Of a DNA stretch of 41,973 nucleotides, positions 1 through 41,973 are shown piece after piece. The notes beneath the pieces were generated by a model that was not told where the DNA came from, ran no database searches, and saw only the letters and a program-made list of their open reading frames with translations. Within the stretch, counting starts at the first letter, position 1, and each line of letters opens with the position of its first letter. This DNA is from a virus: positions 1 through 41,973 of the IMG/VR virus record IMGVR_UViG_3300000313_000158; one strand, 5' to 3'. A program made the translations under genes and the position numbers.

Positions 1-381
1 TTATTTTTTCTTTAGCAAATCTATCATTTCTTCTAAAGCTTTAATACGTTTATCCTTTTCGTCAAGTAGCATTTTCATAGAGTCTACTTGAGTCATGAGC
101 TCACGCTCTCTACCTGAATTTATATTACCAACTGAGTTACCATTACCGATTACACTTCCCATATAGGGTGTGAAAACTACGCTTCTTTCAAAAAATACAT
201 CCATAGAACAACTAAAGAAATCTGCTACTTTTTCAATTCTTACAACAGTTGGATTACCGTGCGTTAGTTGAGTAAGCGAATTTGCTTTTTGTGATCCGAT
301 TGCACCTAAAAGGTCAGAAGTCTTCAAATTTCTTTCTTTTAGTAATTGTTTGATAATCATTCCATTATACATATCAATCAA
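1..381 (-). CDS. HTH (XRE-like) repressor with C-terminal coiled coil
   Basis: Probable lysogeny repressor, 126 aa. Residues about 10-65 look like a Cro/CI-type helix-turn-helix, with a segment around residues 35-60 typical of XRE proteins. Residues 88-126 are charged and heptad-like, suggesting coiled-coil oligomerisation in place of a peptidase-type cleavage domain, so induction is probably not by RecA-type self-cleavage. It is divergent from the early operon and faces an inverted-repeat operator at 406-429. The stop codon is at the first base of the window, so sequence downstream of it is not visible. The repressor role is inferred from fold and position. Confidence 0.75.
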   Translation of the reverse strand: MIDMYNGMIIKQLLKERNLKTSDLLGAIGSQKANSLTQLTHGNPTVVRIEKVADFFSCSMDVFFERSVVFTPYMGSVIGNGNSVGNINSGRERELMTQVDSMKMLLDEKDKRIKALEEMIDLLKKK

Positions 382-405
382 GTATTTATTAATATTTAAC
401 TTAAT

Positions 406-429
406 AAATCAAACATATAAGTTTGATTT
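406..429. promoter_or_regulatory. Operator: 9-bp inverted repeat between repressor and early operon
   Basis: The arms AAATCAAAC (406-414) and GTTTGATTT (421-429) are perfect inverted repeats with a 6-nt spacer. The right arm contains the -33 TTTG of the rightward early promoter, so a bound repressor would block it. The minus strand offers a matching TTTG for leftward transcription but no good -7 box. This is the classic position for a phage operator. Confidence 0.7.
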
Positions 430-452
430 TATGAAAACATATATTAGTTTTG
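422..452 (+). promoter_or_regulatory. Rightward early promoter (Bacteroides type)
   Basis: TTTG at 422-425, a 19-nt spacer, then TAGTTTTG at 445-452 fit the Bacteroides -33/-7 consensus (TTTG / TAnnTTTG). Transcription would start near 459. That rules out a start at 450 for the next gene and favours ATG 492. Confidence 0.7.
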
Positions 453-491
453 CCATTAAAATTAGTAATAATAATTAAATCAGGCATTATA

Positions 492-689
492 ATGATGATA
501 AAAAATGAAAAAGTGAGTATAAATACTCATTACAAAGGTTTGAAGAGAAGCGAAAAGTCTCAATTCATAAAAGAGGTTATGGATAGATGTGATATCTGCT
601 ATCCAACTGTTTTTTACAAATTGTCACATGACAATTGGAGTAAGCTAGAGCGCGAAGCAATCGAAAAAATGATACAAAATGCTGACTAA
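492..689 (+). CDS. Small protein in Cro position
   Basis: A 65-aa protein and the first gene of the rightward early operon, directly opposite the repressor. The sequence is short, basic and predicted helical (SQFIKEVMDRCDICYPTVFY looks like a helix-turn-helix core), as expected of a Cro-like or host-takeover DNA-binding protein. ATG 492 is chosen because the promoter's predicted start site lies near 459. Its end overlaps the next gene by 11 nt, so the two are probably translationally coupled. The Cro role is inferred from position only. Confidence 0.6.
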   Translation: MMIKNEKVSINTHYKGLKRSEKSQFIKEVMDRCDICYPTVFYKLSHDNWSKLEREAIEKMIQNAD

Positions 690-1245
690 TATTGAGTTTT
701 ATAATACTCCGGGTGGTGATGTCGCTTGTAAGCAGGTAGACCAAGCAATGTTCATCTTAAATGAATCTCATACGGACATTATAGAGAATATGTTGTCAGT
801 CATAAATGAATTGTGGCCGGATGCTTTCAAATGTTTAAGTGAGATTTATTCAAAATCAAGCATGAATAAACGATATTACGAGTATTTAATGATACATCGT
901 TTTGTTCGTTGCAATTTTGGAGCGTATGATACTCAGCAGCTTGACATAGATTCTTTTGGTTCATGGCATTTTGAACAAGTACCTTGCCCACTTCGTGGTG
1001 AATGTAAATTTGAATATATGTTGTGTAATCCGAAGATGAAAACCAAACTCTCGGATCGTGAAACAGAAATTGCTATGCTATTGTGTACAAAAACTCCTGA
1101 AGAGATAGCATCTGATAACAGTATTTCACTTCGTACGGTGTATAATCATATTAATAACATCAAGATAAGATTGAAGGTCCGGACGATAGGACAAATCGTA
1201 TCCTGGTATAAATCTATCGAACATGACGTCAAAACAGTTTTTTAG
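679..1245 (+). CDS. LuxR-type HTH transcriptional regulator
   Basis: A 188-aa protein. The C-terminal third (about residues 117-178) has the GerE/LuxR helix-turn-helix pattern: LSDRETEIAMLL, then EEIASDNSISLRTVYNHINN, then IKIRLKV. The N-terminal 110 residues carry several cysteines (for example CPLRGECKFEYMLC) and match no response-regulator receiver, so the input signal is unknown. It overlaps the preceding gene by 11 nt and the following one by 23 nt, within a tight early operon. Proteins of this type occur in Bacteroides prophage early regions. It may control the early/late switch, but its target cannot be read here. Confidence 0.7.
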   Translation: MLTNIEFYNTPGGDVACKQVDQAMFILNESHTDIIENMLSVINELWPDAFKCLSEIYSKSSMNKRYYEYLMIHRFVRCNFGAYDTQQLDIDSFGSWHFEQVPCPLRGECKFEYMLCNPKMKTKLSDRETEIAMLLCTKTPEEIASDNSISLRTVYNHINNIKIRLKVRTIGQIVSWYKSIEHDVKTVF

Positions 1246-1408
1246 CAAGGTCGCTGAAATGCGTGAAGCACAAAGGAGCTATTACAAAAGCAGAAATATT
1301 AATGATTTGAGAACAGTAATGGTTCTTGAAAAAGAGATAGACAAAGAGATTGGTATAGTAAAAGAATATATTCGTTTACACCCGGATTATAAACAAAATG
1401 AATTTTAA
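1223..1408 (+). CDS. Small charged hypothetical protein
   Basis: A 61-aa, highly charged, predicted all-helical protein with no recognisable domain. It overlaps the LuxR-type gene by 23 nt and the antirepressor-like gene by 11 nt, which supports it as a genuine member of the early operon. Confidence 0.55.
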   Translation: MTSKQFFSKVAEMREAQRSYYKSRNINDLRTVMVLEKEIDKEIGIVKEYIRLHPDYKQNEF

Positions 1409-1922
1409 AGTTATGGATACAAAAGTTTTAGTAAGAGTGAATAATGTGGATATCGTTTCTACAAGTGACGAACAGCTGATCCCCATCAAACCTATGTGTC
1501 AGGCTTTAGGTATTGGTTATTCAAGTCAATTAAAAAAGATAAAAGAGGACGAAATACTCTCATCAACTGTAGCCGTCAGGACCACAGTTGGAGCTGATGG
1601 AAAAAATAGAGAAATGTGCTGTCTCTCCGTTCGCTATATATTTGGATGGTTATTTACTATAAATCCGTCCAATGTTGTTCCGGAAGCAAGAGAATCTGTT
1701 TTAAAATATAAGCACTTATGTTACGATGCTTTGTATGACTATTTTACAGGGCAACAAAAAAAAGTAATTGAGCAGAACAAGATTGAAATTGCATTACTTG
1801 AAGAGCTTGCTAATTACAACCAGCAAAGGGATCAGATAAATAAAAATATAAATGAGACGAGAAAGCGAATAGAGCAATTGAGAAAGGAACGATTAGACAA
1901 TGATCCAACACTCTTTGATTAA
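1398..1922 (+). CDS. Phage antirepressor N-terminal domain protein
   Basis: A 174-aa protein. Residues 1-120 resemble the P22 antirepressor N-terminal domain family: a strand-rich start, IPIKPMCQALGIGYSSQLKK, then CCLSVRYIFGWLFTINPSNV and a tail ending KYKHLCYDALYDYF. Residues 122-168 are a charged coiled coil. Such proteins bind and inactivate repressors or act as DNA-binding regulators. The usual second antirepressor domain is replaced by the coiled coil. Position in the early operon fits a role in induction; its actual partner is unknown. Confidence 0.75.
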   Translation: MNFKVMDTKVLVRVNNVDIVSTSDEQLIPIKPMCQALGIGYSSQLKKIKEDEILSSTVAVRTTVGADGKNREMCCLSVRYIFGWLFTINPSNVVPEARESVLKYKHLCYDALYDYFTGQQKKVIEQNKIEIALLEELANYNQQRDQINKNINETRKRIEQLRKERLDNDPTLFD

Positions 1923-1931
1923 TTAGATACG

Positions 1932-2009
1932 ATGAAGGCGTTAAATAAATTAATTATAGCGTGGTCGATTTGCTTGATATTTGGAATACTTTGTGCTTTG
2001 GCTTTATAA
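1932..2009 (+). CDS. Possible 25-aa single-span membrane peptide
   Basis: ATG at 1932 opens a 25-codon frame (MKALNKLIIAWSICLIFGIL then CALAL) ending at TAA 2007-2009. It fills the gap between the antirepressor and primase genes. The peptide is a basic N-terminus followed by one hydrophobic span. It may be a real phage membrane peptide or a chance frame. Confidence 0.3.
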   Translation: MKALNKLIIAWSICLIFGILCALAL

Positions 2010-2029
2010 ACTAAGATAAGAAGAACGAA

Positions 2030-5000
2030 ATGATTAATGAACAAGTGATAGAGCAAGTCCTTGATAGGACGGATATTGTAGATGTAATAAGTGGCTTTGT
2101 ACAACTGCAGAAAAAAGGTAGGCTATTTGTAGCTTGTTGCCCATTCCATCAAGAGAAAACGCCAAGTTTTAAGGTTGATCCTGCACGTAATACCTGGCAC
2201 TGTTTTGGAGCGTGCGCCACAGGAGGCAATGCGATATCTTTTTTAATGAGGCATGAGGGTTTTAGTTTTCCTGAAGCAATTAAATGGTTGGCTTGTAAGT
2301 ATGGCATTGAGGTTGAAGAGGAGTCGCTTACTCCCGACGAAATAAATCGCCGGCAAAAATATGAGTCGATGCTCATTATCAACGAGGAGTGCCAAAAATT
2401 TTATGCTGAAACTTATGAAACTAAAGAGGCGGCACAAGCTAAGATATATGCAGAAGAACGATGGGGAAGCGACTACGTTCAGGAGATGGGGATAGGTTAT
2501 GCCGGTAAAGGATGGACCGGTCTATATGATTATGCTGTACGTAAAGGGTTGAGTATTGAACTGATGAAGGAGCTTGGTTTGCTGAAGGATAATAAAAAGA
2601 CTCATTCTGTATATGACTTTTATCGTGATAGAATTATTATTCCGATACGTGACAGGTATCACCGTGTGATAGCATTTACTGCAAGGGATATTAGCGGTGT
2701 AGATGATGTGGCTAAGTATATGAATTCAAGCGAAAGCCAGGTATATTCTAAGTCAAAAACTATATTTGGCATAGACTTGGCAGTTCGTGAGGCAGCGAGA
2801 TCCGGCAAATTTTATTGTGTTGAAGGTGCTCCGGATGTGATGTCGTTGCAAAAGATTGGAGTGAATAACTCGATTGCTTCGCTTGGATCCGCTTGGACTA
2901 AAGAACAGTTTGAAAGTATAAAAAAATATGCCCAAAAGATCTGTTTTATTCCTGATGCCGATAGTATTAAAGGCAATGAAAAGTATGGTACCGGGATTAA
3001 AGCTGTGATGAAAAATGGATGTATTGCTTTAAATCAAGGCTGCTTTGTTTCGGTTCGTGAGATTCCTATAGGCAAAGGTAATACGAAGCAGGATCCTGGA
3101 AGCTATTGCTCGGATATCCACAAATTCGAATCACTCAAAGAAGAAGACTTTATAAATTGGTTCGCCCGATATCGCTTTATGGATGCGGACACAAATGAGG
3201 ACAAAATCAACGTAATGAATGAAATATGTGCGATGATAAGTGCCCTCAATGATGATGTAAAAGAAGAAATGTATCTGAATGACTTGAGCAATTATGCCAG
3301 CAAGTCGACATGGTCTTCAGCAATGCGCCGGGCAAAGCGCAAAAAACATGCTGATGCCGTAATGGAAGAGAGCAAGAAGATTGATCGGAATGATTATAGC
3401 AAATATGGATTTTATGAGAATAACGGAGCTTACTGCAGCATGACGAAAGATGGTGATGAATTTGCCTGGAGTAACTTTACCATGAAGCCGTTGTTTCATA
3501 TTAAAGATTCGATTTTGCCCAAACGCTTGTATAAAATCAAGAATCAAAGCAATCAAAAAGAAATTGTTGAAATGAAGCAGGAGGATCTTGTTTCTCTTTC
3601 TAAATTCAAACAGAAGATTGAAGGGTTAGGCAATTATGTGTGGTTGGCCACTGATAGAGAATTGACCAAACTAAAACTCTATTTGTATGAACAGACTGAA
3701 ACAGCGGTTGAAGTGAAACAACTTGGTTGGCAACGCAAAGGCTTCTTTGCGTTTGGTAATGGCGTCTATGATACGGATTGGCACCAGGTTGATGAATATG
3801 GTATTGTTCGTCTAAAAGGAGGCAATTTTTATTTGCCGGCACAGTCCAAAATCTATAAAGATGATGTGAAACTATTTCAGTTTGAACGTAAGTTTGTGCA
3901 TCTCAATTATTCAAATATCAGCTTGAACGATTATGCCGAGAAGTTGATCGGAGTTTTTGGTGATAATGCTAAGATCGGTTTGTGTTTTTTGTTGGCCACT
4001 TTATTTCGTGATATCATTGTGAGTTATACTAAAAGTTTTCCGATCTTAGATTTGTTTGGTCCTAAAGGTTCCGGTAAATCAGAACTTGGTCATTCATTAA
4101 TGAGTTTTTTTATTATTGGCAATACTCCTCCGAACATCCAAAACTCGACAATTGCCTCTATGGCAGATCTTGTTGCACAATGTGCAAATGCTCTTGTGCA
4201 TATTGACGAATACAAAAATACGATTGATATGGATAAGAGAGAGTTCTTGAAAGGCTTGTGGGATGGTGCCGGACGTTCTCGTATGAATATGGATTTGGAT
4301 AAGAAACGTGAGATTACGTCTGTGGATTGCGGAGTAGTTATGTCCGGGCAGGAGATGCCGACAATTGATATTGCATTATTCTCGAGATTAATTTATTTGA
4401 CATTTAACAAAACGGATTTCTCAATAGAAGAGAAGAAGCGATTTAATGAGCTTCGTGATATTCGTAAAATGGGACTTTCACATTTAGTATTAAAATTATT
4501 GCGATTACGCCCTATAATGGAGGCATCATTTTATAATAATTACAAAGGATGTATGGATGATTTAAATAATGCTCTTTCAGGAGAGCGCATTGAAGATCGC
4601 ATACAGCAGAATTGGGTTATACCCTTAGCTTCATTTAGGACGTTGGATCAATCTATTGACATGCCTTTTACTTATCCGGAACTTTTAAAGATTGTTGTTA
4701 AGGGCATCAAAACTCAAAATGGTGAGTGTAAAAGTAACAATGAACTGGGTAATTTCTGGAGAGTCGTAAGCTATTTGTTTCAAGATGGAGAGATATATAC
4801 TAATGCGGATTTTCGTATAGATTATATGGCTAAAATAAAGACGGATAAGATTAAAGATGAAGTAATCTTCAGCCAGGCGAGACAAATACTCCGTATACTT
4901 CCTAATAGAATTTTTATGTTGTATAAGAAATTTGGCAAGCAGATTGGCGATAACATTCTACCTACGGAGTCTTTAAAATATTACTTGATGAATAACAATG

Positions 5001-5248
5001 CTTATTTAGGCAAGATGCCATCGGTTAGATTTAAATGTATACAAAAGGGGCAAGAAGTGTCTATTGGCGAAACAGATCAGTTGGGGCAAACTAAATATAA
5101 TAAGGCTACGGTTGTTAGAGCACCTCTGTGTTTTGACTATGAAATGCTCAAGGAACAGTTTGATATAGCACTTGAGGTAAGTACTGAAGATATAGTAGAT
5201 GAAGAAGAAAGTATAAATAATAAAACACCGGAGAGCCTACCTTTCTAG
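2030..5248 (+). CDS. DNA primase-helicase (CHC2 zinc finger, Toprim, helicase)
   Basis: A 1072-aa replication protein. Residues 35-100 form a CHC2 zinc finger with ligands C37, H40, C58 and C62; the last pair reads CFGAC, one residue longer than the usual CxxC. Residues about 260-340 are a Toprim domain, with E in CVEGAPDV and the acidic pair in FIPDADS. Residues about 675-870 hold a P-loop NTPase with Walker A GPKGSGKS and Walker B LVHIDEY. The protein should prime DNA at the fork and possibly unwind it. No other replication gene is visible, so this is probably the phage initiator-replicase accessory, with the repeat-rich region just downstream as a candidate origin. Confidence 0.85.
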   Translation: MINEQVIEQVLDRTDIVDVISGFVQLQKKGRLFVACCPFHQEKTPSFKVDPARNTWHCFGACATGGNAISFLMRHEGFSFPEAIKWLACKYGIEVEEESLTPDEINRRQKYESMLIINEECQKFYAETYETKEAAQAKIYAEERWGSDYVQEMGIGYAGKGWTGLYDYAVRKGLSIELMKELGLLKDNKKTHSVYDFYRDRIIIPIRDRYHRVIAFTARDISGVDDVAKYMNSSESQVYSKSKTIFGIDLAVREAARSGKFYCVEGAPDVMSLQKIGVNNSIASLGSAWTKEQFESIKKYAQKICFIPDADSIKGNEKYGTGIKAVMKNGCIALNQGCFVSVREIPIGKGNTKQDPGSYCSDIHKFESLKEEDFINWFARYRFMDADTNEDKINVMNEICAMISALNDDVKEEMYLNDLSNYASKSTWSSAMRRAKRKKHADAVMEESKKIDRNDYSKYGFYENNGAYCSMTKDGDEFAWSNFTMKPLFHIKDSILPKRLYKIKNQSNQKEIVEMKQEDLVSLSKFKQKIEGLGNYVWLATDRELTKLKLYLYEQTETAVEVKQLGWQRKGFFAFGNGVYDTDWHQVDEYGIVRLKGGNFYLPAQSKIYKDDVKLFQFERKFVHLNYSNISLNDYAEKLIGVFGDNAKIGLCFLLATLFRDIIVSYTKSFPILDLFGPKGSGKSELGHSLMSFFIIGNTPPNIQNSTIASMADLVAQCANALVHIDEYKNTIDMDKREFLKGLWDGAGRSRMNMDLDKKREITSVDCGVVMSGQEMPTIDIALFSRLIYLTFNKTDFSIEEKKRFNELRDIRKMGLSHLVLKLLRLRPIMEASFYNNYKGCMDDLNNALSGERIEDRIQQNWVIPLASFRTLDQSIDMPFTYPELLKIVVKGIKTQNGECKSNNELGNFWRVVSYLFQDGEIYTNADFRIDYMAKIKTDKIKDEVIFSQARQILRILPNRIFMLYKKFGKQIGDNILPTESLKYYLMNNNAYLGKMPSVRFKCIQKGQEVSIGETDQLGQTKYNKATVVRAPLCFDYEMLKEQFDIALEVSTEDIVDEEESINNKTPESLPF

Positions 5249-5280
5249 TGCTTGAACATTCATTAATCATTTTATTATTT

Positions 5281-5310
5281 GAATAGCTGGGCTGTGAAGT
5301 TCGGCTATTC
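5281..5310 (+). terminator. Hairpin after primase gene
   Basis: GAATAGC (5281-5287) and GCTATTC (5304-5310) pair perfectly 33 nt after the primase stop. The inner part can add weaker G-U pairs. No strong U-run follows, so it may be a weak terminator or mRNA end. Confidence 0.4.
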
Positions 5311-5373
5311 TTGTATAGAAGTTATATATGTGTTTGTGTTATATTTTCTTTCTCTCACGTAAGCTTTTTTTTA

Positions 5374-5591
5374 ACTACATTCACTACATTATCTACATTC
5401 TAGAAAATGAGATAGTTAATAAGGAAAATGATAGACTACATTGGTACTACATTCTACTACAATTTTTTGTTTGATCTCTCAAAAACTACAATCTCTTACA
5501 AAAACTACAGATGTAGTATCAATTCTTTAAGGTATAGAATCAATTAAATTACTCATTTTCAATATGATAGATAAAATGTAGTGAATGTAGT
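5374..5591. repeat. ACTACATT iteron-like array, candidate replication origin
   Basis: ACTACATT occurs at 5374, 5383, 5435 and 5446, with near matches at 5392 and 5457. The opposite orientation, AATGTAGT, occurs at 5575 and 5584. The 17-mer at 5374-5390 is the exact reverse complement of 5575-5591. A compact palindromic version, ACTACA-2 nt-TGTAGT, lies at 5504-5517. The region is AT-rich, lies just after the primase-helicase gene and is non-coding. These are features of a replication origin or multi-site operator; function is inferred. Confidence 0.5.
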
Positions 5592-5731
5592 GCTTGTAGG
5601 AGGCAAAATACATGTTCTATCTACAATTTTTATATGACTGATTTCTGATTTTTATCAAACAGATATGAATATATTTATGCTCTAGATTAAACTAAAAACC
5701 TATTTATCACGCAGTTCACTAATTTTATTCC
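5474..5731 (+). repeat. Tandem duplication, copy 1 (decayed)
   Basis: This segment matches the next one (from 5732) at an offset of about 258 bases, starting at ATCTCTCAAAAACTACA. Similarity continues into the coding start of the gene at 5954. Copy 1 lacks about 30 bases that in copy 2 include the promoter -7 box. Divergence is scattered, so the duplication is not recent. Confidence 0.75.
5665..5731 (+). pseudogene. Dead 5' fragment of the gene at 5954
   Basis: From ATG 5665 the sequence lines up with the first ~22 codons of the intact gene at 5954, for example AAACTAAAAACCTATTTA against AAACTCGAAACCTATTTA. A TAG at 5683-5685 stops the frame after six codons, and the match ends where copy 2 begins. 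It is the truncated gene start carried by duplication copy 1. Confidence 0.65.
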
Positions 5732-6020
5732 ATCTCTCAAAAACTACAATTTCTTACAAAAACTACAAATGTAGTATCAATTCTTTAAGGTGTAAAATTA
5801 ATTAATATACTCTTTTTCAGTATAATAGATAATATGTAGTGAATGTAGTGCTTGTAAGTGGCAAAAAACATGTTCGCTCTGTAAGGTTTTATATGACTGA
5901 TTTTGTTTAAAATCAAACATAAATACTATATTTGTACTGAAAATCAATTATGTATGAATAATTTTATACTCTATCTTAAACTCGAAACCTATTTAGCACA
6001 ATGGCTCACTAATTCTCTTG
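5732..6020 (+). repeat. Tandem duplication, copy 2 (functional)
   Basis: The second copy contains the palindrome ACTACA-AA-TGTAGT (5762-5775), the tandem AATGTAGT-like motifs (5833-5849), the promoter at 5902-5934 and the start of the gene at 5954. It is the copy joined to an intact gene. Confidence 0.7.
5902..5934 (+). promoter_or_regulatory. Bacteroides-type promoter for the 5954 gene
   Basis: TTTG at 5902-5905, a 21-nt spacer and TATATTTG at 5927-5934 match the -33/-7 consensus. Transcription would start near 5941, so translation must begin at ATG 5954, giving a very short leader. The same box is missing from duplication copy 1. Confidence 0.65.
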
Positions 6021-6496
6021 GTGATCCTGTCCGCTTTCCGGTTCAATCAAATGAAAATGCAATCATTCGGCGTTTTTTACAAAAATGTCCTCAAGACAAA
6101 GGGCCTGAAACTTTTGCTCCGGGGTTAACCGGAATAGTTATTCCCGATTCAAAAGCGAAGAATCCCGTTGTTTATAATTATTTCGGTCCTAAAGCTAAAG
6201 ATGCGCTCATTGAAGCGATAGAAGATTTGTTTCGTCGTAATATGTGGGCGGAACTTGGAGATATGTTTGATGGTTCTGTCGGACTTAATAAAGTCATTGC
6301 TGCCTGGTGTGAGATGCACGGAATTGATGACGACTATACCGAAACAGTTCGTCAAAAATATTACCGTATTCGTAAGGCCTATGGGAAGAAAGGCATATTT
6401 TTAAATACTTTAACAAGAAAACGTGGGGATGAGAGTGCTGATTTCGTACAGCCCCGAACAACTCCGAACATTGGTTATGGAAATAAAACATATTAA
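5954..6496 (+). CDS. Hypothetical phage protein, possible regulator
   Basis: A 180-aa protein with no family I can name. The middle (about residues 75-135) is helical, and the stretch GLNKVIAAWCEMHGIDDDY followed by a basic helix RQKYYRIRKAYGKK could be a helix-turn-helix. It has its own promoter immediately upstream and starts the rightward region leading to the head genes, so a DNA-binding or middle-gene control role is plausible but unproven. A decayed copy of its first codons lies at 5665. Confidence 0.6.
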   Translation: MNNFILYLKLETYLAQWLTNSLGDPVRFPVQSNENAIIRRFLQKCPQDKGPETFAPGLTGIVIPDSKAKNPVVYNYFGPKAKDALIEAIEDLFRRNMWAELGDMFDGSVGLNKVIAAWCEMHGIDDDYTETVRQKYYRIRKAYGKKGIFLNTLTRKRGDESADFVQPRTTPNIGYGNKTY

Positions 6497-6881
6497 AAAG
6501 GTAGAAGTAATAGAAGCATGCCATATCACAAAAACTAATCTTATTGGTAATAGGTATGTTGTGGTTGAGCATGATTCCGATTTTACTCAATTAGACACGA
6601 AAGGTTTGTCTCAACTTGACATATCTGATAAGATTGAGAATAAGGTGCGTATCTATACATTGAAGCTAGTTGCACAAACGTTGGAGCGTTTCATCGTCGG
6701 CAATAAGAAATTTGTATTTAAGGTGACTGCCGTTAGTGGAGAATGTTATTTGATTGGTACTGAAAAAAGACCATATCCGGTCATAAATAATTCGGAGAGT
6801 TATCCTAATGAGCCGGCCGGTAAGGCAGGCAATACGCTTACCGTTACATATTCTCAACTCTTTATCGCTCAAATTCCCTGA
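6477..6881 (+). CDS. Hypothetical protein
   Basis: A 134-aa protein of unknown function, predicted mixed alpha/beta, with no domain recognised. ATG 6477 is preferred over an upstream ATG at 6423 because it cuts the overlap with the previous gene from 74 to 20 nt. It lies between the putative regulator and the head protease and probably belongs to the same transcript. Confidence 0.55.
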   Translation: MEIKHIKKVEVIEACHITKTNLIGNRYVVVEHDSDFTQLDTKGLSQLDISDKIENKVRIYTLKLVAQTLERFIVGNKKFVFKVTAVSGECYLIGTEKRPYPVINNSESYPNEPAGKAGNTLTVTYSQLFIAQIP

Positions 6882-6940
6882 TTGCAAGTCTTTTTAAACA
6901 GTTCGAACCTATAGTAATATTGCCTGAAAATCGAGGTAAT

Positions 6941-7945
6941 ATGAATAAATATCAACTAACAATCGATGACATAATTGGAGATTGGGCATATAGCAAAGGA
7001 TATGTGCGCAATGTTTTGTCTGGATTCAATGGTAAGCCGGTCAACGTCAAAATTTCATCGCTGGGCGGTTCTGTTGACCATGCTCTTGATATTCGGCAGC
7101 AGTTTGCCGATCATGGTGATGTAACAGCTTATATTTTTGGTTTTACGGCAAGTGCAGCCACCATTCTTGCGATGGGGGCTAAAAAGGTTTGTATGTCTAA
7201 GTACGCAATGTTTCTTGTACATAAATGTTCTAATTGGGTTGACGCCTGGGGACAATACAATGCAGACCAAATACAAGAGTTGATAGAACAGCTAAAGGAA
7301 AATAAGCTTCAGAATGACAAGATTGATCTTGTTATTGCTAGTATTTATGCCGATAAGTGCAAAAAACAAGTTAATGATATCCTTGATATCCTGAAAGAAG
7401 GCAAGTGGCTAACGGCAGAAGAAGCCAAAGAGATCGGACTTGTTGATGAGATTCTTGAAGACGAATCCGATGATAAGGTTGATTATGTTTCGCTTAATAA
7501 TAAGTTGAATGCGTTTGGCCTTACTCCTTATAAACAACCTTCAAAAAAAGAAGACAAAACTTCCGGAATGCTTGATAAGATCCTGCATAAATTGGATAAT
7601 CTTGTCGGCAATAAAAATGACAACACAGCACAAAATAAAATCACGATGAAAGAAGATTACAAAGGTGTCAACACAATCCTGAATGTCAAGGGATTGGATT
7701 TTGACAAAGACGCCAAGTGCACGCTCACTGAAGCGCAGGTTAAGGCTATCGAAGATGCTTTTAAAACGAAAGATGATGCCGTGACCGCTAAAGATCAAAA
7801 GATTCAAGAGCTGAATACTCAGGTTGAGAATTTACAAAACAAACCGGGTGATGAGACAACCCATGTAGAAGACGGTGGTAAAGACGATATTGATTCGGCT
7901 TCTTCTGCCAAAGAGATGTATAACCATTTTAAAGATTTACTCTAA
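6941..7945 (+). CDS. ClpP-like head maturation protease fused to scaffold-like tail
   Basis: A 334-aa protein. Residues 1-180 are a ClpP/S49-like serine protease: LGGSVDHALDI precedes the nucleophile in GFTASAATILAMGA (S71), and the base is H94 in FLVHKCSN. The usual C-terminal motif of the fold appears as WLTAEEAKEIGLVDEI. Residues 210-334 are charged and coiled-coil-like, as in phage scaffolds. It should process the capsid precursor during head assembly. ATG 6941 is used because the frame upstream opens only with TTG. Its stop overlaps the capsid start (TAATG at 7943-7947). Confidence 0.85.
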   Translation: MNKYQLTIDDIIGDWAYSKGYVRNVLSGFNGKPVNVKISSLGGSVDHALDIRQQFADHGDVTAYIFGFTASAATILAMGAKKVCMSKYAMFLVHKCSNWVDAWGQYNADQIQELIEQLKENKLQNDKIDLVIASIYADKCKKQVNDILDILKEGKWLTAEEAKEIGLVDEILEDESDDKVDYVSLNNKLNAFGLTPYKQPSKKEDKTSGMLDKILHKLDNLVGNKNDNTAQNKITMKEDYKGVNTILNVKGLDFDKDAKCTLTEAQVKAIEDAFKTKDDAVTAKDQKIQELNTQVENLQNKPGDETTHVEDGGKDDIDSASSAKEMYNHFKDLL

Positions 7946-8910
7946 TGCCTAACGGAATAACAGTAAAAACAGACGATTTGCAAAAATCTGCGCGCAAGTA
8001 TCGCAAAGATTTATTAATGATGCCGGTACTGGCATTAGATGCTTCACTACCTTTTATGTCTTTAAGGACAGGTATTCGATATTCGGAGACGGTAGGAGAA
8101 TTATCCGGAGATGCTCAATTCGGGCCATATTCGGTTTCTCGTAAGGATATTGATGATTTGGCCATTACCCCACGTACATTGTACACTTATTTCGGATCCG
8201 TTCAAAAAACGTTTGAGCCGAATCAAATAGTACAGACACTTTGGGGGGCTGATATCACAAAAGGTGATGGATTGAAGGGCACTGACATGACGAGACAAGT
8301 CGTAGCTTATCTTTGTGCCCAATTGGGTAAGAACTTGAATAAGGTTCTTTGGTCTGCTGTCAGAAATGACAAAGGCGATAAGTCGAAAGATTTGTTTAAC
8401 GGATTTGACACCATTACGACGACGGAACAAACAGCAGGTAATATTTCAGCTGATGCCGGCAACTTGGTGACAATTGAAGCTATTACCAAAAGTAATGCGG
8501 TCGATATTTTAAAATCGATTTGTCGTGCTGCAGATGAAGAGCTGACCGATGGACCGACTCAGTTGGTTGTACCTAAACATGTGTTTTGGGATTATTGTGA
8601 AGACTATAAAGTGACTACCGGCAGCATCCCATACAACAAAGAATTCAAACAATATTATGTTGAAGGGTTTGATAATGTTAGTATTGTTCCTCTTTCCAAT
8701 AAAAAGAACTCACCGTATATCCATTTGACACCTAAAAAGAATTTGCTGATCGGTGTGAATCAAACGGGCGAAGAAGAACAGATAGAGGTTGAACGTTTTG
8801 AAGCTTTTGTTTTAACATTGGTTGCTACCATGTTCTTTGGTGCTGAATTTGAATCAATTTCTAAAGAGCGTTTATTGGTGGCTACCATAGACGGTAAAAC
8901 TTTAATTTAA
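7945..8910 (+). CDS. Major capsid protein
   Basis: A 321-aa protein directly after the protease-scaffold gene, the standard place for the major capsid protein of HK97-fold phages. The predicted pattern fits: N-terminal arm, mixed alpha/beta core, then a beta-rich end (FVLTLVATMFFGAEFESISK). No N-terminal delta domain is obvious; the preceding gene's tail may serve as scaffold. The call rests mainly on position and overall character rather than a residue motif. Confidence 0.75.
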   Translation: MPNGITVKTDDLQKSARKYRKDLLMMPVLALDASLPFMSLRTGIRYSETVGELSGDAQFGPYSVSRKDIDDLAITPRTLYTYFGSVQKTFEPNQIVQTLWGADITKGDGLKGTDMTRQVVAYLCAQLGKNLNKVLWSAVRNDKGDKSKDLFNGFDTITTTEQTAGNISADAGNLVTIEAITKSNAVDILKSICRAADEELTDGPTQLVVPKHVFWDYCEDYKVTTGSIPYNKEFKQYYVEGFDNVSIVPLSNKKNSPYIHLTPKKNLLIGVNQTGEEEQIEVERFEAFVLTLVATMFFGAEFESISKERLLVATIDGKTLI

Positions 8911-8915
8911 GGAGG
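8911..8915 (+). promoter_or_regulatory. Strong Shine-Dalgarno site (GGAGG)
   Basis: GGAGG sits 8 nt before ATG 8924. Most genes here, as usual in Bacteroidetes, have none, so this suggests unusually high or controlled translation of the following gene. Confidence 0.6.
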
Positions 8916-8923
8916 ATATTATT

Positions 8924-9619
8924 ATGGCAAATTCAACAACTACGCAGCCGAGCAGTACAGCATGTGCTACAAAGGCATTATATGGATCATTACCGTCATG
9001 CAGCGGACAGACTTATTTGTCCGGCTTGCGTAGACGTGTTTATTTCGTAGAGAAATCTAAAATTCTTATATGGCCGAAATTACCGGATGCTGATAAGGCA
9101 GCATCAATGGCAGCAATGAGTACTTATGTCGGTAATTTTACTTTAGCAGCTGATGTAAAGTGGCATGCTATTGATGGCTTGACAGCTAAAGATAATGTTA
9201 CATCTGAAAGCCAAGGTACATTGCCGTATAAAACGACTATCAATAAGTTGAATGTTTCTCATCCTGGCAAGGATGAAGATGCTACAGGCTTTGCACGACA
9301 GGCAAATACGGATAACTTGATTTATTTGGCTCAACAGGCAAATGGCAAGTTCCGTGTTATCGGATGTGAGCTTTATGATACAGAGACAAAGGTATCGCAA
9401 AAATCAGGTGAAGGGCCTACTGGTGATGCCGGTACAACTATAGAAGTTGATGCTACGGATAGATGTCCGGCACCATTCTATCCCGGAAAGATTGAAACAG
9501 AAGATGGCAATATCAGTGGGGTTGATGGTTCTGCTTATGTTGAGCCTCCTGCTAGCACAGGTGGAGGTACTACAAGTAGCAGCTCAACAGGCGGCGATTC
9601 CGATGGAGGTAAAGTTTGA
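8924..9619 (+). CDS. Abundant virion protein, possibly tail tube or head decoration
   Basis: A 231-aa protein right after the capsid gene with a strong ribosome-binding site, both signs of an abundant virion protein. The core (about residues 25-190) is predicted beta-rich, and VTSESQGTLPYKTTINKL plus the later DAGTTIEVDATDRCPAPFY resemble phage tail-tube beta sandwiches. The last 30 residues are a flexible Gly/Ser/Thr tail. Five Cys residues occur. A head decoration role is the alternative. Confidence 0.5.
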   Translation: MANSTTTQPSSTACATKALYGSLPSCSGQTYLSGLRRRVYFVEKSKILIWPKLPDADKAASMAAMSTYVGNFTLAADVKWHAIDGLTAKDNVTSESQGTLPYKTTINKLNVSHPGKDEDATGFARQANTDNLIYLAQQANGKFRVIGCELYDTETKVSQKSGEGPTGDAGTTIEVDATDRCPAPFYPGKIETEDGNISGVDGSAYVEPPASTGGGTTSSSSTGGDSDGGKV

Positions 9620-9646
9620 TAAGTAACTTTAAATACTTTTTCTTTG

Positions 9647-9669
9647 GTGGTATAGCATTGCTATGCCAC
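9647..9669 (+). terminator. Intergenic hairpin after capsid/tube genes
   Basis: GTGGTATAGC (9647-9656) pairs along its full 10 bp with GCTATGCCAC (9660-9669), one G-U pair, loop ATT, followed by TGTTTTATTTAAT. It is a likely partial terminator or mRNA-stabilising end that would keep capsid and tube mRNA in excess over downstream genes. Confidence 0.6.
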
Positions 9670-9701
9670 TGTTTTATTTAATCAACTAATTCAAAAAAAA
9701 G

Positions 9702-10538
9702 ATGGATCAAAAATTAACAGATTCAATTCAACAATATTTAGATAGTGCTCCTGCGGATCGCAATCTTGTAGAGGGTGCGACTATCGTACTGAAGTTAACT
9801 CATAATCGTATTTTATTTCAAAATATGATTCGTAAACCGGAGGCTTTTGCAGACAAGATCCTTTATGAATTAACAAAGTATCAACGCATGCGCTTGGATA
9901 AACAAACAGCTGATGGTGTCATTAAGTTGGATGCGCTTGTTACTCCGGCTGTTCAACAGCTTCTTAATGAGGCGTTGGTCATAGATTCTGATGATGATGT
10001 TTCAACAGAAGCTAAAGTAGCCAAGGGTAAACGTGCAGATCACGATTCACTCCCTGCCAATGTTCAAGCATTGTGGGATAACTCTAAGTCTATTTATTTC
10101 AAAATCAAAGAGTTATACAATCAACTTAAAGCAATGGAGAATGCTCCTGCGTGTGATAGATATGAGTTCTTGAAGCAGCTAAAAGAGCTTGATGAAACTT
10201 ATCGTGACAATTTTAGATTATATGACGGCTATGATGCGAATATTCCACAACCATACGATGGCGAAGATTTTGAGGACGTAGTTACCGATCCTGCTGAAGT
10301 GGCTAAAAAGGTTAGTGCTGCACGTAAGTATCTTTCTGTCAATAAGGCAAAGTTGGCTGGTTTGAAAGATTCTGATGCAGCAGCTTATGCAACATTATTG
10401 GCTAAAGTCCAGGAACGTTTTGATTATTTGGTTGGTATTGGTAATTCCATCGATGCAACTCAGATTGCTGAATTGACGGTTTTAGGAGTGAAGACATCTC
10501 CTGAATTAGAGAACCATGAGGATCAAGCAGCAGAATAA
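9702..10538 (+). CDS. Hypothetical head-module protein
   Basis: A 278-aa acidic, largely helical protein with two likely coiled-coil stretches (about residues 130-175 and 205-250). It lies between the capsid/tube genes and the terminase cluster and overlaps the next gene by 23 nt. No family recognised; a structural or assembly role is inferred from context only. Confidence 0.55.
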   Translation: MDQKLTDSIQQYLDSAPADRNLVEGATIVLKLTHNRILFQNMIRKPEAFADKILYELTKYQRMRLDKQTADGVIKLDALVTPAVQQLLNEALVIDSDDDVSTEAKVAKGKRADHDSLPANVQALWDNSKSIYFKIKELYNQLKAMENAPACDRYEFLKQLKELDETYRDNFRLYDGYDANIPQPYDGEDFEDVVTDPAEVAKKVSAARKYLSVNKAKLAGLKDSDAAAYATLLAKVQERFDYLVGIGNSIDATQIAELTVLGVKTSPELENHEDQAAE

Positions 10539-11037
10539 GCTGGTTAACGAATTATTGAAGCCGTTGTCGGATGCGCCGTTACAGGCGTATCTTGACAATC
10601 GTATTCAAATATTCGATATAATAGAAAAAATTCTATTGGAAACGGGAAAAGCGGATATATACATATCCACATTTTCCACTTCCGAAGAATTTCTAAGGCG
10701 CATTTATCGTATTAAAGAATCCGGATTGATTCATACGGCTGTTATGCTGGCAGATTTAAAAGCCACACAGAAAACCGCTCGTTTGTATTCGTTTATTCAT
10801 AACGTCTTTGAGGATGTCTATCTTTCTGAGAATCACAGCAAGGTGATACTCATTCAAAATGAAAAATGGAGTGTCTCGATTTGTACAAGCCAAAACCAGA
10901 CACGCGGTAATAGAACCGAGTCCGGGATAATTACGACAGATCGTATGATTTTTAAAAGATTGATGTCACAATATTCTGACATCGTGTTAAATAAGTCAAT
11001 AAAGTTAGATGGATTATTCACAAGAGCAGATAGATAA
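10516..11037 (+). CDS. PLD-like domain protein in the packaging cluster
   Basis: A 173-aa protein resembling a single-motif phospholipase D-like fold. Strands around ADIYISTFSTSEEFLRRI are followed by the motif region ENHSKVILIQ and CTSQNQTRGNRTE. The H-x-K pair is present, but the Asp of the HKD motif is replaced by Gln. Small single-HKD proteins usually work as dimeric nucleases; the missing Asp makes activity uncertain. It overlaps both neighbours (23 and 29 nt), so it is translated with the packaging genes and may assist DNA end handling or simply bind DNA. Confidence 0.55.
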   Translation: MRIKQQNKLVNELLKPLSDAPLQAYLDNRIQIFDIIEKILLETGKADIYISTFSTSEEFLRRIYRIKESGLIHTAVMLADLKATQKTARLYSFIHNVFEDVYLSENHSKVILIQNEKWSVSICTSQNQTRGNRTESGIITTDRMIFKRLMSQYSDIVLNKSIKLDGLFTRADR

Positions 11038-11290
11038 ATTGAGTGAGATGGCAGCTTGCTTTACTCCGATCGGTGATATAGCCACTGTATTGGATGTTGA
11101 CGTATATCAGCTTAAGACTGATATACGTCAGCGACAAACTACGGTTTCAAAAGCCTATTATCGGGCAAAGGTAGAGACAGCCCATCGGCTTAGGCAGCAA
11201 GAAATAGAGTTGGCAAAGATTGGAAGTCCGTTAGCCGTTGAGCATGCACACAGCTATTTACTTGAAATGGATTCCGATGAAGATCTTTAG
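11009..11290 (+). CDS. Small HTH-like protein upstream of terminase
   Basis: A 93-aa protein, helical, with a probable helix-turn-helix at CFTPIGDIATVLDVDVYQLK followed by a basic helix RAKVETAHRLRQQEIELAKI. This pattern resembles the DNA-binding part of phage small terminases. Since another candidate small subunit follows, it may be a packaging cofactor. It overlaps the PLD-like gene by 29 nt and ends 3 nt before the next gene. Confidence 0.5.
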   Translation: MDYSQEQIDKLSEMAACFTPIGDIATVLDVDVYQLKTDIRQRQTTVSKAYYRAKVETAHRLRQQEIELAKIGSPLAVEHAHSYLLEMDSDEDL

Positions 11291-11293
11291 ACT

Positions 11294-11914
11294 ATGCCGG
11301 TACCAGCAACTATAGACACAATCCAACAGTATCTTTTCGCAGATGTAGATAAGATGACTGAAGCAGGCGTTCCTGAGATTATACAGAAACGCCTGTTGCG
11401 CTTGCGTGATATGTATAATACTTGGCTGCAGTTCCCTCGCATGAAAGATTTGGAAATTGTCGTTGCACTTGAAGAACGTTACGGAATTGGGAAATCGGCA
11501 GCTTATGAAGATGTTCGGATCATCAAACGTTTGTTGGGTGATTTTAATAAAACGACCAAAGATTACGATCGATTCCATGTAAAGCAGATGTTGGACGAAT
11601 CTTTTGACAAAGCTAGAAAGATAAACGACGCCAGGGCAATGGCTCAATGCGCAAACTATTATGGCAAATACACGCAATGTGATAAAGAAGATATTCAAGA
11701 CAAAGGTTATGATAAGATTGTTATGCAACCGTTCGAGCCTACTGATGATCCGTCTGTCTTGGGAATTAAGGCTATTCCTAATCTTCGTGATAAGATTAAG
11801 AATAAGATAAATCAATATTGGAGCGACGATATCCAAGATATTGAATATGAAAATGTAGAGTTTAACGAAGAGGATATATTTAAACCTAAGAAAGATGAAA
11901 CAGTACCTGAATGA
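11294..11914 (+). CDS. Probable terminase small subunit
   Basis: A 206-aa protein directly before the large terminase and overlapping it by 20 nt. The N-terminal half contains an HTH-like segment (LEERYGIGKSAAYEDVRIIK), the central part is helical, and the C-terminus is acidic. That is the usual order in small terminases (DNA binding, oligomerisation, large-subunit contact). Assigned by order and character; no diagnostic motif exists. Confidence 0.6.
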   Translation: MPVPATIDTIQQYLFADVDKMTEAGVPEIIQKRLLRLRDMYNTWLQFPRMKDLEIVVALEERYGIGKSAAYEDVRIIKRLLGDFNKTTKDYDRFHVKQMLDESFDKARKINDARAMAQCANYYGKYTQCDKEDIQDKGYDKIVMQPFEPTDDPSVLGIKAIPNLRDKIKNKINQYWSDDIQDIEYENVEFNEEDIFKPKKDETVPE

Positions 11915-13502
11915 TCCGCAACAGGAAATAATGTTTACTAGTGCAAAGGATAATGTGGTTGTCGGTGGGCGTGGAATTGGCAAAGGATTGATTCATGCAG
12001 CATGGAATCTTCGCAACTTTCAACGTATGCCTGGTAGTATTACCGGATTTGTAGGTGCCAATTGTAAGCGTGTTTTGACGAACACGCTTCCGTCTATGTT
12101 GATACATTGGGAAAATTGGGGATATCGTCGTGGGGTGCATTGGGTCGTTGGCATCAAGCCTCCTAAATCGTGGGGTTGGGGTAAGCCCATCTTTGAGCCT
12201 GATAATTATGAGAATATTATTTCTTTCTATAATGGCTCTATCGGTTATATTATCAGCCAGGATAGAACGGGTACGAGTAACTCTCACTCGTATGATGCGT
12301 TGGATATTGATGAAGCTAAGTTCATAAACTTTGAGCAGCTAAAGGATGAAACTCTTCCGGCCAATCGAGGCAATAAGCAGTATTTTGGAAACCACTTTTT
12401 TCATCATGGCATGCTTATCACAAGTGATATGCCTGTAACGAAAAAAGGTTCGTGGTTCATGGAGTATAAGAAGAAATGCGATCCTGAATTGGTAAAGACG
12501 ATACAAGGGTGTGTCTTTGAGGTTTGGAAGACTAAGCAACGCATACGTGAGCTTCAGGTTCAAGGGCAGCCGGTTCCCGATTATCTTCATTCTTATTTGC
12601 GTACTTTGTCACGAGACTTATGTAGAATGCGTGCTGTTTGTTTACTTTACAAAGAGTATAGTAGTATATGGAATATGCAGGTGTTGGGTGAAGCCTGGGT
12701 TAATCAAATGAAGAGGGATCTACCTCCACTTACATTCCAAACGGCTATTTTGTGTAAACGTATCGGTATAACGTTGGACGGTTTCTATTCGTCCATGCGT
12801 CCCCATCATAAGTATTCGGCCACAAACTTTACTTATGTAGATTCGTTGGAGTATAAGTTCGATCGGTTGCAAGATGAATCGTGCCTAATGGATGCCGATG
12901 TCGACTCCAATGCTCCTTTGTGTATCGCTTTTGATTACAATGCCAATATCAATTGGATGATAGTCGGTCAACCTCATGATCGAGACCTTCGTGTGTTAAA
13001 GAGTTTCTATGTGAAGTATGAGCGCAAGTTGCCTGAGTTGGTTGATGACTTCTGCAAGTATTATCGCCATCATAAAGACAAAGAGGTTATCTTCTATTAT
13101 GATAGCACAGCACTTGGCAGTAACTACGCAGTGAACAAAGAAGACTTTGCTTATGTCATCGAGCATGAGTTTGAGCAAAGAGGTTGGATGGTTACGCCTG
13201 TCTATGTCGGTCATCCTATGGCTCACATGGAGAAGTATCTTCTTATCAACCGTATGTTTGAGCATAGAAGCAACCTTACTCCGATGTTCAATGAGCAGAA
13301 TAATGAGGACTTGTTGATCAGTGTGCAGAGTGCCGGCGTTTATAATGGTAAGAAAGACAAGAGGGGTGAGAAGCTGGCAGAGACAGAAGATAATAAGCTT
13401 GAGGGACGAACAGATGGCTCAGATGCTTTTGATACCCTGTGCATCGGTTGTGAGAAGTTCCCACAGACGGCATTCGGTGTGTGGGTTCCATCGTCTTTCT
13501 AG
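11895..13502 (+). CDS. terL: Terminase large subunit
   Basis: A 535-aa DNA-packaging motor. The ATPase has Walker A GGRGIGKG (residues 24-31) and Walker B ALDIDEAKF (about 136-144). The RNase H-like nuclease half shows acidic positions in CIAFDYNANI (about 342), YYDSTA (about 402) and DGSDAFDTL (about 507). Both halves are present, so the protein should translocate and cut genomes. It lies downstream of the capsid gene and is separated from the portal gene by an accessory island, an uncommon order. A strong terminator follows at 13530. Confidence 0.9.
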   Translation: MKQYLNDPQQEIMFTSAKDNVVVGGRGIGKGLIHAAWNLRNFQRMPGSITGFVGANCKRVLTNTLPSMLIHWENWGYRRGVHWVVGIKPPKSWGWGKPIFEPDNYENIISFYNGSIGYIISQDRTGTSNSHSYDALDIDEAKFINFEQLKDETLPANRGNKQYFGNHFFHHGMLITSDMPVTKKGSWFMEYKKKCDPELVKTIQGCVFEVWKTKQRIRELQVQGQPVPDYLHSYLRTLSRDLCRMRAVCLLYKEYSSIWNMQVLGEAWVNQMKRDLPPLTFQTAILCKRIGITLDGFYSSMRPHHKYSATNFTYVDSLEYKFDRLQDESCLMDADVDSNAPLCIAFDYNANINWMIVGQPHDRDLRVLKSFYVKYERKLPELVDDFCKYYRHHKDKEVIFYYDSTALGSNYAVNKEDFAYVIEHEFEQRGWMVTPVYVGHPMAHMEKYLLINRMFEHRSNLTPMFNEQNNEDLLISVQSAGVYNGKKDKRGEKLAETEDNKLEGRTDGSDAFDTLCIGCEKFPQTAFGVWVPSSF

Positions 13503-13529
13503 CATTTTTGAGGATAGTAAGAAGGTAAT

Positions 13530-13566
13530 TACCGTGCTGATAGGAATATCGGTGCGGTATTTTTTG
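13530..13566 (+). terminator. Terminator after terminase large subunit
   Basis: TACCGTGCTGAT (13530-13541) pairs at all 12 positions (three G-U) with ATCGGTGCGGTA (13548-13559), with a 6-nt loop, and is followed by TTTTTTG. A clear intrinsic terminator that ends the head/packaging transcript before the accessory island. Confidence 0.8.
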
Positions 13567-13722
13567 TGCTTAGTTGCAGGGTACCGCCCTGTAAATGTTA
13601 AATATGTTAACATATTCCGCCTAAAATCGAGGTCGGTAATTACTTTTTTGGATAGGGCGGTGGGGGGTCAACTCCGTGACATCCGCACTCTTTGTGCGGA
13701 TATTAGGATCTAAACGAATGAA

Positions 13723-13797
13723 TATCAGCCCGAAATCTATTTTATCTCCGGAAAATCGGAATTTTTCGGGCTAAAACAGGGGAGTTCCGGGCTGATA
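13723..13797 (+). promoter_or_regulatory. Three-segment alternative pairing element
   Basis: AGCCCGAAA (13727-13735) pairs perfectly with TTTCGGGCT (13764-13772). An overlapping stretch, TATCAGCCCG (13723-13732), pairs perfectly with CGGGCTGATA (13788-13797). Only one can form at once, the hallmark of attenuators and RNA switches. No clear promoter or cognate gene was found. Confidence 0.4.
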
Positions 13798-14156
13798 ACC
13801 GTTGTTTGACGCACGTTGCGCGAGTTTCTAACTCTATATCTTTTTCCTGTCGTCGCCATTTTTTTTCACCTTCGTTTTCGCGGCATGTTATCGACTTTTC
13901 TGCAGCAAAGGTATATCGTTTCATTCGTGCGTCAAGTTCATGCTTCGTTTTGCCCGAAATCTCCACCTACGGTAGTATTTAGTTCAAAAAACTTGTCTTT
14001 ACACGAATGAAACAACCTTTTAATGCTGCATAAAAGGCGAAACATACCAAGAGCGAAAGCGACGGAATGAAAAAAAAAGCTCCGACAGGGATATAGAGAG
14101 AAAAAGGCTAACACCCTTCGGGCTTCAAGTTCCAGAATAAAAAACAATGATTAATT

Positions 14157-14669
14157 ATGACAGCAAAAGAATCTGAAGCATATTACAATGCAACATCTTA
14201 CGAAGAAATATTTAACGGCTTTTCAAAAGGTAAAAAAGAGTTTGCGATGTTAAGTGTAAAAATGTACCTTGATTTTATTAGAAGAAAAGCCGAGAAACAT
14301 CAAATATATTCCTCAGTCGATATATATAACGTTTACAAACATCTTGAATGTAAAGACGTTGAGGAATGTCATGTACTTATTTTGAACCAAGCAAATAAGA
14401 TAGTAAAGAACATACATCTTTCAACAGGAGGAATCAGCGAAACAAGTTTCGATATCCGATTGATTTTAAGAGAAGCCATTTTGAACAGAGCTTCTGCAAT
14501 CGCAGTTTGCCACAATCACCCGTCAGGCAATAAGAGACCAAGCCATGCAGATGATGCGGTTACTTTGAAATTGAAAGAGGCTGCGCAAATCATGAATATA
14601 CGCCTTATAGACCACATCATAATTACAGGTGACTCGTATTATAGTTATTCGGATGAAGGGCGAATCTAG
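14157..14669 (+). CDS. RadC-like JAB-domain protein
   Basis: A 170-aa RadC-family protein. The JAB/MPN metal-binding motif is complete: H119 and H121 in CHNHPSGNKRPS, S123, and D132 ten residues after the second His. The N-terminus differs from chromosomal RadC and lacks the helix-hairpin-helix part; length is short of the usual 220 or so. Such short forms are common passengers of Bacteroides mobile elements; despite the name a DNA-repair role is unproven, and the domain is most like a metalloprotease fold. It is the first gene of the first accessory island. Confidence 0.8.
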   Translation: MTAKESEAYYNATSYEEIFNGFSKGKKEFAMLSVKMYLDFIRRKAEKHQIYSSVDIYNVYKHLECKDVEECHVLILNQANKIVKNIHLSTGGISETSFDIRLILREAILNRASAIAVCHNHPSGNKRPSHADDAVTLKLKEAAQIMNIRLIDHIIITGDSYYSYSDEGRI

Positions 14670-14689
14670 TCTATTGTAAAGCACTTGAA

Positions 14690-14751
14690 GCTCCTATCTC
14701 AAGGTAGGGGCTTATTTGCACGCGCCCGCCAAGCCTTGCAGGCTCGGCGGG
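14690..14751 (+). terminator. Hairpins after radC-like gene
   Basis: Two hairpins follow the gene. AGCTCCTA/TAGGGGCT, with one G-U pair, lies near 14690-14712 and is followed by TATTTG. A strong GC hairpin with CCCGCC and AGCCT arms lies at 14725-14751 and stands out in this AT-rich genome. The first is a likely terminator; the second may be a remnant of donor element DNA. Confidence 0.5.
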
Positions 14752-14869
14752 TAAAGCGGTATTCGTTGTTTTTGCGTTCGGCACGCAGCAGGAAAAATTC
14801 ACTGGATTTTTCTTATAAAGACAATATAATATTGCTAAAGAATGTTTTTTAGGATAAAAAATATAGGGA

Positions 14870-14904
14870 AATTATCAGAATTGATAATTTTATCTATATC
14901 TTTG
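14870..14904 (+). promoter_or_regulatory. HigBA promoter and operator
   Basis: A perfect inverted repeat, AATTATCA (14870-14877), GAAT, TGATAATT (14882-14889), overlaps the expected -33 region. TATCTTTG (14897-14904) is a good -7 box. Start of transcription would be near 14911, 13 nt before ATG 14924. The repeat is a natural binding site for the antitoxin HTH, giving autorepression. Confidence 0.65.
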
Positions 14905-14923
14905 CAGTGTAAAATTCTAAAAT

Positions 14924-15241
14924 ATGGAGATAGAATTTGAAGATGATGCATTATATGAGTTGTACGTAAATGGGAAAAAGCAAAATCCTAAGTACTCTAA
15001 ATTACCTGATACTGTAGTAAAAGGTTATGTAAAAGCAGTAAATAAGCTTCAATTATATAAAACAATAAATGATGTATGGAGAGATAAAGGGTTGCATTAC
15101 GAGAAAATAAAAAATGCGGATTTTTATTCAGTGAGATGTAATGATAAGTACAGATTGCACATTAAAGAGTGCATGAATGAAGATGGAAACTCTATTTTAG
15201 GTTTAAAGTTAATTAAAATCAGTAATCATTATGGCAATTAA
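14924..15241 (+). CDS. higB: HigB-family toxin (RelE/ParE fold)
   Basis: A 105-aa protein matching the plasmid-maintenance killer protein family. The signature region KGLHYEKIKNADFYSVR, followed by the strand NDKYRLHI, is typical, ending in LIKISNHYG. HigB toxins cleave mRNA on the ribosome. The gene precedes and overlaps the antitoxin by 11 nt, the toxin-first order of HigBA systems. It is probably a stabilisation module for the prophage, or an abortive-infection device. Confidence 0.85.
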   Translation: MEIEFEDDALYELYVNGKKQNPKYSKLPDTVVKGYVKAVNKLQLYKTINDVWRDKGLHYEKIKNADFYSVRCNDKYRLHIKECMNEDGNSILGLKLIKISNHYGN

Positions 15242-15545
15242 ATTGACAAATCAAATGCTTCCGTATCGTTCTTTTCATGTAGGAGAATACATTGATGACG
15301 ATATGAAAAGCTTGGGGCTTAAGCAAATAGAACTTGCCCGGAAAATGGAAATGCCTGCATCTAATTTAAATGCGATCATAAATGGTAAGCGTAATATTAC
15401 TGCTGGAATCGCAATTAAGTTGGAAAGTGTTTTTGGAACTCCTGCTGATATATGGCTAGGTTTGCAAGATAAATATGAGATTGAAAATGCTAGACGTTCA
15501 TTGCAGAATAAGACTGACAAGAATGTTATGAGGGGCAGGATATAA
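15231..15545 (+). CDS. higA: HigA-family antitoxin (XRE HTH)
   Basis: A 104-aa protein with a complete XRE helix-turn-helix, reading HVGEYIDDDMKSLGLKQIEL then ARKMEMPASNLNAIINGKRN and ending GTPADIWLGLQDKYE, the HigA/VapI pattern. It neutralises the toxin encoded just upstream and should repress the operon by binding 14870-14889. Translation is coupled by an 11-nt overlap. A terminator follows at 15604. Confidence 0.88.
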   Translation: MAIKLTNQMLPYRSFHVGEYIDDDMKSLGLKQIELARKMEMPASNLNAIINGKRNITAGIAIKLESVFGTPADIWLGLQDKYEIENARRSLQNKTDKNVMRGRI

Positions 15546-15603
15546 TCCAATAGTAGTGCTAATACCTGATAACGTCAAAAGTAAGGCAAGATACTTACGA
15601 TAT

Positions 15604-15641
15604 AGGTCCTTTTTTGTAAATGAAGGGACCTTTATTTTTTT
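15604..15641 (+). terminator. Terminator after higBA
   Basis: AGGTCCTTT (15604-15612) pairs with AAGGGACCT (15623-15631) along 9 bp with one G-U pair, followed by a T-rich run TTATTTTTTTT. A convincing intrinsic terminator that isolates the toxin-antitoxin operon. Confidence 0.8.
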
Positions 15642-15704
15642 TGTTATAATAGCTATTGGCAAGGTTCTTGTAATATTGTTTGCATTGATTTAAATTTAAT
15701 ATAT

Positions 15705-16826
15705 ATGATAAATCTTAAGCGTGTCGTTCATCCTGTTGGACAGGGATCATTTTATTCTGAAAGTTTTTTCTATATGGATAGGAATATCTGTAATGTTATT
15801 TATGATTGTGGATCATCATCAAATCGTTTATCGTTAAGAAATGAAATAGATTCATTTTCTTCTGAAAGAAAAGTCGTAGATATTTTATTTATTTCTCATT
15901 TTGATAACGATCATATAAATGGTATCAAATATATGAAAGATCAAAATTTTAAGTTTAAGAATGTTATTATTCCATTGATAAATTCAAAAGATAAATTTAT
16001 TTATATTTTGAAAAACATTGGTGATGAAGATTGTCTTGCTTTAATACGTAATCCTCAATCTTTTTTTGGAGATCAGACACGAATAATTAAAGTTAGTTCC
16101 GATTCGAATGGGCAGAGTAACAGAAATGAATCAATTGACATAAATGTAGATGAAAGTAATGAGAATCACCTTGATGAAACGACCATTAAAAACAATCAGG
16201 CAATATCTATTTCAAATCGTATATCTAAAGCTTTTTGGTTCTATATCCCTTTCAATTATTGTGAAAAACAAAGAGAAGAATCTTTAAGAAATGAACTCAA
16301 TAAATTAGAGAATAAGGAAATAAATGAGTTTATTAACAGTCCGAATATAGAAGCAATTATTAACCTTAGCAAAAACATTAACAATATATACAAAAAAGTA
16401 TGTGAAACTAATAGTTCAAATAATGCGTCAATGATAATCTTTTCGGGTCTTTATATTGCTTTAAGAACGTTCGTTCTTGCTTTTTATGGTCATTGTTATT
16501 TCTCCATGGATGAAGCTTGCCTGTACTGTGGCGATATTGGCTTAAATCAAAAGAATATAATAGATGATATTACAGGTAAATTAGGTTTCTCATGTAACCA
16601 TATAGGGCTGATTCAAGTACCGCATCATGGTTCTAAAGCAAGCTTTTCAGATGATATATATAAAATTAATACTAGATGTGACTATTTTTTTCTCTCTTAC
16701 GGCAATCATCGATATGATTTTCCATCACGAAAAGTATTATTGTCTATGGTAAATAATCATAAACGACTTTTTTTGATTAATGAAAATGATGTTTCAATTT
16801 TTGTCCAAGAAATATTTCTTTATTAA
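15705..16826 (+). CDS. ComEC-like metallo-beta-lactamase-fold protein
   Basis: A 373-aa soluble MBL-fold protein. The metal site reads ISHFDNDHINGI (residues 63-74), that is H65, D67, D69, H70, as in the ComEC/Rec2 group. A later Asp is in CGDIGL, and VPHHGSKAS supplies the final His residues. No membrane segments or ATPase partner are present. The middle (about residues 130-235) is a charged helical insert. Relatives hydrolyse phosphodiesters, and several are found in bacterial defence operons; a counter-defence nuclease acting on cyclic nucleotides is another option. The substrate cannot be read from sequence. It is the last gene of the first island. Confidence 0.75.
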   Translation: MINLKRVVHPVGQGSFYSESFFYMDRNICNVIYDCGSSSNRLSLRNEIDSFSSERKVVDILFISHFDNDHINGIKYMKDQNFKFKNVIIPLINSKDKFIYILKNIGDEDCLALIRNPQSFFGDQTRIIKVSSDSNGQSNRNESIDINVDESNENHLDETTIKNNQAISISNRISKAFWFYIPFNYCEKQREESLRNELNKLENKEINEFINSPNIEAIINLSKNINNIYKKVCETNSSNNASMIIFSGLYIALRTFVLAFYGHCYFSMDEACLYCGDIGLNQKNIIDDITGKLGFSCNHIGLIQVPHHGSKASFSDDIYKINTRCDYFFLSYGNHRYDFPSRKVLLSMVNNHKRLFLINENDVSIFVQEIFLY

Positions 16827-17058
16827 TTTCTCTCTAGAATATTTTACCAATTCATAAAAGCTTCTTCAAGATAGTGACAATGATAAGTTAGATCGTGATC
16901 TTCATTGTACATTTAAGATGCTTCGTCTGATATTGCAGAGATCGGAAAAGATTAGATTTTAACTACAATGCGGAATGCCGGGTATTCTATCTGCATTTGC
17001 ATTGATGGTTACCCGCATTAGTTAATTAAACCCGAATAAGCTTATTCGAATATATTTA
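16827..17058. other. Non-coding leader region before the second late block
   Basis: Contents: a 37-nt stretch (16829-16865) similar to 33798-33834; a hairpin formed by AATGC/GCATT and GGGTA/TACCC (about 16969-17020); and a 16-bp perfect palindrome, CGAATAAGCTTATTCG (17033-17048), of operator type. No gene or good promoter was seen. Confidence 0.5.
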
Positions 17059-17100
17059 GAGGGCGTGATGTCGTGATATAATACGCTCCTGTCTTTTTAT
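17059..17100 (+). terminator. Late-leader hairpin + U-run, copy A
   Basis: This 42-nt element matches 34853-34894 at 34 of 42 positions with no gaps. Both fold into a hairpin with a GUGA loop and a GNGCG-type base stem, and end in TGTCTTTTTA. Copy A has three mismatches in the stem. It looks like a terminator or attenuator 45 nt before the start codon of the next gene. Confidence 0.65.
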
Positions 17101-17101
17101 C

Positions 17102-17152
17102 ATAGCCATGATTCATTTAGATTTGAACAAAAATCAAATGAATCATGGCTAT
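17102..17152 (+). promoter_or_regulatory. 17-bp perfect inverted repeat masking a start codon
   Basis: ATAGCCATGATTCATTT (17102-17118) and AAATGAATCATGGCTAT (17136-17152) are perfect inverted repeats. Five more inner pairs, GATTT/AAATC, shorten the loop to 6 nt. The start codon ATG 17145 lies inside the 3' arm, so the folded mRNA should block ribosomes. Confidence 0.75.
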
Positions 17153-18179
17153 ATCTGTAATAAAAGACGTATCCGATTATAATTTCAGTAGTGAGTTGCA
17201 GAAGCTGCAATTCTCCACGAATAAATCATCTGCTAAGTTCACATTGAAATGTGGCGATGAAACTATTTTGAGTGAAACCTATGTCCCTGACGACAAAGGT
17301 GTAATTACAATCCTTCAGCTTGATGAACTTGTGTCTCCGCATCTGTGGAGCAATCTGATTGAGCCATTTAGTTATGTTTTGGATGATGGCGATACTCCAA
17401 TTGCTAAAACATTCAGCGTCCAACTCTGTACGGCCGAATGTTGGTTACCTGCCAAAACTTTCAATGGCAGTTATTTTTTGTCTACACTTATAGGGGATAA
17501 AGAAACCTCTATCGGTCGCAAAGAAGTGGTGCACCTTATCATTACTGCTGCTACGGATGTGGTGGCTAGTGCTAAGTATTTTGATGCATCCTATCAAATG
17601 ACCACATCAACCGTTAAGCTAAGTTCGTTGACTGATTTAAACAGGGTTCTTACGGTTGATGTCTCTTCGGAACTTTTTGAGGTAAAGGATAAAAAACTTG
17701 TAGAGTATACAATTAAAGCGGATGCCCGTTCGCAGACGTTCAAAGTCGTAGAAGCTATGGATGCTGCACCTTGTCTATTGTTCAGCAATTCTTTTGGTTG
17801 CCAGGAAACTTTGTATTGTACCGGTACGCACACGTTAGCCCCGGAGTATACACGTTCCTCGGCATATCGTAGTGGCATGTTCCGTAATTATGATATCGAA
17901 GAAAAACGGATATTTAAGGCTAACACGGGGCCGCTTACAATTGATATGGCGCAATGGGCGCATGATTTGTTTCGGTCTAAAGAAATTTATCTTCTTAATG
18001 GATTAGTTGTCGGTAAAGAAATTACGATTACTGACAGCAAGGATGAGCAGACAAACGATTTTGATCATGTTCCATCCTTCACCTTTTCATATCAGTATGC
18101 ACAACGCAACCATAACATCTTGCAGCTTCCACGTGCCGGACGTGTCTTTGATAATACGTTTGATCAAACATTTGAATAG
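17145..18179 (+). CDS. Virion structural protein, probably tail-related
   Basis: A 344-aa beta-rich protein with no named family. The N-terminal half looks like repeated beta domains, and the C-terminal third has CQETLYCTGTHTLAPEYTRS and a strand-rich end. Similar proteins recur in Bacteroides prophages beside portal or tail genes. It opens the second late block behind the attenuator-like leader and with its start codon inside a perfect stem, implying tight translational control. The portal gene lies two genes downstream. Confidence 0.55.
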   Translation: MAISVIKDVSDYNFSSELQKLQFSTNKSSAKFTLKCGDETILSETYVPDDKGVITILQLDELVSPHLWSNLIEPFSYVLDDGDTPIAKTFSVQLCTAECWLPAKTFNGSYFLSTLIGDKETSIGRKEVVHLIITAATDVVASAKYFDASYQMTTSTVKLSSLTDLNRVLTVDVSSELFEVKDKKLVEYTIKADARSQTFKVVEAMDAAPCLLFSNSFGCQETLYCTGTHTLAPEYTRSSAYRSGMFRNYDIEEKRIFKANTGPLTIDMAQWAHDLFRSKEIYLLNGLVVGKEITITDSKDEQTNDFDHVPSFTFSYQYAQRNHNILQLPRAGRVFDNTFDQTFE

Positions 18180-18181
18180 TT

Positions 18182-18418
18182 ATGATAAAGGTTATACAAA
18201 TGTATGATGCACTTCGATTACTAGAGACCGGGCGTCCCTGTAATCTTCGTTTGTGGAAAATGTCCACAGGAGATATACTTGAGTATAAGGGAGCTACTTG
18301 TATGGGGTCACATTGGCGTGGTGGAAGGCATCGAGTCCGATTACCTAATTCAGGATTGATTCGGGAGTTCAGAGATATAACATTGTTCAATATTAACGGA
18401 ATGGAGATTTTCTTATGA
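18182..18418 (+). CDS. Small hypothetical late protein
   Basis: A 78-aa basic protein, predicted beta-rich, no family recognised. It starts 2 nt after the previous stop and overlaps the portal gene by 4 nt (ATGA), so it is a genuine cistron in the late operon. Confidence 0.55.
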   Translation: MIKVIQMYDALRLLETGRPCNLRLWKMSTGDILEYKGATCMGSHWRGGRHRVRLPNSGLIREFRDITLFNINGMEIFL

Positions 18419-19806
18419 CGACAAAAATAAATTCGGCTATGGCCGTATCAGAGTTTAAACCTGAAATCTTTCAGCTTGCAGGTTCTAAATTAGCAGCGGC
18501 TGTAGAGACGGTTGAAGATACAACCGGAATATATGACGAAGACAATATAACAGCTTCGGTCTTATCCGGGCCACATAAGTATCAGTATATGCCGTTTGGT
18601 TCGGATAATCAACTGCCTTATGACTTGATAGAAAAAATTGGTGGCGATGAAGTGATGAGCCAAAACAAACTGTTTAATGTACTTACTTGCTATGCAAGCG
18701 GACCTAAATATATGGATTATGCCACTGAAAAGCCGACGACGGACAAAGAGATAAAGTCGTGGATCATGCATAACGCGATTCATTCGTTTATGTTGGAGCA
18801 ATCTACAGATATGAAATATTTCTTTTTCTGTGTATCGGTAATCATCTTGAGCAATGACGGCAAACAGATCGTGAAGCTTCGACACAAAGAGGCTTGCTTT
18901 TGCCGTTTTGAAAAGGCTGATTCTTCCGGACGCATTAATCATGTCTTTTATGCTAATTGGCGCAATAGTCAACAACCAAATGAAAGTAATGTTGAGGTTC
19001 TTACACTTCTTGACGAGCATGATCCGCTGGGAGATCTTGAGGTACTTTTGGGGCGAGTTCCGGGTGATGACGGTAAAACTCGTATCTGCACCAAAGAGCG
19101 CAAGTTTGCGATTTTAGTTCGTTTCCCTACTGCAGGATGCCAATATTACCCGATTCCATATTATACTTCAATTTTTCGTGGTGATTGGTATACTATCAAA
19201 CGGTTGATAGGTGTAGGTAAAAAATCGATGTTGCGTAATCATGCATCTATCAAATACCAGGTAGAGATCCATAAGGATTATTGGGCAAATATCTTTAAAG
19301 AAGAGCATGTAACGGATCCGGTAAAGCAGCAGGAACGAATCAAGCAGGAAAAGAAAAACATACAAGAGTTTCTTTCCGGAATAGAGAACAGCGGTAAGAT
19401 GTGGATAACGGGATATTACGTTAATCCAGATGGCAAAGAGGTTCGTATGGTGCGCATCAATACCATTGATACGACTAAAGCCGGAGGTGAGTTTTCGTCC
19501 GATATCGAGGAAGCTAGTAACATGACTTGTTATGGTGATAATATACATCCTAATTTGGTGGGTGCCACACCTGGTAAATCACAATCAAACAATAGCGGTT
19601 CGGATAAACGCGAGCTTTTTACGCTGAAGCAATCCCTTGAGATAGCTTTTCATGATCTTATGGCCATACCCCACAATGTGTGCATTCACTTTAATGATTG
19701 GCAGGATAAAGTTTATCCAGATGTCCCTATTATTTTGCTAACAACGCTTGATGAGAATAAAGACGCTAAAAAAGTAACTAACAATCCTACAAATGAAGAC
19801 AATTGA
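18415..19806 (+). CDS. Portal protein
   Basis: A 463-aa protein that forms the head-tail vertex through which DNA enters. It shows the portal pattern of Bacteroides phages: FGSDNQLPYDLIEKIGGDEV near the start, a wing-like beta region, then IFRGDWYTIKRLIGVGKKSM and a helical stem. The C-terminal third includes the clip-like segment with the NNSGSDKRELFTLKQSL stretch. Overlaps of 4 and 14 nt with neighbours show a continuous operon. Its position downstream of terL and an island is unusual. Confidence 0.7.
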   Translation: MTTKINSAMAVSEFKPEIFQLAGSKLAAAVETVEDTTGIYDEDNITASVLSGPHKYQYMPFGSDNQLPYDLIEKIGGDEVMSQNKLFNVLTCYASGPKYMDYATEKPTTDKEIKSWIMHNAIHSFMLEQSTDMKYFFFCVSVIILSNDGKQIVKLRHKEACFCRFEKADSSGRINHVFYANWRNSQQPNESNVEVLTLLDEHDPLGDLEVLLGRVPGDDGKTRICTKERKFAILVRFPTAGCQYYPIPYYTSIFRGDWYTIKRLIGVGKKSMLRNHASIKYQVEIHKDYWANIFKEEHVTDPVKQQERIKQEKKNIQEFLSGIENSGKMWITGYYVNPDGKEVRMVRINTIDTTKAGGEFSSDIEEASNMTCYGDNIHPNLVGATPGKSQSNNSGSDKRELFTLKQSLEIAFHDLMAIPHNVCIHFNDWQDKVYPDVPIILLTTLDENKDAKKVTNNPTNEDN

Positions 19807-20605
19807 TCAACAGAAATTTGAGCATTATGTGTCTGCAGCGACGAATGCCCAGTCTACAATATTTGACATGCTTGGCGATTACATTGATGTCGCGGAATCA
19901 TGGCTGCAGCATAATATATTAGGTTCCGGACTTAAGGTGGAAGATTTAAATGAGACTTTGACGATTGAAGCCGAACGGTTCATTTGTCTATATTCTTTCT
20001 ATAATGCGATTCCTGAGCTGGATCTTATTTTGACGGATAACGGCTTCGGCATAGTGAATAATGATAATGTGTCACCGGCATCTGCTGATCGCGTTGATAA
20101 ACTCCGCAAGCAAGTGCTCAAGTTATCAAATAATGCTCTTGACTGCATTATAGATGGTTTACGTGGCAATGCTTCTTGGGATGATTCGGCTTTGGCTCAT
20201 ATTCTTATATCATCAACATTCTATAAAGCAGATCATTTGAGCACGTATGCAGGTATGGCAGATGCAACGCGCCTTGAGTTGGCCAATTGCAAAACATCCA
20301 TATTTGCTGCTGAAAATAAGGTCGTTAAACGCATCTCGTTAAACTTATTCAAATATCTCCTTGAGGGCATACGTCACGATGATTTAAAAGATGTGGAGCT
20401 GGACTTGCTCGATTCTATTCGTCGTGTGGTCGGACTTCATCTTTCTAAAGATTTGAATTCCGAGGATGTGGCACTTGATGATATAGAGAATTTCTTAGAG
20501 AGCAATCTTGATGCTTTCCCATTATATATGTCTAGTAATGAATATAAAGTTAAACACTATGAGCACTTTCAAAATGCTAAAGACGACTCCACCTACTTTT
20601 TCTGA
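19793..20605 (+). CDS. DUF6712-like head-tail connector protein
   Basis: A 270-aa helical protein immediately after the portal. The central stretch DNGFGIVNNDNVSPASADRV and the following helix resemble the Bacteroides phage family I know as DUF6712. Position just after the portal fits an adaptor (gp6-like) role. Its end overlaps the next frame by 47 nt. Family naming is from memory, without a search. Confidence 0.6.
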   Translation: MKTIDQQKFEHYVSAATNAQSTIFDMLGDYIDVAESWLQHNILGSGLKVEDLNETLTIEAERFICLYSFYNAIPELDLILTDNGFGIVNNDNVSPASADRVDKLRKQVLKLSNNALDCIIDGLRGNASWDDSALAHILISSTFYKADHLSTYAGMADATRLELANCKTSIFAAENKVVKRISLNLFKYLLEGIRHDDLKDVELDLLDSIRRVVGLHLSKDLNSEDVALDDIENFLESNLDAFPLYMSSNEYKVKHYEHFQNAKDDSTYFF

Positions 20606-21356
20606 TCGCAATCTGAACTTTGTTGTTCCTGATGCCTGGGAGAAGTTGACGCAACAGCAACTTCGCTATGTATATTATGCTATGCTCAATTATGAAGGTG
20701 AGAGTGCCAAGATCTACATTCTCGTACGGTTGTTAGGCTTGCGCATATATAAACCCTATAATGACGGTTGGATATGTGGTGCTAAGCTGGCAGATAGTCG
20801 CCTGATACGTTTTCGTATGCCCACATGGCGTATGCAGTATTATTCAGGCATTATCAATTTTGTTGACCAAATCCCCGACGTTCCTGTACGTATCGAGCAT
20901 GTGGATAAATGCACTGCAGCCGATGCCAGGTTACAGGGAGTTTCATTCTTTGATTATTTGCAGCTTGAGAATCTGTTTCAAGGCTTTTTAATTGAGAAAA
21001 AAGATGATCAACTTTTGTCAATGGCCAAGATATTATATTGCGATGGTAAAGGTCATCATCCTGATAAGTTGCATGCCTCTCAAGTGGAGCTGCTGTCTGT
21101 ATTTAAATGGTATGAATCCGTTAAGATTTTATTCTCTAGGTATTTCCCGTTTTTCTTTCAACCGTGTACCGATGATGACGGCGTGGAGCGTCCGGATATG
21201 CTAGAGATTATGAACTCTGAAATTCGTGCACTGACAGGCGGAGATGTAACGAAAGAAAAACAAGTCTTTGATATGGACTGTTGGCGTGCACTCACAGAGC
21301 TTAATGCTAAAGCACGAGAAACAAAAGAATTTAATGAGAAATATGGACAGCATTAA
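20559..21356 (+). CDS. Hypothetical late protein
   Basis: A 265-aa protein of unknown function, helical with many aromatic residues (for example LRYVYYAMLNYEGESAKIYI). ATG 20559 is chosen over 20508 to limit overlap with the preceding gene. It lies in the connector cluster and overlaps the next gene by 14 nt, so an assembly or chaperone role is possible. Confidence 0.55.
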   Translation: MSTFKMLKTTPPTFSDRNLNFVVPDAWEKLTQQQLRYVYYAMLNYEGESAKIYILVRLLGLRIYKPYNDGWICGAKLADSRLIRFRMPTWRMQYYSGIINFVDQIPDVPVRIEHVDKCTAADARLQGVSFFDYLQLENLFQGFLIEKKDDQLLSMAKILYCDGKGHHPDKLHASQVELLSVFKWYESVKILFSRYFPFFFQPCTDDDGVERPDMLEIMNSEIRALTGGDVTKEKQVFDMDCWRALTELNAKARETKEFNEKYGQH

Positions 21357-21843
21357 TCTATTTGATGCACATGCTTATTTTAAAAGCTTATGTGCTAGAA
21401 ACAAGTTAGCAATGGCTAATAAGTTTTATCCATGTAGTTGTAGCGGCATTGATTCACTTGAAGATGTTGTATCAAATATCCGTACGCAATCTGCATTTTG
21501 TTGTGTAGATGATACCAATGATTCTGTTGTTGAGCAAATTAACGGTGGTTACTTCAATCACCGTGTTTTCACGGTATTTCTTCTCAAACGCTATAAACTG
21601 AATGATATGGCCGACCGTCAATCTGCATTAAGTATTTGCCGGCAATTGTTTCGTCAGTTCCATTCAAGGCTGATTATCGACAAAGAAAATTTGAATAATG
21701 AGCTGATATATTTAAATACGGAGCGCATCCCAAGCCGTGAGATCGGTAAGTACTTTATGGGAGGTTGCACCGGCTTATACTTTATGGTTGACGTTCAGGA
21801 ACCTACACAACTAATTTATAACAAAGATGAGTGGAGCGAGTGA
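21343..21843 (+). CDS. Hypothetical connector-region protein
   Basis: A 166-aa protein, mixed alpha/beta, with a cysteine pair near residue 27. ATG 21343 gives a 14-nt overlap with the previous gene; an ATG at 21334 is an alternative. Located between two connector-type genes, so probably a minor head-tail joining or tail-terminator protein; no family recognised. Confidence 0.5.
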   Translation: MDSINLFDAHAYFKSLCARNKLAMANKFYPCSCSGIDSLEDVVSNIRTQSAFCCVDDTNDSVVEQINGGYFNHRVFTVFLLKRYKLNDMADRQSALSICRQLFRQFHSRLIIDKENLNNELIYLNTERIPSREIGKYFMGGCTGLYFMVDVQEPTQLIYNKDEWSE

Positions 21844-22318
21844 TTGGAATAATTCCACTCCTGAACAACGACAAAAGTATATTCAGGAGTGGACTAATAT
21901 GATGGTTACAATATGGCGTGAGAAGATCGAACGCCTTCATGTAATAGATACAGGTACGTTACTGCAGGATATCACCGGTAATTTTTCTTCTGTAAATAAC
22001 ATGGAGGTTTTTACGATAACTCATAAGTTTTTGGAGTACGGTATTTTTCAAGAACTCGGAGTAGGTCGTGGTTATTCACGTGATAACGGCGGTAATCTTG
22101 ATTTCTTGGATCCGAATGCTACACAGCGCAAATCAAAACATAGACAGAAATCCGGTAAAGTGACAGGACCGGGACATAGACATGAACGAAAATGGTTTTC
22201 AAAGAAGTATTATGCATCTATTATGGTGATGAAAGAAGAGATGGCACAGATGTACGGCCAGGCATTTGCCGGCATTATGAGTAATGCTTTTAATGACTTG
22301 AACAGCAAGTTACGTTAG
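21827..22318 (+). CDS. HK97 gp10-like neck protein
   Basis: A 163-aa protein with the gp10-type pattern: an N-terminal amphipathic helix, the segment HVIDTGTLLQDITGNF, then FLEYGIFQELGVGRGY, and a basic loop rich in Lys/His/Arg before a helical end. Such proteins help attach or close the head-tail joint in siphoviruses. Overlaps the previous gene by 17 nt. Confidence 0.65.
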   Translation: MSGASDWNNSTPEQRQKYIQEWTNMMVTIWREKIERLHVIDTGTLLQDITGNFSSVNNMEVFTITHKFLEYGIFQELGVGRGYSRDNGGNLDFLDPNATQRKSKHRQKSGKVTGPGHRHERKWFSKKYYASIMVMKEEMAQMYGQAFAGIMSNAFNDLNSKLR

Positions 22319-22372
22319 CCTGTCTTTTTATCCCGGCATACTTACTTCTATTTTCGCATCAAAATAAATTTT

Positions 22373-25060
22373 ATGGCAGATACTAAAGATACATTGGTAG
22401 AGTTTGCTACTCAGATAAAAGAAGAGCGTAAGGTTGGAGCTAATACGGCGGATCGCCTTGGCTCTCTTCTTATTGCCATGATTAAAAATACAAGCGTAGA
22501 GGAGCTTGCTAAAACATTTTTGAGAAAAGATCAGGAAGATGAAACATCCTTCCTGATAAAATTTCTTGCGGGTATTATCACACCATATATAAAATCAAAA
22601 GATTTCACTTCTGGACAATTAGGTGCCGGCTATTCTTTATCCAATAAAGACGGCAAGTCCGTACTTGAGGTAGATGAACTTCTAGTACGCATGAAAGCTG
22701 TTTTTACATCATTGGAGATTCGCAAATTAAGTTATGTGGGTGATAACTTGTTATTGTCTGCAGCAGGCTGTAAGATTGGTAAGGTCGAGGAAACAGACAC
22801 TACATACAAATGTTACTTCCTAGCAGATGATGGTACAACAGCCACAACAAATGATTTTGTTGTAGGTGACCAGGCACGTTGTCAAACGTTCAATATCAAA
22901 GCAGGCAAATATACAGATGTTTCAAACAAGTACTATTGGCGATTAGTTACAGCCGTCGGAGATGATTACATTGAGTTGAGCAAAACCGATTGTGACACGA
23001 ATTCAGATGTGCCGGCTGCTGGTGATGCCTTGGTACAATTAGGTAACCGCACAGATGCATCACGGCAGAATGCAATGATGTTCGTTGTTACAGGCGAGAA
23101 TGCACCGGCATTCATTCAATACAAAAGTATTAGCTCTTATTCTTTGTCCGGGAAAGATCAAACAGTGATATCCCCTTCAGGCAATAAGTTCACAGGTTCG
23201 TTTAATCTTTCAACCGGTGGATCTGTTTTGGACTATGCCGATAATGCTGCGGATCAAGCTAAAAAAGATGCTCAAGGTTATGCTAATTCTGCTCTAGCAG
23301 GTGCAAAGCAATACGCAGATGCACAAATAAAGGTTCAGTCGGATTCTATTACTGAAACCGTTGGAAAGGTTGATACACTGAATAACCGAGTGAATACAGC
23401 AGAGGAGAAGCTTACTCCAACCGCAATAAATCTAGTCGTAGCAGAACAGACAGCAAACATAGCATCTTATATGAAAGGTAAAATGTTATATCGTGACCCA
23501 ACTTTTGCATCAGGAACGAATAACACAAGTATATATAATAACCAGGGTAACGGGGCTGTGTCTATTAGTAGAGTATCAGGAATAAGCGGTAACCCTAATA
23601 ATAGCGGTTACTGCTTGAGCATTTCCACAAATGGCTACGCTTCACCGGGGCTTGGTGGTTTCTACTTTGCTAATCAATGTCGTGCAAATGCTATTTTCAT
23701 CACAAGAATTATAGCTAATATCCCGGCAGGACATTCGATGCAATGGGCTTCAAACTCAACAGGAATCAACGGCAGTTGCAAATGGCTTACTTCACAAGTC
23801 GGAACAGGTACTTGGAAAGAATACATATGTCAAGTTACATGTGGTTCGTCTGGCGATTTTAGTAGTACAAATTTCTTTTATTTAGATGGTTCAGCACCTG
23901 TAACATGGTATGTGGCTTATGCTACTGTATTTGATGTGACGGATGTAGATGATACTCCAACAAAAGCAGAATTGCAGGCAGGATTAACGGTACAGGCCGG
24001 AGGGCTTTCTTTATTTGGTAAAGTGATAGGACTTGCCGGAATAGTCACATTCAATTCACTAGACGGTGATTCACAAAACCGTATTATCAATGCTGCGAAT
24101 GCAGCTAATAATGCACAAGGTACAGCCAATACAGCAAATGATAAGGCTGGTGCAGCTCAAAGCAATTTAGATACACTTAACGGTAGATTAAGGGGTTTGG
24201 CGTTTACCGATAAAGCACTCGATGCAATGAGGAATGAAGGAATCATTGCCGGTGCTTATATGAATATGGCATACCTTGATGTGAAGACGATTGTAGCAAA
24301 TGGCATCAATGCACAAACCATTGATGCAAATAATGCAACATTCAAAAATCTTAATGTTGAAAATGCCACATTAAAGAATGTACAAATATCAGGCTCTATA
24401 AGAAGTCCGTTTTTATGGGTAGATGGAAATAATGTGCCAGCAGGTGGATATACATTAACCAATAACATAGCCCTACAAGGCACAAATATGACTATAACTA
24501 GTTCCTTGGATAAAGTAGGCAAACGAGTTACTGTTTCGTCTGTAAGGTACCCTAATGGCAACTATATTGATGGCATTTATACCATTAAGGCAAGTGACGG
24601 CTCCCCTTTTTATGAAGATGGTATTGCCAAATCACAAATTACGATATCACGTGAAATCGTTGAACTCTTAGGATATGGAACTGAGACACAATTTTTTGGA
24701 TGGATCGTGCTGAATCGTAGAAATGTGTATACCGCTCATAAGTACGGCTATCAGCACCTAGTTATGTACGAGGGATATGTGAATGATGATGGTAGTATGT
24801 ATAAACATAAAAGCTTTGATGGTGGTGCAGTCTCATCGGTTAAGACAGGAGACGGCTATTATAGGGTAACCATACCAAGCACTCCGGTAAGCGAATATCT
24901 TGTTTTGCTGGGTAACTATTCTCATATATCAGGAGCAGGAAGATATGCTTCAGTATATAACAGACAGTCTACTTATTTTGAGGTGTATACCGGTGACGAC
25001 TCTACGTCCAACACTGGACCTTTCTATTTTCAAGTGATCAGCACAGCTGATTGGGTATAA
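22373..25060 (+). CDS. Tail fibre / receptor-binding protein
   Basis: An 895-aa protein built like a tail fibre. A short N-terminal anchor is followed by beta-rich repeats. Coiled coils lie at about residues 286-362 (AKKDAQGYANSALAGAKQYA and onward) and 572-606. A strand-turn stretch (about 630-677, ANGINAQTIDANNATFKNL) resembles a triple beta-helix. The C-terminal 215 residues are the probable receptor-binding head. It should set host specificity. It lies just before the holin and lysozyme genes, a position used by many siphophages for fibres, though the tape measure is 10 kb further on. Confidence 0.7.
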   Translation: MADTKDTLVEFATQIKEERKVGANTADRLGSLLIAMIKNTSVEELAKTFLRKDQEDETSFLIKFLAGIITPYIKSKDFTSGQLGAGYSLSNKDGKSVLEVDELLVRMKAVFTSLEIRKLSYVGDNLLLSAAGCKIGKVEETDTTYKCYFLADDGTTATTNDFVVGDQARCQTFNIKAGKYTDVSNKYYWRLVTAVGDDYIELSKTDCDTNSDVPAAGDALVQLGNRTDASRQNAMMFVVTGENAPAFIQYKSISSYSLSGKDQTVISPSGNKFTGSFNLSTGGSVLDYADNAADQAKKDAQGYANSALAGAKQYADAQIKVQSDSITETVGKVDTLNNRVNTAEEKLTPTAINLVVAEQTANIASYMKGKMLYRDPTFASGTNNTSIYNNQGNGAVSISRVSGISGNPNNSGYCLSISTNGYASPGLGGFYFANQCRANAIFITRIIANIPAGHSMQWASNSTGINGSCKWLTSQVGTGTWKEYICQVTCGSSGDFSSTNFFYLDGSAPVTWYVAYATVFDVTDVDDTPTKAELQAGLTVQAGGLSLFGKVIGLAGIVTFNSLDGDSQNRIINAANAANNAQGTANTANDKAGAAQSNLDTLNGRLRGLAFTDKALDAMRNEGIIAGAYMNMAYLDVKTIVANGINAQTIDANNATFKNLNVENATLKNVQISGSIRSPFLWVDGNNVPAGGYTLTNNIALQGTNMTITSSLDKVGKRVTVSSVRYPNGNYIDGIYTIKASDGSPFYEDGIAKSQITISREIVELLGYGTETQFFGWIVLNRRNVYTAHKYGYQHLVMYEGYVNDDGSMYKHKSFDGGAVSSVKTGDGYYRVTIPSTPVSEYLVLLGNYSHISGAGRYASVYNRQSTYFEVYTGDDSTSNTGPFYFQVISTADWV

Positions 25061-25095
25061 AGGATTTATTATTAACAATTTAAAATATAAACATT

Positions 25096-25431
25096 ATGGA
25101 TTTAAACATCACAAAAGAGACAAACAACAAGGATGCAAATGTAACACTTAATGGCATTGATTATGCTTTAGAGTATACTGTTGATTCAACGGACTCAAGC
25201 AAGCCACAGCTAACGTACTTGAAAAGTACGATCTCAGATAAAATAGGAGATGCTAAAGTAAATGTTGGAAATATTATTCTCAATTATGGGAATGTTCGCA
25301 TTGAGAATCTTATTTACACAAACAATTTAGCGCAGTACTTTATAGATTTTCAGGCAATTCTAAAAGACATCTTAGGTGTAGCCGGGGCAACAGAAAGTGC
25401 AAGTCCAGGAGCAGACAACACAACGAAGTAA
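25096..25431 (+). CDS. Small late protein after tail fibre
   Basis: A 111-aa acidic protein with a probable beta-rich core and a disordered Ala/Ser/Thr end. No family recognised. It may be a fibre-assembly helper or a small virion part, judged by position between fibre and holin. Confidence 0.5.
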   Translation: MDLNITKETNNKDANVTLNGIDYALEYTVDSTDSSKPQLTYLKSTISDKIGDAKVNVGNIILNYGNVRIENLIYTNNLAQYFIDFQAILKDILGVAGATESASPGADNTTK

Positions 25432-25465
25432 TCAACAACACAAACACATTATAAAACACGACATT

Positions 25466-25942
25466 ATGAATTTACTTTTTATTTCCTACCTCTTTTCTGG
25501 GGATTATCACAAAATGGCAATATGGTTGTTAGTTGCAGCCATATTGGCTATTATTCCAAATATTGCTAGTGTCATTGACCTTAAGACTGGCATTAATGCA
25601 AGCAAACGTTTAGGTATTTTCAAAACAACATCGTTTGGATTACGGCAGACAATCTCTAAAGACAGAGACTATCTCATGTATTTCTTTCTTCTGTTCTTGA
25701 TTGACTGTTGCTTAAGTTTCTTCATTGATTTTCCGGTGTTATGCATTTTATGTGCAGTAGCTGAAACCATAATAGAGGTGATATCAATTCGAGAGAATCT
25801 AAGCAAAGGGCAAACGAACAATCATGATCCCATAGCATTAATGCAGACAATCGCCACTGCTTACGGTGATGACAAAGCACAAAGGATATTTGACATTATA
25901 AAAGACAAGACAAATGAAAGCAAGTCAACTACTGATCAATAA
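25466..25942 (+). CDS. Holin-like membrane protein
   Basis: A 158-aa protein with three hydrophobic segments (about residues 17-37, 68-85 and 88-107) separated by a basic loop, then a charged cytoplasmic tail. It resembles the phage holin group seen in Bacteroidales. It would open the inner membrane at lysis time and let the endolysin out. ATG 25466 is chosen because the upstream frame (from 25397) is polar and overlaps the previous gene. It overlaps the lysozyme gene by 29 nt. Confidence 0.75.
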   Translation: MNLLFISYLFSGDYHKMAIWLLVAAILAIIPNIASVIDLKTGINASKRLGIFKTTSFGLRQTISKDRDYLMYFFLLFLIDCCLSFFIDFPVLCILCAVAETIIEVISIRENLSKGQTNNHDPIALMQTIATAYGDDKAQRIFDIIKDKTNESKSTTDQ

Positions 25943-26342
25943 GTTAAAAGTGTTTGAGGGCTGTGAGCTTGTAGCCTATCAAGATGCCGTCGGTGTGTGG
26001 ACTATTGGTATAGGTCATACGGCAGGAGTGAAAAAAGGGCAGACGGTCACTTTACACCAGGCAGAAGTACTGTGTAAAGGTGACTTACTAAAAGTTGAAA
26101 CCTATCTCAATAGTTTGAAGATATCCTTTACGCAAGGTCAATTCGATGCGTTGTGTGATTTTGCTTTTAATTTGGGTATAGGGGCATTAGGCAATAGTAC
26201 ACTGTTAAGGAAAATCCGGATTAATATAAATGACAAAACAATACCTAGTGAATTTGTTCGCTGGGTACATGCCGGTGACAAAGTATTGCCGGGATTGGTT
26301 AAACGTCGTGATTGGGAGGCAATGAGATGGCAACAAAAATAA
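25914..26342 (+). CDS. Lysozyme-type endolysin (GH24)
   Basis: A 142-aa muramidase of the phage lysozyme family. The catalytic triad fits the family spacing exactly: E15, eight residues, D24, five residues, T30, followed by GIGHT. It cuts peptidoglycan glycan chains. No signal peptide is seen, so the holin is needed for its release. Overlaps the holin gene by 29 nt and the spanin-like gene by 16 nt. Confidence 0.88.
   Translation: MKASQLLINKLKVFEGCELVAYQDAVGVWTIGIGHTAGVKKGQTVTLHQAEVLCKGDLLKVETYLNSLKISFTQGQFDALCDFAFNLGIGALGNSTLLRKIRININDKTIPSEFVRWVHAGDKVLPGLVKRRDWEAMRWQQK
26315..26319 (+). promoter_or_regulatory. Shine-Dalgarno site for spanin-like gene
   Basis: GGAGG 7 nt before ATG 26327, inside the end of the lysozyme gene. 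It fixes the start codon at 26327 rather than an upstream TTG. Confidence 0.55.
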
Positions 26343-26866
26343 GAATCATATTGGTAGCAGTCTTAATGGCTGCTACCTTCCTTTGCTCTTGCAGGAGCAA
26401 AGAATCGGTAACTAAGGAAACATCTGTGTCTCAAACAGAAACACATCTTTCATTAAAGGATAGTACTACACATTCAAATACCTTCGTTTCTTCAGATACT
26501 ACATATAGTAATGAAGAGACAACCATTCATCAAGTTGTGTATGATACTAGTAAAAAGGACAGTGTTGGCAATTGTCCTATACTATCTGTTACCGATGTCA
26601 ACGCAAAGAAACATTCTGGTTCTAAAGGTAAGAAAGAGCAAGTCTTAACTTCTACTAAAGTGCAAAATACGAAACAGGTCGAGAAACAAAAGACAGTTGA
26701 TAAGAAGAATGATTCTCAAAAGATAATTTCGTCTGTAAAAGAAGTGGACCATTTGATAAGGAACATTTTATTGCTTGTATCGTTTATTGTTATTGTATTT
26801 CTTTTTGTTAGGTATCGATTGAATTTATTGGATCTTGTAAAGAAACTAACGAAACTATTTATATAA
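26327..26866 (+). CDS. Probable unimolecular spanin (u-spanin)
   Basis: A 179-aa protein directly after the lysozyme gene. It has an N-terminal lipoprotein signal ending in LCSC (modified Cys probably C22), a long polar linker of about 120 residues, and a single C-terminal membrane span (about residues 147-162, LLLVSFIVIVFLF) followed by a basic tail. An outer-membrane lipoprotein with an inner-membrane anchor in one chain is the u-spanin design known from phage T1. It would fuse or disrupt the outer membrane as the final step of lysis. The call rests on this topology and the lysis-gene context. Confidence 0.75.
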   Translation: MATKIRIILVAVLMAATFLCSCRSKESVTKETSVSQTETHLSLKDSTTHSNTFVSSDTTYSNEETTIHQVVYDTSKKDSVGNCPILSVTDVNAKKHSGSKGKKEQVLTSTKVQNTKQVEKQKTVDKKNDSQKIISSVKEVDHLIRNILLLVSFIVIVFLFVRYRLNLLDLVKKLTKLFI

Positions 26867-26868
26867 AC

Positions 26869-26949
26869 AGCTATTCGCATGGCGCGCCCAAAGGTACAAA
26901 TACCTTAATCCGATTCTAACGGATTGCACCATGCGAATAGCTATTTTTT
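26869..26949 (+). terminator. Multi-branched terminator after lysis genes
   Basis: AGCTATTCGCATGG (26869-26882) pairs perfectly with CCATGCGAATAGCT (26929-26942), followed by ATTTTTTTT. Inside are two more hairpins: AAGGTA/TACCTT (26891-26906) and AATCCG/CGGATT with a 7-nt loop (26907-26925). The outer stem also holds the palindrome GGCGCGCC (26881-26888). A strong terminator of the late lysis block, unusually built. Confidence 0.8.
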
Positions 26950-26985
26950 TTGTTTTAATTAGGCATTACAAAAGTAATAAAATAT

Positions 26986-27013
26986 TTTGTTGTAGTAAAA
27001 TTATCTATCTTTG
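26986..27013 (+). promoter_or_regulatory. Promoter for the SIR2-protein gene
   Basis: TATCTTTG (27006-27013) is a good -7 box; TTTG at 26986-26989 is a -33 candidate, though the 16-nt spacer is shorter than the usual 19-21. The leader to ATG 27255 would be about 235 nt. The gene therefore has its own promoter, as expected of a prophage moron. Confidence 0.5.
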
Positions 27014-27254
27014 TATTGTTAATTCAGCTTTATTGTAATTAAAAAGTGTATCGCCATATTTCTTGTTTTAGTCGTTCTATTAGTCTATTCCCAAGCATCT
27101 CGTTGTTTTACTCTAAGAAGATTATACCATTACTTAAATCAATTGTGCTATAAAAGTTATTACATTAAGTATAATATTTGTGATAAAATTTATAGTGAAA
27201 TTATTCAATAATTTGGGAAAAAGTGTTTTATTTGCAAATAAAAACACTCATATT

Positions 27255-29828
27255 ATGGAAAATGATTTAAAGCATAAGGAAAAAACAATAGCAGATTTAG
27301 TTAGATTCCTGAAACTAAGACCGGATGATGCTTCTAAATATTCTTTATTGATAGGTTCAGGATGTTCGATAACTTCAGGCGTTAGAAGTGGAGAATCTTT
27401 AATAAAGGAATGGAAAAAAAAAGTATTAGAAGAATCTGGGAAATATAGAGAAGGTATGGATATTGATTCTTTCCTGAAAAAAGAAGAGAATGACTGGTAT
27501 GACGATAAGAATGCATATTCCACTCTTTTTGAAAAGAGATTCGATTTACAGAGTCAAAGACGAGCATTTGTAGAAAGTGAAGTATCTAAAGCAATTCCAT
27601 CTATAGGTTATGCATATTTGGTGAAATTAATAGAAGGAAAATTTTTTAATACTATTTTCACTACTAATTTTGATGATTTATTGAATGAAGCATTTTACAG
27701 ATTCTCGAATGTAGATAAAAGACCATTAGTTTGTGCCCATGACTCCGCGATATCAAGTGTTACAGTTACATCTAAGCGGCCTAAAATAATAAAACTTCAT
27801 GGAGATTATTTATTTGAAGATATAAAAAGTACTTCAAGAGAAACCGAATCTTTACAAGCAAATATGAAAAATAAATTTATAGAATTTGCAAAAGATTATG
27901 GATTGATAGTAGTCGGATATGCTGGTAACGATAGATCAATAATGGATATTTTGGTTTCATTGTTAAAGAAAGAGGATTATTTTAGGAGTGGAATTTATTG
28001 GTGTATCAAAGATGATGCGGCAATTTCAGATGAATTAAAGAGACTTCTGTGGAAAGATCGGGTTTATTTTGTTAAAATAGATGGATTTGATGAACTAATG
28101 GCAGAGCTTAATAAAGAGCTAAATGAAGGAGCGTTACCTATTGATAATGCAATGTTGAGTAGTGAAAATCAGCAAAAATTAATTAAGAGTTTAACCTCAA
28201 ATGAAGTGGTTCGACAATATAAGTCAAAAATTATACAAGAAGATTGTCAAAAGTTACAAAAACAATTAAAGAAGAATATGTTTGAGAATTTCCTTAGACA
28301 GACAGATTTTGGTACAGAAAAAAATGAAAATAGAAAAGGATCTGATAGGGCTAAAAGGAAAAATGGCTATCCTGATTTAAGTGATGCTGAAAAAGAGGGA
28401 ATAACCGATGTAAGGATTTCGTTTGTAGAGGATGATATCGTCGCAGTGAAAAATAAAATTGAATTGAGTTTGCAGAAGAATATAATGGATTCTCGATATA
28501 AAATATATTTATTACAGATGAAGTTGGATTTGATCAAATCTAGTAAATATAATTATGATGATTATAAAAATACATTAGATGAACTTATTAGAATTGATCC
28601 ATATTCTGAAAAATATTATATAAATGCTATTAATACTTTTAATAAAATAGATATAAAGTTATCATATATCGATAAAATAATGAGTATATATCCCAATGAT
28701 TATTTTCTGTATCTTAGAAAGGCTTTGATATATAGTGATATATATAAATCAGTAGCAGATAAAAGTGAAATTCAGATAGATAAAGTGGTAAGTTACTTCA
28801 ATAAAAGTATAGAATTAAATGGTAGCATATCTAATGATGCTTGGGTGAAATTATGTGATTTTTATGGCATGATATATAAGAATGATAAAGACAAATTAAT
28901 CTCTGGGATAAAAGAATTATTGCCTATCTATGAGAAACAGGATAAGTATCATCCAAATTATTTAAAAGTGTGTTCTAGTAATTATAAGATATTGCATTTT
29001 GACATAGAAAATCAATTGAAGGATGGATATGATTTTGCAAAGAAATCAGATAGTTCTAGTAGGGTTGAATCTGTTTTGATACTTCTTTTGAAGTATTTAA
29101 AAGGTGAAAGTAAAAAAACAGATTTGGATAGTTATATGGAAGATTATGAAAAATGCTTTATACCATCGTCTGACTATTTAATAGAAAAGGCAACAATATT
29201 AGCGGAATTAAATAACAAAATTCATGAAGCTATAGAGATATTAGAAAAGATTGATAATGGAATGGTATATGGTTATTTAATACGTTTATATTCTATAACG
29301 AAACAGAAGGATAAAGCAAAAGAACTTGTTGATAAATTTGGTGACTTAGATTTTGATCTTATTGTTTCGTATTATTTAGATTTTGGAATGTATGATGAGC
29401 TTGTAAAAACTCTTGATAAGTATTGGGCGGAATCAAATCCTGTCGATTTTGTGTCATTTATTTCTTATTCATATGCAAAAATTCAACTAAATGATTCTTC
29501 GATTTTTAAGCAGATAAAAAAATATTATGATAACCCAATTACTTGTTTACCTGAAATTATGATTAATTATTTCATTGCAGATGAAATGTATAACAAGCGA
29601 ATTGATAAGAATAAGATAAAGAGTAAGATAATAGATAAAGGAACATATATAGATAGTGTTCTTGGGGCTGCATATTCTCTTATTGGTGACGAGAACAATG
29701 CTTTTATTCATATACAAAACGCTATATATAAGGATGCTTTATTAAAATATTCTGTTAGAGATTGGCCAGCATTTAAAAAATATAGAGAAAATCCTAAATT
29801 CAAAAAAATAGTAGGACTAGATGTGTGA
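27255..29828 (+). CDS. SIR2-domain protein with helical-repeat C-terminus
   Basis: An 857-aa protein. Residues 30-240 form a SIR2-type NAD-binding domain: GSGCSITSG (34-42), TTNFDDLL (136-143, catalytic N138), KLHGDY (180-185, catalytic H182) and VVGYAGND (219-226). The remaining 600 residues look like an alpha-helical repeat array, probably TPR-like, for sensing or binding a partner. Many anti-phage SIR2 proteins (for example the DSR type) have this design and deplete NAD after infection, killing the cell. Start ATG 27255 is favoured over an upstream frame from 27180 because it begins the conserved part. AT-rich and with its own promoter, so it may be expressed from the prophage. Confidence 0.8.
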   Translation: MENDLKHKEKTIADLVRFLKLRPDDASKYSLLIGSGCSITSGVRSGESLIKEWKKKVLEESGKYREGMDIDSFLKKEENDWYDDKNAYSTLFEKRFDLQSQRRAFVESEVSKAIPSIGYAYLVKLIEGKFFNTIFTTNFDDLLNEAFYRFSNVDKRPLVCAHDSAISSVTVTSKRPKIIKLHGDYLFEDIKSTSRETESLQANMKNKFIEFAKDYGLIVVGYAGNDRSIMDILVSLLKKEDYFRSGIYWCIKDDAAISDELKRLLWKDRVYFVKIDGFDELMAELNKELNEGALPIDNAMLSSENQQKLIKSLTSNEVVRQYKSKIIQEDCQKLQKQLKKNMFENFLRQTDFGTEKNENRKGSDRAKRKNGYPDLSDAEKEGITDVRISFVEDDIVAVKNKIELSLQKNIMDSRYKIYLLQMKLDLIKSSKYNYDDYKNTLDELIRIDPYSEKYYINAINTFNKIDIKLSYIDKIMSIYPNDYFLYLRKALIYSDIYKSVADKSEIQIDKVVSYFNKSIELNGSISNDAWVKLCDFYGMIYKNDKDKLISGIKELLPIYEKQDKYHPNYLKVCSSNYKILHFDIENQLKDGYDFAKKSDSSSRVESVLILLLKYLKGESKKTDLDSYMEDYEKCFIPSSDYLIEKATILAELNNKIHEAIEILEKIDNGMVYGYLIRLYSITKQKDKAKELVDKFGDLDFDLIVSYYLDFGMYDELVKTLDKYWAESNPVDFVSFISYSYAKIQLNDSSIFKQIKKYYDNPITCLPEIMINYFIADEMYNKRIDKNKIKSKIIDKGTYIDSVLGAAYSLIGDENNAFIHIQNAIYKDALLKYSVRDWPAFKKYRENPKFKKIVGLDV

Positions 29829-29965
29829 TTACAAGGAAAGAACTTGATAGATTTACTAATGGCAGTCACGAAATGTTTCGACTTTGTGGCATAATGAAAA
29901 TAATTTTCAACTTGTTGTTAAGTAAGAATGATTTGTTGAATTTATTTGAAAATGATAGGATATGA
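29825..29965 (+). CDS. Possible 46-aa peptide coupled to the SIR2 gene
   Basis: GTG at 29825 overlaps the SIR2 stop (GTGTGA), then a 46-codon frame runs to TGA 29963-29965, including MFRLCGIMKIIFNLLLSKND. The 4-nt overlap is typical of coupled translation. The peptide has a hydrophobic middle and no known family. It could be a real small partner, a remnant, or chance. Confidence 0.3.
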   Translation: MITRKELDRFTNGSHEMFRLCGIMKIIFNLLLSKNDLLNLFENDRI

Positions 29966-30125
29966 TGTTAAAATAGAATACAAAACCATAATAGGATTAT
30001 TTCTTTACTTAAAATAATCTTATTATTTTTATTATATTTTTACTATTTTTGTGGTAATTAAAATATGGCTGCACACATATGTTTAATTTAGCAAGAAGAT
30101 TATGTGCAGATAATCATCTATTAAA
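29966..30125. promoter_or_regulatory. Gap with possible promoter before lipoprotein gene
   Basis: An AT-rich 160-nt gap. TATTTTTG at 30044-30051 matches the -7 consensus, but no TTTG lies 19-21 nt upstream. It could drive the lipoprotein and following genes. Nothing else seen. Confidence 0.35.
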
Positions 30126-30752
30126 ATGTATATGAAAAAAATTATTTATCTTTTACTTTTTATAGGCTTCACATCCTGTAGTAGCAATAAAGCCAGAAAT
30201 GATGCCGCTAGTACAGCCGATTCTATTCGTGTTTCTGATTCTACTGCCGCGTTAGCTGCAGAAGCTGCGGCGGTAGAAGCTGCAGGAGGATCTAATGCAT
30301 CAAACGCATCGTCAAAAGGAAACGTTTCTAATAATTGGGAGTATACCAGCGATGAAGATGAAATGTCTGGAAAGAAAAGTTACTATGCAAGTTGTACATC
30401 AAAGAACATGGTAGAGTTTAGTTTCCCTTATGATGGAGGGAGTAATTTATTTATTAGTATTCGTAAAAGTCCTAAATATGGGCATGATGTTTATATTAAG
30501 ATTAGCAAAGGACAATTCAATAGTGATATAGATGGCGAAAGTATTTTAGCAAGATTCGACAAAGGAGCTATAAAAAGATTTTCTTGCTCAACATCTTCAG
30601 ATGGATCTGCAGATGTACTATTTGTAGATAATTGGAGATTATTCTTGAAGAATTTGAAGAAATCTAAGACCTGTAAGATACAATGTTCATTTTATCAGGA
30701 AGGTGATCAAACCTTTTCTTTTGACATTGGCGGATTAACGTGGAATCATTGA
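30126..30752 (+). CDS. Lipoprotein with conserved beta-rich domain
   Basis: A 208-aa exported lipoprotein. The signal MKKIIYLLLFIGFTSC ends in a lipobox (the Cys of TSC is the likely lipid site); a Ser/Ala-rich linker runs to about residue 70. The C-terminal 130 residues are beta-rich, with GQFNSDIDGESILARFDKG, a pattern I have seen in small proteins of many bacteria and phages, function unknown. As an envelope protein in a prophage moron it may block superinfection. An ATG at 30132 is an equally good start. Confidence 0.65.
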   Translation: MYMKKIIYLLLFIGFTSCSSNKARNDAASTADSIRVSDSTAALAAEAAAVEAAGGSNASNASSKGNVSNNWEYTSDEDEMSGKKSYYASCTSKNMVEFSFPYDGGSNLFISIRKSPKYGHDVYIKISKGQFNSDIDGESILARFDKGAIKRFSCSTSSDGSADVLFVDNWRLFLKNLKKSKTCKIQCSFYQEGDQTFSFDIGGLTWNH

Positions 30753-30805
30753 GAAATAATGCACATAACTGATAAATATATTGTTGAATGTTATAAATAA
30801 TAATT

Positions 30806-31369
30806 ATGGGAATATTTATTTCACTAGTCATTGCTCTTGCTTTTTTCTTAGTTTTAATCATAATTGCTTCATCATATTTTAAGAGTACAGGAAAAATTTA
30901 TCTTGCAGAAGATGCCCCTGTAGAGTTACCGAAAGAAAAAAGAATTTATAAGAATCTAAAGCCTATAGGGAATTACGTAGGTGGGCATCCATATATTGAT
31001 GATTTCATCCAGGATGTAAAGTATAAAATTGAAGATGGAGATATTATTCTCTATTCTTATAGATCCGCAGGCTTTGGAAATTATAAAGAGGTCGCTCGTA
31101 TTGCTATCACAAGCATTAATAACGTGGAAATCAAAGATGCGTCACAAATTCATCGTGAAGTGACTCTTGGGCGATTACTTTTAGTTGGGATCTTTTCTTT
31201 GGCATGGAGAAAGAAGAAAGTAGATGAAATGTCCTTTGTTGTTATTGACTGGTCTTTAGGTAAATTCAGCAATCAAACAACTTTCGTTTTTGAGGGAGAT
31301 TCTGCAATGCAGAAGGCAAATATTGTGAGGAATAATCTCATTCGTAATTATCAAAAAGGACTTGATTGA
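30806..31369 (+). CDS. Membrane-anchored protein with PH-like domain
   Basis: A 187-aa protein with an N-terminal membrane span (about residues 4-24, SLVIALAFFLVLIIIASSYF). The soluble part is beta-rich (VARIAITSINNVEIKD, then RLLLVGIFSLAWRKKKVDEM and strands), similar to bacterial PH-like domains, which often bind lipids or proteins. It sits 53 nt after the lipoprotein gene and 33 nt before the TPR protein gene in one apparent operon. Function unknown. Confidence 0.6.
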   Translation: MGIFISLVIALAFFLVLIIIASSYFKSTGKIYLAEDAPVELPKEKRIYKNLKPIGNYVGGHPYIDDFIQDVKYKIEDGDIILYSYRSAGFGNYKEVARIAITSINNVEIKDASQIHREVTLGRLLLVGIFSLAWRKKKVDEMSFVVIDWSLGKFSNQTTFVFEGDSAMQKANIVRNNLIRNYQKGLD

Positions 31370-31402
31370 TTTAAAGTATGTTCATTTAAAAATTATATTA
31401 TT

Positions 31403-33787
31403 ATGGATAACGATTTTGAAATAAATAAAGAGATTGAAAAGTTAACGCATCAAATCAACGATAATAGAAAGAATGCGGAGCTATATTATCTCAGAGCAAA
31501 TACAAAAGGTCAGTTGAGAAAATTTTCCGAAGCACTTGAAGATTATGATGAAGCGATAAGATTAAAATCGGACTTTGCTGATGCTTATTATTTCAGGGCG
31601 AATACAAATAGTCAATTGAGAAAATTCCCTGAAGCGCTTCAAGATTATGATAAAGCGATAGATCTTAAAACTCAATATTTGGCAAAAGCTTATTATTTTA
31701 AAGCAAATGCAAAAGGTCAATTAGGTAAATTTCTTGAATCGCTTGAAGATTATGACGAAGCGATAAGATTAGAGCCAGGCTTTGCTGATGCATATTATTC
31801 TAGAGCGACTGCAAAAGGACAATTGGGAAGATTTTCTGAATCACTTGAAGATTATGATAAGACGATAAAATTAAAACCGGACTTTGCAGATGCTTATTAT
31901 TACAGAGCGAATACAGAAAGTCAATTGGGTAAATTTCCTGAAGCGCTTGAAGATTATGACGAAGCGATAAGTTTAAAACCGGACTATACTGATGCTTATT
32001 ATTTCAGAGCAAATATAAAAGGTAGATTGGGTAAATTTCCTGAAGCGCTTGAAGATTATGACGAAGCGATAAGATTAAAACCGGGCTATACTAAAGCCTA
32101 TTGCTTTAGAGCAAATACAAAAAGTCAATTGGGGAAATTTTCCGAAGCACTTCAAGATCATGACGAAGCGATAAGATTAAAACCGGATTTTGCTGATGCT
32201 TATTTTTTTAGAGCAAATACAAAAGGTCAAATGAAACAATTTCCCGAAGCACTCCAAGATTATGATAAAGCGATAAATTTTAAAACTCAACATTTGGTTG
32301 ATGCTTATTATTTCAGAGCAAATGTAAAAAGTCTATTGAGAAAATTTTCTGAAGCGCTTCAAGATTATGACGAAGTGATAATATTAAAACCGGGCTTTGC
32401 TGATGCTTATTATTACAGAGCAAATATAAAAGGTCAATTGGGGAAATTTGATGGAGCGCTTGAAGATTATGACGAAGCGATAATATTAAAACGGGACTTT
32501 GCTGTAGCCTATTATTTTAGAGGTAATATTTACAGTCAAAAAGAAAATATTAGTAAAGCAGATGAGGACTATGAAGAATGTATCAAAATATTTATTAAAG
32601 AAAATAAAGAGTTTATTGAAATTTTACCATTATTTAGAGATGACCAAATAGAAAATATGTTGTGTCTATTCTTTAAAAATAATGAAGCTTGTGAGTTTTA
32701 TAAAATTATAGGATCAGAAGGAAGGAATAATGAAAAGAGATATAGAAACATCTATGTATATATGTGGAAAATATTCCGTAAACTCATTATAGAACAAAAT
32801 AATAGTCAAGAATATGCGCATTATACTAGAAAAAATACGGCAACAAAATTAATTATTGAGAAGTCGAAATTCTGGCTTTCGCCTATTATAACAACTAATG
32901 ATTCTAAAGAAGGAAAAACTTTGTTTGAAAGTCTCGGAATAAGTGAACAAATATATGAAGAACAGAAAGATCTACAAGCGTTTATTGGATGTTTTACTTT
33001 TAACAGTAATAATTTAAATCAATATAGGTTGTATGGGAAAGAGAATCTAGAAGAAGGTACGGGTATTAGTCTTGTGCTGAATAATGATTTTTTTGCTTCT
33101 CCAAGTATATATGGTAACATTGCTTGGCCAGCATATTACTCAAAAGATGAAAGTGTGGTAGAAAGCGAAAAAGAGAATGTAAGGTATCCTTTATTTAGAT
33201 GTATTTATCTTGTTCTTAATGGCAACAAAATGTCTATCGATGTATCAGGAAAGGATAGTACGGATTATCTAAAAAAATTAAAGATACAAAATGTAAATCT
33301 TCAAAAAAAAATCGAAAAGATATGTAAGAGTATAGATAAAAAAAACTTGAATGGAATAATTAAAGATTTTAAATTAATAAGAGACCAAATAGATGAAATA
33401 AGTGGTTTTAAAGATGATATACAAAGACTATTGCAAAAAATAAAATCTGAAATAAATAAGAAAGGTCTTAAAAACGAGATTATTCGTAATTTACTATTAC
33501 CAATACGTTTTTTAGTAAAAGATGCGGCTTTCAAAGAAGAGCAAGAGTGTAGAATTATTTGTGTAAAAGATGTTGATGCAGATGCAAGAAAGAGTGAGAA
33601 TAAAAGAGAAATAAAGTTCACTGATGAATATTCTCAAATGCATGTTGAATATAGGAAAATGACAGATGAGTGTTTGGAAAAGGTAATATTTGGACCTAAA
33701 GCAAGAGGTTTTAATGTTTTTAAAGAGGCATTAAAGCATGAAAAAATTGAATGCGAATGTGAAGAGTCTGGGCTTCCACTAGCTTAG
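31403..33787 (+). CDS. TPR-repeat protein with C-terminal DUF2971-like domain
   Basis: A 794-aa protein. Residues 22-395 contain eleven near-identical 34-35-residue TPR units (core DAYYFRANTKGQLGKFPEAL then EDYDEAIRLKP). Residues about 465-794 resemble DUF2971: HYTRKNTATKLIIEKSKFWL near 470, then IITTNDSKEGK, CFTFNSNNLNQYRLYG, a beta-rich region and the closing KVIFGPKARG. In DUF2971 proteins the opening H-Y-T recalls the ADP-ribosyltransferase motif, but this is only a resemblance. The TPR part would bind a partner and the C-terminal part act on it. It forms the last gene of the second island. Confidence 0.65.
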   Translation: MDNDFEINKEIEKLTHQINDNRKNAELYYLRANTKGQLRKFSEALEDYDEAIRLKSDFADAYYFRANTNSQLRKFPEALQDYDKAIDLKTQYLAKAYYFKANAKGQLGKFLESLEDYDEAIRLEPGFADAYYSRATAKGQLGRFSESLEDYDKTIKLKPDFADAYYYRANTESQLGKFPEALEDYDEAISLKPDYTDAYYFRANIKGRLGKFPEALEDYDEAIRLKPGYTKAYCFRANTKSQLGKFSEALQDHDEAIRLKPDFADAYFFRANTKGQMKQFPEALQDYDKAINFKTQHLVDAYYFRANVKSLLRKFSEALQDYDEVIILKPGFADAYYYRANIKGQLGKFDGALEDYDEAIILKRDFAVAYYFRGNIYSQKENISKADEDYEECIKIFIKENKEFIEILPLFRDDQIENMLCLFFKNNEACEFYKIIGSEGRNNEKRYRNIYVYMWKIFRKLIIEQNNSQEYAHYTRKNTATKLIIEKSKFWLSPIITTNDSKEGKTLFESLGISEQIYEEQKDLQAFIGCFTFNSNNLNQYRLYGKENLEEGTGISLVLNNDFFASPSIYGNIAWPAYYSKDESVVESEKENVRYPLFRCIYLVLNGNKMSIDVSGKDSTDYLKKLKIQNVNLQKKIEKICKSIDKKNLNGIIKDFKLIRDQIDEISGFKDDIQRLLQKIKSEINKKGLKNEIIRNLLLPIRFLVKDAAFKEEQECRIICVKDVDADARKSENKREIKFTDEYSQMHVEYRKMTDECLEKVIFGPKARGFNVFKEALKHEKIECECEESGLPLA
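31463..32590 (+). repeat. Eleven tandem ~102-nt TPR-coding repeats
   Basis: Units of about 102 nt (some 105) repeat inside the TPR gene, with long matching runs such as GAAGCGCTTGAAGATTATGA. They can recombine, so the repeat count may vary between strains. Confidence 0.75.
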
Positions 33788-33797
33788 AATAAAATAT

Positions 33798-33834
33798 TCT
33801 CCCCAAAATATTTTGCTAATTCAAAAATAGTTCT
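33798..33834 (+). repeat. Module-boundary block, second copy
   Basis: A 37-nt block about 73% identical, without gaps, to 16829-16865. Both lie just after the last gene of an accessory island. The copy here includes the -33 TTTG of a promoter; the other has TTTA at that place. Confidence 0.45.
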
Positions 33835-33842
33835 CACATTTG
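33812..33842 (+). promoter_or_regulatory. Promoter for leader RNA and tail genes
   Basis: TTTG at 33812-33815, a 19-nt spacer and CACATTTG at 33835-33842 fit the Bacteroides consensus with one mismatch in the -7 box. Transcription would start near 33849, right at the first segment of the three-part leader. Confidence 0.6.
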
Positions 33843-33846
33843 CAGA

Positions 33847-34050
33847 GTCAAATACCGTAGATAGCGTTACTATCTCCGTGGAGCGCGGTTATCAGCTCAA
33901 AAGTAATTGGGCTTTTTTTTATGCTCAATTTAAAATATTGGCGGCTGCCTATCCTAGTATTTTATACTCTTCGGAGATGTAATCTACGGTGTTTGACGAC
34001 GGGATGTGGTGACCGCCATCTTTTTTGCCACAATGTCAAACATCGTAGAT
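33847..34050 (+). promoter_or_regulatory. Three-segment switch-like leader RNA
   Basis: Segment 1 GTCAAATACCGTAGAT (33847-33862), segment 2 ATCTACGGTGTTTGAC (33982-33997) and segment 3 GTCAAACATCGTAGAT (34035-34050). Segment 2 pairs with either 1 or 3, each time with 15 of 16 Watson-Crick pairs. The 1:2 pair extends inward through ATCTCCG/CGGAGAT. Segment 3 ends one base before the ATG at 34052. Between them are GGCGG/CCGCC plus a U-run (to 34026), a weak hairpin ATTGGGC/GCTCAAT, and AGTAT-TTT-ATACT. Confidence 0.6.
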
Positions 34051-34051
34051 T

Positions 34052-34324
34052 ATGAGAACAAAATTAATTTCAGCGACCAATAACGAGGTTATACCGTCGC
34101 AATTATCTAAAATCCTCAATCAAGAGGTAAGTTCAGTGTCTAACATCTTAGGCGCAAAAATCAAAGTTTTACATGTTATCGTATATTCCAATTTAATCGT
34201 ATCATTATTGCTGACAATGATGCTTGTAGAGTATTCTTTGTTGCTAGCCGGTGCTTCATTGGCTTATGCTGCAATGAGCTTGGCCATCCTTAAAATGCAC
34301 CCAATTAAAGGACTAATTGATTAA
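34052..34324 (+). CDS. Small membrane protein, tail module
   Basis: A 90-aa protein with two hydrophobic spans (about residues 42-58 and 62-80) and a polar N-terminus. No family recognised. It is the first gene behind the three-segment leader, which may control its translation. Possible roles include superinfection exclusion or tail-associated membrane function. Confidence 0.5.
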   Translation: MRTKLISATNNEVIPSQLSKILNQEVSSVSNILGAKIKVLHVIVYSNLIVSLLLTMMLVEYSLLLAGASLAYAAMSLAILKMHPIKGLID

Positions 34325-34342
34325 CGTATAAAACTAGATACC

Positions 34343-34591
34343 ATGAGTAAAATACAGATAGAGGGTATTGAATTAAATGAGAATTCAATAGGCTTATTGA
34401 ATGATTGGCAGAGTGATAGCAACGAAGGTATTGACCTCGTAAATGAAACATTAGATTCGGTAGCTTATAATTTAGCAAATCCGGATATGGGCATGGATGA
34501 TAAAGAGAGATTAAATCTCGTTGCCGGTATTCTTGAGTTTAAACGTCAGGTGAATAGTTTCAGAAAGGAGGTTTGCAATGAACACGAATGA
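34343..34591 (+). CDS. Small acidic protein before tape measure
   Basis: An 82-aa, acidic, helical protein. With the next gene it fills the position where tail assembly chaperones (G/GT pairs) usually precede the tape measure. It overlaps the next gene by 14 nt; no programmed-frameshift site was clear. Confidence 0.5.
   Translation: MSKIQIEGIELNENSIGLLNDWQSDSNEGIDLVNETLDSVAYNLANPDMGMDDKERLNLVAGILEFKRQVNSFRKEVCNEHE
34564..34571 (+). promoter_or_regulatory. Strong Shine-Dalgarno site (AAAGGAGG)
   Basis: AAAGGAGG lies 6 nt before ATG 34578, within the end of the preceding gene. It is one of only a few strong sites in the window and fixes the next start. Confidence 0.6.
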
Positions 34592-34820
34592 TATAGATCC
34601 ATTACATCGGGAACTGATACTTAGTTATTTGACACCCTATGAGCCTGGTGAAGTTAACACACCTCATTGTATTATGAAATCTTCTGCAGAGATACAAGAT
34701 GATTTGTCTGATATGGCGACAATAGAACTTGAGGAGATTGCTACAATGATGCAAAACCAGAGATATTTGATATCGATATGTATAGATGGACGCCCTCGAT
34801 GGGTGCTCAAACGTAGATAA
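34578..34820 (+). CDS. Small hypothetical protein before tape measure
   Basis: An 80-aa protein, helical, ending in a basic tail. Overlaps the previous gene by 14 nt and has a strong ribosome-binding site. In the usual position of a tail assembly chaperone, but no sequence proof. Confidence 0.5.
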   Translation: MNTNDIDPLHRELILSYLTPYEPGEVNTPHCIMKSSAEIQDDLSDMATIELEEIATMMQNQRYLISICIDGRPRWVLKRR

Positions 34821-34852
34821 ACTTATTTAAACGTACATTTTGTTACATTTTT

Positions 34853-34894
34853 GAGAGCGTGGTGTCGTGAGATACTGCGCTTTTGTCTTTTTAC
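34853..34894 (+). terminator. Late-leader hairpin + U-run, copy B
   Basis: A 14-bp hairpin with G-U pairs (GAGAGCGTGGTGTC/GATACTGCGCTTTT) and a GUGA tetraloop, followed by TGTCTTTTTA. It is the better-paired homologue of copy A at 17059-17100 (34 of 42 identical). It lies 49 nt before the tape measure start codon and likely acts as an intrinsic terminator or attenuator. Confidence 0.7.
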
Positions 34895-34896
34895 CT

Positions 34897-34950
34897 CAAA
34901 AGGACACATCCTACTTTTGGCCATAACCAAAATTAATCGGTCATGGCTAA
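34897..34950 (+). promoter_or_regulatory. Alternative stems masking the tape measure start
   Basis: CTTTTG (34914-34919) can pair with CAAAAG (34897-34902), or TTTTGG with CCAAAA (34927-34932), or TTGGCCAT (34917-34924) with ATGGCTAA (34943-34950), which holds the start codon. These are mutually exclusive, and the last mirrors the GCCAT/ATGGC pair before the gene at 17145. Confidence 0.5.
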
Positions 34951-37900
34951 TATACAAAAAACGGAAGTTGTTACAACTATGAACAACTCCCAGGCTGTAG
35001 ATAAATTAAAAGAACTTCGAACAGAAGCAGCAAAGTATTGTGATGAAATGATAAAGGCCAAGACGGCAGGCGATACCATTTCATACAATAACATGCTGAA
35101 GCAACTTAATCAAGTGAATAATGAGATTAGGTTGATGCAACGTAATGCGGTGAATGTCAACGATGTGATGTCGCGTCTTTCTACATCAAAACCAAGGGAA
35201 ATTCAAAAAGCAATTAAAGCCATCAACACGGAGCTGAATAGCGGACGCATTGAAAGAGGTTCCAAAGAGTGGGACGAATACACTTCTAAGTTGAAGAGGT
35301 GTAAGGCTGAATTACAATCCGTCAATAATGAGTTAAAAACTTCCGGTAACGGAGGTAATTTCTTCACAAAGGTCGCCGATGGTTTTAACCGATATTCGGC
35401 AGCAGCTGCCGGAGCCATTGCAGGCTTTACAGGTATTGCCTATACGGCGAAGAAATGTGTCGACAACTTTGCCGAGATGGATGAAGCCATGACCGGAGTT
35501 ATGAAGTACACTAATATGACCAAAGATCAGGTCAAAGACTTGAATGTAGATCTCAAGAAAATGGATACACGTACTCCACGTGAACAATTAAATGCTTTGG
35601 CTGGTGATGCCGGGCGTTTGGGCATTACAACCAAACAAGGAGCTGAAGAGTTCGTCGATGCAGCAGATAAGATAAATGTAGCCTTGGGTGAAGATCTCGG
35701 CCCTGATGCGGTTAAGAATATCGGTCGTATGGCCATGATGTTTGGCGAGGATAAAACAAAAGGTTTGCGAGGGGCAATGTTGGCAACCGGTTCGGCAGTC
35801 AATGAACTGTCTCAAGAGGTGGGTGCAGATGCTAATTACTTGGTTGGTTTTACCGCTCGTTTGGCAGGTGTGGCTAAGCAGGCTAATATGACTCAAGCTG
35901 ATGTCCTGGGTTTTGCGGGAGTACTGAACAAAAATATGATTGAAGAAGAGGTTGCAGGTTCTGCGCTTGAGCAATTATTATTAAAGTTGTATCAACAGCC
36001 TCAGAAGTTTGCTAAGATAGCTGGGCTTGATGTGAAAAACTTTACTGAACTTCTTAAAACCGATGCGAATAAAGCTCTTATAACGTTCTTCGAGTCATTG
36101 AAGAAATACGGTAATTTGAATAACCTGGCACCTGCGTTTAAGGATATGGGGCTTGATGGAGTTCGTGCAAGTGGTGTGTTATCGACATTAGCCAATAAGA
36201 TTTCAGATGTTCGCAAGCAACAATTAATTACTAACAAGGCATATCAAGAGGGCACAAGTGTTATTACCGAGTTTAACACAGAAAACAATACTGTGCAGGC
36301 AGGATTCGAGAAGGCTGGAAAGAGAGTTAAAGATTTATCAATTGAATTAGGTGAGAAGCTACAGCCGATAATGACCAGTTTGCTACATACAACTTCATTG
36401 GTTATTAGTATAATGAACACGACAATAGGCTTTATTACCAAACATATTGTAGCTATTTCGGGTGTTACAATAGCTCTATCTACATATTTGCTAGTAAAAA
36501 AATCACAAGTCATGTGGGCTAAGCTGGTTGAACTGTGGGAGATAAAAGAGTGGGTTGCTGCTATGTTGTTGAATCGCGGTTATAAATTATTGTATGCAAC
36601 GATATCAGCTAATCCATTCGCAATATTAATTGCACTCACAACTGCAGCCGCTTATGCTAATATAAAATTAACCGGATCGGCGCGGAATGTGGCGACAGGT
36701 GCCGAAGAGATGAATAACAAACTAAAAAAGTCTGAAGAGCATTATAACAATTTGAACTCAGTGTTAAAGAAGTATTTGCCTATTGCTCAAGATGCAAAGA
36801 AAAGCATTACAGAGCGCAAGAATGCAATTAATATTCTTCAAAAGGTAATGCCTAATTATTTTAAAAATCTTGATATTGAAACGGCAAAGAATTATAATTT
36901 GGCAGATGCAACATCTGCAGTTACTAGGCAACTTGGTATAAAGATCGGAATGCAAAAATTATCGGCACAACAGGATTACAATTATCTCAAAGGTGTTATG
37001 GATAAGTATAATCAAGAACTAAACGATGTCAGCACTATTAAGGGCAAAGAATGGTATGCAGGATATCAGGCTTCAAAAATGGCTTTTGATAGAGCAAAGG
37101 GTGCTTTGGATGAAGCTAATAAAGCAAATGATAAGATTGTATCACTCATGGCGCAACAGCGTAGAGAGCAGAATAAAGCATCTTCTCGTCAGAATGAAAA
37201 AGGTAATGGTGAAACAAATTACACTTCTCAGACAAAAACGAAAAAGAAAAAAGGCAAGTCTGCTGAAACATTAGAGCGTGAGCGTGAGAAAAAAGCCATT
37301 GATCAGATCGAAGCTAAGTATGATAAACTAAAGGCTGTTCAAACCTCTTTTTATGCGTCTGGACAAATTGATAAGCAAAAGTTTGATGATCAGATTAATG
37401 AGCTGGACCTTGAGATGCTTGATAAAAAAATGGGAGTCTATAAAACAGATTCTAAAGAGTATAATGCCTTATTGCTTGAGAAGGCGAATAAGAAAAAAGA
37501 AATAGAGGATAAGGCGCATGCTAAGTCTGTTGAAGATGTAGACCAGGAAGCTAAGAAAACACGTGATTCGTATCTTCAAATGCTGATAGAAAAAGAAACC
37601 GACCAAAAGGCATTTGAAGAAGACATTCATCAACTCGAATATGACACCTTGCAGAAAAAACGCGATGTATATGCCAAAGGTAGCAAGGAGTATGAGGATT
37701 ATCAAAAACAAATGGATGAGTGGTTATATAACGATAAACTTCAGAAAGAGAAAGAATTTGATACCAAGCTTTCAGAGATAAAGAAACATTATGCTAAGAT
37801 GTCTGACACAGAAGTCATGGACGAGGAGCTTAAAGTGATTGATGAAGCATATAAGCGTAAATTGCTTAGTGAAGAGGTCTATCAACAACTTCGTAAGGCT

Positions 37901-38995
37901 ATTCAAAGAAAATATGCTAAAGATATTGATCACAAAGATTTTGCATTTGGTGATAAATCTGTTAAACAATCTACTAGAGACGATGCTCAAGATCTCCTCA
38001 ATGACTCTGCTGCCGAAACACCGCAAAAAAAAGGATTGCTTGATAACCTTTTCCTTAATGATGCTAAAATTCATGCTACGGCTATGGGTAAAATTAAAGA
38101 TCAAGAGTCACAGGGAATAATCACTCACCAAAAGGCTACTGAAGAAAAAGCAGATATAGATAGTCAATATTATGATGCATTGGCTGAAAAAGCACAGACT
38201 GCGGCTCAGACTCTTCAGGGAATTACATCTGTGGTTAGTGAATATAATAACGCTTGCCGTGATGTAGAGGTGGCTAAGGTTGAGAAAAATTATAGCAAAC
38301 AGATTAAGGCAGCAGGAGAAAGTACTACAAAAGGTAAAGCACTTGAGGAGAAAAAAGAGAAAGAAGTGGCGAAGATTAAATCTAAATATAATAAGCGAAC
38401 AACTCAAATACAAATAGCTCAAGCTTTAGCTGAAACAGCCGTCGCAGCATTAAATGCGTATGCTGCAGGTAGTAAATATGGTCCTGTTGTTGCAGGCATT
38501 TTTGCCGGCATTGCAACCGCTTCAGGCATGTTACAGGTTGCCACTATCAAAAAACAGGCAGCAGCACAGGACGAAGGATATTATTCCGGAGGTTTTACCG
38601 ATGGCAATAATTATCATAAAGTTGCCGGATCCGTGCATGAAGGTGAGTTTGTGGCCAATCACCAGGCGGTGAATAATCCGAATGTGCTTCCGGTACTGCA
38701 GTTGATTGATCGCGCCCAACGTAATAACACCATCGGAACATTGACTGCAAATGATGTTATCCATGCCATTAGTCGTGGTTCGTCTGCAGATGATCCGTCA
38801 TCATCTTCGGACAATAACGCAGTTGCAGGAATTGCGGTTATGTCCGCGTCGTTGGATAAGCAGTCTGCTATAATCAGCCGTTTGTCATCCTTACTTGAAA
38901 CAGGCATACAATCGTATGTGGTTATGGACGGAGAGCAGGGGCTTGATAAAAAATATACACATTACAAGAAATTACAATCAAATAAAGAGAGATGA
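34943..38995 (+). CDS. Tail tape measure protein (TP901-like core)
   Basis: A 1350-aa tape measure protein, the longest gene here. The TP901 core lies at about residues 180-445 (DLKKMDTRTPREQLNALAGD, later GFAGVLNKNMIEEEVAGSAL). Hydrophobic segments lie near residues 151-168, 492-516, 549-572 and 1165-1200. Residues 600-1150 are charged, coiled-coil-like repeats. At about 0.15 nm per residue the tail would be near 200 nm, fitting a siphovirus. It overlaps the next gene by 4 nt. Its start codon can pair with an upstream element. Confidence 0.88.
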   Translation: MANIQKTEVVTTMNNSQAVDKLKELRTEAAKYCDEMIKAKTAGDTISYNNMLKQLNQVNNEIRLMQRNAVNVNDVMSRLSTSKPREIQKAIKAINTELNSGRIERGSKEWDEYTSKLKRCKAELQSVNNELKTSGNGGNFFTKVADGFNRYSAAAAGAIAGFTGIAYTAKKCVDNFAEMDEAMTGVMKYTNMTKDQVKDLNVDLKKMDTRTPREQLNALAGDAGRLGITTKQGAEEFVDAADKINVALGEDLGPDAVKNIGRMAMMFGEDKTKGLRGAMLATGSAVNELSQEVGADANYLVGFTARLAGVAKQANMTQADVLGFAGVLNKNMIEEEVAGSALEQLLLKLYQQPQKFAKIAGLDVKNFTELLKTDANKALITFFESLKKYGNLNNLAPAFKDMGLDGVRASGVLSTLANKISDVRKQQLITNKAYQEGTSVITEFNTENNTVQAGFEKAGKRVKDLSIELGEKLQPIMTSLLHTTSLVISIMNTTIGFITKHIVAISGVTIALSTYLLVKKSQVMWAKLVELWEIKEWVAAMLLNRGYKLLYATISANPFAILIALTTAAAYANIKLTGSARNVATGAEEMNNKLKKSEEHYNNLNSVLKKYLPIAQDAKKSITERKNAINILQKVMPNYFKNLDIETAKNYNLADATSAVTRQLGIKIGMQKLSAQQDYNYLKGVMDKYNQELNDVSTIKGKEWYAGYQASKMAFDRAKGALDEANKANDKIVSLMAQQRREQNKASSRQNEKGNGETNYTSQTKTKKKKGKSAETLEREREKKAIDQIEAKYDKLKAVQTSFYASGQIDKQKFDDQINELDLEMLDKKMGVYKTDSKEYNALLLEKANKKKEIEDKAHAKSVEDVDQEAKKTRDSYLQMLIEKETDQKAFEEDIHQLEYDTLQKKRDVYAKGSKEYEDYQKQMDEWLYNDKLQKEKEFDTKLSEIKKHYAKMSDTEVMDEELKVIDEAYKRKLLSEEVYQQLRKAIQRKYAKDIDHKDFAFGDKSVKQSTRDDAQDLLNDSAAETPQKKGLLDNLFLNDAKIHATAMGKIKDQESQGIITHQKATEEKADIDSQYYDALAEKAQTAAQTLQGITSVVSEYNNACRDVEVAKVEKNYSKQIKAAGESTTKGKALEEKKEKEVAKIKSKYNKRTTQIQIAQALAETAVAALNAYAAGSKYGPVVAGIFAGIATASGMLQVATIKKQAAAQDEGYYSGGFTDGNNYHKVAGSVHEGEFVANHQAVNNPNVLPVLQLIDRAQRNNTIGTLTANDVIHAISRGSSADDPSSSSDNNAVAGIAVMSASLDKQSAIISRLSSLLETGIQSYVVMDGEQGLDKKYTHYKKLQSNKER

Positions 38996-40812
38996 CAGAA
39001 TTGTATATAAACAACCGGCTCGTAGAACTACCTAATAATACGAGCATTAAGCTATTGGATGAGAATCCTTACTTTACAAAGTCGAGCAAGTACACTTATG
39101 ATGTTGAAGTTCCGCTAAAGGGCAGCACGAATAACATTCGTATTTTTGGATGTTTGCATCGTCAGGATGTGGAGAAACTGATTGTGACATATAAGGCGAG
39201 AATCATTTCAGATAATCATACGGTGATTGATGGCACGGCTACACTCACCTCTGTCACAGAGAACGGCATTAAGTTGCAAATACTTGCCGGCAATGCGGAG
39301 ATGAACTTCTTAAGTAAATATGAAAAGGTCTATATCGATGAATTAACGCTGGGATATATAACGAAGCCCGATGGAACTGCGTTCAAAAGCTCGAAAGAAA
39401 TAATTGAGTATGAGTGTTCGTTAAATGATGAAAATAACCGTAAGTTCCTGATCGGTACGTATGCAGAAACAAACTATATTTTCATGCCGGTGAAGCGTAG
39501 TGATGAAGATTACCCATATAATAATATAGGCATTGAATATAATTTGGTCGGTGGTGGTCATTATAGACCGGAGTTCATGACACAGATTTTTATACACGTT
39601 GGCAATCAATGGCCTGTATTCCCTGGGTATAATATTGCTCCTCAACCATACATGTGTTATATACTTCGCAAAATATTAGAGGTATTAGGGTATAGAGTTG
39701 TACGTAATGATATTGAATCTACTGTGATGGCAAACGAATTCATTGCGAATGATAAAATTATAACCGACTTCTCTCAAGTGCTGCCACATTGGACTATTAG
39801 TGAATACATGACACAGATTGAACGGCACTTTGGAGTAGTTTTTCGTCTGAATGACATTACTAGAAATGCAGAGATCATAAACCGTGACAGCTATTACAAA
39901 GAGGACAATGATGAATACATCAATAGTGTTGAAGATGAGTATACCGTCACAAGTGATGCCGATGAAACTAAGGATATTACAGATAGCAACATAAAGTATT
40001 CATTCAATTCTGTAGATAAATATATGCAGATAGATGAAGACGTTCTCAAGAAGTTTGACAAAGTGGTGAAGCCGACGTATGATGAGTTGAGCACGTATTA
40101 TAAATCTTTATCCGATGATGATAAGGGTAAACACGTATATGAGGCAGATGGTATTCAATATTATGATAAAGTGGAGAATAGCACCCATAGTCTGGCCGAA
40201 TGTAATCAATATCGTAGGTTGATACGCGACTCTGAGAATGATAGCAGTGATATTGAGCTTAAAATTGTTCCGTGTGAGATTGCCAAGGGCACGGCATACT
40301 TTAGTTATGCTTCCATGTCCGAGAGCGTTGCTTTTGATGTTCCTTATTTATCGCCTGCGTCATCTACGACAGTAAGTTCAACAGGTACATTGCAAGAAGA
40401 AATAGAGAATACAACATCAACCGATACGAAAGACGTGCTTGAGGTGGCGATGAATGACGGCGTGTGGCAACCAATTAAATCCGGTAATCAAGTGGTTGTC
40501 GGGAAAAGTTTTCCTTGGCCGTTTATCCTGGTGAATGATTTGGTTAACGGTGAAGTTCACCGTGGCTTTTCTTATGAGTTGAATAAGATATCGAGCCGTC
40601 CGAATATGTATAGTTTTGTGTATGGCAAATTGAATACGATCAATACCAAGTCGGAGATCGTTTATAAGATCGTAACGGGCAAAATGCTGGATCCTATGAA
40701 ACGTTACATCATCAATAACAAACCGTATATTTGTGAGAAGATAGAATACAAGATCACAGACAAAGGCATCGACAAAGAGAAGACTGGGTACTTTTATGAA
40801 GCAGGTTCATAA
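38992..40812 (+). CDS. Tail tip protein, probable distal tail / hub protein
   Basis: A 606-aa protein directly after the tape measure with a 4-nt overlap (ATGA), the position of distal tail or hub proteins. The N-terminal part (about residues 1-120) is beta-rich and similar to tail-tip rings; residues 200-300 have helical and alpha/beta parts, and a disordered Ser/Thr-rich linker occurs near residue 460. No lytic motif was seen. It probably forms the tail tip that holds the fibre. Converges with the integrase gene with a 6-nt overlap. Confidence 0.6.
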   Translation: MTELYINNRLVELPNNTSIKLLDENPYFTKSSKYTYDVEVPLKGSTNNIRIFGCLHRQDVEKLIVTYKARIISDNHTVIDGTATLTSVTENGIKLQILAGNAEMNFLSKYEKVYIDELTLGYITKPDGTAFKSSKEIIEYECSLNDENNRKFLIGTYAETNYIFMPVKRSDEDYPYNNIGIEYNLVGGGHYRPEFMTQIFIHVGNQWPVFPGYNIAPQPYMCYILRKILEVLGYRVVRNDIESTVMANEFIANDKIITDFSQVLPHWTISEYMTQIERHFGVVFRLNDITRNAEIINRDSYYKEDNDEYINSVEDEYTVTSDADETKDITDSNIKYSFNSVDKYMQIDEDVLKKFDKVVKPTYDELSTYYKSLSDDDKGKHVYEADGIQYYDKVENSTHSLAECNQYRRLIRDSENDSSDIELKIVPCEIAKGTAYFSYASMSESVAFDVPYLSPASSTTVSSTGTLQEEIENTTSTDTKDVLEVAMNDGVWQPIKSGNQVVVGKSFPWPFILVNDLVNGEVHRGFSYELNKISSRPNMYSFVYGKLNTINTKSEIVYKIVTGKMLDPMKRYIINNKPYICEKIEYKITDKGIDKEKTGYFYEAGS

Positions 40813-41973
40813 AAGCCCCTCGAAATGTTTTGTCTCTTCATGAACAGATAATGCATCCGACGTTAAATACTTATTTGTTGTTGCGATATCGGTATGTCTG
40901 GCCTGATCACGAGCAATAACTATACCTTTTGCATTTGCCAGGTCACGTATTCCAGAATCTTTTAATGAATAGAATTGATAATTGGGTGGAAATTTCAATG
41001 CTTTTCTAACTTTCACAAACGTATCACGAAATATTCGCGAGTCTGCTTTGTTGGCAGATGGACGAAAGTCTTCTCCAAATAAGTAAAAATTATCAGGATG
41101 GCTGAATATCTCAAGCTCAATCATTAATCGGCATAGCTCGTCATTCAGACCGACCATGCCGTCGCGTCTATTCTTTGAAATTGTGGATGATACAAAAATC
41201 TTTTGTTCTTTTAAATGGATATCCTTTAGTTGGATGTTCGACAATTCATTCGGTCGGATGAAAGTGTAATATTCCATTTGACAGGCAAGTAAATAGTATT
41301 TGTTTGAGCCTGATAGATAATCACGTAATCTTTTCAAGTCAACATTTTGAAGTGACGTGCGAAACTTTTGGCGTTCCGGAAGCGCATGAATATTTTCGAC
41401 CGGGTTCACTTCTATGTATTTCTTCTCAATAAGCCAGGACGTGAAAGCAGATAACCAACAACGATAATTGTTTCGAGTTCTAGCAGAAGAATCCCGATCA
41501 AGTAAAATATAATCAAGAAAGTCGCTGACAAAGCATTGATCGAATTGATACATATATATTACTTTGTTTTTTCGCGATTGATTATATTCAATAAGCATAT
41601 TCAATCGTGAAAGGTAGTCATAACATGTTTTTTGTTTGATAGTATCATGCTCCACCATTTTATGAATGGTGTCCGTATATCTTTGAATGACGAAATCAAA
41701 CGTAGAATACTGTCTGCTATTTGATACGTCAGCCCAGGGGTTCCAGCCTTGTGACAGTCGTGATGAGACCGTAGCGATAATTTCGCTTGCTCTTTTTTTG
41801 CGATCAGAAACTTTTTTGATTGAATCGAGCATAAACTTTTTGCGTCTCATTTTTTGCTCTACAGGATCGTAGCATAAGAAATCGACGTACCAGGTTTTTC
41901 CGGAATGTAACTTAGGGAGAGTGTAACCAACTATCTCATTAAGAGAAGTTCCTTTTCTATGTGTATGAAACAT
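40807..41973 (-). CDS. int: Tyrosine integrase
   Basis: A 388-aa site-specific recombinase. Residues 1-85 look like the arm-binding domain, 90-190 the SAM-like core-binding domain, and 215-388 the catalytic domain. Visible catalytic residues: R240 in FIRPNELSNI, K267 in STISKNRRDG, H360 in ARHTDIATTNKYL and nucleophile Y369. The usual HxxR box reads YSLKDSGIRDL, with D at the His position and I at the Arg position; this is common in Bacteroides prophage integrases. The start codon is the last base triplet of the window, so a longer N-terminus is possible. No attachment site is visible beside it. Confidence 0.88.
   Translation of the reverse strand: MFHTHRKGTSLNEIVGYTLPKLHSGKTWYVDFLCYDPVEQKMRRKKFMLDSIKKVSDRKKRASEIIATVSSRLSQGWNPWADVSNSRQYSTFDFVIQRYTDTIHKMVEHDTIKQKTCYDYLSRLNMLIEYNQSRKNKVIYMYQFDQCFVSDFLDYILLDRDSSARTRNNYRCWLSAFTSWLIEKKYIEVNPVENIHALPERQKFRTSLQNVDLKRLRDYLSGSNKYYLLACQMEYYTFIRPNELSNIQLKDIHLKEQKIFVSSTISKNRRDGMVGLNDELCRLMIELEIFSHPDNFYLFGEDFRPSANKADSRIFRDTFVKVRKALKFPPNYQFYSLKDSGIRDLANAKGIVIARDQARHTDIATTNKYLTSDALSVHEETKHFEGLL

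Follow-up and report, generated by a model that had tools for sequence, protein, structure and literature searches.

The window analysed here, a stretch of 41,973 nucleotides from a virus (IMG/VR record IMGVR_UViG_3300000313_000158, positions 1 to 41,973), carries several late genes and, upstream of them, a repeated sequence (Table 1). Positions 17059-17100 and 34853-34894 are identical at 34 of 42 positions without gaps, as an earlier sequence-only reading had reported and recomparison confirmed; no other pair in the window reaches this level once the tandem repeats at 31.5-32.5 kb and 5.5-6.0 kb are set aside. Within it lies the word TGTCTTTTTA, which has three exact occurrences in the window (17090, 22321, and 34884, all on the + strand), the one at 22321 being the third copy previously recognized before the fibre gene. 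The word by itself is not above chance in the window; its context is. Exactly 18 nt past each copy starts a Bacteroides -7 box, TAnnTTTG, in the forms TAGATTTG (17118), TATTTTCG (22349), and TACTTTTG (34912), a feature that the earlier reading had missed, and an ATG follows 16-23 nt downstream of the -7 box at the three sites. In each of them, the 8-letter box TGTCTTTT keeps a constant spacing to the promoter signal of the host. The second site begins 2 bases past the stop codon of the gene at 21827-22318. Also overlooked was a fourth, degenerate copy, AGTCTTTTTA at 6887, 54 nt upstream of the head-protease ATG at 6941; AGTCTTTTTA...TAATATTG occupies the equivalent position in G295, and G063 has a consensus site upstream of its head-protease gene. 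With regard to the genes said to follow the two long copies, the tape measure at 34943 was upheld, while a structural role for the product of 17145 is plausible but unproven, the protein having no match in Pfam, PHROG, or NCBIfam.

Table 1. Positions of the regulatory features and associated genes in the window.
Feature	Position	Strand	Remarks
Candidate activator	679..1245	+	188 aa; LuxR/GerE C-terminal HTH; phrog_10300 E 5e-44; Pfam GerE
Putative late promoter, degenerate	6887..6922	+	AGTCTTTT-N20-TAATATTG, also read AGTCTTTTTA-N18-TAATATTG
Late gene, head maturation protease (ClpP-like)	6941..7945	+	
GUGA-type hairpin, terminator-like	17060..17090	+	imperfect copy
Putative late promoter 1	17090..17125	+	TGTCTTTT 17090-17097, N20, TAGATTTG 17118-17125
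Inverted repeat	17102..17152	+	straddles -7 box; 3' arm covers ATG 17145
Late gene	17145..18179	+	344 aa; kept in all related prophages
Putative late promoter 2	22321..22356	+	TGTCTTTT, N20, TATTTTCG; no hairpin
Late gene, fibre/tail protein	22373..25060	+	
GUGA hairpin, terminator-like	34853..34884	+	perfect 14-bp stem
Putative late promoter 3	34884..34919	+	TGTCTTTT 34884-34891, N20, TACTTTTG 34912-34919
Inverted repeat, weaker	34917..34950	+	covers ATG 34943
Late gene, tape measure protein	34943..38995	+	

The conserved part of the element is TGTC(T/C)TTT-N20-TAnnTTTG, i.e., a phage-specific box in place of the Bacteroides -33 element, plus the host -7 box. Its spacing was examined in 1.12 Mb of prophage-containing DNA, the regions of which were picked mainly by protein homology, a minority (e.g., G063, G234, and G187) being already known to hold boxes. 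In this sample, TGTC[CT]TTT is separated from TAnnTTTG by 20 bp 45 times and by every other gap from 0 to 45 only 0-1 times. An unbiased 6-mer count in the same DNA gave TGTCCT at -28 as the most enriched 6-mer upstream of TAnnTTTG (25 seen vs. 0.16 expected); the TTTG of the host also emerged, at a spacing of 19-20, and serves as an internal positive control. Since TGTCCT at -28 is in register with the host -33 TTTG, the YTTT of the phage box occupies the place of the host -33 box. At 46 of 51 sites, the ATG of an open reading frame of at least 60 aa lies within 90 nt, and the late gene nearly always begins 4-31 nt past the -7 box. Taken together, the box sites very probably represent a promoter class, and the repeated sequence would then mark the border of a virus promoter of a type not described before, rather than being mainly an RNA switch.

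In the 2.0-Mb genome to which the window belongs, six of the seven motif matches fall in two prophages, and among 301 genomes of the family the matches are concentrated in a dozen prophage contigs. Scans of viral contigs with a box-to--7 spacing of 18 returned at least 119 matches, compared with 58 at spacing 15 and 59 at spacing 21, so that the excess is at least twofold, the first count being a lower bound that allows no exact ratio. The same bipartite motif is present upstream of homologues of 17145 (~30-37% identity) in other Bacteroidaceae prophages and, as TGTCCTTTT, upstream of tape-measure homologues in others. The motif appears in many viruses of gut Bacteroides, and the earlier proposal of a phage-specific element, repeated ahead of late modules and present in relatives, was borne out. 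Weak DNA matches in 150 relatives were dropped, as they lie in unrelated sequence. A Paraprevotella prophage (G232) has box variants TGTCCTnT at L409:17827, L410:641, L410:10048, and L411:619, which identifies TGTCC as the more constrained part of the box. At L226:14772, L228:6797, L233:13801, L422:2992, L231:1142, and L425:12978, the ATG lies only 4 nt past the -7 box, and leaderless late mRNAs are therefore predicted there.

The primary sigma factor of Bacteroides, sigma-ABfr, has TAnnTTTG as its -7 consensus and TTTG as its -33 element (PMC7366714). Compared with sigma-ABfr promoters (PMC7366714), the phage sites have the same -7 box, the same overall spacing, and a -7 box placed shortly before the gene; however, the -33 TTTG is absent 19-20 nt upstream, where TGTCYTTT is found with a variable base after YTTT. 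Moreover, the spacer of sigma-ABfr promoters is variable, whereas that of the phage motif is an invariant 20 bp and the motif is confined to prophages. At base 5 of the box, each prophage uses either T or C almost throughout, with one deviant among 48 sites in 16 prophages (permutation p 5e-5). Such near-uniformity within prophages argues for a trans-acting reader.

The candidate reader is encoded by the gene at 679-1245, in the early region of the window. Apart from partial or weak BLAST matches, this is the sole non-virion gene common to the window and the C16, G073, and G356 prophages. The product matches Pfam GerE above the cutoff (E 7e-7) and PDB profiles (E 3e-11), and its AlphaFold model (pLDDT 84) has an HTH fold like those of LiaR, DosR, GerE, and NarL; a single-sequence structure model with pLDDT 48 was set aside. 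By profile and predicted fold, the C-terminal HTH is of the GerE class. The N-terminal domain, for which no convincing fold match was obtained, is conserved and contains four invariant Cys residues (Cys78, Cys103, Cys109, and Cys116, in the contexts RCNFG, CPLRG-x-C, and C-x-P). HMM matches and good fold matches cover only the C-terminal part, with no known receiver or autoinducer-binding domain at the N terminus, and those few Foldseek alignments to LuxR-type receptors that extend further have an rmsd of 16-19.

Full-length regulators and clustered boxes co-occur (7/10 genomes vs. 4/291, p 9e-10). In a reverse test, loci were fetched by the 679-1245 protein alone from two collections, and 39 of the 48 records searched contained the box, with 137 matches against 6 for a reversed control pattern. 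The recognition helix comprises residues 151-165 in the model, and position 158, which is Ile158 in the window, follows base 5 of the box: Arg occurs with TGTCC in 22 phages and Ile, Val, or Leu with TGTCT in another 22. The rule holds in 44 of 46 phages (exceptions, L538 and L532); in multi-contig genomes, boxes were assigned to the regulator's own contig by coordinates and strand, an assignment that is not always certain. The protein of G295 (Bacteroides mediterraneensis Marseille-P2644) is of the Ile type, like that of the window, and the one of G073 (B. heparinolyticus DSM 23917) is of the Arg type. In a tree built from the N-terminal domain, the residue and base traits each need about three changes (one to three), one of them firmly supported. 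With so few switches, the Fisher p of 6e-12 does not count as independent evidence, and the covariation of regulator and box is a strong association based on few independent events. A second prophage of the same genome (G000:C16:47398-77112) carries boxes of the C type together with a diverged regulator of its own (36% identity).

Some phages depart from the pairing of regulator and box. No regulator-family member was detectable in the examined, partly fragmentary DNA of the box phages in G339, G063, G234, G187, G252, and G159, and all-against-all BLAST among box phages without phrog_10300 revealed no shared regulator, mainly virion/packaging and replication genes being found. On the other hand, phage Versailles, G327, a second locus in G356, and G073:C31 have family members without TGTC boxes. 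Overall, the 679-1245 protein is quite probably the reader of the box, and the trans-acting phage protein suggested in the sequence-only reading is likewise probable.

Based on these data, an activator-dependent late promoter is proposed, with a probability of about 80% for the model as a whole. The phage would keep the host sigma-ABfr -7 box TAnnTTTG and replace the host -33 TTTG with TGTC(T/C)TTT at a fixed distance of 20 bp. The LuxR/GerE-HTH protein, probably bound to this box, would recruit or redirect host RNA polymerase to the virion modules late in infection. Where an upstream unit ends nearby, an intrinsic-terminator hairpin would abut the box, its U-tract being the T-run of the box, and at some late genes, including 17145, read-through RNA would hide the AUG while promoter-started RNA would leave it open. 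The model builds on computed features, namely the bipartite motif, its spacing, its phage specificity, its position at late genes, base-5 uniformity, protein association and covariation, and enrichment of upstream hairpins, and from them it predicts promoter activity, start site, protein-DNA binding, timing, termination, and masking.

Alternatively, a phage or host alternative sigma factor could read TGTCYTTT together with a TAnnTTTG-like -7 box, the LuxR-type gene being merely linked. A single non-palindromic box at -33 is typical of sigma recognition, the Versailles homologue is annotated as an "RNA polymerase sigma factor", and some box phages are without a LuxR-type gene. However, the -7 box matches the host consensus without change, no sigma region 2 is recognised in the LuxR-type protein, the recognition-helix residue of this protein tracks the box base, and the box is hardly used by the host chromosome, which makes a dedicated sigma factor unlikely.

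Phage-encoded activators that serve several dispersed late promoters with host RNA polymerase are familiar from Mu C/Mor, P2 Ogr, and proteins of the ArpU/RinA type. These belong to other protein families and use other box positions, and they are set apart here by description only. The arrangement proposed for the window also resembles that of T4 middle promoters, at which MotA and AsiA carry out sigma appropriation (PMC6755090). In both cases, a phage box takes the place of the -35-type element, with constant spacing to a -10/-7 box that is retained from the host; the T4 box is read by a small phage DNA-binding protein, and the same is proposed here, as an analogy of mechanism and not of kinship. 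The box and the protein appear unrelated to those of T4 (a MotA double wing vs. a LuxR/GerE HTH), and no MotA entry appeared among the listed sequence or fold matches of 679-1245. Further differences are that MotA serves middle genes, whereas late genes of a phage with a sigma-ABfr host are concerned here, with no AsiA-like co-activator identified.

The 34/42 repeat itself is a terminator-like hairpin abutting the promoter. A GUGA hairpin had been reported in both copies, and it is perfect only at 34853 (-19.3 kcal/mol, z -5.8), where the 14-bp stem is directly followed by the U-run UGUCUUUUUA in the layout of an intrinsic terminator. The copy at 17059 is mismatched beside the loop (-9.7 kcal/mol, z -1.6), and a stricter terminator scan of 16800-17400 did not list it. 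Six homologous copies are available (the two in the window, G000:C38, L290, G295, and L303), in which 94% of cells are paired, 6 of 14 pairs show double changes, and the covariation score is reached by none of 500 shuffles. These compensatory changes indicate that the structure is maintained in one sub-lineage. No Rfam model matched above its gathering score, the only sub-threshold matches being microRNA models that fit any long hairpin, and viral-contig matches to a 14-base pattern of the hairpin apex were left unused, as matches of such length were taken as chance. The copy at G000:C38:59740-59840 (L130:17740-17840), 90% identical to the hairpin, box, and spacer of window 17059-17119, is chromosomal, is flanked by a small ORF with an HTH and a sialate O-acetylesterase gene, has its masking stem cut off, and is likely a prophage or cargo remnant.

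A conserved RNA structure of this kind is what would be expected of an RNA leader, as first proposed, in which attenuation or antitermination at the GUGA hairpin, perhaps with a trans-acting antiterminator, is combined with start-codon masking. However, among relatives of gene 17145, L138 (97%) has a different hairpin directly before TGTCTTTTTA, and L139 (74%) and L140 (71%) have none comparable. In all three, homology around the gene starts at TGTCTTTTTA and not at the hairpin. The hairpin is likewise missing at 22321, while box, spacer, and -7 box persist, and other sites carry unrelated hairpins or none. The conserved part is a DNA promoter, attenuation or antitermination as the main mechanism found no support, and the RNA-leader explanation is very improbable. 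Under the activator-dependent promoter model, the GUGA hairpin is probably an intrinsic terminator of the upstream unit that shares its U-tract with the box. Terminator-like hairpins abut the upstream side of the box at 23 of 56 box sites, compared with 15 of 166 other TAnnTTTG sites (p 3e-7), and they are mostly unrelated in sequence.

Start-codon masking is a separate matter. The reported pairing of GCCAT with ATGGC is real, as both sites fold, with the ATG 45 and 49 nt past the repeats. The fold at 17102-17152 has -28.3 kcal/mol (z -8.7), with the -7 box in its 5' arm and the ATG in its 3' arm; the stem at 34917-34950 is part of a fold of -15.6 kcal/mol (z -4.1). The stem at 17102-17152 spans the -7 box and can therefore form only in read-through RNA. 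Transcripts from late promoter 1, the expected start of which lies downstream of the 5' arm, would be unmasked (-28.3 kcal/mol for the read-through leader of 17145 vs. about 0 from the expected start). The masking idea is thus structurally convincing at this stem and applies to read-through RNA, not to transcripts from the promoter; on the folding models, masking at 17145 is slightly favoured. The masking pairing beats shuffled partners (p 2e-4), and further stems of the same geometry and unrelated sequence are present in L139/L140, G063 (two, of 21 and 15 bp), and G256 (one of 17 bp). Stems of at least 25 points occur at 4 of 48 box sites vs. 2 of 166 other TAnnTTTG promoters (p 0.02), and at a threshold of at least 19 points the difference is not significant. 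Masking as a general feature of the promoter class was rejected for want of an excess at moderate thresholds, and it is claimed for a few sites only. Inverted repeats and hairpins do surround the promoter and could in principle be palindromic DNA operators, bound by a dimeric repressor or activator, rather than RNA structures. That reading is the least probable of all, since no common protein would read the strong stems, the sequences of which are unrelated among the window, G063, G256, and L139/L140.

A similar device is known from T4 genes e, soc, 49, and I-TevI, the start codons of which are hidden in longer transcripts but not in late ones (PMC3014915). As there, the late promoter in the window falls within the sequence for the 5' strand of the start-hiding stem; the difference is that here the AUG itself and an A-rich leader are in the stem, an arrangement known here from folding only.

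The literature searched yielded neither a late promoter nor a late activator described for Bacteroides temperate phages. A broader reading, for and against which we consider the evidence evenly balanced, is that a widespread late-gene switch of Bacteroidales temperate phages is at hand. In it, a LuxR/GerE-HTH family with a Cys-rich N-terminal domain would take over host RNA polymerase via a single 8-bp box at -33, a one-residue/one-base code (Arg to C; Ile, Val, or Leu to T) would separate co-resident prophages, and terminators and T4-gene-e-like silencing of read-through would lie in the same 100 bp. If the activator-dependent promoter model is right, it would name the likely switch protein, allow late operons and prophage activity in gut Bacteroidales to be located by a sequence rule, and supply a phage-specific inducible promoter for Bacteroides genetics. 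It would also suggest how two prophages per cell (T-type in the window, C-type in C16) avoid cross-activation. Bacteroides mRNAs are without Shine-Dalgarno sequences, and the T4 gene e masking trick would appear to have arisen independently in phages of such hosts.

The promoters also appear to be joints at which modules are exchanged. The window gene at 34578-34820 adjoins the tape-measure promoter, and its homologues precede the promoter of the 17145 homologue in G295, G226, G267, and G237; module exchange would also account for the terminator and box common to two window sites. Several other features of the window were noted. A non-coding near-duplicate of ~165 bp at 5490-5960 (258-bp offset, 40/42 over the best stretch), a possible origin or set of iterons, lies between the primase gene and the late region. 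A HigB/HigA-like toxin-antitoxin pair (14924-15545, assigned by inspection only) adjoins RadC and metallo-beta-lactamase-fold genes in a variable region upstream of late promoter 1. A SIR2-domain protein is encoded at 27180-29828, between the lysis genes and the tape measure, a typical position for anti-phage defence cargo. Finally, the gene at 31403-33787, for a TPR-like repeat protein, contains many 102-bp repeats, and variation in repeat number is likely.
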